From contig CALLAE010000038.1 in assembly GCA_938002665.1 (NCBI GenBank), forward strand, positions 1-64,000: DNA of 64,000 nt, in the 5' to 3' direction. A program made the translations under genes and the position numbers. Position 1 is the first letter of the stretch, and the number at the start of each line of letters is the position of its first letter. Shown here piece by piece: positions 1 to 64,000 of this stretch. This DNA is from an uncultured Saprospiraceae bacterium (GTDB taxonomy: Bacteria; Bacteroidota; Bacteroidia; Chitinophagales; Saprospiraceae). The notes under the pieces were generated by a model. The model worked only from the letters and a program-made list of their open reading frames with translations. It was not told the DNA's origin and did no database searches.

Positions 1-1
1 T

Positions 2-187
2 CTAAATACTGCAAACTATTATGCTGCAATAAATGAAATGCTGCAAACTTGTATCAATGAAAATTTTATGTTGCCACAGCATCTGACCATGTGGAATTTT
101 GTGGATCAGCCTGCTGAAGTTCAGCCTGCGATTGCTTCTGCTAAAACGTGGGAAGAGGAAGCCATAAACTATGCCATACCAAAATGA
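2..187 (+). CDS. C-terminal end of a LOG-family-like (Rossmann-fold) protein, partial
   Basis: The frame is open from base 2 to the TGA at 185-187 and gives about 61 residues of a protein that begins outside the window. The pattern N-x3-YY, then ML, F-M-x-P-x-H and D-x-P-x-E matches the end of LOG/TIGR00730 proteins, which are lysine-decarboxylase-like nucleoside monophosphate phosphoribohydrolases. The assignment rests on this short tail only. The stop overlaps the start of the next gene (ATGA), so the two are probably translationally coupled. Confidence 0.55.
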   Translation, partial: LNTANYYAAINEMLQTCINENFMLPQHLTMWNFVDQPAEVQPAIASAKTWEEEAINYAIPK

Positions 188-1293
188 AAAGACGATTATT
201 ATCTTTAGATGTTTTCAGAGGCATGACAGTCTTCTTCATGATTATTGTCAACTCTACAGGCAACTGGAGCAAGACCTATGCTCCACTCCTCCATGCTAAA
301 TGGCATGGCTTTACGCCAACAGATTTTGTCTTTCCAGCTTTCCTCATTGCGGTCGGTGCAGCTATGGCCATCGTCTTACCTAGATGGAAAGTCACACTGA
401 GGCTAGCAGAGGCTTATAGAAAAATATTGCTGAGAACCATCACTATTTTTGTCCTAGGCTTTCTAATGTACTGGTTTCCATTCTGTAGCTGGCAGAATGA
501 TGGCAGTCTGCTGTTAAGACCTATAACTGAAACTAGAATTATGGGAGTACTACAAAGAATAGCCCTAGCATATGGTCTCTCTGCTTTCTTACTCTATAGC
601 TTTTCGCTAAGCTCTGTTATTAAAATGACGATGGTCATACTAGTTGGCTATTGGTTCATTATGATTGGTCTTGGGGATCTGACTTTAGAAGGAAATATCG
701 GACGACTGATGGATCTGGCAATCTTTGGAGAAGCCCATCTCTATAAAGGAGAAGGTATTGCTTTTGATCCTGAAGGCTTACTTTCTACTCTGCCTTGCAT
801 AGGAAATGTTGTGGCAGGATATATGACTGTCACTTATCTCAGAAGCGATGACTCTTATGCTCGCAAATTCAAAATACTCCTCGTAGGTGCAGCACTGATG
901 GGCTTAGCAAGCTTGTGGCATTATGCCTTCCCTATCAATAAGAAACTGTGGACAAGTTCCTATGTGCTATTGACTTCTGGCATAGGTATATCCATGCTGA
1001 TGGCTTTACATTACATACTGGATCTAGGTAAGGGATCTAAATCTTGGGCTTCCTTATTTACACCTATGGGTAAGAATCCACTTATCATCTATATTATTTC
1101 TCAGCTAGGTCTTAGCCTTCTTTACTGGTGGCCTAATGTGGAGCATGGCAACTCTTACAATGCAGTCTATCAGCAGGGCTTTAAGTGGGCTGGTGAATAT
1201 TTAGGGTCATTCTTATTCGCTTTTAGTTGGACGATGATCTGCTGGAGTATAGCTTTGCTGATGGATAAAAAAGAATGGTATGTCAGAGTATAA
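184..1293 (+). CDS. DUF5009/NagX-like acyltransferase family membrane protein
   Basis: A polytopic inner-membrane protein of about 369 residues. It opens with RLLSLDVFRG, the signature of COG4299 proteins related to heparan-alpha-glucosaminide N-acetyltransferase (YeiB/NagX-like). About ten hydrophobic segments follow, and the conserved histidine and GxxPL-type loops expected of the family are plausible. Family members are thought to move acyl groups onto sugars across the membrane; the substrate here is unknown. I chose the ATG at 184 over the upstream start at 148 because it overlaps the preceding stop as ATGA and gives the family N-terminus directly. The gene overlaps the next one by 14 bases, so it sits in an operon with a carbohydrate-binding lipoprotein. 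Confidence 0.8.
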   Translation: MKRRLLSLDVFRGMTVFFMIIVNSTGNWSKTYAPLLHAKWHGFTPTDFVFPAFLIAVGAAMAIVLPRWKVTLRLAEAYRKILLRTITIFVLGFLMYWFPFCSWQNDGSLLLRPITETRIMGVLQRIALAYGLSAFLLYSFSLSSVIKMTMVILVGYWFIMIGLGDLTLEGNIGRLMDLAIFGEAHLYKGEGIAFDPEGLLSTLPCIGNVVAGYMTVTYLRSDDSYARKFKILLVGAALMGLASLWHYAFPINKKLWTSSYVLLTSGIGISMLMALHYILDLGKGSKSWASLFTPMGKNPLIIYIISQLGLSLLYWWPNVEHGNSYNAVYQQGFKWAGEYLGSFLFAFSWTMICWSIALLMDKKEWYVRV

Positions 1294-2035
1294 ATTCGTG
1301 AAAATAGTCTTTTTCTGTACGTTAGTTATAGGGTTAAGTGCTGTGCAATTTTCTTGTAAAGATGCTACTCCTTCCGGTTCTAATCCTACCCATATCATTA
1401 GAACCTCTGACCCTGTCACTATAGATGGTAAGGCAACAGAAAAGATCTGGTCTCAACTGCCTTGGCAGCAGTTGGACGAAGTATGGCTGGGTAAGCCATT
1501 CTCTACCGATGACTTTCAGGGTCGATACAAAGTAACCTGGGATAGTAAAAAGCTCTATGTACTCGCAGAAATAGTAGATGACAAACTGGTAGATACACAT
1601 CCTGATGGTCTAGATAGATACTGGGATGATGACTGTCTAGAAATATTTATAGACGAAAATAGATCCAAGGGAAATCATCAATATAATCATTCTGCTTTTG
1701 CATATCATATTGCCCTAGATGGCAAGGTCACAGATATAAATACTGATAGCGTCCCTAGCTATTATAATCATGTTAGCTCCGCAAGACTTACATCTGGAAA
1801 TACTACAATATGGGAAACATCGATAGACATTTATGATGACAGCTATTCAGACGGTATGCCAGCTACTCCAGTAACGCTTTCATCTGGAAAGGTGATGGGA
1901 TTTGCGCTAGCCTATTGCGACAACGACAACAGCGCAGAAAGGGAAAATTTTATTGGATCAGCAAAGGTTATAGGAAAGGATAAGAATAGAGGATGGATAG
2001 ATGCTGGAATCTTTGAAGAGATTATTTTAAAATAA
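1280..2035 (+). CDS. CBM9-like carbohydrate-binding lipoprotein
   Basis: 251 residues. A signal peptide ends at a probable lipobox (QFSC), so the product is likely a lipoprotein. The rest forms one family 9 carbohydrate-binding-like domain. Landmarks are IDGKATEKIW near the start, YKVTWDSKKLYVLAEI, then DDDCLEIFID and a late FAYHIALDG strand. This domain is common in secreted Bacteroidota proteins that bind sugars or accompany glycosidases. No catalytic domain is present. It starts inside the end of the acyltransferase gene (14-base overlap), so they are co-transcribed. It faces the next gene convergently over an AT-rich hairpin. Confidence 0.8.
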   Translation: MSEYKFVKIVFFCTLVIGLSAVQFSCKDATPSGSNPTHIIRTSDPVTIDGKATEKIWSQLPWQQLDEVWLGKPFSTDDFQGRYKVTWDSKKLYVLAEIVDDKLVDTHPDGLDRYWDDDCLEIFIDENRSKGNHQYNHSAFAYHIALDGKVTDINTDSVPSYYNHVSSARLTSGNTTIWETSIDIYDDSYSDGMPATPVTLSSGKVMGFALAYCDNDNSAERENFIGSAKVIGKDKNRGWIDAGIFEEIILK

Positions 2036-2057
2036 AAAAGTAAGGCCTTTCTTTTTT
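2034..2057. terminator. Possible bidirectional terminator between convergent genes
   Basis: An A-run, a short GC core (AAGGCCTT) and a T-run form a near-palindrome exactly between two convergent stop codons. The stem is mostly A-T with one T-T mismatch, so the hairpin is weak, but the A and T tracts suit termination in both directions. Confidence 0.4.
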
Positions 2058-2461
2058 CAGTTATTGTTTATTGGAAAGTCTAATTCCTCTGTTACATCTT
2101 CAACTGAAATTATAGTATCAATCATAAATCCATCAGCATCTAGGCAACCATAGCCCAATTCGTTACGCTTACTTGAGTATCTGCCTTTGACATGAACACT
2201 TATTCTTCTAGTAGTTTCTTCTGGCCAAAGCAGTTCATAATTTTTTGAATTAGATATTCCTTCAGATAACATGGGCAGAATTACTTTTTCAAATTTTACT
2301 CGATTGTTGTTTTCCACTAGCTCTATAATTGTGTAGTGAATATTCGACTCTTCGCAGTCTTCAATTTGATTAATCATCCAAAGTTCAACCATTCTCTTAT
2401 TTGAACAGCCTTCTGCGATGAGACAAAATCCGAAAACTACGAAACTAAATATCCACTTCAT
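2057..2461 (-). CDS. Hypothetical lipoprotein, 134 aa
   Basis: I do not recognise a family. The first 19 residues are a lipoprotein signal peptide ending in AEGC. The mature part is acidic and about 115 residues long. It contains a possible beta-rich stretch around HVKGRYSSKRNELGYGC, which suggests a small all-beta periplasmic domain, but nothing points to a function. It stands alone between a convergent gene and the aldo/keto reductase gene, which lies 50 bases upstream on the same strand. Confidence 0.55.
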   Translation of the reverse strand: MKWIFSFVVFGFCLIAEGCSNKRMVELWMINQIEDCEESNIHYTIIELVENNNRVKFEKVILPMLSEGISNSKNYELLWPEETTRRISVHVKGRYSSKRNELGYGCLDADGFMIDTIISVEDVTEELDFPINNN

Positions 2462-2511
2462 TTTTACTAATATTTTAGAAATTTATAGTCTTCCAAGGAA
2501 TTACCGAAAAC

Positions 2512-3417
2512 CTATGGCACTCTTTCTCCTTTGCTGGCCGTCCATATCTCAAACCATTGTTCATCAGTAATTTCCTTAGTCAAAGCACTAACAGCCTCAG
2601 TCAGTCTTTCTGCTTTGGAGGTGCCGAGTACTGGAGAAATAGAGGCAGGATGATGCAGCAAAAAAAGATATGCCATTTCTGCCAGCGACCATCCATAAGA
2701 TCTACATACAGCTTGTAATCTCATGATTCTCTCCGTATCATCCATACGAGCTTGCTGAGCAAACAATTGTGCACCAGCTAGTGGAGACCAGGCTTGAGGC
2801 TTAATTTTATGTTGCTGCAAATTATCTAAAACGCCATCACTAAAACTGTCTAACATCACTGGAGAAAGCTCTAGCTGATTAGTAACTAAAGGAAAGTAAC
2901 TATGTAACAAATTAAACTGGGTAGTCGTAAAATTTGAAACACCAAAATCTAGAACCTTTCCAGCTGTCTTTAATTCTGTGAAAGCTCCAGCCACTTCCTC
3001 GGCATCCATTAGTGGACTAGGCCTATGAATAAGTAAGAGATCTATATAATCTGTTTTCAGGTTCATAAGCGACTGATCCACTTGCTGTATGATATAAGAC
3101 TTAGAGTGATCATAAGAAGCTAACTTATTAGCTGGTCTGTTATCACATTTCATCCTGATACCACACTTAGTGATCAGTTGTACGCTGTCTCTATAGATAT
3201 CCATATCCCCAAAAGCAGAACCAAACTCCCCTTCTGTGGTATAATCACCATAGATATCTGCATGATCAAAAGAACTTATACCCTGATCTAGACAGGCTGC
3301 AATCATTTTCTGGTAGGCAGACTTAGAAAATTGTGCTCCCCACAAACCCCAACGCATAACTCCAGCAACAATACGACTGTAACTCTTGCTGTAATCGGAA
3401 TACTGTACTTTTTCCAT
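2512..3417 (-). CDS. Aldo/keto reductase (YdhF-like)
   Basis: 301 residues, normal length for a cytoplasmic NADPH-dependent aldo/keto reductase. The catalytic tetrad is visible: Asp and Tyr in DHADIYGDY, Lys in ITKCGI and His in DLLLIHRP. The C-terminal cofactor region (PVLGTSKAERL) is also present. Such enzymes reduce aldehydes or ketones of sugars and other carbonyls; the substrate cannot be inferred. It reads away from the MFS gene that follows and has no close operon partner. The ATG at 3417 gives the usual family start. Confidence 0.85.
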   Translation of the reverse strand: MEKVQYSDYSKSYSRIVAGVMRWGLWGAQFSKSAYQKMIAACLDQGISSFDHADIYGDYTTEGEFGSAFGDMDIYRDSVQLITKCGIRMKCDNRPANKLASYDHSKSYIIQQVDQSLMNLKTDYIDLLLIHRPSPLMDAEEVAGAFTELKTAGKVLDFGVSNFTTTQFNLLHSYFPLVTNQLELSPVMLDSFSDGVLDNLQQHKIKPQAWSPLAGAQLFAQQARMDDTERIMRLQAVCRSYGWSLAEMAYLFLLHHPASISPVLGTSKAERLTEAVSALTKEITDEQWFEIWTASKGERVP

Positions 3418-3601
3418 ATCTCATTTTTAAATTCAGTCACATAATATCCATCAAAGATGCAATGAATTATTGCAGGCTAATAACATGCTGTCCTAATACA
3501 TTCTGAGTTATACATCAAAAGGACTGTAGTTGTAAGCAGATAATTCTAACTATTTAGCGATATTAGACTTAAACTATAAATTCCAAAACAAACTAACCAA
3601 C

Positions 3602-4804
3602 ATGAACAAGCGCACTCTATTCAATGCCAGTTGCATAGCATTAGCTGTGACTGCCATGACCTTTGCTATAAGGGCAGGTATCTTGACCCAACTAGGGACA
3701 GAATTTGGCCTGACGGATACACAATTAGGTCATATCAATAAAATGGCGTTCTGGGGCTTCCCGCTTGCAACTATCTTTGGAGGATTACTATATAATATCA
3801 TAGGTGCTAAAAGAATGATGATAATCGCATTTATCTGCCACCTAGCAGGTTTGCTGCTGACGATATTTGCAGATGGATACATGGGTCTGCTCATCTCTAC
3901 TTTCTTCATTGGTTTTGCTAATGGAAGTGTAGAAGCTGGCGCTAACCCGATGGTAGCAGACTTGTACCATGATAATAAATCCACTATGCTCAACAAATTC
4001 CATGTGTGGTTTCCAGGAGGTATCGTGATAGGCGCCTTGATTTCAAAGTTTATGGCAGATGCCGGGCTGGGATGGCAATTACAGATTGCGGTTATGATTA
4101 TTCCTACTATCATATATGGATTTATCGTATTCACTCAAAAATTCCCAGAGACACAAAACATAGAAACTTCTACAGAGAAGAATATTAAAGGGATGCTCTC
4201 TCCGTTGTTTATATTTATGATGATATGCATGGCTCTCACAGCAACGACAGAGCTAGGCACACAGCAATGGGTGGAAAAAATCCTATCAGGAGCAGGTGCT
4301 CATCCACTTTTAGTCCTTGCCTTGATTACAGGTCTCATGGCAGTAGGACGATTTTTTGCAGGGCCTATTATTCATAAATTGAATCCAACAGGCGTCTTAT
4401 TTGGCAGTGCTATTATTGCTGCAATAGCTCTCTACTCGATGAGTCTAGCTACTGGACCTATGGTCTATGTTGCAGCAATTTTGTTTGCTGTAGGCGTCAT
4501 GTATTTCTGGCCTACTATGATAGGTTTTGTAGGAGAATATTGTCCTAAGACTGGACCTCTAGGAATGTCCATCGTAGGTGGAGCTGGCATGTTGGGTGCG
4601 GGTTTTGCACAACCTATTATAGGCGGCATGTTAGATGCGGAAAAGGCAGCGGCCCTAGCGACTGGTGTCAGTGCTGAGCAGGCTAGTCTCATTGCTGGGC
4701 AGTCTACACTTGCCAGTCTAGTTGTACTACCTATCATATTGATTGTTGCATTTGGAGCGCTCTACTTTTATATGAGAAATAAGATTGCTGTACATGCTGC
4801 TTAA
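3602..4804 (+). CDS. MFS transporter, probably sugar
   Basis: 400 residues with about twelve transmembrane segments. The loop GGLLYNIIGAKRMM matches the cytoplasmic loop 2-3 signature of the major facilitator superfamily. The protein resembles the sugar-permease-like MFS proteins encoded in Bacteroidota sugar-oxidation loci, but I cannot name the substrate. It heads a rightward run of genes (DUF1080, Gfo/Idh, TIM barrel, DUF1080), and the following reading frame starts inside its last codons. It therefore probably imports the sugar released or oxidised by these enzymes. Confidence 0.8.
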   Translation: MNKRTLFNASCIALAVTAMTFAIRAGILTQLGTEFGLTDTQLGHINKMAFWGFPLATIFGGLLYNIIGAKRMMIIAFICHLAGLLLTIFADGYMGLLISTFFIGFANGSVEAGANPMVADLYHDNKSTMLNKFHVWFPGGIVIGALISKFMADAGLGWQLQIAVMIIPTIIYGFIVFTQKFPETQNIETSTEKNIKGMLSPLFIFMMICMALTATTELGTQQWVEKILSGAGAHPLLVLALITGLMAVGRFFAGPIIHKLNPTGVLFGSAIIAAIALYSMSLATGPMVYVAAILFAVGVMYFWPTMIGFVGEYCPKTGPLGMSIVGGAGMLGAGFAQPIIGGMLDAEKAAALATGVSAEQASLIAGQSTLASLVVLPIILIVAFGALYFYMRNKIAVHAA

Positions 4805-5693
4805 ACATTTTCTAAACCACAAACCACTATTTTTATTTATCAGTATCCTGATAGTAGCTGCTTGCAAAACTACTGGAACAAAACAAACTCGGTCTGATAA
4901 CAATAACGCCTCAGTAGAAGAGTGGCACCCTATTTTTAATGGTCATGACATGGAAGGTTGGACTCCCAAATTCAAGGCACAACCACTTGGTGAAAACTAC
5001 AAAAATACGTTTCGCGTAGAGGAAGGCTTACTTAGAGCATCTTATGATGAGTGGGATACTTTCACTAATCAGTATGGACATCTATTTTACAAAACCATTT
5101 ATAGCTATTACAAGATCCGATCAGAGTATAGATTTGTAGGTGACCAGCCTCCTGGTGGCCAAGAATGGGCATATAGAAATAATGGACTGATGTTACACAG
5201 TCAAGACCCAGCGACCATGACCCATGAGCAAGAATTCCCACAGTCTATAGAGTTCCAGCTACTAGGAGGAAATGGAACGGATGAAAGATCCACAGGTAAT
5301 ATGTGTTCCCCTGGCTGCCACGTAACGATAGATGGCAAATACACAGAAACGCATTGTATAAACTCAAATAGCAAAACGTATCATGGGAACCAGTGGGTAC
5401 GTGCAGAAGCAATAGTATATGGTGATTCTCTGATACATCAACTTATCAATGGAGATACTGTGATCACTTATACAAATCTCGTAACTGGAGGCTGGTTACC
5501 AAATGCTGATACCATAAGATTACCTCCTGGCTTACCCTTGGATAAAGGAAGGATTTCCATACAAGCTGAAAGCCACCCTACAGACTTCAAGAGTATAGAA
5601 ATTCTTAATCTCTGCGGCTGCATGGATAAAAAAGCCACTAATTACAAAAGCTATTACGTCAAGGTTGACAACAGTAGCTGTACATATAATTAA
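4794..5693 (+). CDS. DUF1080 (3-keto-disaccharide hydrolase-like) lipoprotein with Cys-rich tail
   Basis: 299 residues. A hydrophobic signal ends at VAAC, predicting a lipoprotein. The body is a jelly-roll DUF1080/PF06439 domain: FNGHDMEGW near residue 50, then RSEYRF, NNGLMLHSQ and FQLLGG. The family includes hydrolases that cleave 3-keto-glycosides. The last 25 residues form a short repeat-like motif (CGCMDKKATNY ... DNSSCTYN) that resembles the CxDxxAxNYxxxAxxDDGSC repeats of T9SS-associated proteins. I chose the ATG at 4794 over the TTG at 4785; both overlap the MFS gene. Next comes a Gfo/Idh gene 11 bases downstream, so it is an operon member. Confidence 0.8.
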   Translation: MLLKHFLNHKPLFLFISILIVAACKTTGTKQTRSDNNNASVEEWHPIFNGHDMEGWTPKFKAQPLGENYKNTFRVEEGLLRASYDEWDTFTNQYGHLFYKTIYSYYKIRSEYRFVGDQPPGGQEWAYRNNGLMLHSQDPATMTHEQEFPQSIEFQLLGGNGTDERSTGNMCSPGCHVTIDGKYTETHCINSNSKTYHGNQWVRAEAIVYGDSLIHQLINGDTVITYTNLVTGGWLPNADTIRLPPGLPLDKGRISIQAESHPTDFKSIEILNLCGCMDKKATNYKSYYVKVDNSSCTYN

Positions 5694-5704
5694 TAGAAAA
5701 ATAG

Positions 5705-6856
5705 ATGAAACGCAAAATTAGAATGGGTATGGTAGGCGGCGGCCAAGGTGCTTTTATAGGAGAAGTGCACAGAATAGCAGCTAGGATGGATGGATATATA
5801 GAACTAGTCTGTGGAGCCTTCAGTAGCAACCCAAGAAAATCCAAAGCCGCAGGCAAAGCCCTTTTTTTAGATCCTAAACGTGTCTACAAAAACTATGAAG
5901 AGATGATGACTAAAGAAAGTCAGCTCCCTGCAGATGAACGCATGGACTTTGTCTCTATTGTGACACCTAATCACGTCCACTTTCAGCCTGCTAAACTTGC
6001 TCTCGAGCATGGTTTTCATGTGGTCTGCGATAAGCCAGTGACCTTCACCTTAAAACAAGCTGAAGAATTAAAAAAACTTACTTCAAAAAAGAGAAAACTT
6101 TTTGCAGTCACTCATAATTACACTGGGTACCCCATGGTCAAAGAAGCCAAGGCCATGATTGCGGCAGGCGCTATAGGAAAAATCAGAAGAGCCGTAGTAG
6201 AGTACCCACAAGGATGGCTGAGTACAAGATTAGAAGCCTCAGGACAGAAACAAGCCACCTGGAGGACAGATCCGAAGAAATCTGGCAAAGCAGGATGCAT
6301 GGGAGACATAGGGACACATGCTGAAAACTTACTGGAATATGTGACGGGATTGAAAATTAAAAAATTATGTGCTGACCTCAATACTTTTGTCAAAGGCCGC
6401 GCTCTAGATGATGATGGTGCTATACTCCTAGAACTGGAACAAAAAGCTAAAGCCATCCTCTTTGCCTCACAAATAGCCGTTGGAGAAGAGAATAATATAA
6501 GACTACGTGTATACGGAGAAAAAGGCGGATTAGACTGGTCTCAGCAAGAGCCAAATACTTTATTGGTTAGGTGGCTAGATAAACCCGCAGAGATAAGACG
6601 GACAGGTGTCGGTGTTCAGCACAGCACTACACAACATGCCATCAGAATTCCGGCTGGTCATCCCGAAGGTTTCCTAGAAGCTTTTGCCAACATCTACAAG
6701 AACTTTGCTTTAGCACTGAATGACATCAATGAAAAGAATAAACCCAACCCTCTACATCTAGACTTTCCAACAATTAAGGATGGGGTAAGAGGAATGCGAT
6801 TTATAGACAAAGTGATTGAGTCTGGGAAGAGCAAAGTGAAATGGACTAGGTTTTGA
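5705..6856 (+). CDS. Gfo/Idh/MocA family oxidoreductase (cytoplasmic)
   Basis: 383 residues. The N-terminal Rossmann fold begins MGMVGGGQGAFIG. The family motif EKP appears as CDKPVT, and the C-terminal half has the expected GDIGTHAEN motif with its catalytic-type histidine. There is no signal peptide, so it acts in the cytoplasm. Enzymes of this family interconvert hydroxyl and keto groups on sugars and inositols using NAD(P). With DUF1080 and TIM-barrel neighbours it could reduce 3-keto-sugars to ordinary hexoses. That role is inferred from context; the fold itself is clear. Confidence 0.88.
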   Translation: MKRKIRMGMVGGGQGAFIGEVHRIAARMDGYIELVCGAFSSNPRKSKAAGKALFLDPKRVYKNYEEMMTKESQLPADERMDFVSIVTPNHVHFQPAKLALEHGFHVVCDKPVTFTLKQAEELKKLTSKKRKLFAVTHNYTGYPMVKEAKAMIAAGAIGKIRRAVVEYPQGWLSTRLEASGQKQATWRTDPKKSGKAGCMGDIGTHAENLLEYVTGLKIKKLCADLNTFVKGRALDDDGAILLELEQKAKAILFASQIAVGEENNIRLRVYGEKGGLDWSQQEPNTLLVRWLDKPAEIRRTGVGVQHSTTQHAIRIPAGHPEGFLEAFANIYKNFALALNDINEKNKPNPLHLDFPTIKDGVRGMRFIDKVIESGKSKVKWTRF

Positions 6857-6859
6857 ATT

Positions 6860-6990
6860 TTTAGATTTTAGATTTTTAGACTTGAAGATTTTTAGATTTG
6901 AAGACTTTTAGATTTTTAGACTTTAGACTTGTAACTGCTAACTAATATCTGATAACTAATAACTAATAACTGATAACTGATAACTAATAA
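6860..6990. repeat. Two short-tandem-repeat tracts before a start codon
   Basis: The gap between two co-directional genes is made of degenerate repeats. The first half repeats TTTTAGA(T/C)TT with AAGA variants. The second half (about 6936-6990) repeats TAACTAA and TAACTGA in 7-8-base steps and runs to the ATG at 6993. A related motif on the other strand lies at 35548-35588. Confidence 0.8.
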
Positions 6991-6992
6991 AT

Positions 6993-8045
6993 ATGAAAAC
7001 GATAAAAGGACCAGCGATTTTTCTGGCGCAGTTTGTAGATAAGAAAAAGCCATTCAATAGTTTAGAAGGGATGTGCAAGTGGGCGGCAGGTCTGGGATAT
7101 AAAGGGATACAAATTCCTACCTGGGAGTCAGGACTTATCGACTTAGAGCAAGCTGCTAAAAGCAAGACTTATTGTGCAGAGCTGAAGGGAAAGGTCGAAT
7201 CTTACGGACTACAGATAACAGAGCTTTCTACGCATCTGCAAGGTCAACTAGTGGCAGTTAATCCGGCATATGATTTGATGTTTGATGCATTTGCTCCTAA
7301 AGCGGTTCAGGGAAAGCCTAAGGCGCGAACTGCATGGGCGATAAAGACAGTGAAGCAAGCCCTGACAGCAAGTAAGAATTTAGGGCTCAAGGCGCATGTA
7401 ACTTTTTCTGGTGCACTTATGTGGCATACTATGTATCCATGGCCACAGCGACCTGCAGGACTGGTAGAGCAAGGCTTTACAGCACTGGCTAAGCGCTGGT
7501 TACCTATACTTAATCATGCTGCTAAATGTGGTGTAGATCTTTGCTATGAGATACATCCGGGCGAAGACCTACATGATGGTATCACCTTCGAACGTTTCTT
7601 AAAGGCAACAGGAAATCATAAGAGAGTTAAGATACTTTATGACCCGAGTCACTTTATCCTTCAGCAACTAGACTACTTAGCTTTTATAGATATCTATCAT
7701 GAGCACATAAAAATGTTTCATGTCAAAGATGCAGAGTTCAACCCCAATGGACGGAGTGGTGTATATGGAGGCTATCAAGGCTGGGCGGAGAGACCGGGTA
7801 GATTTAGATCACTAGGAGATGGGCAGATAGACTTTAGTGGCATCTTCAGTAAGCTGACACAATATGGCTTTAACGGCTGGGCTGTTATGGAATGGGAATG
7901 CTGTATCAAGTCTTCTAAGCAGGGCGCAGAGGAAGGTGCTCCATTTATCGCACATCATATTATTCAGGCAAGCAAGAAAGCCTTTGATGATTTCGCCAGC
8001 AGCGGCGGCAATGCCAAGCTAAACAAAAAGATACTAGGACTATGA
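6993..8045 (+). CDS. Sugar phosphate isomerase/epimerase-like TIM-barrel protein
   Basis: 350 residues, xylose-isomerase-like TIM barrel. Likely metal ligands are the Glu in CYEIHPGE, Asp and His in YDPSHF, His in MFHVKDAEF and Glu in VMEWEC. There is no signal peptide, so it should be cytoplasmic. Proteins of this type occur next to Gfo/Idh and DUF1080 genes in Bacteroidota and probably isomerise or epimerise oxidised sugars. The exact reaction is not determinable from sequence. The ATG follows an unusual repeat tract, and its stop overlaps the next ATG (ATGA), so it is tightly coupled to the DUF1080 gene. Confidence 0.85.
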   Translation: MKTIKGPAIFLAQFVDKKKPFNSLEGMCKWAAGLGYKGIQIPTWESGLIDLEQAAKSKTYCAELKGKVESYGLQITELSTHLQGQLVAVNPAYDLMFDAFAPKAVQGKPKARTAWAIKTVKQALTASKNLGLKAHVTFSGALMWHTMYPWPQRPAGLVEQGFTALAKRWLPILNHAAKCGVDLCYEIHPGEDLHDGITFERFLKATGNHKRVKILYDPSHFILQQLDYLAFIDIYHEHIKMFHVKDAEFNPNGRSGVYGGYQGWAERPGRFRSLGDGQIDFSGIFSKLTQYGFNGWAVMEWECCIKSSKQGAEEGAPFIAHHIIQASKKAFDDFASSGGNAKLNKKILGL

Positions 8046-8764
8046 GAATTATAATTACACTTGCTAGCCTCTTATTAAGTATGGCACTAGCAGGGCAGAT
8101 TACTCAGCCTGAAGCTTCTGAAGTATGGGAACCACAACCCCGAGTTGTCAGTATAGATAAGAACGACCTGCCTTCTGATGCTATAGTATTATTTGATGGA
8201 AAAAACTTAGACGCTTGGGAAGCTAAAGATGGGGAGAAGCCTGCAAGCTGGAAAGTAGCTGATAATTGCGTGACTGTAAATGGCACTGGAGATATTCAGA
8301 CTAAGCAATCCTTTGGTAGTGTACAGCTCCATATAGAGTGGAGAACGCCTGCCGAGATAGTTAGTGAAGGGCAAGGGCGCGGCAACTCTGGTGTCTTTTT
8401 TCAGAAGAGATATGAAGTACAAGTGCTGGATAATTATAATAACAAGACCTACTCTAATGGACAAGCTGGAGCCATCTACAAGCAACACATCCCTCTTGTC
8501 AATGCCTGCGCACCTCCAGGAGAGTGGCAGAAATATGATATCATCTTTGAAGCACCCATCTTCAATACTGATGGGCTAAAAATAAGATCAGGTTATCTGA
8601 CTGTATTTCATAATGGAGTTCTGATACAAAACCATGTAGAAATATATGGTACTTCAGAATACATCGGCTTTCCTAAAAACATTGCTCATGAAGCAGATAA
8701 AATCATGTTGCAAGACCATGGCAATCCTGTGAGCTTCAGAAATATATGGCTACGGGAATTGTAG
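8042..8764 (+). CDS. DUF1080 family secreted protein (3-keto-glycoside hydrolase-like)
   Basis: 240 residues. A signal peptide of about 18 residues ends LAGQ with no lipobox, so it is probably periplasmic. One DUF1080/PF06439 domain fills the remainder: VLFDGKNLDAWE, then HIEWRTP, GNSGVFFQKRYEVQVLD and a C-terminal FRNIWLREL strand. Glu and Asp of the YEVQVLD stretch line the usual family pocket. It starts within the stop of the TIM-barrel gene and ends the operon that begins with the MFS gene at 3602 (or with 6993 if the repeat tract separates two units). Confidence 0.85.
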   Translation: MRIIITLASLLLSMALAGQITQPEASEVWEPQPRVVSIDKNDLPSDAIVLFDGKNLDAWEAKDGEKPASWKVADNCVTVNGTGDIQTKQSFGSVQLHIEWRTPAEIVSEGQGRGNSGVFFQKRYEVQVLDNYNNKTYSNGQAGAIYKQHIPLVNACAPPGEWQKYDIIFEAPIFNTDGLKIRSGYLTVFHNGVLIQNHVEIYGTSEYIGFPKNIAHEADKIMLQDHGNPVSFRNIWLREL

Positions 8765-8890
8765 TTTTCGATGACTACGAAATAAGCCTTTTAAGACTCT
8801 TTATTTTGTAATCTTTTAAATGCATATAAGCTCATGCTGATTACACCTGATCACTCTTACCTTTGTGAAAAGAATAGTCTTTAGGCAATA

Positions 8891-10363
8891 CTAAATCAAG
8901 TCCCAACCCTCTCTGTACTCTCTTCCCACAAACTGATTAGCTTTATCAAAATTAGTGATACGCATACTTTCCCCATCCCACAATAGCTTTCTTCTGCCAT
9001 AAAAGTCACGACCACCATCAGCTTTATCTTTTGCAAGCGTATAACTTCGGATGGCCAGATTACCCATGAGCACTGTTTCCGTCAGTGGTCCAGAATAGTC
9101 AAAAGAAGAATTAAGTGCAAGATGCTCTTTACTCTGATAACCTGCCTTACATGCTTCTACCCACTGTTTGTTATGTCCCCACTCTGGATAATCCAAGTAC
9201 TTATTTCCACCATCAAAACCCTCAGGCATAGTCATCACCTCTTCACCTTTCCGATACAGTCGTGGGTTCCTGCCATAGACATCACAAGTCAAGGTCCCTT
9301 TATCACCAATCATAATAATACCATTATAGGACCCCTTACCTCCTAGCTCATCGCTGGCAGGGATAAGCTCTGGGTGGAAAGGCCTTAGTCCTCCATCAGA
9401 CCAGATCATCTTAACTGTAGAATCATTCTTACTAGATGAAGGAAAACTGATCTGTACGCGAGAAGATGGCGGGCAGCCTTCAGGGACATACTCCGGATTC
9501 CAATCTCTCTTAAAGATAGAGCCTACGCTGCATTCTACCTCATTTGGATAGCCAAGGCCCAAAACCTTGAAAGGTGTATCTATGATATGACAGCCCATAT
9601 CCCCAAGCGCTCCAGTACCAAAATTCCACCAGCCACGCCACTTAAAATGATAGTAAAGCGGATGATAATCTACATAATCTGCGGGACCGATATATAAGTC
9701 CCAGTCTCCCTTACTAAGATGCTCTGGAAGCTCAGGCTTTTCTGCAGGGACAGGGATGCCTTGAGGCCAGACAGGCCTATTAGTCCAGCATTCTACAGTG
9801 TGCACCTTACCCAGTAGACCTTCATTAAACCAGTTCTGTATCTGCACCTGTCCTGGCTCGGAAGCGCCTTGATTACCCATCTGAGTGACGACCTTATGAG
9901 TTCTAGCAGCCTTGGTAAGTTGCCTGGCTTCATAGATATTATGTGTCAGTGGCTTCTGTACATAGACGTGCTTGCCTAGTGATATGGCAGACATAGCTGC
10001 CACTCCATGTACATGATCAGGCGTAGAGATGGTAACCGCATCTATATCTTTACCATGCCTCTGTAGCATCTTCCTGAAGTCTTTATAGTACTGAGCTTTG
10101 GGAAAGGCAATCCTAGCTTTGCTTGCTGCTAAAGAATCTACATCACAAAGAGCAATGACATTATTACTACCATTGTCAGAGGCATTGAGTATATCACTGT
10201 ATCCTTTCCCACCAGCTCCTATTGCGGCTAGATTGAGTCTATCACTAGGAGCTACATATCCTCTCCCTAATACATGCCGAGGCACTATAAAAAAGGAGCC
10301 CGCAGCGAGGGTAGAATTCTTGATGAATTTTCTTCTGGAATCTGACTTTTTAGGTATTTCCAT
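8891..10363 (-). CDS. Gfo/Idh/MocA family oxidoreductase with Tat signal
   Basis: 490 residues from the ATG at 10363. I chose this start over an upstream one at 10411 because it places a twin-arginine signal (SRRKFIKNS followed by a hydrophobic stretch) at the N-terminus. The Rossmann fold follows (LAAIGAGGKG), then the family EKP-type motif as VQKPLTH and the GDMGCHIID metal- or substrate-region motif. Tat export of a folded, cofactor-loaded protein fits the periplasmic oxidoreductases of this family. It is transcribed alone and leftward, divergent from the 10451 gene. It may pair functionally with the periplasmic DUF1080 enzyme. Confidence 0.87.
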   Translation of the reverse strand: MEIPKKSDSRRKFIKNSTLAAGSFFIVPRHVLGRGYVAPSDRLNLAAIGAGGKGYSDILNASDNGSNNVIALCDVDSLAASKARIAFPKAQYYKDFRKMLQRHGKDIDAVTISTPDHVHGVAAMSAISLGKHVYVQKPLTHNIYEARQLTKAARTHKVVTQMGNQGASEPGQVQIQNWFNEGLLGKVHTVECWTNRPVWPQGIPVPAEKPELPEHLSKGDWDLYIGPADYVDYHPLYYHFKWRGWWNFGTGALGDMGCHIIDTPFKVLGLGYPNEVECSVGSIFKRDWNPEYVPEGCPPSSRVQISFPSSSKNDSTVKMIWSDGGLRPFHPELIPASDELGGKGSYNGIIMIGDKGTLTCDVYGRNPRLYRKGEEVMTMPEGFDGGNKYLDYPEWGHNKQWVEACKAGYQSKEHLALNSSFDYSGPLTETVLMGNLAIRSYTLAKDKADGGRDFYGRRKLLWDGESMRITNFDKANQFVGREYREGWDLI

Positions 10364-10438
10364 AATGTGTCTTGCTTTGTAGTCAAGATAGCTAGTCTGA
10401 GGGAACTTCAAAAATTAGTATCAAAATAAAATATTCAA

Positions 10439-10446
10439 TAACTTTA
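10439..10446 (+). promoter_or_regulatory. -7-like box TAACTTTA, 12 nt before the ATG at 10451
   Basis: It fits the Bacteroidota TAnnTTTG element except for the last base. No clear -33 TTTG is seen. The spacing predicts transcription starting at or next to the ATG. Confidence 0.45.
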
Positions 10447-10450
10447 GAAA

Positions 10451-11740
10451 ATGGAAAAAACAATAGGAATCCTATTTATTATAGTGTTATTCTCAAAATT
10501 CTCTCATGGGCAACCTCCGATAAATCTTTCTTCCTTTTGGAATGATGATGGTAGTTCGAAATTTGAGAACTATAAATTAGACAGTATTATTGGAGCTAAA
10601 CCAGATCCATTCTGGGCTAATTTTCTTTCTCCCTTTTACAAAGATGTAATAGTTGAATACAGTGAGGACTGTACGATTAAGTCTCTATTCGGCATATCTC
10701 ATACAGATTTGCCCTTACATCAGTTTAAGTATGATAATGGATTAATATCCCAATATCTTAATGTCAAAAATGAGCATACTACTAGTGGTAAGATTGTGGA
10801 AGATTACTTATACAATGCTAATGGTCAGTTGATTTATGAAGAGGGTTCTGGTGGACCCTCAGTTTCAGAAAATTGGGTGCATGAATGGGAATATGATACT
10901 ATTGGAAGATTGACAGAAATGAGTAAGCGAGGCGAAGTGGATAATGGAGGCCCATCACCATATGCTTATAACTATATCGAATGCTATAAGTATGATTCAT
11001 TAAATCAGATTACACAAGCAATTAGGCTAAGTTCTGACAGACGAGATACGTTAAGATTAGATTCTTATGTTTACAACAAAGATTTACTTGTAACGGAAAT
11101 AGTTTGGCAAGGTGCCCAAAGGGAAGACACCATACGCTATGAATATGACAATATGGATAGACTAGTAAAAAAATATTCTTTCGATTTCACGTGGAACAAA
11201 TTAGCACCAAAGTTGGAAGAGTATACTTATTCGAGTGAGGGCAATCTAGTGGAGCATATTATAAGTCACGAAGTGAATAATGAATTTATTGGGACTATCA
11301 AAACTAATTATTTCTTTAATTCTGATAATTTAGAAGTTGGCCTAGAGGATTATAGATTTACAGAAGGTGAATGGAGATTAGTAGGTAACGGTGAAAAGAG
11401 ATACAACGAAGATGGTTTATTGACATATGAACTTAGAGAAAAAGAAGGTAAGGAATTCCATCTCTATTACTCCAAGAAATCATGCACCACTTCTACTTTC
11501 GATGACGTTATGGATGTGGTCATATCACCTAACCCATCAAGTAAAGTTTTCACTCTTAAGAATGAACATTACAATATTAAACACATGGAGCTGTTCGACA
11601 TCAACGGGACTCAAATGTTGAGCAGAGAGGTTTTTTCTGAAAAGGTAATTTTTGGTAACAATCTTTTGCCAGGTATATATTTTCTTGTTTTAGGAGACAC
11701 CAAGGGTACTTTCAAAACTGAAAAGTTAATAAAGCAATAA
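10451..11740 (+). CDS. Secreted protein with YD-like repeats and T9SS type A sorting domain
   Basis: 429 residues. A signal peptide covers about residues 1-20. The middle (about residues 85-330) is built from repeats of the form Y-x-YD-x-x-x-x-L, such as EYDTIGRLTEM, KYDSLNQIT and EYDNMDRLV. These resemble the YD repeats of RHS proteins, though each is loosely spaced. The last 75 residues (VVISPNPSSK ... LLPGIYFLVL ... EKLIKQ) form a type A sorting domain for the type IX system, so the protein should be exported and attached at the cell surface. It has a -7-like box 12 bases before its ATG and no operon partner. Function is unknown. Confidence 0.8.
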   Translation: MEKTIGILFIIVLFSKFSHGQPPINLSSFWNDDGSSKFENYKLDSIIGAKPDPFWANFLSPFYKDVIVEYSEDCTIKSLFGISHTDLPLHQFKYDNGLISQYLNVKNEHTTSGKIVEDYLYNANGQLIYEEGSGGPSVSENWVHEWEYDTIGRLTEMSKRGEVDNGGPSPYAYNYIECYKYDSLNQITQAIRLSSDRRDTLRLDSYVYNKDLLVTEIVWQGAQREDTIRYEYDNMDRLVKKYSFDFTWNKLAPKLEEYTYSSEGNLVEHIISHEVNNEFIGTIKTNYFFNSDNLEVGLEDYRFTEGEWRLVGNGEKRYNEDGLLTYELREKEGKEFHLYYSKKSCTTSTFDDVMDVVISPNPSSKVFTLKNEHYNIKHMELFDINGTQMLSREVFSEKVIFGNNLLPGIYFLVLGDTKGTFKTEKLIKQ

Positions 11741-11779
11741 GTAAGTAAAGTTGCAAGAAATGTATACGCAGCTTATACC

Positions 11780-12427
11780 TTACAAAGACCAACTATTCTG
11801 GCCTTCCTCTAATTTCATACAACCATTCCAAGCACCAGGCACTGGATCATAAGCTAGGTGCTCTGTGGCAATAATCTCATTACTGAAATAAGTACTGATT
11901 CCTAGATTTCTGATATTGTGGATAAACTTATGGAAGTAATAATCTTCTAACTCTGAGGACTCTAGTTCTGACTTATCTGCTTTAATAAGTTTCCAACGTC
12001 TATCATTTTCTTCGTCTGAGACCTTACCCATATATGTTTCTACAAAGGGCTTTATATAATCTATTGTTAGTTCCTCTATAGAAGCTGCACCATCAGTTTC
12101 GACGCGAGAAAGCACTTGATTTAGTCCATTTTTGAAATCCAACTGGTCTTCTTTTTTCCATAGTTTGGCTAAGGTATTATCAACCATCTGGATAGCGGAC
12201 ACTGCCTTATATCCAGGCGAGGCTTCTGTCGTAGGTAACATAACATCTAGAATATCTTCTATTAAGGTTGTCTCAGAGGTACTGAGAAAAATGGGCTTCC
12301 ACTCTGCAGCTATTTCTTTGAGAGTTCCCTCTTGCTTACAACTGTTCATAAAAACCGCCATACCTGAGGCAGTCATTGTATATCCTAGGCCCAGTGAAAG
12401 GGTCTTTACAGCGCTTCTTCTTTTCAT
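11780..12427 (-). CDS. Gluconate 2-dehydrogenase subunit 3-like protein (Tat)
   Basis: 215 residues with a twin-arginine-type leader (MKRRSAVKTLSLG, hydrophobic run, then NSC). The remainder matches the small subunit family PF13618: an LIEDILDVMLPTTEASPG segment and a C-terminal PVPGAWNGC motif. In related enzymes this subunit helps export and maturation of the FAD-containing GMC subunit. It lies 25 bases downstream of the GMC gene on the same strand, as expected for a two-subunit sugar or sugar-alcohol dehydrogenase in the periplasm. A separate cytochrome subunit is not adjacent, but fused c-type cytochromes occur in the 20-30 kb operon. Confidence 0.85.
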   Translation of the reverse strand: MKRRSAVKTLSLGLGYTMTASGMAVFMNSCKQEGTLKEIAAEWKPIFLSTSETTLIEDILDVMLPTTEASPGYKAVSAIQMVDNTLAKLWKKEDQLDFKNGLNQVLSRVETDGAASIEELTIDYIKPFVETYMGKVSDEENDRRWKLIKADKSELESSELEDYYFHKFIHNIRNLGISTYFSNEIIATEHLAYDPVPGAWNGCMKLEEGQNSWSL

Positions 12428-12452
12428 GCGATTATCTTTTAGATCCTTTATT

Positions 12453-14174
12453 TTATAAGTTACCTTTTTTCAATTCTTTCGCTGCATAATCTGCTGCCCG
12501 CGCAGTCAAGGCCATATAAGTGAGCGAGGGATTCTGACAAGCGGAAGAGGTCATCCCAGAACCATCTGTGACAAAGACATTCTTCACTTCATGTATCTGA
12601 TTCCATTTATTGAGTACTGATGTTTTAGGGTCTTTACCCATTCTTGCAGTACCCATTTCATGTATACCTAAGCCCACACCATAATTTCTTTCATAGCCTT
12701 TTACATTCTTAAAACCAGCCGCTTCAAAAATTTCTACTGCAGCACTTTGCATATCTTCTCTCATCTTCTTTTCATTCTCTTTGATACTAGTTGTAAACTT
12801 GATAATAGGAATTCCCCAGTCATCTAGTTTTTCTGTCAGTTCCATCTTGTTTTCATGATACGGTAACATCTCGCCAAAACCGTTCATTCCGATTCGCCAG
12901 TCGCCAGGCTTAAATAAGTTATCCTTAAACTCCGGACCATAGGCCATCTCCCCTACACCTTTCCACCAGTTCTGCCTACTCGCTCCTCCTTGATAACCAT
13001 ACCCTCTCAGAAAATCTTTTTTAGTTTCTTGCTTTCCTGGCAAGTTTCTAAATCTAGGAATATAAAATCCATTCGGTCTTCTACCTTTGTAATACTTGTC
13101 TTCATATCCCTCCACATCAGCACTAGCTCCCACCTGAAAATGATGATCCATCATATTATGACCTAGCTCTCCACTATCATTACCCATTCCATTAGGAAAA
13201 CGGTTACTCTTACTCTGCATGAGTATGGCTGTAGAATGCACAGTAGAAGCATTGCAGAATACGATCTTTGACTCAAAGTCATAAGTCTTCTTGCTTTTAG
13301 CATCTATGACTCTGACACCTGTAGCTCGTTTCTTATTCTCATCATAGAGAATCTCATAGGCAATAGAATCTGGACGCAAAGTCATGTTACCTGTTGCCTC
13401 TGCTGCAGGCAAGGTAGAAGAGTTACTGCTGAAATAAGCACCATATGGACAACCTCTCATACATCTGTTCCTATACTGACATTCTCCTCTTTTTCCAAAC
13501 TGTTCTCCATCACTCGTAATATGTGCTGTCCGTCCGATAGTCAGTCTCTTGTGCTTCCACTTGCTTTCCATTTGCTTTTTCAGGTCTGCTTCTACACAAG
13601 TAAAATCCATCGGCTTTAGAAACTTACCATCGGGCAATTGTTCTAGGCCCTCATTCATACCACTGATACCGACAAAGCTTTCTACCTTATCATACCAGGG
13701 TGCAAGATCTGCATACCTTATAGGCCAATCTACAGCGACACCATCCCTTGCATTAGCTTCAAAATCCATAGGGCTCCACCTATAGCTCTGTCTACCCCAT
13801 ACCAGCGATCGTCCACCTACCTGATAACCTCTTATCCAATCAAATCTGGTACCCTCAGTTTCTTTATAAGGATGCTCTGAATCTTTAACAAAATGATGGA
13901 CATGTTCTGGTCTGACAGTATAACCTGTTCTTCTTTGCTTAGGATAATCCTTAGCAAGTACTTCCTCAGAAAGGGCATTGCCATTTTCTAATTCCCAAGG
14001 ATCAAGATTAGCCGTTTTGTAATCCGTGACATGCTTTACATCTCTACCACGTTCTAGCACTAAGACTTTCATTCCTTTTTCACACAACTCCTTCGCTGCC
14101 CATCCTCCACTGATACCTGTACCGATAACGATAGCATCATAGCTCATAGGGCTCTTGTCATTAAATAATGGCAT
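12453..14174 (-). CDS. GMC-family FAD oxidoreductase, large subunit
   Basis: 573 residues. The FAD site is IVIGTGISGGWAAKEL at the N-terminus. The catalytic His-Asn pair lies in GIHEMGTARMG and SACQNPSLT near the C-terminus. It lacks its own signal and probably leaves by Tat together with subunit 3 encoded downstream. Three cysteines at about 232, 238 and 242 (C-x5-C-x3-C, followed by P) sit where FAD glucose dehydrogenases of the GMC type carry an iron-sulfur cluster, so a cluster is possible here. It likely oxidises a sugar or glycoside, perhaps at C3, in line with the DUF1080 neighbours. The substrate is inferred, not seen. Confidence 0.88.
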   Translation of the reverse strand: MPLFNDKSPMSYDAIVIGTGISGGWAAKELCEKGMKVLVLERGRDVKHVTDYKTANLDPWELENGNALSEEVLAKDYPKQRRTGYTVRPEHVHHFVKDSEHPYKETEGTRFDWIRGYQVGGRSLVWGRQSYRWSPMDFEANARDGVAVDWPIRYADLAPWYDKVESFVGISGMNEGLEQLPDGKFLKPMDFTCVEADLKKQMESKWKHKRLTIGRTAHITSDGEQFGKRGECQYRNRCMRGCPYGAYFSSNSSTLPAAEATGNMTLRPDSIAYEILYDENKKRATGVRVIDAKSKKTYDFESKIVFCNASTVHSTAILMQSKSNRFPNGMGNDSGELGHNMMDHHFQVGASADVEGYEDKYYKGRRPNGFYIPRFRNLPGKQETKKDFLRGYGYQGGASRQNWWKGVGEMAYGPEFKDNLFKPGDWRIGMNGFGEMLPYHENKMELTEKLDDWGIPIIKFTTSIKENEKKMREDMQSAAVEIFEAAGFKNVKGYERNYGVGLGIHEMGTARMGKDPKTSVLNKWNQIHEVKNVFVTDGSGMTSSACQNPSLTYMALTARAADYAAKELKKGNL

Positions 14175-14371
14175 GCATACAAATTTTTAGATTACAGTTA
14201 CCCAAATTAAATAAATTGGGCATCGTAAATTAATAAATAGAATTGATAATTTATCACGAAGGTTATGAAAGGCTCAATAATAGTCTGAAACAGTAAATTT
14301 ATTGGATATCAATCTTCCTCATAACGTCTTAATATGAAGTCAATCTCTTCAATGAAGTAGTTAGAATTTCC

Positions 14372-14399
14372 TTGACTTTGAAATTATTCCTTAACTTTT
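14372..14399 (+). promoter_or_regulatory. Promoter-like TTG-N17-TAACTTTT before 14404
   Basis: TTG (14372-14374) and TAACTTTT (14392-14399) are 17 bases apart. This is close to the Bacteroidota -33/-7 pattern, and the -7 box starts 12 nt before the ATG. Confidence 0.45.
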
Positions 14400-14403
14400 C
14401 GAG

Positions 14404-16425
14404 ATGATTCGAAATGCCTTATACTTATGCTGTCTTACTGCTGTACTAGCCACTATTTTGGTTTTCCATAGTTGCGATAGCGTGACCACTAAGCCTGATG
14501 TTTCCACCTATACCAATAAGTTCTATCCGACGTCCAAACCATGCACTAGATGGTGGTGGTTTGCTACTGAGATAAAAAAGCCAGACATCAAACACCAACT
14601 GGATTGGGCTAAAGACCATAATTTTGGAGGTGTGGAAATTGCCTGGGTCTACCCGCTCTATCGCTACCAGCGCATGTATGAGACTAAGTACAATAGATAT
14701 TATCCTAAAGACACCACAGCCCAAAAGTGGTTAAGCCCAGAATGGTCAGAAATGGTAGAATACACTAAGTTGTATGCAGATAGTATAGGCCTAGCTTGTG
14801 ACTTTACTTTTGGTAGTGCATGGCCTGTGGCAGGCAGTAATCTGGATGAAAAGTATGGAACAAAAATATATGGTGACAGCTCCTTCAGACAGACACTAAC
14901 TTTTTCTTGGGCTTGGCCTGATACACAATTGGTCATTAACCATCTAGATGCAGCAGCTTTTGAAAAATTTGCAGAGCCGATAGCCCCAGCACTAGAGTCC
15001 GCCCTCCAAGGCAGTAAGTCCGCTCTCTTTACTGATTCGTGGGAAATTAAACTAAATGATAAATACAAAATATGGACAGATGGTTTTGGAGAGACCTTCG
15101 AGGAAGCATTTGGTTATGATCTTAGGCCGTACATGGACCAGGGAATAGATTCGTTTCCTGATGCTAGATATGATTATATGTTACATCTGGATAAATATGT
15201 CACTGAGGGATTCTATAAGCCTTACGTAGAAAAATGCAAAGAGCTGGGTGCTTGGTCAAGGGTGCAATGTCTTGCAGCTCCGACTGATGTCATGTCTACC
15301 TACGGACTAGTAGATATCCCTGAGACAGAGGCCCTACTTAATAATCCCAACTACTCTCGCATAGTGAGCTCAGCGGCCTGCCTAGCCGATAAGCAAATCG
15401 TATCCAGCGAAACCTTTACTTGTATGTATGGCTTTCCAAGTACCTATCTCAGAAAAGAGCAAACAGCAGATCTCAAGATGGTAGCAGATGCACTATTTGC
15501 TGAAGGTGTCAATCATCACTTCTATCATGGTATGCCATACAATCCACAGGGTTCGGACACTATAGAATTCTTTGCCACTACTTACTTTGGACCAGGTGGC
15601 AGTCTGACAGAAGAGTTACCAGCTTTTAATAATTACATGGCCCAAGTCTCTGGTCAGATGCAGCGAGGCAAGACATATTCTGATATAGCTGTGTATATTC
15701 CTTATGAGGATGGTGTTATGAAAGGTGCTCTGCCAGAGGAACGTAGACGTGTATGGGTATGGGGCGAATATGAGTTGCGGTATGCTTATACTTCTGAAGA
15801 AACCAAGGGGTATCATCCGATATGGATAAATAGAGATTTCCTAGATCTAGCTTACTTAAAAAATGGCAAACTAGAAATAGGGGCTGCTACTTTTACCTCT
15901 CTCTATGTGGATGTAAAATACCTTGATATCAGAGCCCTTAAGCGTATCTATGACTTGGCAAAAGAAGGCTTAGCTGTTGTCTTTAAAAACAAAGTATCTC
16001 AACCTGGAAAAAACAAAAGTCAAAACTTTGAGGCCATGCAAAACGATCTGCTAGCGCTACCCAATGTTTCTCCAGATATGTCCAACATTGTACAGCACAA
16101 GCCTCTACTAAAAGGTGACATATTACCTAGTTACTGGGCAAGAGAACTAGACGACGGATCATTACTTTTATTTTTGGCGCAGCTATCAGCTCAGGAAGTA
16201 GTCTACCCAGTCTATTCTGGAGATTCTTACATGGCTAGTGCCGATACCATAAACCTTACTATCACTTATAATGACAAGAGCATACAAGAGCAGGTTATAT
16301 TCAAACCCTATCAATCTGTATTACTAAATATCTCTAAGGAAGGAAAGCTGACATACTTAGATATAAATTTTATTCCAAAAGATCCTATCATCAGACCAAA
16401 AGAAGAGCAAAGGATGTATTTTTAA
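14404..16425 (+). CDS. GH106-like glycosyl hydrolase (rhamnosidase-like)
   Basis: 673 residues. The first 25 form a signal that ends near HSC, so a lipoprotein is possible. The region from residue 48 (TRWWWFATEI, then FGGVEIAW) matches the N-terminal TIM-barrel start of GH106 alpha-L-rhamnosidase-like proteins. FTDSWEI near residue 207 carries a candidate catalytic Glu. The protein is shorter than typical GH106 enzymes and lacks the C-terminal lectin-like domains, so it may be a divergent branch. It is followed 21 bases later by a GH28 gene, which supports a pectin or rhamnogalacturonan substrate. Confidence 0.7.
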   Translation: MIRNALYLCCLTAVLATILVFHSCDSVTTKPDVSTYTNKFYPTSKPCTRWWWFATEIKKPDIKHQLDWAKDHNFGGVEIAWVYPLYRYQRMYETKYNRYYPKDTTAQKWLSPEWSEMVEYTKLYADSIGLACDFTFGSAWPVAGSNLDEKYGTKIYGDSSFRQTLTFSWAWPDTQLVINHLDAAAFEKFAEPIAPALESALQGSKSALFTDSWEIKLNDKYKIWTDGFGETFEEAFGYDLRPYMDQGIDSFPDARYDYMLHLDKYVTEGFYKPYVEKCKELGAWSRVQCLAAPTDVMSTYGLVDIPETEALLNNPNYSRIVSSAACLADKQIVSSETFTCMYGFPSTYLRKEQTADLKMVADALFAEGVNHHFYHGMPYNPQGSDTIEFFATTYFGPGGSLTEELPAFNNYMAQVSGQMQRGKTYSDIAVYIPYEDGVMKGALPEERRRVWVWGEYELRYAYTSEETKGYHPIWINRDFLDLAYLKNGKLEIGAATFTSLYVDVKYLDIRALKRIYDLAKEGLAVVFKNKVSQPGKNKSQNFEAMQNDLLALPNVSPDMSNIVQHKPLLKGDILPSYWARELDDGSLLLFLAQLSAQEVVYPVYSGDSYMASADTINLTITYNDKSIQEQVIFKPYQSVLLNISKEGKLTYLDINFIPKDPIIRPKEEQRMYF

Positions 16426-16446
16426 ATATATAATCACCCTACGTCT

Positions 16447-17949
16447 ATGCGATTCATTTGTTATGTTTTTGTTCTTCTGTATTCAGGTCTTTACTCTCAA
16501 GAGTACAATATTATAGACTATGGTGCTATCGGTGACGGTAGTACCCTTAATACAGCAGCCATACAAAGAGCAATAGACACAGCACAGGTGGCTGGAGGTG
16601 GAAAAGTGATTATTCCTTCAGGCTTATTTCTTACTGGAAGTATTTCACTAAAGTCAGGCGTAGAGTTACATTTAGAAAAAGATGCCACTCTACTAGGAAG
16701 TACTAAATTCCAGCATCATCAAAAAGTAGAGCGATTTTACCAAAGAGCACTGATCATGGCAAGGGACCAAGATGACATAGCTATCACAGGTTCTGGCACT
16801 ATCGATGGGCAAGGTCGAGAAGCAGCTCTACTGACTGACAGTCTTTTCAAAGCTGGAATTCTGGATATGAAATACTACAATCAAGTAGAGCTAAGACCTC
16901 GCTTCTATATGCGCCCTATGCTCATCGTACTAGTAGGTTGTAATAAGGTAAAGATTTCTGACGTGCAGCTTAAGAATTCTGCATCATGGGTACAGCATTA
17001 TGATCGCTGTACTAACCTCACTATTACAGGTATAAGAGTAGAAAGTGATGCCTATTGGAATAATGACGGACTGGACATCTCAGATTCCAAAAACGTCTAT
17101 GTTGCAGATTGTTATATCAATTCTGCTGATGATGGCATCTGTCTGAAATCCCATTATGTAGATGAGCTACTAGAAGATGTTGTTATAGAAAATTGCACTG
17201 TAAGATCTAGTGCCAGTGCTATTAAGTTTGGCACCAAGTCAGAAGGGGGCTTTAGAAATGTCACAATCAAAAACATTAAAATCTTTGACACTTACAGATC
17301 AGCAGTCGCAATAGAAAGCGTGGATGGAGGCTCACTAGAAAATATAAAGATAGACAGCATAGAGGCGACCAACACTGGAAATGCGCTATTTATAAAACTA
17401 GGGCACAGAGAAGCAGAAAGGCAAGTGGGCAGCTTGAAGAATGTTTCTATAAGCAATATGAAAATAGTGGTGGCTTTTGAAAGGCCTGACTACGCATATG
17501 AGGTTAGAGGCCCAGCCCTACCATTCTTTCATAACACCTTCCCCTCCTCGATAACAGGGATGCCAGGCTACAAAGTAGAAAACGTCACTCTGGAAAATAT
17601 AGAAATAAATTATCCCGGCCGAGGCAACAAAGCGATGGCCTATGCTTCCATCTATATGCTGGATAGTATCCCAGAAAATTATGCAGATTACCCAGAGTTT
17701 TCTATGTTTGGTGAGCTACCTGCCTGGGGCTTATATATACGACATGTTGCTGGCCTGACTATGAAAAATATTAAACTTTCCATCAGGGATCCAGATTACC
17801 GTCCAGCTATAGTTATAGACAAATCTCAAGAGATAAATATGGAAAAGCTCCATATAAAAGGAGACAATAAAACCCATAACCTTATCTACAGAAAGACTGC
17901 CTCCATCAAAACGGATAAGCCTTACAAACTTTTACACCTAGATGAGTAA
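16447..17949 (+). CDS. GH28 polygalacturonase-like glycosidase
   Basis: 500 residues. An N-terminal signal peptide is followed by the right-handed beta-helix start YGAIGDGSTLNTAAIQRAID. The catalytic region has NNDGLDI and SADDGICLKS with the paired Asp residues, and a later SAIKFGTKSEGGFRN stretch. This fits exo-acting GH28 enzymes, such as polygalacturonase or rhamnogalacturonan-type hydrolases, in the periplasm. It follows the GH106-like gene and overlaps the next gene by 8 bases, forming a three-gene operon. Confidence 0.87.
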   Translation: MRFICYVFVLLYSGLYSQEYNIIDYGAIGDGSTLNTAAIQRAIDTAQVAGGGKVIIPSGLFLTGSISLKSGVELHLEKDATLLGSTKFQHHQKVERFYQRALIMARDQDDIAITGSGTIDGQGREAALLTDSLFKAGILDMKYYNQVELRPRFYMRPMLIVLVGCNKVKISDVQLKNSASWVQHYDRCTNLTITGIRVESDAYWNNDGLDISDSKNVYVADCYINSADDGICLKSHYVDELLEDVVIENCTVRSSASAIKFGTKSEGGFRNVTIKNIKIFDTYRSAVAIESVDGGSLENIKIDSIEATNTGNALFIKLGHREAERQVGSLKNVSISNMKIVVAFERPDYAYEVRGPALPFFHNTFPSSITGMPGYKVENVTLENIEINYPGRGNKAMAYASIYMLDSIPENYADYPEFSMFGELPAWGLYIRHVAGLTMKNIKLSIRDPDYRPAIVIDKSQEINMEKLHIKGDNKTHNLIYRKTASIKTDKPYKLLHLDE

Positions 17950-18850
17950 GTGGCTAATCTTACTCTGCCTAGTCTTGCTCTATAGTTGCAAAACAGAAGA
18001 GTTGCAGAAGGGTGAATGGAGAGTGGCTTTGTGTAAAGATACACGAGGCGCTCTAGTCGGCACCAGGTTTTCATCCTTAGAAGATCTCAAGGAATGTCTG
18101 GATATAGAATATCGGGAGAATAAAACTGTTATTGTAAAGCATCATAGTAATGGGCAAGTAATTAGCAGTGTACTAAAAAATGGGATTACAGAGAAAGATC
18201 TTGAGAGGGTTCAGGTAGGAAAATTGTCAGATAAGATTAAGGTAGCTGCAAGGATGCCATATCTTATTTTTTGTCGCAATGATCTGAAACGTATTATGTT
18301 ATTAGCCAGAAGAATGGGAGCAGAATTCGGTGAAGGAGACAAAGGTTTCTATGATTTAGCACAGACTATGATTTATAATATAAATAAGTCTTCTAGTAAT
18401 TCTGAATTCAGAGACGACTATTCCGAAAAAGGCTTACTTAATACATTCAATCATCTTACAGCACAGGCTTTTATTACAACTCTTTTTTCAGAAAAGACAG
18501 CAGACCTAGTGGCTGACTTACATGAGCTAGCACGCTTACCAGAACTGACATCTGGTAAATTTTCAAAGCAACAATTAGCAGATCTTAGCAATGGTCCTGT
18601 AGATAATTATGTGGACCTAATTAATAACGAATGGGGACAGAATCTTGGAAACATCCTAAAAACTAAGTACAAGATTAGCAGAAATACAGAATGGACTCCA
18701 GCTTTATTGCAAGCCTACCTTAATGATATCCAGAGCTATTGTGCCTGGGCCACAGGTCTTAACTTTCTGCCGTTTACTGAAGACGATCAAATCGTTATGA
18801 AGTTTGCAAACAAATTAAATCAAGTCCTAAATGAGACTCACATATACTAA
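17942..18850 (+). CDS. Hypothetical lipoprotein, 302 aa, in a pectin operon
   Basis: I do not recognise a family. It has a short lipoprotein signal (LLYSC, Cys about residue 16). The mature part is largely helical by composition, with several Lys/Glu-rich stretches and no catalytic motif I can name. It starts inside the end of the GH28 gene (8-base overlap), so it is probably translated with it and could be a substrate-binding or assembly partner. Its stop codon overlaps that of the convergent pentapeptide-repeat gene by four bases. Confidence 0.7.
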   Translation: MSKWLILLCLVLLYSCKTEELQKGEWRVALCKDTRGALVGTRFSSLEDLKECLDIEYRENKTVIVKHHSNGQVISSVLKNGITEKDLERVQVGKLSDKIKVAARMPYLIFCRNDLKRIMLLARRMGAEFGEGDKGFYDLAQTMIYNINKSSSNSEFRDDYSEKGLLNTFNHLTAQAFITTLFSEKTADLVADLHELARLPELTSGKFSKQQLADLSNGPVDNYVDLINNEWGQNLGNILKTKYKISRNTEWTPALLQAYLNDIQSYCAWATGLNFLPFTEDDQIVMKFANKLNQVLNETHIY

Positions 18851-20121
18851 TGTCGATGTAATACAAAATTCTCTGGAAAGGATGTTTCTTCTAGCAGGTG
18901 ATACTTCTTTGTAATTGCTGTTCTACCTTTGACCTGCCAAGTCAGCAGTTTCTCATACCAGTCAGCTCCTCTTACAAATACACTATCTAAAGTTACTGCA
19001 GTTAAGTCTGCTCTTTCCAAAGAAGTACCTCTTAGAACTGAGTTGGTCATATCGGCTTTAGTAAGTATAGCATCTGTCCAGAAGCTATTTCTAAGATTAG
19101 CAGCAGTAAGAGTAGCTGCTTTCATTGAGCACTTGGACAGTTCAGACTGATAGAAATCCACGCCATGCAGGTTACAACTGTCTAGCCTTGCAGCTATGAG
19201 TCTTGCTTGCTGCACAGATGCGTAAACAAAACTGGCTTTAGTAGCAGTGGAATTATTAAGCGTAGCGCCATCGAGATGTGCATTGTCAAGGTTTGCTTCT
19301 ATCAGTTGGGTCCATTCCAGGTTGGCATTTGTTAGTTGAGTATCACTTAGTTTAGCTCTGGACAAATCAGCACTCCAAAGGTTTACATTCCTAAGGTTAG
19401 CCTTATAGAACCGAGTAGCAACTAACTTTGCCCCCATTAGATTAGCACTGGATAGGTTTATGCCATTGAGATCACGGCCTTCAAGGTTTGCCTGAGGAAG
19501 GCTAGAGTACGAAAAAGTTGCCTGAGCTAATATTTTACTCCATGAGTAGGAATCAATGTCAAGTTTTAAAAGATCAAGCAAAAGCCTACCTCTTTCTGGA
19601 CTGGAGATGATATATCTTTTAGCAATGTAGCTTTCATAAGGAATATAGCTGTGACTGAGTTCTACAATCTCTTCTATTAATATATCAGGTAAGCTAGCAT
19701 CCGCTTTTGCTATCTCTGTTAGCAGTTTCGCTTTAATCTCTAACCACAATGGCAGTTGGGCTGTATTCTTTTCAGCGGAGATTAGCTCTTTCTTTTGCAT
19801 GGAAGTTATTAAGGCTTGCCTATCAAAATCCTTCTTCCTTTGTTTACTTCTCTGAATTAAAAAAGTCGAAAAAAGACCTATAAATATAAATGCCAATAAA
19901 ACAACAACCCATTCAAGGGATGGCTTTACCATACCATCTTTAGACAAATAACTAATCAATAACAGCAGCAATAAACCAATCAAAATCAAAGAAAAACAAA
20001 GTGCAAAGCCTACAAGTATATCCGGACGGTCAAGGAGGTAAGGAGAGAAATATATAGCAACAACTATAGCCATCACAAAAAACAATGCAAAAAGTAGGTA
20101 GTATTTATTCTTGGTGGACAT
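18847..20121 (-). CDS. Membrane-anchored pentapeptide-repeat protein
   Basis: 424 residues. Three hydrophobic segments in the first 90 residues (about 7-27, 35-60 and 70-90) place the N-terminus in the membrane. A charged, probably helical linker follows. From about residue 205 to 390 there is a run of pentapeptide repeats of the type A(N/D)LXX, such as SSANLMGAKL, KANLRN and NANLEW, which form a right-handed quadrilateral helix. The repeats are numerous and regular. The function is unknown; this fold serves as a scaffold or, in some proteins, mimics DNA. A -7-like box lies 12 bases before the ATG. Confidence 0.82.
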   Translation of the reverse strand: MSTKNKYYLLFALFFVMAIVVAIYFSPYLLDRPDILVGFALCFSLILIGLLLLLLISYLSKDGMVKPSLEWVVVLLAFIFIGLFSTFLIQRSKQRKKDFDRQALITSMQKKELISAEKNTAQLPLWLEIKAKLLTEIAKADASLPDILIEEIVELSHSYIPYESYIAKRYIISSPERGRLLLDLLKLDIDSYSWSKILAQATFSYSSLPQANLEGRDLNGINLSSANLMGAKLVATRFYKANLRNVNLWSADLSRAKLSDTQLTNANLEWTQLIEANLDNAHLDGATLNNSTATKASFVYASVQQARLIAARLDSCNLHGVDFYQSELSKCSMKAATLTAANLRNSFWTDAILTKADMTNSVLRGTSLERADLTAVTLDSVFVRGADWYEKLLTWQVKGRTAITKKYHLLEETSFPENFVLHRH

Positions 20122-20125
20122 GTAC

Positions 20126-20133
20126 TAAAGTTA
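20126..20133 (-). promoter_or_regulatory. -7-like box TAACTTTA, 12 nt before the ATG at 20121
   Basis: It reads TAACTTTA on the minus strand and sits at the same -12 spacing as five other genes in this window. No clear -33 element. Confidence 0.45.
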
Positions 20134-20176
20134 GGAAAATTCTATCCTGGCCACTACCAGATTGAGTCTATTCATA

Positions 20177-20345
20177 TTAAATCCTGGAAATAGAAAATAT
20201 AAACATGCTACCCAAATCCGTCTAGTCAGCTAGCCATATTTTCTCTTTGTATTTGGTCACATATTTCTTAATGATGGCTAAACCTATTCTAATTATCAAA
20301 ATGGTGGGACTGGAAAATGACTTTTAGGTGATCTTCTGCATTATA
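20177..20345 (-). pseudogene. Decayed tail of a sensor histidine kinase
   Basis: The minus strand translates to about 45 residues with an internal stop. RIGLAIIKKYV, then KIWLAD, then a stop, then TDLGSMFIFSI matches the G2 box and end of the HATPase_c domain, which usually reads GIGLAIVKKIV ... GKIWVES ... GSTFxFxLP. In another frame just upstream, EDHLKVIFQ resembles the F-box region, so at least one frameshift is also present. No upstream kinase domain remains. This is a relic, not a working gene; the family call rests on the spacing of these motifs. Confidence 0.6.
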
Positions 20346-20374
20346 GAGAAATATTTAATCAATAAAACAATCTT

Positions 20375-23300
20375 CTACAACTCCTTAATCTTAATATTCC
20401 TGTATGCCACCCTATCAGAATGATCTTGCAGAGCTATATACCCTTCCTTATAAATGCCAAAGCCTTTCATATCCTTAAACTTACTTTTAGCTATGCGATC
20501 TGCCCACTCTGGTGTATACATCTCAAAATCGACTAACTTCTCTCCATTCTGCCAGTGCTCTACCTTCCCATTTTCTATACGCAGTCTAATTTTATTCCAT
20601 TGATTAGCAGGGAGAACATTTTCTTTGGAGCAGGCTATCATATCATACAAAGCTCCTGCTCTATGAGTGATGTACTGTGCATCAGGATGACAGTTATTAT
20701 CAAGGACCTGCATCTCAGGTCCCGTTTGCCATACATAATCATACTCCTCAGACTCATGCACATTATAGATGATACCACTGTTACCACAATCAGTAATTTT
20801 CCATTCTAGGCTGAGCTCATAATTCCTGTAGCTCTTATCAGTAATCAGGTCTCCACCATCTTTAGTCGCATAAGTTCCATCAGGCTTTCTGTAGGTCATT
20901 AGTGTCAGGGCACCATCTACTACTTTCCAGCTAGAGCCTATACTTTGCTTTTTATAGTTTCTCCAGCCCTTAGTTGTCTTTCCATCAAAAAGCAATTTCC
21001 AACCCTCTGCTCGCTCCTCGGCAGTAAGTACATTTATTCCACTGAGATCAACTGTTGCTTTAGCACCTACCTTGCCTTTAGGAATACAATTCATAGTATA
21101 CCATGCTTCTGTAGACCACAAAGTCTCATCTGTAGCACTCTTTATCCTGGGCATAAGATGTACATAGACAACATGATCTTCTTTCATGCCATCTAACTCA
21201 AGGAATACTTTTGTCCTATCGGCAGAAACATTGACAGAAAGAATATCCAGATGCTTTTCGTCTAGCTTAGGGCCACCGTATTCTTTGGTAGGAAGATAGT
21301 ACCATTGCTTTATTTCATAGTCATTGGGGCTGTTACCTGCTGTCAATGCGAGTGGCGCTGTAAAGCTTATTTCTATACCATTGGAGCGGGCACTAATAGA
21401 TAACATTTCAAAGGTTGTCTTACCATTATAGATCATGCGTTGTAGCCCGTACCACAATTTTCTATCCTGCTGCCAGTTTCCCGTGGAGCCCACCCCACCA
21501 GCATACAAGGCGCCATCAGGACCCCACTGCAATCTGTTTACTCCTGCCTCTAAGCCTTGGATAAATCTGAAAACACAGCCCTGATATTCGCCATTTACTT
21601 TTTCTACATATACCCGCTTGACTCCTCCATGTGTCACCTCTCCATGTATCATCTGATTCTTATAAGGGCCATCATTGAGTAACAGCGGTGTAGATGGGGA
21701 GTTACCTATCTCATTCTGTGGCAACCAGACAAGGGGTTTCTTTTCCTTGAGTCCAGCCGTACCTGCAAAATCTACAGACCTAGAACCAAACCATGCGCCT
21801 TTAGTAACATGCACGATTTTACTTGCGGGCAGCCAGTCACCTTGGTTATCAGCAACAAACACCTCCTGATCTACACCTATCCCGATGCCATTAGGAGTCC
21901 TAAGTCCATTCGCCATAAATTCTATCTCTCCAGAATCTTTATTGACCTTTATAGCACTGCCTCTTTGCTTAGGTTGGTTGAGTGCGCTGGCACCTCCAGG
22001 TTGTATACCTGTCGCTAAGGTCGCGTAGAAATGGTTATCCCTATAAGCCATACCAAAACCGAACTCATGGAAATTAGCAGTCACGTCCCAGTCGTTACAC
22101 AAGACCTGATACTCATCTATATACTCGTCACCGTTGGTGTCTACTAGTCGAGTCATTTCTTGTTTCTGCATAATATAGATATCACCATCTACAACACTTA
22201 GTCCTAGAGGCTCTGCTAATCCACTAGCTATCTTCTTAGCAGTCATCTTCGCTGGCATCCCCGACTGCACTCCATCTATGATATAGACTGCACCTTCTGC
22301 ATCCCAGGTGCTTACCACCGCCCGCCCATCCGGCATAAAATCAAGCCCTCCTATCCTAGACACAAAGTCATCTGGTCTCGCTTGGGTCATATCATAGCTA
22401 GGATGGACAGCTTCCAGAGCACTCTGGTCACCGGGAATATTAGACTTAGATCTGAAAACTTTTCCAGCGACCAGACCTTCTCTCGTCTTGTGATAAAGTG
22501 CCGTAGCAGGTACAGGGACAAATTCTCCAGAGTCAGTTTCTCTCCACAAGAAATACAATGCTTGCCCGCCTCCATTTTCAAAAAACTGAATTCTGATAGG
22601 ATGATAGCCAGACTCCAAGGCAACCTGAGTATCTACATTACTGGTTCCATGCAAGCCATCATTGTCTATCACCTCCTTCCCATGCAAAAACAATTTAGAC
22701 CCATCATCGCTAGCCAGCCTCAAAATAGTTCTGGTATCACTACTCACCTTAAGATAGCCCTCTATATCCAATCCAAAGCGCTCATCCAATAAGCCGAAAT
22801 CATCTCCTGCCATATTCACTTTCTTAATAAGATCAGTATACTCAGGATCAGACCCCCAATCAAGATCTGACAAAGAACTCTTTTCTCCCTCATAGGAGTG
22901 ACAAGCAACATATAAGCCAGGACTCAGCCCTGCAGGGTCTATCGTACTATCTGCGCTAACTAATTCTTGCTTATCGATAGGATCACTACTTTCTAGCTTC
23001 TTTCTTAGCTCTTCATCCGCGGCATCCATACTCATGATATAACTTATCATCTCCTGAAGATCTTCTTCAAGGAGATCAGGGTGGGCATTCATGACACTGC
23101 CGCCCCATACACCAGTACCTCCGATGCTTACTTTGCTAGCAAGCATCTTCTGGTTAGCTTCTGTATTGTCATATTTCTTAGCTATAGATTCATAAGAAGG
23201 ACCAATTGTTTTCATTATTTCATTATGGCAAGTCCTACAGTCACTACTATTTATGAGTGCTAAACCTTTGGGTATATTCTCCTCTTCAAGTACATTCTCA

Positions 23301-24004
23301 TTTTCGATCTTTGGATCTCCTATATATACAGCTACTACTTTTGTGGTATCGTTAGACTCCAGCTGGATCACAGAATTGTTGGTTGTCTGACCATTGACGA
23401 GTAGATCATCATGAGTGGAATTAGTGCCTTCGTCCAGAACCACTACACAACCAGTGGGTACAGACGAGGTTACAAAAGTTCTGTCAAATTTTATAGAGCT
23501 AGCCGCACCTTCTACGTACTCTGGTTTTTCTTGGACTGATATCACCTTTCCGTCTGGCAAGGAGAGTTGATATTTCAAGGTTACTTGGCCTGCATCAAAG
23601 GCATGTCCCTTATAATTAACAACTACGGATAGCTCTTTAGCTCCTTGTCGCACTTTCCATGGATTCTTTACTTCATTGACAACATAGGCTGACCCTATAG
23701 TGCTGGGCTGCGGGCCATGCTTAGTGGTGTAGACAGCACCATCGAGATTGACTCCACCTTTCCACAACTTATAGAGGGATGAACTTTGCGTAGAATAGGC
23801 TGCCCACATGTTCTGGTGGAGCGCTAGGGTTATCATTCTAGGATGTCCATCTAACACTGATCTAAATACCCAGGGATCTAAAGGGCGCTCCTTGCCGAGC
23901 ATAGGATCAGAGCCTTCAATGACTTTTTTGGTATTTGTTGTAACATCAGTATTACATGATATTGTAAAGCAGATTAAAAGCGTAACAACGGAGAGGTATT
24001 TCAT
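20375..24004 (-). CDS. Large lipoprotein: cytochrome c, PA14, dehydrogenase-like propeller and DUF1080
   Basis: 1209 residues. A lipobox (TISC) places the lipid at Cys17. Domains in order: an unassigned beta-rich region (30-235); a c-type cytochrome with CRTCH at 256-260 and a likely Met ligand near 305; a PA14-like sugar-binding domain (about 400-505); a soluble-glucose/sorbosone-dehydrogenase-like propeller (about 550-860); an Fn3/Ig-like domain (865-975); and a DUF1080 domain (1000-1209, FDGKTTKGW, NSGIIYNV). One polypeptide could thus bind, oxidise and hydrolyse a glycoside and pass on the electrons. It is last in a leftward four-gene operon, 41 bases after the SGNH gene. The role is inferred. 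Confidence 0.82.
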   Translation of the reverse strand: MKYLSVVTLLICFTISCNTDVTTNTKKVIEGSDPMLGKERPLDPWVFRSVLDGHPRMITLALHQNMWAAYSTQSSSLYKLWKGGVNLDGAVYTTKHGPQPSTIGSAYVVNEVKNPWKVRQGAKELSVVVNYKGHAFDAGQVTLKYQLSLPDGKVISVQEKPEYVEGAASSIKFDRTFVTSSVPTGCVVVLDEGTNSTHDDLLVNGQTTNNSVIQLESNDTTKVVAVYIGDPKIENENVLEEENIPKGLALINSSDCRTCHNEIMKTIGPSYESIAKKYDNTEANQKMLASKVSIGGTGVWGGSVMNAHPDLLEEDLQEMISYIMSMDAADEELRKKLESSDPIDKQELVSADSTIDPAGLSPGLYVACHSYEGEKSSLSDLDWGSDPEYTDLIKKVNMAGDDFGLLDERFGLDIEGYLKVSSDTRTILRLASDDGSKLFLHGKEVIDNDGLHGTSNVDTQVALESGYHPIRIQFFENGGGQALYFLWRETDSGEFVPVPATALYHKTREGLVAGKVFRSKSNIPGDQSALEAVHPSYDMTQARPDDFVSRIGGLDFMPDGRAVVSTWDAEGAVYIIDGVQSGMPAKMTAKKIASGLAEPLGLSVVDGDIYIMQKQEMTRLVDTNGDEYIDEYQVLCNDWDVTANFHEFGFGMAYRDNHFYATLATGIQPGGASALNQPKQRGSAIKVNKDSGEIEFMANGLRTPNGIGIGVDQEVFVADNQGDWLPASKIVHVTKGAWFGSRSVDFAGTAGLKEKKPLVWLPQNEIGNSPSTPLLLNDGPYKNQMIHGEVTHGGVKRVYVEKVNGEYQGCVFRFIQGLEAGVNRLQWGPDGALYAGGVGSTGNWQQDRKLWYGLQRMIYNGKTTFEMLSISARSNGIEISFTAPLALTAGNSPNDYEIKQWYYLPTKEYGGPKLDEKHLDILSVNVSADRTKVFLELDGMKEDHVVYVHLMPRIKSATDETLWSTEAWYTMNCIPKGKVGAKATVDLSGINVLTAEERAEGWKLLFDGKTTKGWRNYKKQSIGSSWKVVDGALTLMTYRKPDGTYATKDGGDLITDKSYRNYELSLEWKITDCGNSGIIYNVHESEEYDYVWQTGPEMQVLDNNCHPDAQYITHRAGALYDMIACSKENVLPANQWNKIRLRIENGKVEHWQNGEKLVDFEMYTPEWADRIAKSKFKDMKGFGIYKEGYIALQDHSDRVAYRNIKIKEL

Positions 24005-24045
24005 AGTGCTGAGAGGGGGATATCTTTTAGATTTCTTTGTAGTAA

Positions 24046-24804
24046 TTATTTCTGCTTAGCCAAGGCCCTTTCCAAAATAGGCTCCATAACGCTATACCCC
24101 TTTGCATTGGGATGGACACCATCATAGCCCAAGTCTTCCTTTAGAGCATTTTCCTTATCTGCCATTGCTGAAAAGTAATCTACATAGGTATGGTCATTTT
24201 GCTCCGCATACTTTTTTATCATTGCATTGAGGGCCACAACTTTAGGGGCAGGTTGCATTCCTGCTTTCCACGGAAAATCATAAGCAGGTAAGACCGAACA
24301 CAAAAGGACCCTTATCCCATTGGCTACTGCGATTTCTGCCATAGAACTTATATTATCGAAAGTCATCTCTATGGTAGAGGGCCCTGTGTTACCAGCAATG
24401 TCATTTATCCCCGCAAGTATAACTACCGCAGCAGGTCTTAGATGTACCACATCTTGTCTGAATCGGATAAGCATTTGCGGAGTGGTCTGCCCACTTATAC
24501 CTCTATTGATATAAGGGCTATCCGTGAAGAAGTCAGCACTAAAGTCTGGCCATCCTTCTGTGATGGAATTTCCAAATAAAACTATCGGGGGTTCTTTTAA
24601 TTTCATTGAGGCTAACTTTTCGTTCTCTGCTTGATATTTTTTGAGATTGGGCCAGTCCATAGGTGGTTCTTCTAGTTTTACATCTTCACTTTTTTTATCT
24701 TTTTTAACAACAGCTTCTTGGACATTTTTTGGGGATGTAGTAGCATGGCAACTGATCATAAAGAAAACTGTAATAGTTATGATAAGTAGGATGAAATGTT
24801 TCAT
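24046..24804 (-). CDS. SGNH/GDSL hydrolase lipoprotein
   Basis: 252 residues from the ATG at 24804. I chose this start because it overlaps the upstream stop as ATGA and begins directly with a signal peptide ending at MISC, the lipid attachment site. An upstream start at 24828 would give a longer leader. The catalytic blocks are visible: GNSITEGW (Ser), then GQTTPQML (Gly), ILAGINDI (Asn) and DGVHPNAKGY (Asp and His). Such enzymes remove acyl groups such as acetate from sugars. In this operon it probably deacetylates the glycan before oxidation. Confidence 0.88.
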   Translation of the reverse strand: MKHFILLIITITVFFMISCHATTSPKNVQEAVVKKDKKSEDVKLEEPPMDWPNLKKYQAENEKLASMKLKEPPIVLFGNSITEGWPDFSADFFTDSPYINRGISGQTTPQMLIRFRQDVVHLRPAAVVILAGINDIAGNTGPSTIEMTFDNISSMAEIAVANGIRVLLCSVLPAYDFPWKAGMQPAPKVVALNAMIKKYAEQNDHTYVDYFSAMADKENALKEDLGYDGVHPNAKGYSVMEPILERALAKQK

Positions 24805-27800
24805 TGGTTGTAATTTAAATATATCCAATCTGCATTCAAGACAAACTGGTCCTGATTAAAATCGTTTTTGAAAACTAAATATAAATCATCAATGCCTTCA
24901 GTATGCTTGAGATCTATTAGGTACTTTTCTCGCTTTTCCCTTAGTTCGTCATGATATCCCAATTTTTGTGTGCCCAGAAGCTCGCCCTCTCTGCTTTCCC
25001 TTCTAACTTCTATATATCCAGCATAATTATATCCAGCAACATAATGCGCCATAAGGTCTAACCCTTCAAGGTCATCAAAACAAATCTTTTCAAATCTCAA
25101 AATAGTATTTTCTTTCAGCGCACCCACCAAGGTAGCAGACCCGTTATCCCAGATACCTGTACCTTCAGAGCGCTCTGCTGCATCTTCTGCTTCTAATAAT
25201 GGTGGGATAAATACTATCTCATTCAAGGCAGAAAGCTGACTATTTTTTAACTCTGGGCTACCCTGATCTAGATAAGAGGCCATGAGAATGTACTTACCCT
25301 TCATATCCGTTACAGCATGCTTTTCAAAACTGAGCTCACCACTTAGTCCTAGCAACTCCTCTTCTATTACTTTCTCAGGATCTAAAGAAAGGATATAGCT
25401 AACCATAGCTTCTACCTCTGGCACTGAAAGCTGGGGATGAGCACTCATGAGGGCTTCGCCCCAAAACCCATGACTACCTTTGATGATGTTTCTCACAAGC
25501 TGACTCTTATCTACCAGGCTATACCTCTGTGCAATCTCTACATAAGAAGGGCCACTTACCTTCGTCTTTTCCGCATGACAAGATTTGCAATCAGAGTCTC
25601 TTATTAATTCTAGTCCTTTCGGTACAGCATTCTGCTGATGACCAGCAGTGGCAAGGATGAGGTCTTCGCCTTCAGGTATATAGGTTAATGTGACTCTTAC
25701 TTTAGAAGAATCTATAGAATTAGTTTTTGTAGAACCATCCTCTTTGTCAGTAACAGAGACATCATAAGAGACTTTCTTTCCCTTCCAGAACACGACATTG
25801 TCTGTTTCTAATTTCATCTTTATCTCTGGTTCTTCATTTCCAGCCAGTATCTTTTGATTGAATTCTGAACTGGAGCCTAAGCCATCTGTAACCACTAGGC
25901 GCACATCATACTCCCCTGGCTTTCCAAAGGTGCACCTTGGATTCTTTTCTGTAGACTCCACTTTATCTTCTCCGGTAAAGTACCATTCATACTTGAGCTC
26001 ATCTTTATCATAATCCACAGACTCAGCTGCTGAAAACTGAATATTTAATGGCACTGCTCCTACCTGACGATCAGCAGTAAACTTAGCGACGGGTGGTCTG
26101 TTACCTCTTAGATACTTCACACGATTCAGCCTAGCGTCCATATTTCTGGAATTCCACTTTTGCCCATATTCCAAGATATACAACTGGCCATCAGATGCAA
26201 AAAACATATCCATAGGATGCGAATAACTGGTACTCGGCATGAAGGGCTCAGCTTTCACATAAGCTCCTGAAGTGTCTAATGAGAGCAAGTAGATCCAGTC
26301 TCGCATCCATTCATAGACGAAGAGTTTATCTTCAAAATATTCAGGAAAGGTCTGTGTGACCTCTTTAAAATCTGACTTATGAAATACTGGACCAGCCATG
26401 GGATTAACTCCACCGCTGCCGAGCCATGGAAATTCTTCTGAGTCGCCATAGCCATACCAGATCATGGAAGGCTGTGCCGGTGGCAATTTTTTAAGGCCTG
26501 AATTATTAGGGGAATCATTGATCAGATTAGCAGCATCAAAGAGTTCTTTAGATTTTTCACTTTTGAAATCGTAATCAAAATATACTTGGTTATTTCCTCT
26601 CGTATATGGCCAACCCCAAAACCCCGCTTTCTTTGCTTGATTAAATTCGCCTAACCCCTCTGGCCCTCGTAAACTATCCCGCACTCCTGCATCAGGCCCG
26701 ACATCTCCCCAGTATAAATAATCAGTCTTACTATCTATAGAGAATCTAAAAGGATTACGCAAGCCCATAGCATAGACCTCTGGTCTGGTATTTTCTGTCC
26801 CCTCAGAAAACAAATTACCATCTGGAATACTGTAAGTGCCATCAGGCTCAGGTCTTATCCTCAAAATCTTTCCTCTGAGATCATTTGTGTTAGCAGCCGA
26901 CCGCTGGGCATCCCATAATTGCCTTCCCACTCTCTCATCTATGGGTGCATATCCTTCAGACTCGAATGGATTAGTATTATCACCCATACCTATATATAGG
27001 AGACCATCTGCATCGAACTCGATAGAGCCACCACTATGACAACATTCTCTGATGGTAGGAATCTCTAGCAGGACTTTTTCAGTATTATGAGAAAGAGAGT
27101 CGCCCGTGAGAACAAACCTAGATATACGTTGCCTCGAAATTTTACCTGGATCAGAATAGCAAAAATAGACCCAGTTGTTTTCATTATAATTGGGGTCAAC
27201 TGCTACGCCTAGCAAACCATCTTCATTGCCATAAAACACTGCTATGCTATCGATAGTTGTTGTGCTTTCCATTTCAAAGTCGTAAAACTTGATTGCGCCT
27301 CTTCTCTCTATATAAATGATGCCCTTGCCAGGCAACTCATCTAGTTCCATAGGTTCATCTAGATTAAAATCTAAAACTTCATTGGAAAATCTATTCTCCT
27401 CTGGCACCCTGAGGGTTTTTACTAGGGAGTAATCTCTCTTATTATTGCCGATAGCATATTTCAGTCCACCTAAAATATGTTTAAGAAAAAGCTCCTCTTT
27501 GAACGATTCTTTGGTATGGCCCATTCCTGTGTAGAAAGCTCTTCCACCATCATACTCATGAAACCAAGACATAGGATGTACAATACCTTGCGTTCCCCCG
27601 GTATAAGTCTCTTCATCTATATCTATTAAAACCCTGACACTGTCATAGTAGTTCTTAAAGTTATACCACTCGTCAGTTCTCTCCCAGCGATCTGGCAAAT
27701 GGTCTATCGCAGGATGTACAGACCCACTAACTTTGAGAGTAGCTTTTTGGATGTCAGGGTGACCAGCAAACTGTGCACCTGACAACTCATTATACCACTG

Positions 27801-28163
27801 CCAGTCATCTTCTGTATCCGTAGCTGAATGTATTCCTACATAACCACCTCCTGACTGAATGTATCTTTCAAAGTCCGCTTCCTGTTTATGATTCAACACA
27901 TCACCTGTTGTATTAAGGAATACCACAGCTGAATACGTTTTGAGTTTTTCTTCATGAAAGTATGAAGCATCCTCTGTGGTATCTATTAGAAGGTTATGCT
28001 CTGCACCCAGTCTGAGTAGGGCCAACTTAGCTTCCGGGATACAATCATGTCTAAAACCTGCAGTCTTACTAAAAACAAGTATTTTCTTTTTGCCATCTGT
28101 ACACGAACAAAAAAACAGGAGGATAGCGGCTACAAAAAATGAATATTTATTTAATAGAATCAT
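24801..28163 (-). CDS. Large lipoprotein: ThuA, sugar dehydrogenase, PKD, cytochrome c and CBM6-like
   Basis: 1120 residues. The signal ends in an FFCSC stretch, giving a likely lipidated Cys near 21. Domains in order: ThuA-like (about 27-240, with GIHSATD and the HPMSWFHEYDGGRAFYTGMGH end); glucose/sorbosone-dehydrogenase-like propeller (260-685, with GLLGVAVDP and GLRNPFRFSID); PKD (about 690-775); a linker; a c-type cytochrome with CKSCH at 859-863 and a likely Met ligand near 906; and a CBM6-like beta domain at the end (985-1117, EAEDA). ThuA proteins are linked to uptake or processing of oxidised disaccharides. It is the second gene of the operon. Confidence 0.85.
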   Translation of the reverse strand: MILLNKYSFFVAAILLFFCSCTDGKKKILVFSKTAGFRHDCIPEAKLALLRLGAEHNLLIDTTEDASYFHEEKLKTYSAVVFLNTTGDVLNHKQEADFERYIQSGGGYVGIHSATDTEDDWQWYNELSGAQFAGHPDIQKATLKVSGSVHPAIDHLPDRWERTDEWYNFKNYYDSVRVLIDIDEETYTGGTQGIVHPMSWFHEYDGGRAFYTGMGHTKESFKEELFLKHILGGLKYAIGNNKRDYSLVKTLRVPEENRFSNEVLDFNLDEPMELDELPGKGIIYIERRGAIKFYDFEMESTTTIDSIAVFYGNEDGLLGVAVDPNYNENNWVYFCYSDPGKISRQRISRFVLTGDSLSHNTEKVLLEIPTIRECCHSGGSIEFDADGLLYIGMGDNTNPFESEGYAPIDERVGRQLWDAQRSAANTNDLRGKILRIRPEPDGTYSIPDGNLFSEGTENTRPEVYAMGLRNPFRFSIDSKTDYLYWGDVGPDAGVRDSLRGPEGLGEFNQAKKAGFWGWPYTRGNNQVYFDYDFKSEKSKELFDAANLINDSPNNSGLKKLPPAQPSMIWYGYGDSEEFPWLGSGGVNPMAGPVFHKSDFKEVTQTFPEYFEDKLFVYEWMRDWIYLLSLDTSGAYVKAEPFMPSTSYSHPMDMFFASDGQLYILEYGQKWNSRNMDARLNRVKYLRGNRPPVAKFTADRQVGAVPLNIQFSAAESVDYDKDELKYEWYFTGEDKVESTEKNPRCTFGKPGEYDVRLVVTDGLGSSSEFNQKILAGNEEPEIKMKLETDNVVFWKGKKVSYDVSVTDKEDGSTKTNSIDSSKVRVTLTYIPEGEDLILATAGHQQNAVPKGLELIRDSDCKSCHAEKTKVSGPSYVEIAQRYSLVDKSQLVRNIIKGSHGFWGEALMSAHPQLSVPEVEAMVSYILSLDPEKVIEEELLGLSGELSFEKHAVTDMKGKYILMASYLDQGSPELKNSQLSALNEIVFIPPLLEAEDAAERSEGTGIWDNGSATLVGALKENTILRFEKICFDDLEGLDLMAHYVAGYNYAGYIEVRRESREGELLGTQKLGYHDELREKREKYLIDLKHTEGIDDLYLVFKNDFNQDQFVLNADWIYLNYNQ

Positions 28164-28211
28164 AAGATATCTGTTTACGTAAGATAGCTCTCTAGTCTAG
28201 AAGATAGCATT

Positions 28212-30458
28212 TTACTTGTTCCTTTTGGTCACATAATCTATTCTCTCAAGAGTAGTTTCTAGCATCTGAATATCATACATCCTCTGACCTTGTGGGGGAT
28301 AGTTCCTCATCTCCTTTACTAAGTCTTCAGTTATACTATAATCAGCTGAAGCAAAAGCATTCCTTACGAAATTTAGCAGTTCTTTTATATTATTATCCGT
28401 AAACTCATCATTCTGTTCTATACCAGGCATCACACTTTTATAGGAGTAGCTCTTACCACCCATAATAAAAGGCCCACTAAGACCATATAGTGATATAAGT
28501 ACTAGTCTATCTTCTCTACCTGATACAAATTCTGAATCCAATAACGGCGGCGCAATATCTTTCTTGCCTTCACCGTCTGCACCATGACAGGTCGCACAAT
28601 AGGTCTGATAGTGTACCAGACCTTCTGTTCTGCTATCTTTGAGTTTTAAATTCTCCTCATAGTAGTAAACAGAATCTCCTCTTTTCTTACGTGATACCAC
28701 CTTTTGTAATTGTTCCATCCATAGTTTTAAGCTTGGCTCGTTTTCATTTTCTAATTGCTCCATAAAAAAGTCCTCCTTTCCGATGGCATCAGCAAGTATT
28801 GCTTCCACCATCGCAGAATTACCTGACCTAATCAATAACTTACTATAGACCTTATACAATTTTTCGTTATCGTAGATACCTAGGCTTGCTAAGTGGGCCG
28901 CTAAGGTAAAATCAGTATTCGCTTGACCTAAAGAGATCAAATGATCTATCTGTACTTTAAGCCAATATTCTTTAGACACATCCCACTGTGTCAAAATATC
29001 AAGTGCATGAAATCTAAGATGCATAAAGTCATGATCTAGGCAAGCGCTCAGGTCCTCCTGGCTCAATGCCTCTAGCCCTTCCAAGCTCCATAGACTATGA
29101 AGAAGATTTATCTCTTCTTTGCCCGATCTTAAATGTTGTTTTAACTCTTGAACATATTCTAATCTTTCATTATAGACTAACTCATGCTGGGCCTTATCTC
29201 TCAAAAAAGCATTATCTCCATGAAGAAATTTAAGAGGCTCACTTGTTATCTCATAAGACAAGTTCTTTGGTGCAAGTTCGTTATGGGATAGCCTGATTAT
29301 CCTTCCCATACCTGAAACTTTATCCAGACCACCTTTAAGAATTTTCTCTCTCAAATAAGAGGTCATATAAGCCTTATGTTGAATGATGCCTCGGTGCATA
29401 TCCACGATATAGATATTACCGTCTGGGCCAGTCTTCATATGTACAGGGCGAAAGCCTTCATCAACTGAAATGAGATATTCAGACGTCGTATCTGTTTGCA
29501 CTGCTCTAGAATCAAACCCATTCCGCTCTATCTTTAATCGTTTGATCGCATTGATCTCTGGCAGAGCTACAAAAGCATGATCGTTCCATTTTGAGTTTAG
29601 CGTTTCTCTATAGTAAAGAGGTCCACAAGCAGAGGTGGCATTTATCAGTTTTCCTTCTTCGTCTAGTACACCATTCTGGTAACCCCGATTTACTGCGGTC
29701 GCTTGGAGTGGGAAGACCCGCTGGTCTGAGGCAATAGACTGCAGATTATTTTCATTTAGCTTTAGATATTTGTTTGTAAATAGAGCATTGGGTAATATAC
29801 GGTCAGTGGCTATGAGTAAGGAATTAGTATTATATACTAGACGACCATAGTTATCTGTGGATAAGCCCCATTGACCTCTTGGGGTGGTATACTCTTTGAG
29901 CCATCGTCCTTTCTTCCTTTTGTATCTGGCATTAGAACAAGTACTATAGATCCAGTTATCCATATTTAGAGTCAGAGAGTTCGGCATATGCTCGACATTA
30001 CCATCGACTGCATAGACAGAATCGACTACAGTTTTCTTACCTGGTTGAGAACCATTAATTTCTACAAAATACAAGAACGGTGGTTCTGCATAAAGTAGCC
30101 CTCCATAGACCAAGAGCATAGTGCGGGGCAGTACCAGACTATCTAGGAAGATATCAACTTTATCCATAATCCCATCTCTATCAGTATCTTCTAGTATCTT
30201 GATTTTATTGACTGGGGCATCTTCATTTATACCTTTTATATTAGGCATGTAGGCTGGCATTTCTAGTACCCATATTCTACCTCTTTGATCAAAGTCTATG
30301 GCTACGGGAGCATTTAGCGTTGGTTCTTGAGCGATAAGCTCTAGTGATACATCGTTTGGAAAAGTGTAGTCAGAAAAAAAATTACTTGTATCTTCAGACC
30401 TGTCCGAGGCACATGAGCATAGATAAACTAGAGTAAGATATAATAAAAATAGGCGCAC
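28212..30458 (-). CDS. PVC-type membrane-bound dehydrogenase-like lipoprotein with cytochrome c
   Basis: 748 residues from a GTG start. A short leader ends near LCSCAS, giving a lipidated Cys16. The first half is a propeller of the putative membrane-bound dehydrogenase type (DIDFDQRGRIWVLEMP, then DRDGIMDKVDIFLD). A helical HEAT-like stretch lies in the middle (about 400-600). A cytochrome c domain ends the protein, with CATCH at 621-625 and a likely Met in VMPG near 677. Proteins of this plan are frequent in Planctomycetes and marine Bacteroidota but poorly characterised. It is first in the operon, with a -7-like box 12 bases before the GTG. Confidence 0.82.
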   Translation of the reverse strand: MRLFLLYLTLVYLCSCASDRSEDTSNFFSDYTFPNDVSLELIAQEPTLNAPVAIDFDQRGRIWVLEMPAYMPNIKGINEDAPVNKIKILEDTDRDGIMDKVDIFLDSLVLPRTMLLVYGGLLYAEPPFLYFVEINGSQPGKKTVVDSVYAVDGNVEHMPNSLTLNMDNWIYSTCSNARYKRKKGRWLKEYTTPRGQWGLSTDNYGRLVYNTNSLLIATDRILPNALFTNKYLKLNENNLQSIASDQRVFPLQATAVNRGYQNGVLDEEGKLINATSACGPLYYRETLNSKWNDHAFVALPEINAIKRLKIERNGFDSRAVQTDTTSEYLISVDEGFRPVHMKTGPDGNIYIVDMHRGIIQHKAYMTSYLREKILKGGLDKVSGMGRIIRLSHNELAPKNLSYEITSEPLKFLHGDNAFLRDKAQHELVYNERLEYVQELKQHLRSGKEEINLLHSLWSLEGLEALSQEDLSACLDHDFMHLRFHALDILTQWDVSKEYWLKVQIDHLISLGQANTDFTLAAHLASLGIYDNEKLYKVYSKLLIRSGNSAMVEAILADAIGKEDFFMEQLENENEPSLKLWMEQLQKVVSRKKRGDSVYYYEENLKLKDSRTEGLVHYQTYCATCHGADGEGKKDIAPPLLDSEFVSGREDRLVLISLYGLSGPFIMGGKSYSYKSVMPGIEQNDEFTDNNIKELLNFVRNAFASADYSITEDLVKEMRNYPPQGQRMYDIQMLETTLERIDYVTKRNK

Positions 30459-30462
30459 TTAG

Positions 30463-30470
30463 TCAAGGTA
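30463..30470 (-). promoter_or_regulatory. -7-like box TACCTTGA, 12 nt before the GTG at 30458
   Basis: It is the likely promoter of the four-gene leftward operon and supports the GTG as start. It faces the 30514-30543 promoter in a 89-base divergent gap. Confidence 0.4.
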
Positions 30471-30513
30471 CAATAGTATCCTGAAAATGTCGGTGAATAT
30501 TGCAAAAAAGAGC

Positions 30514-30543
30514 TTGTCTGAGAAATACAAAGTCGTACTTTAG
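30514..30543 (+). promoter_or_regulatory. Promoter-like TTG-N19-TACTTTAG before 30548
   Basis: TTG at 30514-30516 and TACTTTAG at 30536-30543 have the 19-base spacing expected for Bacteroidota promoters. The box starts 12 nt before the ATG at 30548, which supports that start over the TTG at 30500. Confidence 0.5.
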
Positions 30544-30547
30544 GCTT

Positions 30548-31750
30548 ATGCTTAAAATTGCTACACCTTTTTTACTTTGTGTATTCATTGGAATTGGATG
30601 TTATTCTTCTGAGCCTATAGTTTTGGATTTGTTGTCAGAGGATCTTTATCCTACTCTTGTCAAAATAGGTGGAAATGCAAATTACAACTTAGAGCAAGGT
30701 ATCCTCACAGGATCAGCAGTTATAAATACTCCTAATACTTTTCTGTGTACTCCAAAGCCTTATAGCAATTTTATTCTAGAATTTGAAGTATGCATCGACC
30801 CTCGACTCAATTCAGGAGTACAGATCAGATCAATAGTTATACAAGACAAGAAAAATAAAGCGCTCAAAGGGTACCAAGTAGAGATAGACCCTTCAGAAAG
30901 AGCATGGAGTGGTGGTATATATGAAGAAAAAGACAGAGGATGGATAGCCAATCTCTCGGCCAATCCAGATGGAAAGATGGCTTTCAGAAATGGCGCATGG
31001 AACAAATATCATATAGAAGCCATAGACAGCAGTATCAGAGTCTGGGTCAATGGTGTGAACACGACTAACTTACTAGACAATAGGTATAGACAGGGCATCA
31101 TAGGACTCCAGGTGCACTCGATAGAAGACAGTAGCAGAATAGGTACTATGGTGCAGTGGCGGAATATTCACTTACAGACTACAGAGTTAGAAACTAATCG
31201 CTTTGCCCTCGATTCGGAGAATCCAGAAATTAATTTACTGACAAATCATTTAAGTCAAAAAGAAAAAGCGGAGGGCTGGCAATTGCATAGTGAAGAGGAA
31301 AAAGTCTGCATCCTAGGGGGAGAAAGGATAGACTTATTCACGAGAGAGGGCGATTATGAGCTAGCCCTGGAATACACCTTAAACAAAGGTGGACGAGCAG
31401 CTCTAATTTACGGACAAAATGTAGAAAACCAAGACCTGCTCACTTATGCCATACTAGATGATAACAATGCCCCCAAAGGCACCATGAACGACACCAAATC
31501 AGGTTCCCTCTACGGCAAAATAGAAGCCACAAATCTCTCCACAGAAGGAAGAAACAAAGGCCTGCGCTCACATGACCAATGGACTCAGGTACAACTCAAA
31601 TGCAGAAATGGACATGTAGAACACTGGCTCAATAATGATCTCGTCGTCAGTTACAAGCTGAGAGATCTCAAAGAAGTCAAGGAGAACCATACAATCTATC
31701 TTACAACTGAATCTGACAGCATCTGTATGAGAAACATCAAGTATAGATAG
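30548..31750 (+). CDS. Lipoprotein with two DUF1080-like domains
   Basis: 400 residues from the ATG at 30548, which gives a signal peptide ending IGIGC and therefore a lipoprotein. Two jelly-roll domains follow. The first, about residues 25-210, has FILEFEVCID, NSGVQIRS and GYQVEID and is a clear DUF1080 match. The second, about 225-400, is shorter and more divergent (DYELALEYTLNKGGRAALIYG and a late HVEHWLNNDLVVSY). A tandem arrangement suggests that one domain may serve in binding. The gene reads away from the cytochrome operon and probably shares its regulation. Confidence 0.78.
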   Translation: MLKIATPFLLCVFIGIGCYSSEPIVLDLLSEDLYPTLVKIGGNANYNLEQGILTGSAVINTPNTFLCTPKPYSNFILEFEVCIDPRLNSGVQIRSIVIQDKKNKALKGYQVEIDPSERAWSGGIYEEKDRGWIANLSANPDGKMAFRNGAWNKYHIEAIDSSIRVWVNGVNTTNLLDNRYRQGIIGLQVHSIEDSSRIGTMVQWRNIHLQTTELETNRFALDSENPEINLLTNHLSQKEKAEGWQLHSEEEKVCILGGERIDLFTREGDYELALEYTLNKGGRAALIYGQNVENQDLLTYAILDDNNAPKGTMNDTKSGSLYGKIEATNLSTEGRNKGLRSHDQWTQVQLKCRNGHVEHWLNNDLVVSYKLRDLKEVKENHTIYLTTESDSICMRNIKYR

Positions 31751-31811
31751 CCTTAAAATAGTTCTTATTAGAAAAATTCCTTACTCAAGCTGAAATAAGC
31801 CCAGCTCATCA

Positions 31812-32120
31812 TTAACTGAAACTATACAGCTCATGAGCCCTATAGATATCCTGTAATCCATTAATGTTGACATCACTCACAGTCACTGATGAGGACCAGG
31901 CTACCTTATATTCCAAGCCTGCTTTTTCCCTATGTCCCCAAACAACAATTTAACTAGATTTCGATATATTCTGATATCTACTAGATTTCCTGCAAAATAT
32001 ATATCTTGCAATACATCGGTACCAAAGTCTGCAGTAGCTGCACCTGCTCCACCGCAGTAATTAACAAAAATATTGCTTTACTTAAGGCCACAGATATTAT
32101 TCATAAATGTAAAACCTGTC
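31812..32120 (-). pseudogene. Decayed VCBS/FG-GAP (ASPIC/UnbV-type) repeat protein
   Basis: This covers most of the 460-base gap 31751-32210. The minus strand gives TGFTFMNNI, an in-frame stop, then NYCGGAGAATADF, LQDIYFAGNL and IYRNLVKLLFGDI, a second stop, and in a shifted frame AWSSSVTVSDVN and GLQDIY. The order and spacing match the start of Bacteroidota VCBS/FG-GAP proteins, where the intact text is like TGIxFxN ... YNGGGVAxxDxNxDGLxDIYFxGN ... GAWSxGVxVxDVNxDGLxDIY. Two stops, a frameshift and lost calcium-loop Asp residues show decay. The rest of the gap (31751-31811 and 32121-32210) shows nothing else. Confidence 0.75.
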
Positions 32121-32210
32121 TGGGAAGACGGACATGCAGAAAACAGTGATGAATCCAGCTAGTAATCTAAACGAAACTTTCGAGACTACACTACTAAAAG
32201 TATTAATAAA

Positions 32211-34139
32211 ATGACAAGACCAATTAAAATGACCAGTCACTCAGAGCTGACCAGATATGAAAAAATACCAGTAGTTGTATTTGAAGAGTCCATGGATGCT
32301 TCAAAAGAAATAGCTCACACGATTGCTTCCAATATTAGGGAAAAACAAACTCAAGGCAAGAATTGTGTTCTAGGCCTTGCTACAGGCTCATCACCGATCA
32401 AAGTTTATGCAGAACTGGTTAGACTGCACAAGGAAGAAGGGCTGAGTTTTCAGAATGTCATCACATTCAACTTAGATGAATATTATCCTATGAAGCCAGA
32501 TGCACTTCAGAGTTATGTCTTTTTTATGAATCAACACTTATTCGATCATGTGGACATACAGCCAGTAAATGTGCATATCCCAGACGGTACAATTCCTATA
32601 GAACAAGTCTATGAATACTGCGAAAAATATGAAGCACTTATAGAAGAGCATGGTGGCTTAGATATCCAGTTACTAGGCATCGGACGGACTGGACACATCG
32701 GCTTCAATGAGCCTGGCTCCACTATCAATGGTGCAACTAGAATGGTGACGCTGGACCACCTTACTAAAAAAGATGCGGCTAGTGATTTCTTTGGAGAAGA
32801 GCATGTGCCGCGTCACGCGATCACTATGGGAGTAGGCACCATAATGAAAGCTAGGAAAATTTTCCTCATGGCCTGGGGAGAATCAAAATCTCACATAATT
32901 CAGCGAACAGTAGAAGGATCACCTTCAGAACAAGTGCCAGCCACTTTCTTACAGAGCCATCCTAATACTGTATTCTATATCGACACAGCGGCTGCAGAAA
33001 AGCTCACTCGCTATGCCACTCCATGGAAAGTAGGCAATTGTGACTGGGATAAAGACTTGATAAGAAAAGCTGTCATACACCTTTCTCTATCATGTGACAA
33101 ACCAATATTAAAACTCACAGAAAATGACTACATAGAAAATGATCTGGCAGATCTGATACATGAGCAGGGTCCAGCCTATGACATCAATATAGATGTATTC
33201 AATCAGATGCAGCATACGATTACTGGGTGGCCAGGTGGTAAGCCTAATGCTGACGATAGTCGCAGGCCAGAAAGAGCTGAGCCAGCTAAGAAAAGAGTTA
33301 TCGTTTTCAGCCCGCACCCAGATGATGATGTTATCTCAATGGGAGGCACGGTCATAAGACTTACAGATCAGGGACATGATATCCACATCGCTTATCAGAC
33401 TTCGGGCAATATAGCCGTCTTTGATGAAGACGTTATTGATTATGCCGAATTTGTTTGTGACTATCACAATGCTTTCAGCATGGAGCAAGGCAAAGCCAAT
33501 CAGATGTTTGAGGATATCCTTAATCAACTGAAGAATAAAAAACCTGGGGAAATAGATAGTCCTGAAGTCCGAAAAATAAAGGGCATGATCCGTAGAGTCG
33601 AAGCTAGATCAGCCTGCCGGTATATAGGAATTCCAGATAGTAATATTCATCATCTAGATATGCCTTTCTATGAGACGGGCCTCATCAAAAAGAATCCAAT
33701 AGGTCATGAAGATGTAGGTATAATTAGAGAGTTATTAGAAAAAGTAAAACCACATATCGTCTATGCTGCAGGTGATCTTTCAGATCCTCATGGCACTCAT
33801 AGAGTCTGTCTAGACGCTATCTTCAAAGCGCTCCAGCAGATTAAGTCTGAGGACTGGGCACAAGACTGTTGGTTATGGCTGTATAGAGGTGCATGGCAAG
33901 AATGGGATTTACACGACATAGAAAAAGCAGTTCCACTGAGCCCTGACGAACTCATCAGAAAAAAGAGAGCCATCTTCAAGCATCAGTCACAAAAAGACAG
34001 GCCCCTATTTCCTGGAGCAGACAGCAGAGAATTTTGGGAGCGAGCTGAGCAACGAAACAAGCACACTGCGGCACAGTATGACCAGCTAGGCCTTGCTGAA
34101 TATGAAGCCATGGAAGCCTTCAAGAGATTTGACTATTAG
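32211..34139 (+). CDS. nagB: Glucosamine-6-phosphate deaminase fused to a PIG-L/LmbE deacetylase domain
   Basis: 642 residues, cytoplasmic. The first 270 are NagB-like: GLATGSSP, FNLDEYYP and GIGRTGHIGFNEPGS, with the active-site His in GHIGFNEP. The position of the E. coli catalytic Asp just before this His is Thr (RTGH), a change also seen as Asn in other lineages. After a linker, residues about 360-560 form a PIG-L domain with the zinc motif SPHPDDD and a later DPHGTHR. NagB converts glucosamine-6-phosphate to fructose-6-phosphate and ammonia; PIG-L enzymes deacetylate GlcNAc groups. The fusion would suit GlcNAc use in one protein and is common in Bacteroidota. Confidence 0.9.
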   Translation: MTRPIKMTSHSELTRYEKIPVVVFEESMDASKEIAHTIASNIREKQTQGKNCVLGLATGSSPIKVYAELVRLHKEEGLSFQNVITFNLDEYYPMKPDALQSYVFFMNQHLFDHVDIQPVNVHIPDGTIPIEQVYEYCEKYEALIEEHGGLDIQLLGIGRTGHIGFNEPGSTINGATRMVTLDHLTKKDAASDFFGEEHVPRHAITMGVGTIMKARKIFLMAWGESKSHIIQRTVEGSPSEQVPATFLQSHPNTVFYIDTAAAEKLTRYATPWKVGNCDWDKDLIRKAVIHLSLSCDKPILKLTENDYIENDLADLIHEQGPAYDINIDVFNQMQHTITGWPGGKPNADDSRRPERAEPAKKRVIVFSPHPDDDVISMGGTVIRLTDQGHDIHIAYQTSGNIAVFDEDVIDYAEFVCDYHNAFSMEQGKANQMFEDILNQLKNKKPGEIDSPEVRKIKGMIRRVEARSACRYIGIPDSNIHHLDMPFYETGLIKKNPIGHEDVGIIRELLEKVKPHIVYAAGDLSDPHGTHRVCLDAIFKALQQIKSEDWAQDCWLWLYRGAWQEWDLHDIEKAVPLSPDELIRKKRAIFKHQSQKDRPLFPGADSREFWERAEQRNKHTAAQYDQLGLAEYEAMEAFKRFDY

Positions 34140-34471
34140 TAGCTGAATTTTTGAAGCTTGCAAGTATGGATATTCACATAGTTCTCTTACAGTGATAATT
34201 AATTTAGGCATGACTGCTATATTTCCAAAAGAACATCTAGAAGTCTAAAGCTCTATTTCCTAGGAGATAACAAAATAAGTTAGCAATTAACTTTACTACA
34301 TCTACTCTGAGGATAACTCTCAGCATAGGATAATAAGATCATGAGAAAGAAACTGCTTTTACAATTTTAGAAATCATAATATTTAGAGTTTTAGAACAAT
34401 GAGTAGTCAGTATTGAAAACAGTCACCTAAAATTGTACAAAATAAATGAACTAAGCTTTTCCAGTAGGGCC
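34140..34471. other. 332-base gap without a recognisable feature
   Basis: I see no tRNA fold, repeat or hairpin. The plus strand holds one open stretch of about 34 codons ending in a stop near 34248 (TVIINLGMTAIFP ...) that could be a relic, but I cannot assign it. Confidence 0.5.
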
Positions 34472-35533
34472 CTAAAACGCCTCTCCAAAAGCAAAATAAA
34501 ATCCACTGTTGCCTCCCTGACCTATAGCATAATCTAGGCGCAAAGCAGTCCCCTCTTGCTTATCTACTATAATCCTAAGACCACCTCCCACATTATACCT
34601 GTAGCCAGACAAAGCAAAATCATCAACAGTAAAAGCCACCCGAGAAAAGCCACCAAAACCAGCAACACCTATCCTCCAAAACACTTTTGCCCGCGCTTCT
34701 ACCTGAACAGTATGAAAATGCTTATCTCGATACTTTCCGTAAAAGAATCCACGGGTATACCTATCCCCTCCCATCTGTGCCATATCAAAGAACGGTAATT
34801 GTCTTCCAAAATTACCTTGATAATAAGAACGAAGAGCCAAAGTAACTTGCTTTTTTACTGTCCAATATTTTCTCAGATCTAGAACATACTTCAGGTAATG
34901 GCTGTCAATAAAATTTCTTAAAAAATCAAATTGCACAAAGGCCCCTTTAGTAGGAGTGAGGATATTATCTCTTTTGTCTAGTAAAAAAGTAAGACCTAAA
35001 CTAAAAACACTTTTGTCTTCAGTGTCCAGAAGATTATGGGTAGGTGAAGACAAATCTTCTTCAAGGGAAAAAATGTCAGTAAAGGAAATGAAACGCAACT
35101 GAGGACCAAAGAAGGCATCCTTCCTAATACGCTTGAGCAAATGCATTCCAAGATTCCACCGACGAGAACTATAGGAAATGGGTTGCCAAGCTAAGTTGCC
35201 TGTACCATAAAAGAAATCTGGATACTTAGAATAATGTAACAGCCCTTTAGTAAACCATTCCTCATCTCTGAAAAAATAATTCCAGTCTCCTTCTATTATC
35301 AATTGCTTATTCCAAGTATAGGAAAACTCCAATGAAGCATTGGATGTACGCGTCTTGTCTTTATAAAAATCCAAAGTCGCTAAGGCCACTGCTCCTATAT
35401 AAGTTCGTGTTTCTGGTTGATACCCAAAGGTCGGTACTGGAAGTATCTTATAAGGCTTGTACTTTACTGAATCTTGAGCAACCAACCCTTGAAAACTAAA
35501 CAACAGAATTATAATGACACAACCTACTCTCAT
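34472..35533 (-). CDS. BamA/TamA-family outer-membrane protein (bacterial surface antigen type)
   Basis: 353 residues. A signal peptide of about 19 residues ends at QGLVAQD. The rest is a 16-strand-type beta-barrel built of alternating aromatic strands. The segment GGDRYTRGFFYGKYRDK matches the conserved loop 6 region of Omp85 proteins (the (V/I)RG(F/Y) motif appears as TRGFF), and the terminal strand ends in Phe. There are no POTRA repeats, so it is a short barrel-only member that likely exports or assembles something rather than acting as the main BamA. Confidence 0.8.
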   Translation of the reverse strand: MRVGCVIIILLFSFQGLVAQDSVKYKPYKILPVPTFGYQPETRTYIGAVALATLDFYKDKTRTSNASLEFSYTWNKQLIIEGDWNYFFRDEEWFTKGLLHYSKYPDFFYGTGNLAWQPISYSSRRWNLGMHLLKRIRKDAFFGPQLRFISFTDIFSLEEDLSSPTHNLLDTEDKSVFSLGLTFLLDKRDNILTPTKGAFVQFDFLRNFIDSHYLKYVLDLRKYWTVKKQVTLALRSYYQGNFGRQLPFFDMAQMGGDRYTRGFFYGKYRDKHFHTVQVEARAKVFWRIGVAGFGGFSRVAFTVDDFALSGYRYNVGGGLRIIVDKQEGTALRLDYAIGQGGNSGFYFAFGEAF

Positions 35534-35547
35534 TCACTTCTCTTTAA

Positions 35548-35588
35548 ACTAATAACCATTCAACTATCAACTAATTAACTAATTAACT
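35548..35588. repeat. AACTAATTAACTAATTAACT short repeat
   Basis: Degenerate AACTAA/AACTATC units in the 49-base gap between two leftward genes, reaching the TMEM220 stop codon. The unit resembles the tract at 6936-6990. Confidence 0.6.
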
Positions 35589-35942
35589 GGAATCTTTACT
35601 CTTAAGATAATAATACCACACCACAACCAAACACAACACCATTCCAAAAAACTCTCTTATTAATTCTATATGAGGAGACTCCGCTTGCATACTACCCGTA
35701 ATAGTCGGCATACCCGCTCTTACCCACTGCATGAGATCTGGCACATATAGTGATGTTTTCAGGAAGAGAGGAATCATAATAAGTCCTAGCACTTTACTAT
35801 GCAAGCTACCCTTGATATATAATAAAGGGATAGCAGCAACAAATAGATAGAGCAAGATCCACAACCAAGGATCAGGATCATTGTACTGCACGGCTGCAAA
35901 GACTAAAAACAAAAATGAGACTATATAATGTTTAATCTTCAT
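35583..35942 (-). CDS. TMEM220-family small membrane protein
   Basis: 119 residues with four hydrophobic segments. The start FAAVQYNDPDPWLWI matches the transmembrane family 220 (PF15071) signature A-x-QYNDPDPW. This is a small membrane protein family found from bacteria to animals with no assigned function. It starts inside the end of the glycerol kinase gene (11-base overlap), so both are made together. Whether it helps glycerol uptake is only a guess; no glycerol facilitator is seen nearby. Confidence 0.8.
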   Translation of the reverse strand: MKIKHYIVSFLFLVFAAVQYNDPDPWLWILLYLFVAAIPLLYIKGSLHSKVLGLIMIPLFLKTSLYVPDLMQWVRAGMPTITGSMQAESPHIELIREFFGMVLCLVVVWYYYLKSKDSS

Positions 35943-37419
35943 CCCCTTCTGATTCTTTCCAATCTAATGTTCTATCCACAGCTTTTTGCCACTGACGATA
36001 AAGCTTGTCTTTCTTTGCTTCATCCATTACTGGTTCGAAGGTCCGCTCTACTTTTCTGTTGTTGCTGATGACAGCAGCATCCCACAGCCCTAAAGTCATG
36101 CCTGCTAGATACACCGCCCCCAAGGCCGTAGATTCTATCGTCTGTGGTCGTTCTACCTGCGCCTGCAACATGTCCGCCTGAAACTGCATGAGGTAATTAT
36201 TCTTACAAGCACCACCATCTACCTTAAGTATATCTAGTTCTATTCCGCTGTCCTTAGCCATGGCGTCCAGTACATCTCTAGTCCTGTAAGCGAGTGCATC
36301 CAGAGTGGCCTTGGCAAAATGTTCTATGCCAGTCGCACGTGTCAGACCAAAAATGGCTCCCCTACTATCCATGTTCCAGTATGGTGCGCCCAGCCCTGCA
36401 AAAGCAGGCACTACGATTACCTCATGTTCATCTCGTACACTTTCTGCCAGCGCTTCTGTCTCAGCAGAATCCTTGATAATACGCAAGCCATCTCGCAGCC
36501 ATTGCACTGCCGCACCAGCCACAAAGATGCTACCCTCTAAAGCGTACGCCACTTCCCCTTTGTCATTACAGCATAGCGTCGTGAGTAAGCCATTTTCAGA
36601 ACCTACAAACTTATCACCGACATTCATCAGCATAAAGCAGCCTGTCCCATAAGTATTCTTAGCCATGCCTTTGTCAAAGCAGGCTTGGCCAAAGAGCGCT
36701 GCTTGTTGGTCGCCAGCGACACCAGCAATAGGAATATCTATACCCCTATAAATATAGACACCAAAATGGGAAGCAGAGGGTTGTACTCTCGGTAAAACAG
36801 ATTCTGGTATATCCATTTTAGCCAGGATAGTTTTATCCCATTCTAGTGACTTGATATTGTAGAGTAAGGTTCTGGAAGCATTAGTGTAATCCGTTACATG
36901 CTCACGACCTTCTGTCATCTTCCATATCAGCCAAGTATCTATGGTACCAAATAACAAATCCTCTACCTGCTCATCCACCTCATTAAGTATCCATCTGAGT
37001 TTTGTTCCAGAAAAATAAGGATCTATAGGCAAGCCAGTGTTAGTATAAACATATTCTTCAAAGCCCTCCCCTTTGAGCTGTTTACAATAAGAAGACGTTC
37101 TTTTATCCTGCCATACGATAGCTCTATGTACTGGCAAGCCTGTATGCTTATTCCAGACTACTGTGGTCTCTCTCTGATTAGTTATTCCTATTCCAGCAAT
37201 TTGTGACACCTCAGCGACGTGCTTCTCTATCAGCTGGTCCAATACCGCCATTTGCTTTTCCCAAATCTCCACAGCATCATGCTCTACCCAGTCAGACTTA
37301 GGAAAGTGCTGAGTGAATTCAGCCTGCTCTATGGCTAGGATATGCCCTTTAGCATCTACTAGCACGGCTCGGCAGCTAGAGGTACCTTCGTCCAGAGAAA
37401 TTATATAGGGGCCTTGCAT
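35932..37419 (-). CDS. glpK: Glycerol kinase
   Basis: 495 residues, the usual length. FGGY-family motifs are intact: DEGTSSCRAVLVD at the start, GITNQRETTVVW, and the substrate site around GTIDTWLIWKMT. The ATP site includes GVAGDQQAALFGQ, and the C-terminal DGGACKNNYLMQFQAD is present. It phosphorylates glycerol to sn-glycerol-3-phosphate with ATP in the cytoplasm. The glycerol-3-phosphate dehydrogenase gene lies about 4.3 kb away (41767-43416), so both steps are local though not in one operon. It leads a two-gene unit with the TMEM220 gene. Confidence 0.95.
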   Translation of the reverse strand: MQGPYIISLDEGTSSCRAVLVDAKGHILAIEQAEFTQHFPKSDWVEHDAVEIWEKQMAVLDQLIEKHVAEVSQIAGIGITNQRETTVVWNKHTGLPVHRAIVWQDKRTSSYCKQLKGEGFEEYVYTNTGLPIDPYFSGTKLRWILNEVDEQVEDLLFGTIDTWLIWKMTEGREHVTDYTNASRTLLYNIKSLEWDKTILAKMDIPESVLPRVQPSASHFGVYIYRGIDIPIAGVAGDQQAALFGQACFDKGMAKNTYGTGCFMLMNVGDKFVGSENGLLTTLCCNDKGEVAYALEGSIFVAGAAVQWLRDGLRIIKDSAETEALAESVRDEHEVIVVPAFAGLGAPYWNMDSRGAIFGLTRATGIEHFAKATLDALAYRTRDVLDAMAKDSGIELDILKVDGGACKNNYLMQFQADMLQAQVERPQTIESTALGAVYLAGMTLGLWDAAVISNNRKVERTFEPVMDEAKKDKLYRQWQKAVDRTLDWKESEGDED

Positions 37420-37523
37420 TCTGTTTGCTGATTTAATGAAGAGCCTAAGATAAGCTTACTCTGAATAATCCCACCTACGTACTAATTTAAAATCAAGTGT
37501 AGTACTTTATGATGCACAACTAA

Positions 37524-37826
37524 GATTTAAGAGTTGCACCATGGAATAACATGGAGCTGGGCTACTGACTAGCCGCTTTGCTAGATCAGGACAATGATGC
37601 ATGCTCTCATGATAATATACTAAAGGTTTATATGGACTTATAGAACACTACCTGTACTCAATTAGATGCCTTTATCATTTGCTGTGGTTGCGTCGAATCC
37701 TTTCCCGCAATTTCTGAAATTTCAGTGGAGCTAGATTCTTTAGTACAAAAGGTAAGACGAGTTTTGGATTTAAGATCACCTCTGAATGAAGGAGATCAGT
37801 TAATTTTCGATGGCATACATGTCTAG
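37524..37826 (+). pseudogene. Possible decayed coding remnant, unassigned
   Basis: The 425-base gap 37420-37844 holds one plus-strand frame of about 100 codons broken only by TGA and TAG. It reads well as protein: LAALLDQDND, then LDAFIICCGCVE and a long helix-like stretch ending in FDGIHV. LDAxxxxxGxxExxPxI is weakly like the end of acetate kinase, where LDAIVFTxGIGENSPxIR is usual, but I would not name it on this. The rest of the gap shows nothing. Confidence 0.3.
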
Positions 37827-37844
37827 AAGCATACTCACTACTTT

Positions 37845-38279
37845 TCAATCAGAAAAATTCCTAGCTTGCCACCACACCGGCAACAAACAAAATACAGCAG
37901 CACAGCGCAGTCCAAAATAGAGATGAGGCAACAGCATTAAGAACATATCCATAAGCAAACCTTTGGATGTGGAGCGGCTTGCTAGATCTACAACATTTTT
38001 GGGTATACCAAAGTAGAGAAATTCGTATCCTACAATAAAAACATAGAACAGGATAATGCCTAGATTAATTTTAGAAGATCGCCAGTCATAGATCATTACT
38101 GCAATAAACACCAGGATAGAACTACCCAAACTGAAAAAGGTATATGGATTGGCAATTATATAATCCCACCCTCTTGTTGCGAGAACTAAAAACAACAGAA
38201 GATTGATGACGATTACCGCTTTAGCATAATTACGTACCAGATCAAACTTGTACTCTGTTATAAAGCTGGATTGCGTCAT
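37845..38279 (-). CDS. Hypothetical membrane protein, 144 aa
   Basis: I do not recognise a family. Four hydrophobic segments (about 19-36, 45-64, 72-90 and 115-135) with a charged N-terminus predict a small polytopic inner-membrane protein. A loop of polar residues (GIPKNVVDLASRSTSKG) sits between segments 3 and 4. It stands alone, with about 115 bases to the helicase gene that reads in the same direction. Confidence 0.6.
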   Translation of the reverse strand: MTQSSFITEYKFDLVRNYAKAVIVINLLLFLVLATRGWDYIIANPYTFFSLGSSILVFIAVMIYDWRSSKINLGIILFYVFIVGYEFLYFGIPKNVVDLASRSTSKGLLMDMFLMLLPHLYFGLRCAAVFCLLPVWWQARNFSD

Positions 38280-38396
38280 AAGCTGCTATTTAGTACATAA
38301 CCATTAGAGCCATAAAGGAGTTCCTAATACAAAAGTTACTAGATTAAACTTCTTTATAGGGCGACAATTGACAATGTATTATCTACTAGCTAGATC

Positions 38397-39746
38397 CTAC
38401 CCCAATACACTAATCCTAATCTTCTTCTTTTTCAACTTGCAATTATTAAGTAACTCTATCAACTGATCTGCCCTAGCGGGCGGCACAGCGACGAAGGCAC
38501 AGGTCGGCTGCAGCTCTATAAGGCCGAGCTCATCATTTTGTAATTGTCCTTGCTTAAAGAACAAGCCTGCAATATCCCCCTTCGAAATCTTATCCTTTTT
38601 ACCACCCGTCAGGTAAAGCGTCACCCACTCTTTTGTCATCCTATCCTTACTAGGCTCTAGCGCTATCGCTCGGGCATCTTTGATAAATACTGGTAACGCT
38701 TCTTCTTTCCATTTTAGAATATAAGCAGTGCCATTGCTTTGCATCCTGCCTGTCCTGCCATTTCTATGAACAAATTCATCAGCCCGCATAGGCAGTTGAT
38801 AATGGATAATAAAATCGAGCTCTGGAATATCTATGCCTCTAGCTGCTAGATCTGTTGCGATCAGCAAGCGATGCGTACCATTTCTAAACTTAATCAGTGC
38901 CCGCTCTCTATCTCTTTGCTCTAGGCCTCCGTGAAAAGCTACATGATCTATTTGATGGTCCTCAAGAAAATCACAGACCTCTTGAATACTTGCTTTGAAA
39001 TTACAGAAGACTATACCATTCTTCTTGCCTAGATGTAAGAGTAGCTCCAGGAGACTATTCAACTTGTTTTCTTGCGGGGAGACGATGAGTTTGTATTCTA
39101 TGGCAGGCTGAGCCTTGGTGAGATAGTTGAGTCGCGTAGGCTGGGTCATGCCCAAGAAGGATGGAACTTTTAGTTTCTGTGTGGCGGAAGTAAGCACCTT
39201 TCTTTCTAGTGCTGTTAGCTCAGAGACTATTTCTTCCATTTCTTCTCTGAAACCTATTTCCAGAGATTTATCAAATTCATCCAGCACTAAACTCTTAATG
39301 TAATTTGTCTCTATAACATCTCTCCGAATATGATCTGCCACCCTACCAGCGGTACCAACTAAGATAGTGGGTGGATGCTTGAGCTCCATCCTATCTTTAG
39401 ATCCTGACCTGCCTCCATAGACAACGAGGGCCTTAAAACCACTTCCCATCTCACTGATGACTTGCTGGATTTGGATAGCTAATTCTCTAGATGGTACCAC
39501 AATAAGTAACTGTATTTCTTTGAGAGCAGGGTCTAATAATTTTATCAAGGGTAACAGAAAGGCAAGCGTCTTACCCGTGCCTGTGGGAGAGAGTAAGATG
39601 ACTTCTGGTTCCTTGCTTATGGCTTCATGCGCTTTGAGCTGCATCGGATTCAGCGCCTCTATACCTAGCTTCTTCAGTATCGCCTCTTCATCCTTATAAT
39701 TCGTTGTCATGCGGTGAAGGTAGGCATTAGCTCTTTCCTTATTCAT
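38397..39746 (-). CDS. DEAD-box RNA helicase with DbpA-type RNA-binding domain
   Basis: 449 residues. Helicase core motifs are intact: a Q-motif-like start, Walker A SPTGTGKT, motif II LVLDEFD (DEFD in place of DEAD), motif III TSATQ, and motif VI HRNGRTGR in the second RecA fold. Residues about 375-449 form a DbpA RNA-binding domain (TGGKKDKISKGDIAG ... ELQPTCAFVAVP). DbpA-type helicases remodel 23S rRNA during large-subunit assembly, which is the likely role. The start may be the ATG at 39746 or a second one at 39710; the upstream bases do not decide it. Confidence 0.88.
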   Translation of the reverse strand: MNKERANAYLHRMTTNYKDEEAILKKLGIEALNPMQLKAHEAISKEPEVILLSPTGTGKTLAFLLPLIKLLDPALKEIQLLIVVPSRELAIQIQQVISEMGSGFKALVVYGGRSGSKDRMELKHPPTILVGTAGRVADHIRRDVIETNYIKSLVLDEFDKSLEIGFREEMEEIVSELTALERKVLTSATQKLKVPSFLGMTQPTRLNYLTKAQPAIEYKLIVSPQENKLNSLLELLLHLGKKNGIVFCNFKASIQEVCDFLEDHQIDHVAFHGGLEQRDRERALIKFRNGTHRLLIATDLAARGIDIPELDFIIHYQLPMRADEFVHRNGRTGRMQSNGTAYILKWKEEALPVFIKDARAIALEPSKDRMTKEWVTLYLTGGKKDKISKGDIAGLFFKQGQLQNDELGLIELQPTCAFVAVPPARADQLIELLNNCKLKKKKIRISVLG

Positions 39747-39834
39747 ATTAGCTTAGACGAAAACTTATCATAAGTCAAGGTTCTTCTAAAAGATTTCTCC
39801 GTTATTTACCTATACAATCAAATACATAGAAGAC

Positions 39835-40089
39835 ATGGCAGACCAACAGGTAGAACAAACAACTATGCAGACCATCCTATTTGCACTGGAAAACTGCGCC
39901 TGCTATTATTGTTTCCAGGGAATGCTTCACTACCAAGAGATGGCCAAAGAAAAAGGCAGTCATGAAGCTATATTAGAGTCTTTTCTCAGTACTACCCTAT
40001 TCATTATCGGATGTGTTTTTCTGTTAGACCTACTGATTAGAATTGTTTCCGGTATTAGAAAAAGGAGATGCAGGAAAGTCTTCATGTAA
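39835..40089 (+). CDS. Small hypothetical membrane protein, 84 aa
   Basis: I do not recognise a family. The N-terminal half has a Cys-rich stretch (ALENCACYYCFQG). One clear transmembrane helix follows at about residues 48-70 (STTLFIIGCVFLLDLLI), and the end is strongly basic (KRRCRK), so the C-terminus should be cytoplasmic. It starts with ATG 88 bases after the start of the divergent helicase gene. Confidence 0.45.
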   Translation: MADQQVEQTTMQTILFALENCACYYCFQGMLHYQEMAKEKGSHEAILESFLSTTLFIIGCVFLLDLLIRIVSGIRKRRCRKVFM

Positions 40090-40303
40090 TTTCTAATATC
40101 TCCTTTGTTTTTCATTGCTATTCATTTTGCATTCTTTCAACTATTCAAACAAAGTCAATTAATGGAAAACAACTTTTCTAAAGTCAAAGAACATTATACT
40201 AAGAAGCTAACGCTGCGCTTATAGAATACACAAACAAGAAAGAGATGGGCCCTTTAATAAAACTAATGAGCTATATTTAGTGGATACTAAATCAAATATT
40301 TAA

Positions 40304-41239
40304 ATGAAATTGTTAAAGGTCTTTATTGTCTTTTTTAGTTTGGTTGTCTTATTATCAAGCATGAGGTTATCGCATAATAGACCATCCACCAATGGATTAG
40401 AACTTGTTTCCGCTAACTTCTCAAATGAAATATTTAGAGAGATAAATGAATCTGGTCAAAATTCGAAAGTACAGTGCAAAGAAGACACAGACAGCCAATT
40501 CTTTGAAATAATTGTGGACTCACTGATAGTGAATGGCAATCCTATCACTTTAGAAGAATTAAAAGAAGATGGGTTAAATGAATTAGTTGCGAATTTTAAA
40601 AGAGAAGAATACAATTCCATTTCTCGATTAAGTGCATACGATAGAGAACATATTTTCAGGAAGAAATTCTTTAACAGCAATATTTATGTAGAATATGAAC
40701 TAAGTGATATTCAAATAAACACCTTAGTCAAAGGAATAGAATTAATAAAGAAATTGAATCCAACAAGTTCAGGTGGTCCACCTCCTCCTCCAGCTTCGAA
40801 TTCACTAAGCATTGAAATGAAAGTTCAAGAATTAATATTTGATTCTCGTAAAAAAGTTGTCGACCTAAATACTAACTTGTCTTATAGATGCAATGAAAAA
40901 AATGGCTGCAGATCACGAAAAGAAACTACCCAACATATTCATGAATTTTACAAAACAGGTAATACAAAAATTGTTGACGGAAAGCTAAGTGAAGAATATA
41001 AGGTGGAAAGTTATCATGGCAAAACAGAGTACTTTTATGTGATCGAAGGATTGCCATATATAAAATATCCAGACCTAAAATACAAATTCGACGGTTTTAA
41101 TATTAAGTATTCAAAAATATATGCAGGTGATACTTTAGAGATAACACATAGAATTACACCTGTCCAATGTCCCAATATCTACTTGGAATATTTCAAAAGA
41201 TTTAGCGAATTATCCCAATTCAACTTTGAATGCAAATAA
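40304..41239 (+). CDS. Hypothetical secreted protein, 311 aa
   Basis: I do not recognise a family. A hydrophobic N-terminus (about residues 5-21) is a signal peptide or anchor. A Pro-rich linker (GGPPPPPAS) near residue 160 divides an N-terminal, charged helical region from a C-terminal region with Tyr-rich beta-like strands. Four cysteines in the C-terminal half (CNEKNGC and later CP and CK) could make disulfides in the periplasm. No operon partner is near. Confidence 0.6.
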   Translation: MKLLKVFIVFFSLVVLLSSMRLSHNRPSTNGLELVSANFSNEIFREINESGQNSKVQCKEDTDSQFFEIIVDSLIVNGNPITLEELKEDGLNELVANFKREEYNSISRLSAYDREHIFRKKFFNSNIYVEYELSDIQINTLVKGIELIKKLNPTSSGGPPPPPASNSLSIEMKVQELIFDSRKKVVDLNTNLSYRCNEKNGCRSRKETTQHIHEFYKTGNTKIVDGKLSEEYKVESYHGKTEYFYVIEGLPYIKYPDLKYKFDGFNIKYSKIYAGDTLEITHRITPVQCPNIYLEYFKRFSELSQFNFECK

Positions 41240-41421
41240 GTGCTTTATTAGGTCATAAGCCTAAGATTTAGAACAGGTATTGAGTTATTGTAGAAAGCAT
41301 AACTATGCATGATAACACCTAAAAAGAAACACGATATGTGGATAACAATTATTATACAGAGAAGCATTAATATCCTAAGTCCTACTCTTTGACTGATTTC
41401 AATAAACTGAAGTTAGCATTC

Positions 41422-41738
41422 ATGAAGCGTAACTCAATATTTATATTTATTACAATTTGTTTTTTACTAGTCTTCGGATTTTGCACTTGCAAAAATCAAA
41501 GTCCTACATTAAGTCCTTCCACCATCCCGCTAAGTGGAAAGGAAAATCCTGTAATGCACTTGTAGACAAAGCTATAGAAGGGGAATACCTATTGGTCTTT
41601 TTGTTTCATGGTGTAGGGGGAGAGCATGATCTCAATGTGGACGAAGATGCCCATGATGAACTCATAGCTCATATTCACAAGAACAAGAAAAACATTTGGG
41701 TAAGCCCGCTAGTAGAAGTGATGAGCTATCTAGAATGA
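41422..41738 (+). pseudogene. Broken polysaccharide deacetylase: leader and C-terminal end only
   Basis: From the ATG at 41422 a lipoprotein-like leader (hydrophobic, ending GFCTC) runs to a stop at 41563-41565. A second frame, open from before 41530 to the stop at 41736-41738, encodes the end of a NodB-type polysaccharide deacetylase: VDKAIEGEYLLVFLFHGVGGEHDLNVD, then AHDELIAHI and IWVSPLVEVMSYL. That tail is characteristic of Bacteroidota deacetylases. The catalytic core between the two is missing and the frames do not join, so it is a large internal deletion with a frameshift. Confidence 0.72.
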
Positions 41739-41766
41739 GAAGTGCTTTAGGTGTTGAAAATACAAT

Positions 41767-43416
41767 TTACTTCAACACTGTAGCGTCCTCCAACAATTCT
41801 CTACTCTTAGCTAGATAACTTCTACTCTCCTCTTTAGACCATTCATAGTGGTCAGCAAAAGTGGTGACTATTAGCTCCATTGTATCCTTTAGTGAAAGGG
41901 AATCAAAATATAGTCGGCCTGAACGTCTAATGAAATAATCCTCAGGCCTATAGGCACTTTCATATTTGATACAGTAATCTATTTCGGCTTTGAGCAAGGC
42001 CTGCTCAATGGGCAAGTCATAAGTAAGCGCTAGCTCGATAATCATAGAAGCAGGTCTACCATAAGTAGTCACTAAATACCAAGCAGCGTATTGGCTCAGC
42101 TTTCTATCTGCATATTTTTCTTCTATTTCTTTTCTATATCTTCTGTAAGAAGCATAAGTCGAGAAGGAAGCTTGTTGGATATTATAATCTTCGGTTCCAC
42201 ATTCTTTCTGAGGGAAAGAAGGATGCTTCTTGAGCAGCAAATCCACGATTCGCTTAGCCATCTTTCTAAAACCCGTCAGCTTACCACCAGCAATAGAGAT
42301 GAGCTGTGTATCAGAAATAAATATCTCATCTTTTCTAGATAGCTCCGAAGGGGACTTTCCATCTTCATGTATGAGAGGTCGTAACCCCGCCCAGCTAGAC
42401 TCTACATCTCCCAAGGTCAGGTCAGGCATTTCGAACATATGATTCACAGCCCGGATAATGTATTCTGCGTCTGCACGCGTGCACAGCACCCTATCTAGAT
42501 CTTCGTTATACTCCGTATCTGAAGTCCCTATGTAGGTCACCTTACCTCTTGGTATTGCAAACAACATACGACCATCAAAAGCATCAAAATAGACCGCACT
42601 GCTGACAGGTAATTTTGCTCTCGGCACTACGATATGGACGCCTTTAGTCAGTCTAAGGCTTTTGCCCTGCTTCGACTTATTCTTCTCTCTCAATGCATCT
42701 ACCCACGGCCCTGCAGCAGATACCACTTGGGCCGCCCGAAAATCTAACTCCTGATCCTGGATGAGATCTTTACAGCGGACTCCTGCTACTCTATTGTCCT
42801 CGTACATAAATTCTTCTACCTGCATATAATTGAAAATCTCAGCTCCTTCGCGCTGAGCAGCCTTCATTAGTTCTATGGTAAGTCGCGCATCATCTGTTCT
42901 GTACTCAGAATAAGCGATACCAGATTTGAGCAGTGAAGGATTGAGGATAGGTTCCTTTTCCAGTACATCAGTTTTCGACAGCACCTGCTTTCTATCCTTT
43001 CCTTTCACAGAGGCCAGCATATCATATACAGAGATAGCTAGTGAGGCAGAAAACTTACCGAAGGTGCCCTTCTTTACTATGGGCAAGAGCATCTGCTCTG
43101 GATGAACAAGATGTGGAATATTGTTATGTGCTACTGCTCTCTCTAGCCCACTTTCTCTCACCAGTCCCAGCTCAAACTGCTTAAGATATCGCAGTCCACC
43201 ATGTATAAGCTTAGTGGATTTACTACTCGTGCCAGAGGCAAAATCTCCTTTTTCTACCAGCAGCGTCTTTATACCACGCAAGGTAGCATCCAGCGCTATG
43301 CCTGCTCCAGTAATTCCACCTCCTATGATTATTAACTGATACTCAGTCTGCTGAGACTGCTTTACTTTCTCTCTCCTATTCAGATTAGTGAGAGGTCTAT
43401 CATTTTTTATGCTCAT
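41767..43416 (-). CDS. glpD: Glycerol-3-phosphate dehydrogenase (FAD-dependent)
   Basis: 549 residues from the ATG at 43416. FAD binding is IIIGGGITGAGIALDA, with the family start EKGDFASGTSSKSTKLIHGG. The substrate and C-terminal regions (WAGLRPL, then SIAGGKLTGFRKMA) are intact. It oxidises sn-glycerol-3-phosphate to dihydroxyacetone phosphate and passes electrons to quinone at the inner membrane, completing the route begun by the glpK product. The start at 43416 is favoured over 43440 because a perfect -7 box, TATCTTTG, begins 15 bases upstream, leaving almost no leader. Confidence 0.93.
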   Translation of the reverse strand: MSIKNDRPLTNLNRREKVKQSQQTEYQLIIIGGGITGAGIALDATLRGIKTLLVEKGDFASGTSSKSTKLIHGGLRYLKQFELGLVRESGLERAVAHNNIPHLVHPEQMLLPIVKKGTFGKFSASLAISVYDMLASVKGKDRKQVLSKTDVLEKEPILNPSLLKSGIAYSEYRTDDARLTIELMKAAQREGAEIFNYMQVEEFMYEDNRVAGVRCKDLIQDQELDFRAAQVVSAAGPWVDALREKNKSKQGKSLRLTKGVHIVVPRAKLPVSSAVYFDAFDGRMLFAIPRGKVTYIGTSDTEYNEDLDRVLCTRADAEYIIRAVNHMFEMPDLTLGDVESSWAGLRPLIHEDGKSPSELSRKDEIFISDTQLISIAGGKLTGFRKMAKRIVDLLLKKHPSFPQKECGTEDYNIQQASFSTYASYRRYRKEIEEKYADRKLSQYAAWYLVTTYGRPASMIIELALTYDLPIEQALLKAEIDYCIKYESAYRPEDYFIRRSGRLYFDSLSLKDTMELIVTTFADHYEWSKEESRSYLAKSRELLEDATVLK

Positions 43417-43423
43417 TATAGCG

Positions 43424-43431
43424 CAAAGATA
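43424..43431 (-). promoter_or_regulatory. Consensus -7 box TATCTTTG of the glpD gene
   Basis: An exact TAnnTTTG match, 15 to 8 nt before the chosen ATG. It excludes the upstream start at 43440, whose codons would lie in the promoter. No clear -33 element is seen. Confidence 0.5.
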
Positions 43432-43567
43432 CTGTATCATAAGGTTCTATGTTCATCTCGGATAGCAGGATGAAAACCAAGGAATAACTTGTGCGAGAGG
43501 GAATAAATATTACCTTCATTATTGATTATATTCGGACTAGAGCATAAGAATAAATACAACCACTATC

Positions 43568-44569
43568 TTGAATCATACCGCCATTCTCAAAGAATTAAAG
43601 GCCAAGAAATATGCACCTGTATACTTTCTACAGTCAGAAGAGCCCTACTACATTGATCAAATTGTCAATTACATTGAAAACGAGGTCTTAGACGAGGGAG
43701 AAAAATCCTTCAACCAAGTGGTGCTGTATGGAAAAGAAACGGACTTCAAGCAGATTATAGATCAAGCCATGCAATTCCCAATGATGGCCAGCCACCGAGT
43801 CGTTATTGTAAAAGAAGCCCAAGAGCTGAGTACTATTACAGAACTAGCAGGATACATCAGCAAGCCTTCTGATCAGACCATCTTAGTACTAGCACACAAG
43901 CACAAGAAACTAGACAAGAGAAAAAAGGCGATCTGGAAAGCACTGAATGAATCAGCTGTCATCTTAGAAACGAAAAAGATCTACGACAATCAAGTGCCTG
44001 CTCTGATTACCAAGATGGCATCTGAAAAGAAACTCCAGATCAGTAGTCAAGTGGCTGCTGTTATAGCAGAAAATCTAGGAGCCAGCCTATCCAAAATAGA
44101 TAATGAAATATCTAAGTTGGCCCTCAATCTAGAACCCGGAACAGAAATAACAGCAGAGCATGTAGAAACATACATCGGAATAAGTAAGGATCATAATATT
44201 TTCGAATTACAAAAAGCGATAGGCATGAGAGACAAGACTAAAGCCTATCGTATCATACAGTACTTTGATAGGAACAAGAAAGCACATCCTATTCAGGCAC
44301 ATGTGGGTGCGCTGTATAATTACTTTTCCAAATTATTTGTTGCCAAGAAATACCAGACAGCTGACAACAGAACTTTTGCTTCCAAGGTGAAAGTCAGTCC
44401 TTTCTTTGCAGATGAATACAAGAGAGCTGCTAAAAATTACGATCTAGCCCAACTCAAAAATGCTTTCTCACTTGTACACGAACTGGATAAGAAAAGCAAA
44501 GGAGTGGGTAGCCGTTCTGGCAGCGACTTAGGCTTATACCAAGAGTTTCTATTTCGACTATTCAATTAA
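43568..44569 (+). CDS. holA: DNA polymerase III delta subunit
   Basis: 333 residues starting at TTG. The N-terminus (KYAPVYFLQSEEPYYIDQI) is the classic start of HolA, and FPMMASHRVVIVKEAQEL follows at the expected place. The clamp-loader C-terminal domain (GSDLGLYQEFLFRL) ends the protein. Delta opens the sliding clamp in the replisome. The TTG start is supported by family alignment: the conserved start is only twelve residues in. It reads alone in front of a small membrane protein gene. Confidence 0.9.
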   Translation: MNHTAILKELKAKKYAPVYFLQSEEPYYIDQIVNYIENEVLDEGEKSFNQVVLYGKETDFKQIIDQAMQFPMMASHRVVIVKEAQELSTITELAGYISKPSDQTILVLAHKHKKLDKRKKAIWKALNESAVILETKKIYDNQVPALITKMASEKKLQISSQVAAVIAENLGASLSKIDNEISKLALNLEPGTEITAEHVETYIGISKDHNIFELQKAIGMRDKTKAYRIIQYFDRNKKAHPIQAHVGALYNYFSKLFVAKKYQTADNRTFASKVKVSPFFADEYKRAAKNYDLAQLKNAFSLVHELDKKSKGVGSRSGSDLGLYQEFLFRLFN

Positions 44570-44619
44570 ACAAAACCTCTCCCCTAATAATTTCTGTTGC
44601 TAAAAATCAAAGATCTCTT

Positions 44620-44793
44620 ATGCTATCTCTCCTGATATGCACAGCAAGTTTGCTCTTTTTCAATATCCAAGACTATCTGAATGGCAATGAAAAATTACCT
44701 ATGACAATCATCACTCTTTGCTCCGTAGGAGCACTTCTTTCCATGATACCCAGCTATAGAAAGTTCAGAGCAGAACTAAAGAGTAGAAGCTAA
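44620..44793 (+). CDS. Small two-TM protein, 57 aa
   Basis: An ATG-started frame gives two hydrophobic helices (LLICTASLLFF and TIITLCSVGALLSMI) joined by a polar loop (QDYLNGNEKLP), ending with a basic tail (RKFRAELKSRS). This helix-loop-helix-basic pattern is common in small conserved Bacteroidota membrane proteins. It lies 50 bases after the holA stop in the same direction. There is no family match I can name, so it may be a chance frame. Confidence 0.5.
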   Translation: MLSLLICTASLLFFNIQDYLNGNEKLPMTIITLCSVGALLSMIPSYRKFRAELKSRS

Positions 44794-44940
44794 AAACTCA
44801 ATCAAAAGAAGGTCAAATAATAGTCCTATAGTCTACTAAAGCTCTAAATGATTGGAAAAAGAGCAATTATTGGCTTAAACTTGCGTTCTAATCCGATATA
44901 TCCCTTATCCATTTCATTAAATTATCTAGGTTTATTAACC

Positions 44941-44967
44941 GTTATGCGCTAATTTTCAATGCATAAC
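44941..44967. promoter_or_regulatory. Inverted repeat GTTATGC-N13-GCATAAC upstream of the PorV-like gene
   Basis: Perfect 7-base arms at 44941-44947 and 44961-44967. The right arm lies around -33 relative to the predicted start, so it could be a repressor or activator site. Confidence 0.4.
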
Positions 44968-44986
44968 ATATAAGAAATTTATTTAA

Positions 44987-44994
44987 TATCTTTA
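44987..44994 (+). promoter_or_regulatory. -7-like box TATCTTTA, 12 nt before the ATG at 44999
   Basis: Matches TAnnTTTG except for the final base; -12 spacing as in five other genes here. Confidence 0.45.
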
Positions 44995-44998
44995 CAAG

Positions 44999-46111
44999 AT
45001 GAGATCTACTAGCTTAATCAAATCACTAGCTTTCGCAGCAATTTTCGCATTTACATTGACTTCTGACAGCAATAAGGCACTGGCACAAGCCGATGTCAAA
45101 TTTGTCAATGAGTTCCTTAATATAGGAGTCGGCGCACAATCACATGGAATGTTTGGTAGTGTAGCTGCATCAGTAGATGACATCTCTTCAGCTTACTGGA
45201 ATCCAGCGGGCTTGGCAAGGATAGAGGCACCAGCACAGATAGCAGCGATGCATGCTTCATGGTTTGGTGGCATAGCTAACTATGATTACCTAGCGGGTGG
45301 CAAAAGATTCAATTCTAGAAAAAACAGTTACGGTGCAGCATCCCTCATCAGAATGGGAGTAGATGACATACCCAATACTCTAAATCTTATAGGCCCAGAT
45401 GGTTCTGTCAACTATGATAATGTTGAAACTTTTTCAGCAGCAGATTATGCTTTTCTTGTTTCATATGGTCAGGACCTAGGAAGGGATGGTATATCAGTAG
45501 GTGGTAGTGCAAAAGTGATCTATAGAAGCTTAGGTTCTTTTAGCTCAGCTTTCGGTTTTGGCATCGACTTAGGAGTTCAGTACCATGGTGATAACTTGAG
45601 ATTGGGCTTGATGGCTAGAGATATCACTACTACGGTAAACAGTTGGAGCTTCAGCTTTACACCAGAAGAACAAGAAATCCTTCAGCGTACAGGTAATGAC
45701 ATTCCTATCTCTAGTACAGAAGTGGCTTTGCCCAAATTAGTTCTAGCAGCAGGATATGAAATCTCTAATGGTGGACCTATGAGCTACCTTGTAGAAACTA
45801 ATGTCAGATTTTCTTCCGATGGAACTAAGTCAGGCGTTTTCAGCGGCGCTAATTTAGGTATAGACCCCACCCTCGGTTTAGAAGTAGATTATAATAAAGT
45901 GGTAGCCTTCAGACTAGGTTTCGGTAATTTCCAGAACATTGTAAATGAGACTGCTCAGTCTGGCTTCGAATTCCAACCTAATGTAGGTATAGGAATCAAT
46001 CTTGGAAATGTTAAGGTTGATTATGCACTGACTAATATCGGTAGCGTTTCTGGAGTCTTAGTATCACATATCTTTTCTCTAAGACTAGATCTATACTCTG
46101 ATAGATTATAA
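44999..46111 (+). CDS. PorV/PorQ-family outer-membrane protein
   Basis: 370 residues. A signal peptide ends near ALAQAD, then the start VKFVNEFLNIGVGAQSHGMFGSVAASVDDISSAYWNPAGLA. The WNPAGLA motif and the early GxGA loop are the hallmarks of PorV/PorQ and related FadL-like barrels. The rest alternates beta-strands and ends in a terminal strand. PorV shuttles cargo of the type IX secretion system, and this may be a paralogue, since several occur per genome. The gene has an inverted repeat and a -7-like box just upstream. Confidence 0.85.
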   Translation: MRSTSLIKSLAFAAIFAFTLTSDSNKALAQADVKFVNEFLNIGVGAQSHGMFGSVAASVDDISSAYWNPAGLARIEAPAQIAAMHASWFGGIANYDYLAGGKRFNSRKNSYGAASLIRMGVDDIPNTLNLIGPDGSVNYDNVETFSAADYAFLVSYGQDLGRDGISVGGSAKVIYRSLGSFSSAFGFGIDLGVQYHGDNLRLGLMARDITTTVNSWSFSFTPEEQEILQRTGNDIPISSTEVALPKLVLAAGYEISNGGPMSYLVETNVRFSSDGTKSGVFSGANLGIDPTLGLEVDYNKVVAFRLGFGNFQNIVNETAQSGFEFQPNVGIGINLGNVKVDYALTNIGSVSGVLVSHIFSLRLDLYSDRL

Positions 46112-46125
46112 GACAAATCTGAATA

Positions 46126-46764
46126 CTATGCGAAATCAGGTGGGATGGCATTCTTGAAATGTCCATTCATCTGTACACGGGCTTTGAGAGCCATCATCTC
46201 TTTGACTTTTGGTAGGAACTGTTCTAGATGTTTCTGAATAAAAGACATTCTGGCTGCCTCGCTAGTTGTCTTAAGTAGTGCCATCTCTTGATCAAAGCTC
46301 AGCCCTAACTTATGTGCTATCTCATAAATGCTAAACTCCACATCCCATTCTGGTACAGGCTGATCTAAATCCATGATACCGTACAACTCTTCCACCATAG
46401 TCATTACCTGCTGAAACTGAAGTATATTGGACTTTTCAGACTCTTGGGGAATAAATTCTACTTCACCTCCAGGGTATAACTTCCCACTCACCTTGGAATA
46501 AAACTCATGTATCTTAAAGGTTCTTATACCCTTGGTTTTTATATCCATCTTTCCATCATCGTAGACCTTAGATATTTCTACAAGTTCCATTTCTGTACCT
46601 ATTTCCAAGGGCTGATTCGTCTGAAATGGAGGGATGCCAAAAGTCTTCTCCTTTTCAAAACATTCCGTAATAAGTTCCCTGTAGCGCGGCTCAAAGATGT
46701 GGAGGTTAAGCTTTTCTTTGGGAAAAGCAATAAGACTGAGTGGAAAAAGAGGAAGCAATTCCAT
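46126..46764 (-). CDS. Stand-alone LON substrate-binding-domain protein
   Basis: 212 residues. The start LLPLFPLSLIAFPKEKLNLHIFEPRYREL is the N-terminal domain of Lon-like proteins (PUA-like fold, PF02190). No ATPase or protease domain follows. Such orphan domains occur widely in bacteria; the role is unknown and may be substrate binding. It begins four bases after the stop of sppA, so the two are co-transcribed from the sppA side. Confidence 0.85.
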   Translation of the reverse strand: MELLPLFPLSLIAFPKEKLNLHIFEPRYRELITECFEKEKTFGIPPFQTNQPLEIGTEMELVEISKVYDDGKMDIKTKGIRTFKIHEFYSKVSGKLYPGGEVEFIPQESEKSNILQFQQVMTMVEELYGIMDLDQPVPEWDVEFSIYEIAHKLGLSFDQEMALLKTTSEAARMSFIQKHLEQFLPKVKEMMALKARVQMNGHFKNAIPPDFA

Positions 46765-46768
46765 GCCT

Positions 46769-48532
46769 CTAATTCTGTATTAAAAAAGGAAGCCTAGCCA
46801 GTGGCTCTTTATAGCGCAATATTTGTCTGAACTCTTGGAAAGTCGAGTAGATTTTCTTCTCTTGTTGACTCAGTTGCTTACCCATGAGAGCATTGTTCTG
46901 CTTATTGATTTCATTCATAATATCCTCCCAGAATTCCTTTTTGATTACAGGATATTCCACAAGCTTATATTCATCTACACCAGCTGATTCCGCAGCAAGT
47001 TCTATCGCTCTATCTAAGCCTCCTAGCTCATCTACCAGCCCCTTCTCCAATGCTCGCTGACCAGTCCATACGCGTCCTTGGGCTACTTTATCTACATCTT
47101 CGACAGAGGCCTTTCTTCCTTCCGCTACCCTACTTAGAAAAGTCTGGTACATATTATCAGTAAAGCCTTGCAGCGCTGCCGACTCTTCATTTCCAATATC
47201 ATAGAAAGGGGACATCACTATTGCATGGGGACTAGTCTTCACCGTGTCAAAGGTGATACCCAACTTATCCTCCATCAGCTCAGTAAAGTTAGGCATCATA
47301 GAAAAGACACCTATAGAACCTGTTAAAGTCTTGGGGTGAGAAACTATAGTATCAGCATTGGCTGCAATATAATAGCCACCAGATGCGGCATAGTCCCCAA
47401 AAGAAGCAATAAGGGGAATGCCTTGAGCTTGCAGCTCTTTCAGCTCTTTCCATATTACATCAGACGTAAAGGCACTGCCACCTGGACTATTGACTCTTAG
47501 TACGATAGCCTTGATTTTTTTATCTCTTCTGATCTTATCGAATACTTTATGATAGGTCTTTTCATTGATATTACCTCTCTGGTCATTGTTGTAGACCACC
47601 TCACCCTCAGCATAGATAACTGCTATCTTATTTTTAGAGATACCTGACCTGAGCGAAGTGTTAGAAGCATACTCCTCTATATCGACATAAGTTATACGGC
47701 CACCTTCTTTAAGTCCTAACTTCTTTCTAAGGTGATCTTCTACTTCGTACCAGTGCCATAGTCCATCTACTAAGTCTTTCTCCAGGGCATCCTGCGTATT
47801 ATCAAAATCTAACTCATTGATCAGACTTCTAATCTGAACTTTCGAAATTTGTCTAGATTCAGCAACCTCCTCTAAGTAGAGTTCAAAATTATCACTTAGA
47901 TATTCTCTAGTCTGTTGCTTATTCTGCTCACTCATGTCAGTTCTTCTGAATGGCTCCGTAGCACTTTTAAACTGTCCAGCATAGAATACATTCATATCTA
48001 CACCTAGCTTATCCATCGCTCCTTTGAAAAAAGGTATCATTGCTGCATTGCCATTTACATCCAGCATTCCCATAGGATTAGTGAATATGGAATCCGCAGA
48101 TGATGCGAGCAAATAAGAAGTATTGTCAAAGTAATCACCATAAGCGTACACAAACTTATCTGTAGAATCTCTGAACTCCTTTAAGGCCTCTCTTATGGTA
48201 GAAGCCTTGACGGTACCCAAAGCCACGCTACCAGTCGTTTTGTATACTATGCCCGAAATACTGTTATCAGTTCTAGCTTTCTTAATCAAGCGAACGATAT
48301 CATGAAGGCCTGTAGAAGGCATAGTCTCTAAGGAAAATCCTTGAGTAGGTACATTTCCAGACCTCTCAGGTATAGGCTGGTCAAATTCTAAAAGCAAGAC
48401 AGAACCTTTACTAAGACCAGTATTCCCAGCTGACATTATAGTGCCGACTAGCGCAAAAAGTCCCACAATTACTAGAATGGCTAACAAAGAACCCAGACAA
48501 GAAGCCAGTATGAATTTGAAAAATTGTCTCAT
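46769..48532 (-). CDS. sppA: Signal peptide peptidase SppA (long, 67K type)
   Basis: 587 residues with an N-terminal membrane helix (about 8-30). Two ClpP-like halves are present. The catalytic Lys lies in VFYAGQFKSATEPF in the first half and the Ser in DYAASGGYYIAANADT in the second, as in E. coli SppA, so the intact dyad needs both halves. It cleaves leftover signal peptides in the inner membrane. The last residues (about 540-587) are a charged helical tail. It is followed by the LON-domain gene. Confidence 0.93.
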   Translation of the reverse strand: MRQFFKFILASCLGSLLAILVIVGLFALVGTIMSAGNTGLSKGSVLLLEFDQPIPERSGNVPTQGFSLETMPSTGLHDIVRLIKKARTDNSISGIVYKTTGSVALGTVKASTIREALKEFRDSTDKFVYAYGDYFDNTSYLLASSADSIFTNPMGMLDVNGNAAMIPFFKGAMDKLGVDMNVFYAGQFKSATEPFRRTDMSEQNKQQTREYLSDNFELYLEEVAESRQISKVQIRSLINELDFDNTQDALEKDLVDGLWHWYEVEDHLRKKLGLKEGGRITYVDIEEYASNTSLRSGISKNKIAVIYAEGEVVYNNDQRGNINEKTYHKVFDKIRRDKKIKAIVLRVNSPGGSAFTSDVIWKELKELQAQGIPLIASFGDYAASGGYYIAANADTIVSHPKTLTGSIGVFSMMPNFTELMEDKLGITFDTVKTSPHAIVMSPFYDIGNEESAALQGFTDNMYQTFLSRVAEGRKASVEDVDKVAQGRVWTGQRALEKGLVDELGGLDRAIELAAESAGVDEYKLVEYPVIKKEFWEDIMNEINKQNNALMGKQLSQQEKKIYSTFQEFRQILRYKEPLARLPFLIQN

Positions 48533-48796
48533 GTACGCTATTTAATCTATTCTTTTTAAGAAATATCTTCGTTTCTACGTGTCTAAAGCTACATATATCA
48601 CGTCTAATTAGCGGTAGTTATTCTATTAATTGCATCTGAAAGAAGACCTACGACCATTGATAATACACATTGCAATAATGTAAATGTATAAATAATTGAT
48701 AATTAGGACTTATCATTTTTATTTTCTTATGCACAACCACCTAATGGGTCAGTCTTCAAGAATTGATTGCTGCTCAAAAAGTTGTTATTTTACAGT

Positions 48797-51700
48797 ATGA
48801 AATTCAAGGGTCTAAGTTTCATCGTTCTCATCTTCTTATGCCATCTAGGCTATGGTCAAATGACCCTGCATCCTAGCAGCACAGAACCCCTTACCCCAGA
48901 TAATCTGATACAAAATGTATTTATCGGAAACGGAATAGAAATTATCTCTTCTTCATATACAGGATTATCAGGATCTGTGGGCCTTTTTGACAATGCGATC
49001 AATGAAGTAGGCATCGAAAAGGGCATCGTCCTTTCCACAGGTTTTGCAGCCAATGTCATAAAAGAAAATTCAGCTGAGGATCCTATCTCTTCTAACACCA
49101 GTGGCACTAATTACGTCGACAGGGACCTAGAAGAACTAGCACAAGTAGAAGTGGTAGACCTTGCAAAATTTGAAATCACCTTTGTACCCTCTTCTGATGT
49201 ATTGAGATTCCGATATGTCTTTGCCTCTGAAGAATATCCAGACTTTGTCTGTGCAGACAAAAATGATGTCTTTGGTTTTTTCATAACTGGAGACAAACCA
49301 GGAGGAGGAAGATACGAAGCACATAACATGGCCGTCATCCCTGATCCCTCTGACCCTACTATGAATACCTTCTTAGACCTTCCAGTAACCATTAATTCTG
49401 TAAATGGAGGTGGACCAGGAATTTTCAGTAATGGAGGTTGTGAAGGCAGTTTAGAATCGCTAGACTATTCTAATTATTACAATGAAGTCCCGGTAGGCTC
49501 TGCTCCAGCTTTTAATGCTTATCTCGATGTCTTTATAGCTCAGGCTGAAGTAATTCCATGTGAGACTTACACGATAAAAATTGTTATTGGTGATGGTAAT
49601 GACCAAAACGAAGATTCAGCAGTCTTCTTAGAAGAACGAAGCTTCTCTACAGGAACCTTATCTATCGACATTAATAACCCAGGTGTAGATGGTGGTCTGT
49701 CAGAAGGTTGTGCTCCAGGAAGTTTGAGAATTATGCTCCCTGAACCGACACTTACAGACTTCCCTCTTGAGATAAAAGCGCTTAGCGGACCTGGTCTGAT
49801 AGATGCTGCTATTCCAGGAGTAGATTTTATGGACCTGCCTACTAACAATTTCATACCTGCAGGTTCTTCTTATTTGGATTTGGACTTAATGCCTGTAGAT
49901 GATAATCTGGATGAAGGCACAGAATACCTTTTTATAAGCATCAGGAAAAGTATCTGCACAGTAGATACCCTTATACTGCCTCTTTACAACAACAACCTAG
50001 AGTCAGTGAGCCTAAGTGATACTGTCTACACCTGTGATGGGGAAATCTTTGAATTAGAAGCAGATCTTGGAGACAATATAAATCCTGCAAGCATACTGAC
50101 CTTTGAAAATGATGCACCAGTAGATATTATTACTGATGAGAGGCATGCTGAATCTACTATAAAAGTATTTGGCCTAAAAGACATAGCGCTTAATCCCAAA
50201 TTAATTGCGGAGATCTGTATCGACAGCCTCGTCCATCCTAGACTGAATGATCTTGATATCTACTTAAGAGCACCATCAGGTCAAGTATTGGAACTGAGTA
50301 CAGATAATGGATATAGAGTAGACAATGACAACCAACAAGATGCTTATGTCAGCACTTGTTTTCATATAGATGCAAGTACTACTATCAGCTTAGGAGAATC
50401 ATCAGAAGGCAGTATGGATCTTTCTAATCCTACTTACACAGGTGACTATCTTCCAGAAGGAGATTTTGAAAGTTGGTTATCGCCGATCACCTCTACCTTG
50501 AATGGAGATTACAGTTTGTTTGTGATAGATGACAAGCAACAGTATGAAGGCAAGCTATATTCTTGGCATATTTCCTTCAGTGCTAAATACGAGGTAGATT
50601 ACCACTGGACACCATCAGATAATTTGACCTGTGGAGATTGTGAGATCGCAGAAGGTGTAGGAGGCAGTTCTCAGTACTACTATATGGAACTTATAGATAG
50701 TTACGGGTGCACTGTTTCAGATTCAGTATGGGTAGAAGTTTCTGATCAGTCAGAGACTCCGACTGCTAGTTGTGAAAATCTAAATAATGGAGGTATAAGA
50801 ATTACTTGGTCAGAAAGTGCTAACAGCCAATTCTATGAATACGAAATAAATAATTCTGGCGAATGGTTAAATACTAAAGGGCTTGGTTCTTTTAATTATT
50901 CAGTCTTTATGGTAGATGTCTTAGACGAAACCACAGTCGAGATTTATGGACTCCTAGATGAAGAAACTGTCACTGTCGCTGTAAGAGGCAACAATGAAGC
51001 AGATTGTTTTAGCATGAGTAGTAATAGTTCTTGTACGTCAGCAAAGTGCAGTGGCACCTTACCACAACTAGATAGTCTTGTTATTCAGCAACCTATCTGT
51101 GAGTCTGAAAAAAGAGTCCCTGTCAAAGTGTATGCAACCAGTGATAATGGCCCACTTACTTACAGAGTTTTTGTAGGAACGGCCTCAGCCAGCAATGAAG
51201 ATGGTGACTTTAGTTCTATACCTGTAGGTACTTGGCCACTAAGAATAATAGATACAAATGGTTGTGCCATAGAAGTGGAAATCAAAATCAATGAAGCACC
51301 TCGCTTAGAGTTGCTTCCTACCTATACAGATGTCACATGTAGCAATGATACGGACGCTACGATTTCTATTGAGGTTGATGGAATAGCTCCTCCTTTTACA
51401 TATGAGTGGAACACTGGAGCAACGAGTTCTAGCCTTTCTGATTTACCCGCAGATTTTTATTCTGTAACGGTTACTGATAATAATAGCTGTACTTCTACCA
51501 TGGATTTTGACCTAATAAATCCAGGCCCGCTCTCTGCCACTTACATCCAATCAGACAATCTAAATTGTAATGCTTCTAATGACGTCTCAGCTACTTTAAA
51601 TATTGTAGGAGGAGTAGAGCCTTACGAGGTAACTTGGAATGGTGTGACTATTGCAGATACAATTGACCAACTCGCTCCTGGAACTATCACCTACCTAGTG

Positions 51701-53692
51701 ACTGATGCAAATGGTTGTACTGTAAGAGAAGATCTAGTAGTAAGTGAAGATGAAAAATTGTCTTATACTTTTTCCGACATAGAAGCACTGAGTTGTGCAG
51801 AGATGGATAATCCTGATGGCTCTGCACTTGTTTCCGTTATTTATGGCACAGCCCCTTTTACTTATGAATGGAGTTCTGGTGAGGGTACTGCTCTTGCTGT
51901 ACGCTTAGACGGAGGAGAAAATTCTGTAACGATTACAGATATGAATGGCTGTACTACTGTAGCCACTATAGATATTCCTACTCCTGAACCATTTGTGGTG
52001 GTACCCGCAATAAAGCAGCCTTCGTGCTATATGGAAAACGATGGAGCTATCACACTTACAGCTTCAGGAGGTGTGGGACAAATAAGCTTTAGCTGGGAAG
52101 ATGGCACACAAGGAAATGAAATAAGCAGCTTGCCTGCTGGAATATATTCTGTAGAGCTACAAGATGACAATTGTACTAAGTCTTATGATTTTGAGATTCC
52201 AGAAACAGTTGAGCTAAGTATTACAGAGCAGATAACTAAGGTCAAATGTGATGATGCCTTCAGTGGAATAATAAATATCACTCCTACTGGTGGTTCTGGT
52301 GATTACAATTACACTTGGACAGGCCCTAACGGATTCAGTTCTAATGAACAAAATATAACTGGGCTGGAGATAGGTATCTACAGATTAGTCTTAAGTGATA
52401 GAAATAATCCTGCCTGTACTTCATCCCCTATTGAAATAGACTTACTGGTAGCTAGTGAGTTGGGTGCAATAATTCAGACTCTCCAAGAGATAAAATGTAA
52501 TGGCGATGCGACAGCTATTCTGAATGCAATTCCATCTGGAGGACAAGGGCCCTACACTTACGAATGGAGCGACAGCAATACAAGTACTAACGAAATAGAA
52601 AACCTAACAGCTGGCACTTACCAAGTAACCATCACTGACTCTAACGATTGTTCATCATCGGCTGCCAAAATTGTAGAAGAGCCAGAATTGTTACAGGTAG
52701 CTTATAACAAAGAGGATGTTACTTGTTATGGAGAATCAGATGCAAGCCTATCAGCCATTGCCGAAGGTGGTATCGGTCCATACACCTATGAATGGAGCAA
52801 TGGCTCTCAAGATGCAAATACAGCGCAACTCGCTGCAGGGCAATACGAACTCACTGTGACTGACCAGAATTTTTGTACAGCTATTATCTCTGAAATCATT
52901 TCTGAGCCGTTACAAGCTATAGAGTTAAGCGCTGAAGTAAAAGAGGTGAGTTGTGCTGGAGGTTCTAATGGCAGCTTGATTATGAGTGCAGAATTCGGTA
53001 AAAGACCATATATGTACAGGTTAGAAACTACCCAATTTACTTCAGATAGTAGCTTCACCATGCTTTCTGCTGGTACCTATATAGTGGAAGTTATGGATGC
53101 AAATCTGTGCATGAGCTCCATTGAGATAGAGTTACCAGAAGCTTATCCTATAGAAGTAAACTTCATGAATGAGATGAATGTAAGCTATGGAGCGGACCTA
53201 CAATTAGATGTAGAAATATCTAATACGCAGGGCAACAAAGTCTTTGAATGGGATGCACCTAATCTTGAAGATTTCAGCTGTGTTTCTTGTCCTAATCCAA
53301 TTATAACAAACGTGACGTCATCATTTTCTGGACTCCTCATGATCATAGACTCAGAAGGTTGTGAGATTGAAAAATTCTATAATATCAATGTATTAGAAGA
53401 TGAAAGCATAGATGTCCCTACTGGCTTTTCCCCTAATGGTGATAATGTAAATGATGTGCTTATTGTACACGGCAATCCATCACTTACTATCAGCAAATTT
53501 GAGGTATACACAAGATGGGGCGAGATGGTCTATAAGGCTGTAGATTTTCACCCAGGAGATATTTCGAAAGGATGGAATGGAATGTACAAGGGAAGCTTAC
53601 TCGCTCAGGATTCTTATATCTGGACCCTAGAATGCGAGATGCAAAGTGGTAGGCTAGAAGTACTAAAGGGACAGACCACTCTTATCAAATAA
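48797..53692 (+). CDS. Giant surface protein: anchor-L, P-domain, SprB repeats, T9SS type B sorting
   Basis: 1631 residues from the ATG at 48797 (better signal-peptide start than the TTG at 48767). Order: signal peptide; choice-of-anchor-L domain (about 30-265, with VFASEEYPDFVC); a P-domain (about 425-600); an Fn3-like part (about 650-745); about nine SprB-like repeats of 70-80 residues (about 760-1470), each carrying P-(F/Y)-x-(Y/F)-x-W and a late VT(V/I)TDxNxC strand; and a gliding-motility-type C-terminal domain (PTGFSPNGDNVNDVL). The type B ending means export by T9SS to the surface, as for SprB-like adhesins. A PorP/SprF-like gene follows, the usual partner. Confidence 0.9.
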   Translation: MKFKGLSFIVLIFLCHLGYGQMTLHPSSTEPLTPDNLIQNVFIGNGIEIISSSYTGLSGSVGLFDNAINEVGIEKGIVLSTGFAANVIKENSAEDPISSNTSGTNYVDRDLEELAQVEVVDLAKFEITFVPSSDVLRFRYVFASEEYPDFVCADKNDVFGFFITGDKPGGGRYEAHNMAVIPDPSDPTMNTFLDLPVTINSVNGGGPGIFSNGGCEGSLESLDYSNYYNEVPVGSAPAFNAYLDVFIAQAEVIPCETYTIKIVIGDGNDQNEDSAVFLEERSFSTGTLSIDINNPGVDGGLSEGCAPGSLRIMLPEPTLTDFPLEIKALSGPGLIDAAIPGVDFMDLPTNNFIPAGSSYLDLDLMPVDDNLDEGTEYLFISIRKSICTVDTLILPLYNNNLESVSLSDTVYTCDGEIFELEADLGDNINPASILTFENDAPVDIITDERHAESTIKVFGLKDIALNPKLIAEICIDSLVHPRLNDLDIYLRAPSGQVLELSTDNGYRVDNDNQQDAYVSTCFHIDASTTISLGESSEGSMDLSNPTYTGDYLPEGDFESWLSPITSTLNGDYSLFVIDDKQQYEGKLYSWHISFSAKYEVDYHWTPSDNLTCGDCEIAEGVGGSSQYYYMELIDSYGCTVSDSVWVEVSDQSETPTASCENLNNGGIRITWSESANSQFYEYEINNSGEWLNTKGLGSFNYSVFMVDVLDETTVEIYGLLDEETVTVAVRGNNEADCFSMSSNSSCTSAKCSGTLPQLDSLVIQQPICESEKRVPVKVYATSDNGPLTYRVFVGTASASNEDGDFSSIPVGTWPLRIIDTNGCAIEVEIKINEAPRLELLPTYTDVTCSNDTDATISIEVDGIAPPFTYEWNTGATSSSLSDLPADFYSVTVTDNNSCTSTMDFDLINPGPLSATYIQSDNLNCNASNDVSATLNIVGGVEPYEVTWNGVTIADTIDQLAPGTITYLVTDANGCTVREDLVVSEDEKLSYTFSDIEALSCAEMDNPDGSALVSVIYGTAPFTYEWSSGEGTALAVRLDGGENSVTITDMNGCTTVATIDIPTPEPFVVVPAIKQPSCYMENDGAITLTASGGVGQISFSWEDGTQGNEISSLPAGIYSVELQDDNCTKSYDFEIPETVELSITEQITKVKCDDAFSGIINITPTGGSGDYNYTWTGPNGFSSNEQNITGLEIGIYRLVLSDRNNPACTSSPIEIDLLVASELGAIIQTLQEIKCNGDATAILNAIPSGGQGPYTYEWSDSNTSTNEIENLTAGTYQVTITDSNDCSSSAAKIVEEPELLQVAYNKEDVTCYGESDASLSAIAEGGIGPYTYEWSNGSQDANTAQLAAGQYELTVTDQNFCTAIISEIISEPLQAIELSAEVKEVSCAGGSNGSLIMSAEFGKRPYMYRLETTQFTSDSSFTMLSAGTYIVEVMDANLCMSSIEIELPEAYPIEVNFMNEMNVSYGADLQLDVEISNTQGNKVFEWDAPNLEDFSCVSCPNPIITNVTSSFSGLLMIIDSEGCEIEKFYNINVLEDESIDVPTGFSPNGDNVNDVLIVHGNPSLTISKFEVYTRWGEMVYKAVDFHPGDISKGWNGMYKGSLLAQDSYIWTLECEMQSGRLEVLKGQTTLIK

Positions 53693-53727
53693 ACAAACAG
53701 ACGTAACGGTATTATCCTGATAACGAC

Positions 53728-54756
53728 AAACTAAGAAGAGCTATCTATTTTAGATTATACATACTTGCACTTATACTCCTTACACAGCTCAGCCTACGTG
53801 GACAAGATCCTTATTTCGGTTATATAGACTCTGAAACCTTATACTTTAGCCCAGCGAATGTTGCCTTTCCTTTTGAGTCGGATATAAGAGGAAAGGCTGC
53901 TATCAAGTATAGAGACCAATGGAATAAAGTTTCTAGCCCAGCGTTCAGGACAATATACTTAGAAGGACAATATAGAATCTATGGTTCTTATCTAGATAGT
54001 TGGCATCTAGGACTGACAGCTATAAGCGATAGATCTAACTCTGGAATACTAAAGCAAAATGGCGTCAATCTTCAGACCGCTTATACAAGAAAACTCTTTG
54101 CGGGAAGAACAAAGTATCAAGCGATAACCTTAGGTGCCGATATTGGTACAACTAGAACAAATTCTAATACTGATGACTTATGGTTCAGCAGACAATATGA
54201 CCAATCAAGATTTGAAATAAATCCCACTCTTTCAAATGGCGAACCTAACCTTCTAGCTAATACTAGTCACTACTCTCTCAATCTAGGGACCAAGTGGCAA
54301 TACTATCTACAGAACAAAATGGATGTCACCGTAGGCCTAGCTGCTCATCATCTCAATAGTCCTAAGGTAGGACAAATAACGAATGCCTACCCTCTTTCCC
54401 AGCGCTACCTATTATTTGTCTCAGCTGAGAAAAACATCAATCGACAACTAAAGCACAAGCTTGCATTGAGTATAATCAGCCAGCGTCCATCACAACAGAT
54501 AGTCCCCAGTTATAGTATGACCTTTGACTTTCCAGAAAATGATGATGTGGCAGTGTCTGCCAGCTTAGCAACACGAATATCTAGAAACGTACAAGGCTAT
54601 CTTAATGATGCTGTTCTTATTTCGGTAGGAATAAATTCTAGAACATGGCATGGATGTTTTTCTTATGAAATAAATACGTCAGGACTGAGTTTTATCACTA
54701 GAGGGAATGGTGCTATGGAACTAACTCTAGGCTATTATATTCTGGAGGACAATTAA
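53728..54756 (+). CDS. PorP/SprF-family protein without an ordinary start codon
   Basis: About 343 residues, open from the stop at 53704-53706 to 54756. The start KLRRAIYFRLYILALILLTQLSLRG is a good signal peptide. It is followed by FSPANVAFPF ... KAAIKYRDQWNKV, the PorP/SprF signature (NPA and RDQW), and regular barrel strands. No ATG, GTG or TTG occurs in this frame before 54319, which is deep inside the barrel. So either a rare start is used, the start codon is lost or misread, or the gene is just broken. It lies 35 bases after a type B T9SS surface protein, as PorP/SprF genes usually do. Confidence 0.75.
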   Translation, partial: KLRRAIYFRLYILALILLTQLSLRGQDPYFGYIDSETLYFSPANVAFPFESDIRGKAAIKYRDQWNKVSSPAFRTIYLEGQYRIYGSYLDSWHLGLTAISDRSNSGILKQNGVNLQTAYTRKLFAGRTKYQAITLGADIGTTRTNSNTDDLWFSRQYDQSRFEINPTLSNGEPNLLANTSHYSLNLGTKWQYYLQNKMDVTVGLAAHHLNSPKVGQITNAYPLSQRYLLFVSAEKNINRQLKHKLALSIISQRPSQQIVPSYSMTFDFPENDDVAVSASLATRISRNVQGYLNDAVLISVGINSRTWHGCFSYEINTSGLSFITRGNGAMELTLGYYILEDN

Positions 54757-54825
54757 TGCTTAGTTAGGTATTGTTATATTGTGACCACTATGTTGCAGCA
54801 AGAAAATTAGAAGTGCCAGTGCTCC

Positions 54826-55605
54826 ATGTATAATCCTATCTACATATTAATTGCCAGCCTTAGAGCTCTGATTTTAATTATCAGCCTCCTCTTTATTATA
54901 CCTGTCTATATCATCAGTACTAAGCTTGGATTTGAGAATACGCCTAAGAGGGCATTTAGGATAAGACGGGCATGGGTGAGTTTTGCTAGGCTGGTGCTAG
55001 GCATAAAGTGTGAGGTAAGAGGCACAGCTTCTGATAGCACTGCCTTATATGTCTGTAATCATCGTAGCTTTTCTGACCCACTTGTTTTAGCAGGATATGT
55101 GGATGCACATGTTATCGCCAAAGCAGAGGTCAGCAACCTGCCCTTGATAGGAACAGGTGCAGAGATGACTGGCGTCATCTACGTAAAAAGAGACAGCCAA
55201 AATAGCCGTTCAGCAGTCAGGGAAAGAATGGTAGAGGTTTTGCTGGAGGGAAAAAATGTTATAGTCTACCCAGAAGGCACCACCAATGGCAATCTTCAAG
55301 TCAAGCCCTTTAAGAAAGGCACTTTTATAGAAGCTGCTAAGAACAACATACCAGTCGTACCGGTTGTGCTGGAATACAAACGGAAAAAAGATCTTTGGTT
55401 TAACAAAGGCATGTTCACCCATCACTTTAAGCAATTTGGTAGGCTGACCACGAGATGTATCATGGAAATAGGGCCTCCTATGAAGAATGTGGATGGTCTG
55501 GCACTAGCAGAAGAGGTTGAGCACTGGACCAATAATAAGATAATAGAAATACATTCAACTTGGGATAGCGACTTCCACAAAGAGCTGAAAGCGACTGCGT
55601 CTTAA
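54826..55605 (+). CDS. 1-acyl-glycerol-3-phosphate acyltransferase-like (PlsC family)
   Basis: 259 residues. A hydrophobic N-terminal segment (about 6-30) anchors it. The catalytic HX4D motif appears as NHRSFSD near 75, and the second motif YPEGTTNG near 148 binds the glycerol phosphate. This family transfers fatty acyl chains to lysophosphatidic acid or related lysolipids at the inner membrane. Its stop overlaps the convergent msrB stop by four bases. The exact acceptor is not clear from sequence. Confidence 0.88.
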
Positions 55606-55970
55606 GACTGAGGAATAAATTTCAAGGAAATCGAGTTAACGCAATGTCTTGTATTTTTAGAGGTTAACCTTTCTCCTTTAAAAACATGACCCAAGTGCCC
55701 TCCGCAATTACTACAAAGAATTTCTGTTCTTCTCCCATCTGCATCTACTTCCCTATGTACAGCCCCGGGAATCTCATCATCGAATGAAGGCCACCCGCAG
55801 CCTGACTTAAATTTAGCTTCGGAGCTATATAACAAAGAGTCACACTTCTTACAAGCGTAATGACCCGGAGTATAATGATCATTATACTCACCTGTAAAAG
55901 GTCTTTCAGTTCCTTTGCCCTCTATGACATAGGCCTCTTCTTCTGTCAGCTTATTATACTTTTTCTCCAT
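55602..55970 (-). CDS. msrB: Peptide-methionine (R)-S-oxide reductase
   Basis: 122 residues, cytoplasmic. Zinc cysteines are in CKKC and CSNC pairs, the SGCGWPSF core is present, and the resolving or catalytic Cys is in TRHCVNS at the end. It reduces the R form of methionine sulfoxide in proteins. It starts two bases after the msrA stop on the same strand, so both stereoisomers are repaired from one transcript. Confidence 0.93.
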
Positions 55971-55972
55971 AA

Positions 55973-56503
55973 TTATGTTAGTAGGTGTTGGAATTGAGCT
56001 CTGAATTTTCTGACTTTGGGTTCTATGACTATTCTACAATAGCCTTGTCCAGGATTGTTATTATAATAGTTCTGATGATAAGCTTCAGCGGGGTAAAACT
56101 CATCCAGCAACACTACTTCAGTGACGATTGGGTTATCCCATATTTCACTCGCTTTCTCAGATATAAAATTTATGACTAATTCTTTCTCTTCTTCATTATT
56201 ACAAAAGACGACAGATCTGTACTGTGTCCCGACGTCATTTCCTTGCCTATTTAGCGTAGTGGGATCATGTGTACTAAAAAAGACTGCTAGCAAATCTTCA
56301 TAGCTGACAATAGAATCATCATACTCTATCATCACTAATTCTGCATGGCCAGTCATTCCACTACATATTTCCTTGTAGCTAGGATTGGGGAATTTACCTC
56401 CAGCGTAACCTGAGACCACTTTTTGCACTCCTTTTATATTCTGGAATACAGATTCCGTACACCAAAAACAACCTCCGCCCAAATATGCTTGCTTAATACT
56501 CAT
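55973..56503 (-). CDS. msrA: Peptide-methionine (S)-S-oxide reductase
   Basis: 176 residues. The catalytic Cys is in GGCFWCTE near the N-terminus, with [12 protein letters not shown] and [19 protein letters not shown] in the usual order. It reduces the S form of methionine sulfoxide. No signal peptide is present, so it acts in the cytoplasm. It leads the msrA-msrB operon. Confidence 0.95.
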
Positions 56504-56535
56504 AACTTACAATATATATAACCCTAAATGATCCT

Positions 56536-56568
56536 AACAAAAAAAGAGGCCAAATGTTTGACCTCTTT
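56536..56568 (-). terminator. Rho-independent terminator of the 56591-58025 operon
   Basis: A 12-bp stem (AAAGAGG(C)CAAA with its partner TTTG(A)CCTCTTT, one mismatch on the plus strand that becomes G-T on the minus RNA) has a loop of two bases plus flanking pairs. A run of U follows on the minus strand at 56536-56542. It ends transcription before msrA. Confidence 0.65.
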
Positions 56569-56590
56569 ATGATTGTTGTATATTCTTCTA

Positions 56591-57259
56591 TTAAAGTATT
56601 TTCAGTTTGAGCAGTATCTTCTTGAGCTTGGAATCACCACCATCTTTTGCTTGCAATTCCATCAGCTTTTTCCATTTCTCTTTCTTTGCTAGGCTTGCCT
56701 GAGAAGGCCAACTAGTAGGGTCTACTATAGCATACCTACTTCCGTACTTATCTAGAATCGCTCTTAGTTCACCATGAGATCTTTTAGAAAGATCAGCCCA
56801 ACTATTCACTCCATTCTCTTTTAGCACTGTTTCCAACTTGGGGCCTATGCCTTCTATAATCTGCAGATTAGTTTTCTGTAGCTTACTATAATCTCCTTTT
56901 GTAGATTTTGCAGAAGGAACAATCTTTGGAGTGGCTGAGGCAGCTGGACTAAACCCTTGGGCTAGAGCTAAGTTTCTTTTTTTCGTTATAGTCACCTGCT
57001 CTTTCATTAGGGCTAACTCTTTGTCCTTATCAGAAAGCTTAATATTGCTCAGTTCAGCTTTCTTCTGGCTCTGCTTGAGTGCAGAGTTCAAGTTATGGAT
57101 TTGCAAATTATGCTTTCGCACTTCATCTTCAAGTTCTACCACCCTTCTCTTGTACTTACCCCAGCTCAACCAGCCTAGCATTAATCCAAGTAAAAAAGGT
57201 GCTATCCACCAAAAAATCCACCAGGAACAGAAATCTGAAATTATACTAAGTGATATCAT
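56591..57259 (-). CDS. Membrane protein with coiled coil and HhH-like domain, 222 aa
   Basis: A transmembrane helix near residues 12-34 is followed by a basic segment, then a coiled coil (about 40-95, EDEVRKHNLQIHNLN). The C-terminal part (about 128-205) is a helix-hairpin-helix-like domain with LQIIEGIGPKLETVLKENGV and a later WPSQASLAKKEKW stretch. This layout is frequent in Bacteroidota, often beside an OmpA-like protein. The function is unknown. It sits one base from the next gene upstream (57261), so they are co-transcribed. Confidence 0.7.
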   Translation of the reverse strand: MISLSIISDFCSWWIFWWIAPFLLGLMLGWLSWGKYKRRVVELEDEVRKHNLQIHNLNSALKQSQKKAELSNIKLSDKDKELALMKEQVTITKKRNLALAQGFSPAASATPKIVPSAKSTKGDYSKLQKTNLQIIEGIGPKLETVLKENGVNSWADLSKRSHGELRAILDKYGSRYAIVDPTSWPSQASLAKKEKWKKLMELQAKDGGDSKLKKILLKLKIL

Positions 57260-57260
57260 A

Positions 57261-58025
57261 TTACTCTACGATTCTTAATTCTACAATAGAAGCATTTCTG
57301 TCTCCCTGCTTCATAGATTTGGTACTTATTCTACTTGGATTCAATCCACTCCTTATCAATTGCTCCTTGAAATCATAACATAACTTGCTACCAGCTGGCA
57401 AGTCATCATTGTAACTCACTAAGGTTATTTTACAAAAGTTGTTACGCAATTTGTTAGCAGCTTTCGCCAGTTCTATTTTTATAATTTCAGACAAGCCTTT
57501 CTCGTAGGAATCTAGATAAAAGTGAATGCTCTTACCCTCGTGCAGAATCCCATTGAATGTGGGTTCCTCTCCATCTCCTGCTCTTAATTCTTCAGCAGTC
57601 AACTCATACAATTCAAATCCGATAAAATCGTTTGCACCAGAGTAATTCGCCTCTAGAACTCTAGCTCTTAACTGTATTTTAGGCTCTGGAATATCTAAAT
57701 GATTTCGCACCTCTTTTGCTCTAAGCAAAGCTAACTGATGAGGATTTTCTTCCCCAGAGTAGGCATAACCAGTTATAACTATACCTTCTGAACCTTGAAG
57801 AGGTAACTTAGCTTGTATAGCGTTATAATCATCCTGATCTATGACAACTGAAGATTTGAGGAAGGAATATTTTGTAGTGCTAAGAAGAGAAGAGGATTGT
57901 GTCTCTTTTTGAGCAGGGAGTTCAGTCTTAACTGGAATTTCTTGGTCAGCGCAACAATCCCTACTGATAGTATGGTACCAATAGCCCAAGGCAATCCATA
58001 ATAATATTACTATCCAAATTCTCAT
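57261..58025 (-). CDS. OmpA-like domain protein with N-terminal anchor
   Basis: 254 residues from the ATG at 58025, preferred over a TTG at 58049. One membrane helix (about 3-16) is followed by a linker and two weak OmpA-like repeats: VVIDQDDYNAIQAKLP, ITGYAYSGEENPHQLALLRAKEV, and a second half with ITLVSYNDD and IVELRIVE. The peptidoglycan-binding Asp and Arg positions are only partly conserved, so binding is uncertain. It leads a two-gene unit with the coiled-coil/HhH protein, and the pair probably acts at the envelope. Confidence 0.65.
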   Translation of the reverse strand: MRIWIVILLWIALGYWYHTISRDCCADQEIPVKTELPAQKETQSSSLLSTTKYSFLKSSVVIDQDDYNAIQAKLPLQGSEGIVITGYAYSGEENPHQLALLRAKEVRNHLDIPEPKIQLRARVLEANYSGANDFIGFELYELTAEELRAGDGEEPTFNGILHEGKSIHFYLDSYEKGLSEIIKIELAKAANKLRNNFCKITLVSYNDDLPAGSKLCYDFKEQLIRSGLNPSRISTKSMKQGDRNASIVELRIVE

Positions 58026-58232
58026 AAGGTGCTTGTAAGGTATTTTCAAGTATGAATATAAGACCTATAACACTACCTTCAAGAGACTTCTAACTCAGAA
58101 ACACTTTCAGCATAGGAAACTAGAGAAAATGTAACATAATTGGCAGTTTCATTTTTTGTAAGCCCTTGACTTTACTTACTTACCATTATAGAATTCGCGA
58201 TTTCTTTAGTACTTTAGAATAAATGTAAATCT

Positions 58233-58847
58233 ATGAAAGCTTCAAGATTCCTAATAATTTCCATTATTACCTGTCTCATGATAGGTTGTGGAAAAAGCGA
58301 CGAAAACATCATTCAGGATTCAGTACAAATGGAAAATATGATTCCATATCTACAAAGAATGATACAATGGTCCTATCAAGTAGATGCAGCCAAAGAAAAT
58401 TTAGTCTTTGAACAAATGGTCTTAATGTCCAATGGAGATTGCCCAGATACAAATAGTTCAGTAGATAGAGCTCCAAACATTGACCCTCCTACATACAAGA
58501 CTTTTGTTGAAAATCTTGGCTTTAGATCAGTTACTGAACTTCAGAATTGGTTTGTCGCTTATGGCAAATTTCTATATGATTTGAAACATCAAGTTCGACC
58601 TGATGATGTCAAGGAATTTACAGATGTAATCTCTAATCAAATGATTGAAAAACTAGAACTCAGTAGTTGCCGGGAGCTATCTATAAGAACAATAAATTAC
58701 AGTGCTTACATGAAAGCATTTACCTACGGTCTCAGTGTCGGAACAGAAGGGAAAGCTTCCTGCGATGGCGCTGCACTTTATGGTGAAGGATCGTCGATCA
58801 ATTTAATCATCGAATTCATGAAGTCAAACAGCGCCTGTAATATATAA
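58233..58847 (+). CDS. Hypothetical lipoprotein, 204 aa
   Basis: I do not recognise a family. The leader ends in a good lipobox (MIGC, Cys about residue 19). The mature part is polar and probably helical, with four later cysteines that might pair in the periplasm. It is a single-gene unit with its own hairpin terminator. A -7-like TACTTTAG lies 23 bases before the ATG. Confidence 0.6.
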   Translation: MKASRFLIISIITCLMIGCGKSDENIIQDSVQMENMIPYLQRMIQWSYQVDAAKENLVFEQMVLMSNGDCPDTNSSVDRAPNIDPPTYKTFVENLGFRSVTELQNWFVAYGKFLYDLKHQVRPDDVKEFTDVISNQMIEKLELSSCRELSIRTINYSAYMKAFTYGLSVGTEGKASCDGAALYGEGSSINLIIEFMKSNSACNI

Positions 58848-58868
58848 CTGCTTCAGGATAGAATTTAG

Positions 58869-58903
58869 AAAAAGGCTACTTCTGTTGAGGTAGCCTTTTT
58901 TAT
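58869..58903 (+). terminator. Rho-independent terminator of the 58233 lipoprotein gene
   Basis: An 11-bp perfect stem (AAAAAGGCTAC / GTAGCCTTTTT) with a short loop, followed by T-rich sequence. Confidence 0.8.
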
Positions 58904-59031
58904 TCCTAAACGAAAAGCCTTAACACATGAAATGTAAATTATCAGGCACTAAGAATCATAGTTAATCATTAACTTAGGTCAAGTAGCAGCACGGATGGAG
59001 AGGAAAGCAACTGCTTAACCAAACCACTATA

Positions 59032-61098
59032 ATGAGCCTAGGCCTAAACAAACTTCCTCTTCTAAAACTTGTCTTACCTTTTTGCCTAGGTATAGTATTC
59101 TCAGAGTACAGACTTCTATATAGTCACGAGTTTATTGCCTTTCTATTTTTTCTGACCATCTACTTTGTTTGCTATGTGATATATACACCAAAACTAACAT
59201 TACAAAAATCATGGATACTTGTTTTTAGTTTCATGATTCTAGGCTACCTACATCATAGCTTCAGTAATCCTACTGAGGCAAAAAATCATTTCTCAAATTA
59301 TAGTGAAGCTTCTTTTCTTATCACCTCTATAGTGGAAGCAAAGCAAGTTAAAGAAAGAGTCAGGGCTTTATGCGAGGTGCATTATGCAGGTTATTCTACT
59401 GACTCACTAAAGCAGTGTGAAGGGTTGATGATGGTCTACTTTAAAGAGTTATCACTGGACCAGGTTAAGGCTGGAGACATGCACCTTATTTCAGCTGACT
59501 ATGTAGAAGAAAATGAAAATACTAATCCTCTTGTTTTCAACTACAAGAGATACTTGCAACAGAGAGGCATTTATCACAAAATCTATCTGGAAAAAGATCA
59601 GTACTTCTCATTGAGTACTTCCCATCGTAACATTTGGAATCTGGCTTCCTTATCGAGAGATAAGTGTCTATCAGTATTCAAAGAACATCTCACAAGTGAT
59701 CATAACCTTGCGGTGGCTTCTGCTATGATTTTAGGTCAGCGTAACTTACTCAGTGATGATTTATACGATGCATTTACTGATACTGGTGCAGTCCATATAT
59801 TGGCGGTAAGTGGGCTCCATGTCGGGATAGTGAGTGGTCTTATAGCACTACTTCTAGGTTTTATAAAGAGTACTAATCCTAGGGTCAGAATACTAAAGTT
59901 AATAGTAAGTCTAGCAGGTGTATGGTCCTTTGCTTTTCTAACTGGAGGTGCAGCGGCAGTTATCAGAGCTAGCCTTATGTTCAGCTTGTATTTCATAGGA
60001 AAAGCAATCTACAGTCCTCCTATCTCATTCAATATTCTTTCCGCCGCCGCACTTATAATGTTACTCTACAATCCTTTCTATTTGTTTCAGGCTGGATTTC
60101 AGTTTTCTTTCTTAGCCTTGACAGGCATAATGTATTTCTATCCACATCTGATACTGCTATTTCATTTCAAGAATAAATTCATAAAAGGCATCTGGGCTAT
60201 GGTAGTGACCTCTATCACTGCACAAGCCTTAGTCTCTCCGCTTGCAATATCCTATTTTCATAAACTTCCAACTTACTTTTGGTTTACGGGGATCATTGCT
60301 GTTCCACTTGCAGGTTTCATTCTTTCTGCTGGTATTGCCACCCTTTTTCTACATATGACTATGGGTGGGGAGTTCGTACTAACCAAAATTGCTGGCTTTA
60401 CATTTGATACTTTTCTTACTGGGTTAAATTACTTCATATACAAAACTCAAGAGTTACCTTTTTGTAGTACAGATGATCTTTGGCTTTCTAATAGATCCAT
60501 CCTACTATTCTATGCTGCTCTAGGAGCTTTGGCTCTTTTCTATAAACTAAGAAAACCCATATATCTCATTTTTACACTTGGCTTTCTACTTATACAATCT
60601 GTAAACAACAATATCGAAAACAGGAACATGCGCAGTAAGAAAAGTCTTTTTGTCTACGATATCTATAATGAGAGCTTGGCACAGCTTTTTAGAAATGGTG
60701 TACTTACAGAATTTAGCCCAGGAATAACTCAGAATAAGCAAGTAGAATATATCTGTGCCAACAATGAGATGTACCACAGAATCTATGCTGAGAAACTGCC
60801 AGCTGAAGTAGGAATCAATTCTCAAGGTAGCTTTCATCTGATAGACGATAAAGTGATCCTTTTCTATCCTGACGAAAAAGTGTTAGAATGGAGTCTGAAA
60901 AAACCGATAGACCTACTGGTGCTTTCACAAGATTCATATCACAATCTGGCTCGACTGGCAAAGCAATTTGAAATCAAAAAAATAGTATTAGACGGTACCT
61001 TCAAAGGTGACAAGTTTAAGCTAAGGCAAAAAGCTAATCAACTCAAGATTGATATTCATCTCACCAGTATAGATGGCGCACTAGAATATATGATTTAA
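59032..61098 (+). CDS. ComEC/Rec2-family protein
   Basis: 688 residues. The N-terminal part (about 30-110) holds the first helices and a DUF4131-like region. The Competence domain is clear: an AVSGLHVGIVSGL segment near residue 255 and about eight transmembrane helices to about 530. The tail (about 545-688) has the usual Bacteroidota size but lacks the HxHxDH metal motif of the metallo-beta-lactamase part. It likely forms the DNA uptake channel at the inner membrane. The HhH-repeat protein starts at the very next base, as in a com operon. Confidence 0.85.
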   Translation: MSLGLNKLPLLKLVLPFCLGIVFSEYRLLYSHEFIAFLFFLTIYFVCYVIYTPKLTLQKSWILVFSFMILGYLHHSFSNPTEAKNHFSNYSEASFLITSIVEAKQVKERVRALCEVHYAGYSTDSLKQCEGLMMVYFKELSLDQVKAGDMHLISADYVEENENTNPLVFNYKRYLQQRGIYHKIYLEKDQYFSLSTSHRNIWNLASLSRDKCLSVFKEHLTSDHNLAVASAMILGQRNLLSDDLYDAFTDTGAVHILAVSGLHVGIVSGLIALLLGFIKSTNPRVRILKLIVSLAGVWSFAFLTGGAAAVIRASLMFSLYFIGKAIYSPPISFNILSAAALIMLLYNPFYLFQAGFQFSFLALTGIMYFYPHLILLFHFKNKFIKGIWAMVVTSITAQALVSPLAISYFHKLPTYFWFTGIIAVPLAGFILSAGIATLFLHMTMGGEFVLTKIAGFTFDTFLTGLNYFIYKTQELPFCSTDDLWLSNRSILLFYAALGALALFYKLRKPIYLIFTLGFLLIQSVNNNIENRNMRSKKSLFVYDIYNESLAQLFRNGVLTEFSPGITQNKQVEYICANNEMYHRIYAEKLPAEVGINSQGSFHLIDDKVILFYPDEKVLEWSLKKPIDLLVLSQDSYHNLARLAKQFEIKKIVLDGTFKGDKFKLRQKANQLKIDIHLTSIDGALEYMI

Positions 61099-62052
61099 AT
61101 GAAGAAATTTAAAAAAGATATAAAATACAGTAAGAAAGAACGGGCAGCCATTGCTCTACTTATTGTACTTCTAATAGCATTCTATTCCTATAATCTTTTT
61201 ATTGACCCAAGGCTGATTACAGACAGCTCCACCATATGCCTAGAGGATATTCTTACTCACGGAGGAGAGAAAGAAATTTCAGAATTAAAGACTAAGACCG
61301 CCAGTCTAATTAAAAAAAGAAAAACTAGACAAAAAATATTCTACAACCCTGCTCCTAAATATGAAAGCTTTGATCCGAATAAGACAGACAGTCTAAAGTG
61401 GATCCAGTTTGGTGTCAAGCCATGGACGATAGCTACTATTATGAAATACAAATCTAAGGGAGGAAAATTCTATAAGTGTGATGACCTAGCTAAAGTATAC
61501 AACTTACCAGATTCTATCTTTAGAAAGCTTCTACCCTTTTGTTCTATCCAAAAGAAGAAAAAGCCAACTTATACAAAATCTAAAAAGACCAGCTATAAGA
61601 GTTCATACAATAACCAAAGAGATAGCACTACATTCAATAAATATAAACCAAAGCCTCTCACACAAGTAGATCTAAACTCCACAGACACTGCCTCACTTAA
61701 GCAACTATATGGAATAGGGTCAGTACTTTCAGCTAGAATAGTAAAGTATAGCCAAGCACTAGGAGGTTTTCATTCTATAGATCAGCTGACTGAAGTATAT
61801 GGGTTAGAAAAAGAAGTGATAGATAACAATGAGAGCAGACTGATTTTGAAAGGCACTGTTAAGAAATTTAACCTCAATAGTGAGGCAGATAGTCTGGTGA
61901 AGCATCCTTACCTAGACTGGTCTATCTCTAGGGTTATAGTCAACTATAGAAAGCAGCATGGAGATTTTAAGGAAATCCAGGAGCTGAAAAAAATTAGAGC
62001 TATACCTGATAGCCTCTACAATAGTCTTCTACCCTATTTGTCTGTGGAATAG
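61099..62052 (+). CDS. ComEA-like helix-hairpin-helix repeat protein
   Basis: 317 residues. A single membrane helix (about 14-35) and a basic linker are followed by three HhH-type DNA-binding motifs: one around KPWTIATIMKYKSKGG (about 110), one with VDLNSTDTASLKQLYGIG (about 195) and one with FNLNSEADSLV (about 255). The domain repeats imply DNA binding outside the inner membrane. It starts immediately after the ComEC stop with no gap. Known ComEA proteins usually have one HhH domain, so this is a larger form. Confidence 0.82.
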   Translation: MKKFKKDIKYSKKERAAIALLIVLLIAFYSYNLFIDPRLITDSSTICLEDILTHGGEKEISELKTKTASLIKKRKTRQKIFYNPAPKYESFDPNKTDSLKWIQFGVKPWTIATIMKYKSKGGKFYKCDDLAKVYNLPDSIFRKLLPFCSIQKKKKPTYTKSKKTSYKSSYNNQRDSTTFNKYKPKPLTQVDLNSTDTASLKQLYGIGSVLSARIVKYSQALGGFHSIDQLTEVYGLEKEVIDNNESRLILKGTVKKFNLNSEADSLVKHPYLDWSISRVIVNYRKQHGDFKEIQELKKIRAIPDSLYNSLLPYLSVE

Positions 62053-62091
62053 ATTAATATATTATACTTTTACCACAATTGAAAGAAGCTT

Positions 62092-63852
62092 TTGAATAGT
62101 CTTAGTTACTTAAATAAATATCTACTTAGATACAAACTCAGGTTTGGTCTGGGGGTGGTCATGGTAGCCTTATCTGTCTACTTTAGCATACTTATTCCTC
62201 CTACCATTAGAGATGCACTCAATTTTATAGTGGACAAGACTAAAAATGTCTCTCCCACAGATTCTACAGGTACGTTCTATGAAGCCTTCGGATCAGATAT
62301 AATTCGCTTTGGTGCCATGGTGGTTGGCTTTAGCATCTTATCAGGTTTCTTTATGTACTGCATGAGAAAGACTATAATAGTAATGTCTAGACTGATAGAA
62401 TATGACTTAAGAAAGGATATATATCAGCATTACCAGAGATTAGACTTAGCCTTCTATAAAAAGAACAAAACGGGTGACCTGATGGCAAGGATCTCAGAAG
62501 ATGTGTCCAAGGTTCGTATGTACTTAGGTCCTGCACTTCTGTATGGAATAAGGGTGACGTTTCTTTTTTCTTTTATTATTGTCTCTATGTTCAGAGTGAA
62601 TACAACTCTAAGTATCTACACCTTATTACCACTGCCATTTCTTTCTATTTCAATTTATTATGTGAGCAGCATTATTAACAGAAGAAGTGCCAGCATACAA
62701 AAGCAAGTCTCCAGGATAAACAGTATAGCACAAGAGGTTTACTCAGGAATAAGAATAGTAAAATCGTATGTAAAGGAATCTGAGTTCCAATCTTACTTTG
62801 ATGACGAAAGCAGTCTCTACAAAACGAAAGCATTGAGATTAGCTCGTGTTCAGGCTTTGTTCTTTCCTCTTATGATTCTACTAGTCAGTCTGAGTACCTT
62901 ACTTACTATATACATAGGCGGAAAATTAGTTATGGATGGTGAAATAACTGCAGGCAATATTGCAGAATTTGTCATCTATATCAATATGCTAACTTGGCCC
63001 ATAACCTCCATAGGATGGATAGCGAGCATTATTCAGACTGCAGCGGCATCGCAAACTAGGATCAATGAGATCATGCATCTAGAACCTGCCATCCAAAGCC
63101 CTGTTTCCAATGAGATGATGCTGCAAGGATCTGTTGAGTTTAGAGACGTGACCTTCGTTTATCCAGATACAGGAATAACAGCGCTGAAAAATATCAGCTT
63201 TAAAATCAATAAAGGTGAAAGAATTGCAATTGTAGGGAAAACAGCATCTGGAAAAAGTACCATTGCTGATCTCTTACTGCGATTCTATGATGTCACCGAA
63301 GGAGAAATACTCATAGATGGAATCAATATCCAGGACCACGACACCGACAATCTAAGGCATAAGATAGGCTACGTACCACAGAATGTTTTTCTCTTTTCTA
63401 AAAGTATTTCTGATAACATCCGATTTGGAAATGCTGAGCTCAAGCAAAGCATAGTGGAAGATTATGCAGATGTGGCCGCTATTAAAGATGACATCATGAC
63501 TTTTCCTGAGCAATTTGAAACATTGGTAGGCGAAAGAGGTGTTACCCTTTCTGGAGGCCAAAAACAGCGATTATCCATAGCAAGAGCGCTAATAAAGAAG
63601 CCAGATATCGTAATACTCGATGATTGTCTCTCAGCTGTAGATGCTAATACTGAGCACAAAATTCTCAGCCATCTAGATGCGTCACTAAAAGGGAAAACAG
63701 CAATTATTATTACCCATAGAATCTCCAATTTACTGACCTTTGACAAGATATTAGTCCTCGAAAAAGGACTGTTAGTAAACGCTGGTACACATACTGAATT
63801 AATGAAAAAAGAGGGGTATTACAAGCAAATCGTTGAGCATCAACATTATTGA
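62092..63852 (+). CDS. ABC transporter, fused permease and ATPase (exporter type)
   Basis: 586 residues from a TTG start. Six transmembrane helices fill residues about 20-310. The ATPase domain has Walker A GKTASGKST near 388, Q-loop YVPQNVFLF, signature LSGGQKQR and Walker B IVILDDCLSAVD, with the switch His in ITHR. Half-transporters like this act as dimers, usually in lipid or multidrug export; the substrate is unknown. A -7-like TACTTTTA lies at 62065-62072. No other transporter subunit is near. Confidence 0.9.
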   Translation: MNSLSYLNKYLLRYKLRFGLGVVMVALSVYFSILIPPTIRDALNFIVDKTKNVSPTDSTGTFYEAFGSDIIRFGAMVVGFSILSGFFMYCMRKTIIVMSRLIEYDLRKDIYQHYQRLDLAFYKKNKTGDLMARISEDVSKVRMYLGPALLYGIRVTFLFSFIIVSMFRVNTTLSIYTLLPLPFLSISIYYVSSIINRRSASIQKQVSRINSIAQEVYSGIRIVKSYVKESEFQSYFDDESSLYKTKALRLARVQALFFPLMILLVSLSTLLTIYIGGKLVMDGEITAGNIAEFVIYINMLTWPITSIGWIASIIQTAAASQTRINEIMHLEPAIQSPVSNEMMLQGSVEFRDVTFVYPDTGITALKNISFKINKGERIAIVGKTASGKSTIADLLLRFYDVTEGEILIDGINIQDHDTDNLRHKIGYVPQNVFLFSKSISDNIRFGNAELKQSIVEDYADVAAIKDDIMTFPEQFETLVGERGVTLSGGQKQRLSIARALIKKPDIVILDDCLSAVDANTEHKILSHLDASLKGKTAIIITHRISNLLTFDKILVLEKGLLVNAGTHTELMKKEGYYKQIVEHQHY

Positions 63853-64000
63853 TTGTTTGTTAAGCTCTGAATATAAATGTGAAATTTTAGATATAACTTC
63901 CTATATTCGATACAACTATTTCTTATAAAATCCGTTCGCAGGTGGAAAATGACAAAAAGTTCGAAAGTGTATATTCTTCAAAAGTAAGGGCTGGCAAGCG

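Follow-up and report, generated by a model that had tools for sequence, protein, structure and literature searches.

The window analysed here, a 64,000-nucleotide stretch of DNA from an uncultured Saprospiraceae bacterium (contig CALLAE010000038.1), encodes three large lipoproteins that join a haem c domain to a propeller and probably serve at the cell envelope in the known oxidative, non-hydrolytic 3-keto glycoside pathway. Their domains, motifs, gene order and co-occurrence were observed directly, and each catalytic step, the electron path and the substrate are deduced. A first-pass annotation of the same DNA had described the row as a candidate undescribed glycoside-oxidation system; its link with glycoside oxidation, the fused DUF1080 domain of BT2157 type and the intact haem c held up, while oxidation by the propellers, deacetylation and cleavage by a second, tandem DUF1080 protein found no clear support. 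As to novelty, calling the system undescribed goes too far, since the pathway has already been described, whereas no description of the haem-propeller-DUF1080 fusion was found, and it looks as though the joining of haem to the oxidative glycoside route is new and the route itself is not. No paper joining ThuA with DUF1080 and a cytochrome, or ThuA with sorbosone dehydrogenase, was found among the open-access papers searched.

The lipoprotein gene row

The row (20375-31750) comprises four leftward genes on the minus strand, encoding a 748-aa lipoprotein (28212-30458), an 1120-aa lipoprotein (24801-28163), a 260-aa SGNH/GDSL hydrolase lipoprotein (24046-24828) and a 1209-aa lipoprotein (20375-24004), and a 416-aa tandem DUF1080 lipoprotein on the plus strand (30500-31750), divergent from the 748-aa gene. 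All of these open reading frames were recovered with the coordinates and lengths first assigned to them. The leftward genes are separated by 48 bases (748/1120), about 0 with an overlap (1120/SGNH) and 41 bases (SGNH/1209), a tight spacing consistent with a single operon (20375-30458). The Bacteroidota promoter pattern TTTG-N17-21-TAnnTTTG returned no match in the window. Lipobox-type N-termini were recognised by eye in all five proteins. For the SGNH gene an in-frame ATG nine codons inside is a likelier start than the listed TTG (24828), and the tandem DUF1080 gene likely begins at an internal ATG (M17, about 30548).

The 1209-aa protein consists of an N-terminal beta domain followed by cytochrome c, PA14, a GSDH-like propeller and a DUF1080 domain of the 3-keto-glycoside eliminase type. 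The 1120-aa protein carries ThuA, a GSDH propeller, PKD, cytochrome c and a weak CBM6, and the 748-aa protein a DUF7133 propeller, a middle part to which no domain was assigned and cytochrome c with the motif CATCH. Among the accessory domains originally proposed, ThuA (27453-28085, minus; PF06283, E 7e-74), PA14 (22538-22789, minus; Pfam), PKD and DUF1080 exceeded their cut-offs, while CBM6 stayed below (20.6 versus 28.9 bits). The PA14 domain also matched the fold of the sugar-binding PA14 structures 6x8a and 6xa5.

As first reported, each large lipoprotein contains exactly one CxxCH beside its propeller, and in all three the cytochrome c family PF00034 scored over the gathering threshold. 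In the 1209-aa protein the haem domain (23027-23266, minus) bears CRTCH at residues 256-260 and an axial Met candidate, M305; the CxxCH and this distal Met are invariant in the alignment of the 1209 family. The corresponding Pfam domain of the 1120-aa protein (25383-25619, minus) contains CKSCH, its distal Met, M906, is likewise invariant within its family, and the two haem domains matched each other by profile with a probability of 99.8. In the 748-aa protein, the haem domain matched the cytochrome subunit of fructose dehydrogenase (E 3e-5). Judged by CxxCH, distal Met and profile, the class I cytochrome c domains of the large lipoproteins appear intact.

Against PF06439 (cut-off 26.8 bits), the 1209-aa protein scored 168.5 bits with its DUF1080 domain (20384-21004, minus) and the tandem protein 160 bits. 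The DUF1080 domain of the fusion superimposed on the BT2157 structures 8rr2 and 3osd with a Z of about 30, and all four BT2157 motifs (NSG, E-x-Q-x-LD, HPD and QDH) are present in it and invariant or nearly so. In the tandem protein HPD and QDH are missing; its first domain is of a non-canonical type and its C-terminal domain has lost the catalytic-type motifs, the latter being probably non-catalytic, and the cleavage ascribed to this protein was not borne out. The SGNH protein (PF13472, E 1e-30), regarded earlier as a deacetylase, was not found next to the 80 related loci and, not being conserved with the module, was rejected as a conserved deacetylase.

The 3-keto-glycoside cluster and related loci

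A classical 3-keto-glycoside cluster, absent from the first-pass annotation, occupies 3.6-14.2 kb of the same window. On the plus strand it encodes an MFS transporter (3602-4804), a DUF1080 lipoprotein with partly lost motifs (4785-5693), a Gfo/Idh/MocA oxidoreductase that is likely a 3-keto-sugar reductase (5705-6856), a 2-hydroxy-3-keto-glucal hydratase (6993-8045; PDB 8ro4, E 1e-166) and a further DUF1080 protein (8042-8764) whose relatives pair with LacAC. The minus strand carries a Tat-signal Gfo/Idh/MocA protein with a twin-arginine start (8891-10411), of the BT2158 or glycoside 3-dehydrogenase type (8tdf, E 4e-94; NF058561 468.6 bits, below the cut-off of 750), a LacC-like small subunit (Gluconate_2-dh3; 11780-12427) with a Tat and lipobox start, and a LacA-like FAD GMC dehydrogenase large subunit (12453-14174), which matched the large subunit of fructose dehydrogenase (8k6k) with an E of 8e-39. 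The last two genes lie side by side as in a LacABC/FDH-type complex; no CxxCH gene that could encode the cytochrome c subunit of this type is directly beside LacAC in the window. The fusion gene and LacAC are 6.2 kb and several genes apart, and they were not adjacent in the relatives examined. The neighbouring GH28 and GH106 genes (14404-17949) were considered as a substrate clue and discarded, as neither recurs in the 80 related loci; therefore, no substrate is proposed.

The 1209-type fusion was kept in 73 of these 80 loci and is conserved in dozens of Saprospiraceae, often with pathway genes directly behind it. The full arrangement 748-1120-SGNH-1209 was not encountered in any other locus. 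Current annotation of this protein stops at DUF1080 or glycosyl hydrolase. Downstream DNA could be read in 69 loci, and the gene that comes next after the 1209-like one there encoded most commonly an MFS protein of the family found in the window (19), then a Nuc_H_symport-type transporter (12), a reductase (2) or DUF1080 (1); half of the loci had no pathway gene directly downstream, and the MFS type was never found upstream. Copies of the reductase 60-71 percent identical to the one in the window also occur behind the fusion elsewhere. The complete order 1120-1209-MFS-DUF1080-Gfo-hydratase was present in two loci (L048 and L089) and nearly complete in a third (L074). The 1120 type adjoins pathway genes independently, as 1120-DUF1080-Gfo in L225 and DUF1080b-1120 in L239, and the 748 type occurs with the tandem DUF1080 gene in the same divergent pair (L222) and with Gfo, TIM barrel and DUF1080 genes (L232). 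Dyadobacter homologues of the 1209 N-part lie directly behind SusC-SusD. The connection with 3-keto-glycoside metabolism is supported by the hydratase, reductase, transporter and dehydrogenases that lie near the row in the window and by the pathway genes that repeatedly stand immediately behind the 1209-like gene in other species.

Of 37 genomes encoding the fusion or the N-part of it, 36 (17/17 and 19/20) had a LacA-clade protein, as did 8 of 20 family members without the fusion (Fisher 7e-5 for the family), figures that come from related genomes and are not independent evidence. The presence of LacA in these eight genomes indicates that it can do without the fusion; in G077 the fusion was present and a LacA-clade protein was not found. 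At first, the lack of the small subunit in two genomes, G005 and G024, had suggested that the fusion replaces LacA as the oxidase. This idea was dropped, as a LacA-clade GMC protein occurs in all 17 fusion genomes, being cut at the contig end in G005 and split into two fragments in G024. None of 14 loci (L206-L219) has a CxxCH gene directly beside LacA, and L208 has one at a distance of one gene.

For the pathway we infer the following route, in which each catalytic step is putative. The glycoside would be bound by the PA14 and CBM-type domains. Its oxidation at C3 would take place in the periplasm, through the Tat-exported FAD dehydrogenase of LacA/LacC type, the BT2158-type dehydrogenase or both. 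The DUF1080 domain of the 1209 fusion, together with the protein at 8042-8764, may then cleave the 3-keto-glycoside to a 2-hydroxy-3-keto-glycal or 3-keto-sugar, which would be imported by the MFS protein and converted to hexose by the hydratase (6993-8045) and the reductase (5705-6856). In the 1209-, 1120- and 748-aa proteins, the class I haem c would pass electrons on to the respiratory chain, taking the place of a LacB/FDH-type cytochrome subunit, for which no gene lies beside LacAC here. Its electron source is probably LacAC and possibly the propeller itself. Weighing against this assignment are the separation of the fusion gene from LacAC, the eight genomes that have LacA and no fusion, the missing LacA-clade protein of G077 and the half of the loci in which no pathway gene comes directly downstream.

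The propellers and alternative explanations

The AlphaFold model of the 1209-aa protein (pLDDT 85) matched the PQQ-type sugar dehydrogenase 2ISM over 288 residues of the propeller (21425-22402, minus) with a Z of 20.8 and an rmsd of 2.9; lactonases and designed propellers fitted nearly as well (Z 18-20). DUF7133 was detected in this protein with an E of 4e-8 and in the 748-aa protein with an E of 2e-73. The 1120-aa protein matched GSDH with an E of 4e-36 (125.4 bits, cut-off 25), and in the Pfam part of its propeller (26529-27362, minus) C374-C375-H376 and R469-N470 were invariant in 11 sequences. H646 and R702 of the 1209-aa protein are invariant as well, and the propeller His was present at its column in 76 of 76 sequences. 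By sequence register, rather than superposed coordinates, all three propeller families have an invariant His where GSDH enzymes carry their base, and the Arg-Asn pair expected at the quinone reads RN in the 1120-aa and RT in the 1209-aa protein. A profile comparison of the three propellers among themselves gave no significant alignment, so their kinship rests on the fold and the His register. An additional oxidation performed by the propellers themselves is somewhat less likely than not, and the sugar oxidation first attributed to them gained no clear support, with two recognised 3-dehydrogenase types nearby and PqqC not found.

In a reading close to that of the first-pass annotation, the propellers might be dehydrogenases using PQQ or a similar quinone and delivering electrons to the haem c of the same chain, much as in fungal AA12 pyranose dehydrogenase with its cytochrome and CBM, with DUF1080 cleaving afterwards. 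The 2ISM/sGDH/Asd fold of the models, the hits of the 1120 model, which include AA12 and the Coprinopsis pyranose dehydrogenase PQQ domain, the invariant His, R702 and R469-N470, and the position of haem and propeller in one chain are all in favour of this explanation. We nevertheless consider it unlikely, given the RT of the 1209-aa protein, the separate 3-dehydrogenases and the close fold scores of lactonases and designed propellers. PqqC was not found over the cut-off in any of 61 genomes, including this one, in a search run without a positive control, and PQQ might be imported. PQQ import is known for E. coli Asd. Known GSDH enzymes use free sugars, usually attack C1 and are not known to oxidise glycosides at C3, which also counts against a quinohaemoprotein. 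Less probable still is that the 1209-aa protein is an oxidise-and-cleave enzyme in one chain, whose quinone-type propeller would oxidise the bound glycoside, whose own haem would take the electrons and whose own DUF1080 would eliminate the aglycone; if true, a single lipid-anchored redox protein wired to respiration would break a glycosidic bond.

Propeller folds are multi-purpose, and lactonase and regucalcin structures score near the GSDH ones, so that the propellers and haems might have another envelope role, such as lactone hydrolysis, metal or substrate binding or redox sensing, with a glycoside link only through DUF1080, ThuA and the carbohydrate-binding parts. The repeated occurrence next to SusCD and to genes of the 3-keto pathway, together with the invariant His/Arg and haem ligands, makes this improbable. 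A general envelope gene row with no functional tie to glycosides would agree with a gene order seen only here, but other genomes again place all three proteins, each in its own right, next to genes of the pathway, and a chance neighbourhood is very hard to credit.

Comparison with known systems

Oxidative glycoside cleavage has been studied mainly in gut Bacteroides, with stand-alone enzymes; in Saprospiraceae and other Bacteroidota the same cleavage chemistry seems to be coupled to haem c. In Bacteroides thetaiotaomicron, BT2156-BT2159, which comprise the 3-keto-glycoside dehydrogenase, eliminase/hydratase and 2-hydroxy-3-keto-glucal hydratase of PDB 8tda, 8rr2, 9fbe, 8ro4 and 8tdf, share with the window the hydratase, the BT2158-type dehydrogenase and the DUF1080 eliminase type. 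However, DUF1080 stands alone there, without haem, PA14 or propeller, and the window adds the haem fusions and LacA/LacC. Scored against TIGR02604, the family of PVC-type haem-binding CxxCH proteins, the 748-aa protein exceeds the cut-off (132.2 versus 122.2 bits) and the 1209- and 1120-aa proteins do not. A candidate function is offered for a large class of unexplained haem-propeller proteins (DUF7133, TIGR02604). The AA8-AA12-CBM1 pyranose dehydrogenase of the fungus Coprinopsis cinerea follows a comparable one-chain logic, combining a propeller of PQQ type with a cytochrome and a part that binds carbohydrate; its haem is of b type, and it is not known to contain DUF1080 or ThuA.

Fructose dehydrogenase (7w2j, 8k6k) is composed of GMC large, small and cytochrome subunits, and the LacA of the window resembles its large subunit; the window has no separate cytochrome subunit gene, and a different substrate is expected. 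The fused haems provide a testable answer as to where a LacA-type 3-dehydrogenase sends its electrons in bacteria without an adjacent LacB gene. The lactose 3-dehydrogenase LacABC of Caulobacter crescentus, which occurs with DUF1080 (PMC9007349), has in common with the window a grouping of LacA/LacC-type subunit, DUF1080, transporter, sugar isomerase-like and reductase genes. It differs in its LacB cytochrome, the gene for which is not beside LacA-LacC in the window or its relatives, where haem c resides instead in the large fused lipoproteins.

The gene row and its domains

Oxidative glycoside cleavage linked to haem c is the best-supported reading of this region, and the general idea, put forward in the first-pass annotation, is supported by evidence which that annotation did not have. 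Contig C38, 87 kb long, contains the window; it belongs to an assembly of 3.76 Mb that is 87.5 percent complete and whose nearest named relatives, among the matches listed, are uncultured Saprospiraceae. All five genes lie where they had been placed: the 1209-aa lipoprotein at 20375-24004(-), the SGNH hydrolase at 24046-24828(-), the 1120-aa lipoprotein at 24801-28163(-), the 748-aa protein at 28212-30458(-) and, divergently, a gene with two DUF1080 stretches in Pfam at 30500-31750(+). Pfam returned cytochrome c, PA14, DUF7133 and DUF1080 for the 1209-aa protein, ThuA, GSDH, PKD and cytochrome c for the 1120-aa protein, and DUF7133 and cytochrome c for the 748-aa protein, which also passed the NCBIfam model "PVC-type heme-binding CxxCH protein". 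The ThuA, PKD, PA14, DUF1080, SGNH and cytochrome c domains proposed earlier were recovered, while the CBM6 match fell under the cut-off. Three of the six PF00034 (cytochrome c) matches of the whole assembly fall within the single 748-1120-1209 row.

Residues 37-231 of the 1209-aa protein (window 23312-23896) form an N-terminal beta-rich domain, predicted mostly with high confidence, for which Pfam gave no match and in which the WVFRSV and HGPQP motifs are invariant.

Recurrence in related genomes

When 84,980 species genomes were searched by profile for relatives of the 1209-aa protein, at least 80 loci were returned, mainly from Saprospiraceae, with Fulvivirga and others as well; DUF1080 ends the protein in 73 of 80 loci among the matches listed. 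Dyadobacter, Rhodocytophaga, Adhaeribacter and Pontibacter carry a homologue of about 1000 aa lacking DUF1080. In three Dyadobacter loci (L138, L142, L146) the unfused cytochrome-PA14-propeller gene lies directly behind a SusC-SusD pair, an arrangement checked in Pfam for one of them.

The first downstream gene, counted among the matches listed in the 69 loci that offer 1.2 kb or more of downstream DNA, was an MFS-type transporter in 19, a Nuc_H_symport-type transporter in 12 (an assignment based on a Pfam check of one), Gfo/Idh/MocA in 2 and DUF1080 in 1; no MFS type was found upstream in up to 10 kb among the matches listed. The gene order recurs in part, together with pathway genes, and the exact row 748-1120-SGNH-1209 was found in no other related locus among the matches listed. 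Two loci (L048, L089) hold the order 1120-1209-MFS-DUF1080-Gfo/Idh/MocA-hydratase on a single strand, and five more (L074, L083, L085, L088, L100) large portions of it. The 1120-like gene precedes DUF1080 and Gfo in L225 and follows DUF1080 in L239; for the 748-like gene, L222 shows the window's divergent arrangement with a tandem DUF1080 gene, L232 a row that also contains Gfo, a TIM barrel and tandem DUF1080, and L233 a divergent Tat-type Gfo.

Behind the fusion, the nearest relative (G004) encodes, in place of the usual transporter, an 892-aa protein with two CxxCH motifs and a weak GSDH match (L047:11854-14532). The window's genome has a frame of equal length, likewise matching GSDH weakly, on contig C108.

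Haem, DUF1080 and propeller domains

Both the 1209 and the 1120 family keep the CxxCH motif and a distal Met without exception, and the haem domains of the two match each other with a probability of 99.8. The fused DUF1080 of the 1209 model superposes on the complex of the eliminase BT2157 with 3-keto-glucose (8rr2; Z 30.7, rmsd 1.7, 211 residues), and it keeps the motifs shared with BT2157. The first domain of the tandem DUF1080 protein (30500-31750) resembles the two-domain protein 4jqt, HPD and QDH are gone from the second, and a binding protein is the likelier assignment for the whole.

In the 1209 model (pLDDT 85, pTM 0.77) the propeller is closest to 2ISM (Z 20.8); designed propellers and lactonases score nearly as high (18-20), so that the fold by itself names no function. 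A His at the GSDH base position, 14 residues ahead of a Tyr/Phe, is kept in all sequences of the three families (76/76, 11/11 and 7/7), and the 1120 family retains an Arg-Asn pair. Two adjacent cysteines directly precede the putative base in the 1120-aa protein (C374-C375-H376, window 27036-27044; 11/11 homologues). Methanol dehydrogenase has a vicinal disulphide near PQQ, which C374-C375 bring to mind. PqqC exceeded the cut-off in none of 61 genomes, and the 14 control genomes likewise gave no match, leaving the sensitivity of this search unverified. Given an ambiguous fold, a conserved putative base His and no PqqC match in this search, the propellers may be quinone-type (PQQ) oxidases.

The 3-keto-glycoside cluster and a proposed partner dehydrogenase

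A 3-keto-glycoside cluster, absent from the first-pass annotation, occupies 2.5-14.2 kb of the window. Its TIM-barrel protein (6993-8045) matches 8ro4, a solved 2-hydroxy-3-keto-glucal hydratase, over the full length (E 1e-166). The protein at 8891-10411 has a twin-arginine signal at its N-terminus and is a relative of the BT2158 family of glycoside 3-dehydrogenases (468.6 bits against an equivalog cut-off of 750; 8tdf, E 4e-94). At 11780-14174 lies a LacC/LacA-type dehydrogenase pair (Gluconate_2-dh3 and GMC), LacABC being a three-component enzyme (PMC9007349). The N-terminus of the LacC protein is of the twin-arginine type and includes a lipobox-like Cys, and the GMC protein matches the large subunit of fructose dehydrogenase (E 8e-39). 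An MFS transporter, a Gfo/Idh/MocA protein and more DUF1080 proteins complete the cluster. A second small 3-keto-type cluster, in which a BT2158-type Gfo/Idh/MocA gene accompanies two DUF1080 genes, is found in the same genome (G000:C147:2294-5075, L220).

Two further genes of the window were recorded: a GH106-type rhamnosidase of only 673 aa (14404-16425), whose profile covers just the middle to C-terminal part and whose N-terminal part seems to bear an internal deletion, and a 1641-aa SprB-repeat protein (48767-53692) that has a signal for type IX secretion together with a proprotein convertase P domain.

All 17 fusion-bearing genomes of the family contain a GMC protein of the window's LacA clade, against 8 of 20 family members that lack the fusion (Fisher 7e-5 within the family, a value weakened by shared ancestry and several incomplete assemblies). 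The clade also occurs in 19 of 20 further genomes that carry either the fusion or its N-part; G077 (L144) is the exception, and the sole fusion genome for which the search turned up no protein of the LacA clade.

The oxidative glycoside pathway itself is already known; neither the haem-PA14-propeller-DUF1080 chain nor its tie to LacA is described in the literature searched. Fructose dehydrogenase possesses a cytochrome subunit, which the 748-aa haem domain resembles, and LacB of LacABC is a cytochrome, whereas no cytochrome gene directly adjoins LacA-LacC in the LacA loci of the relatives; in a single locus (L208) a CxxCH gene is separated from them by one gene. Because of this difference from both known enzymes, we propose that the haem c of the fusions may stand in for the cytochrome subunit of the LacA-LacC dehydrogenase.
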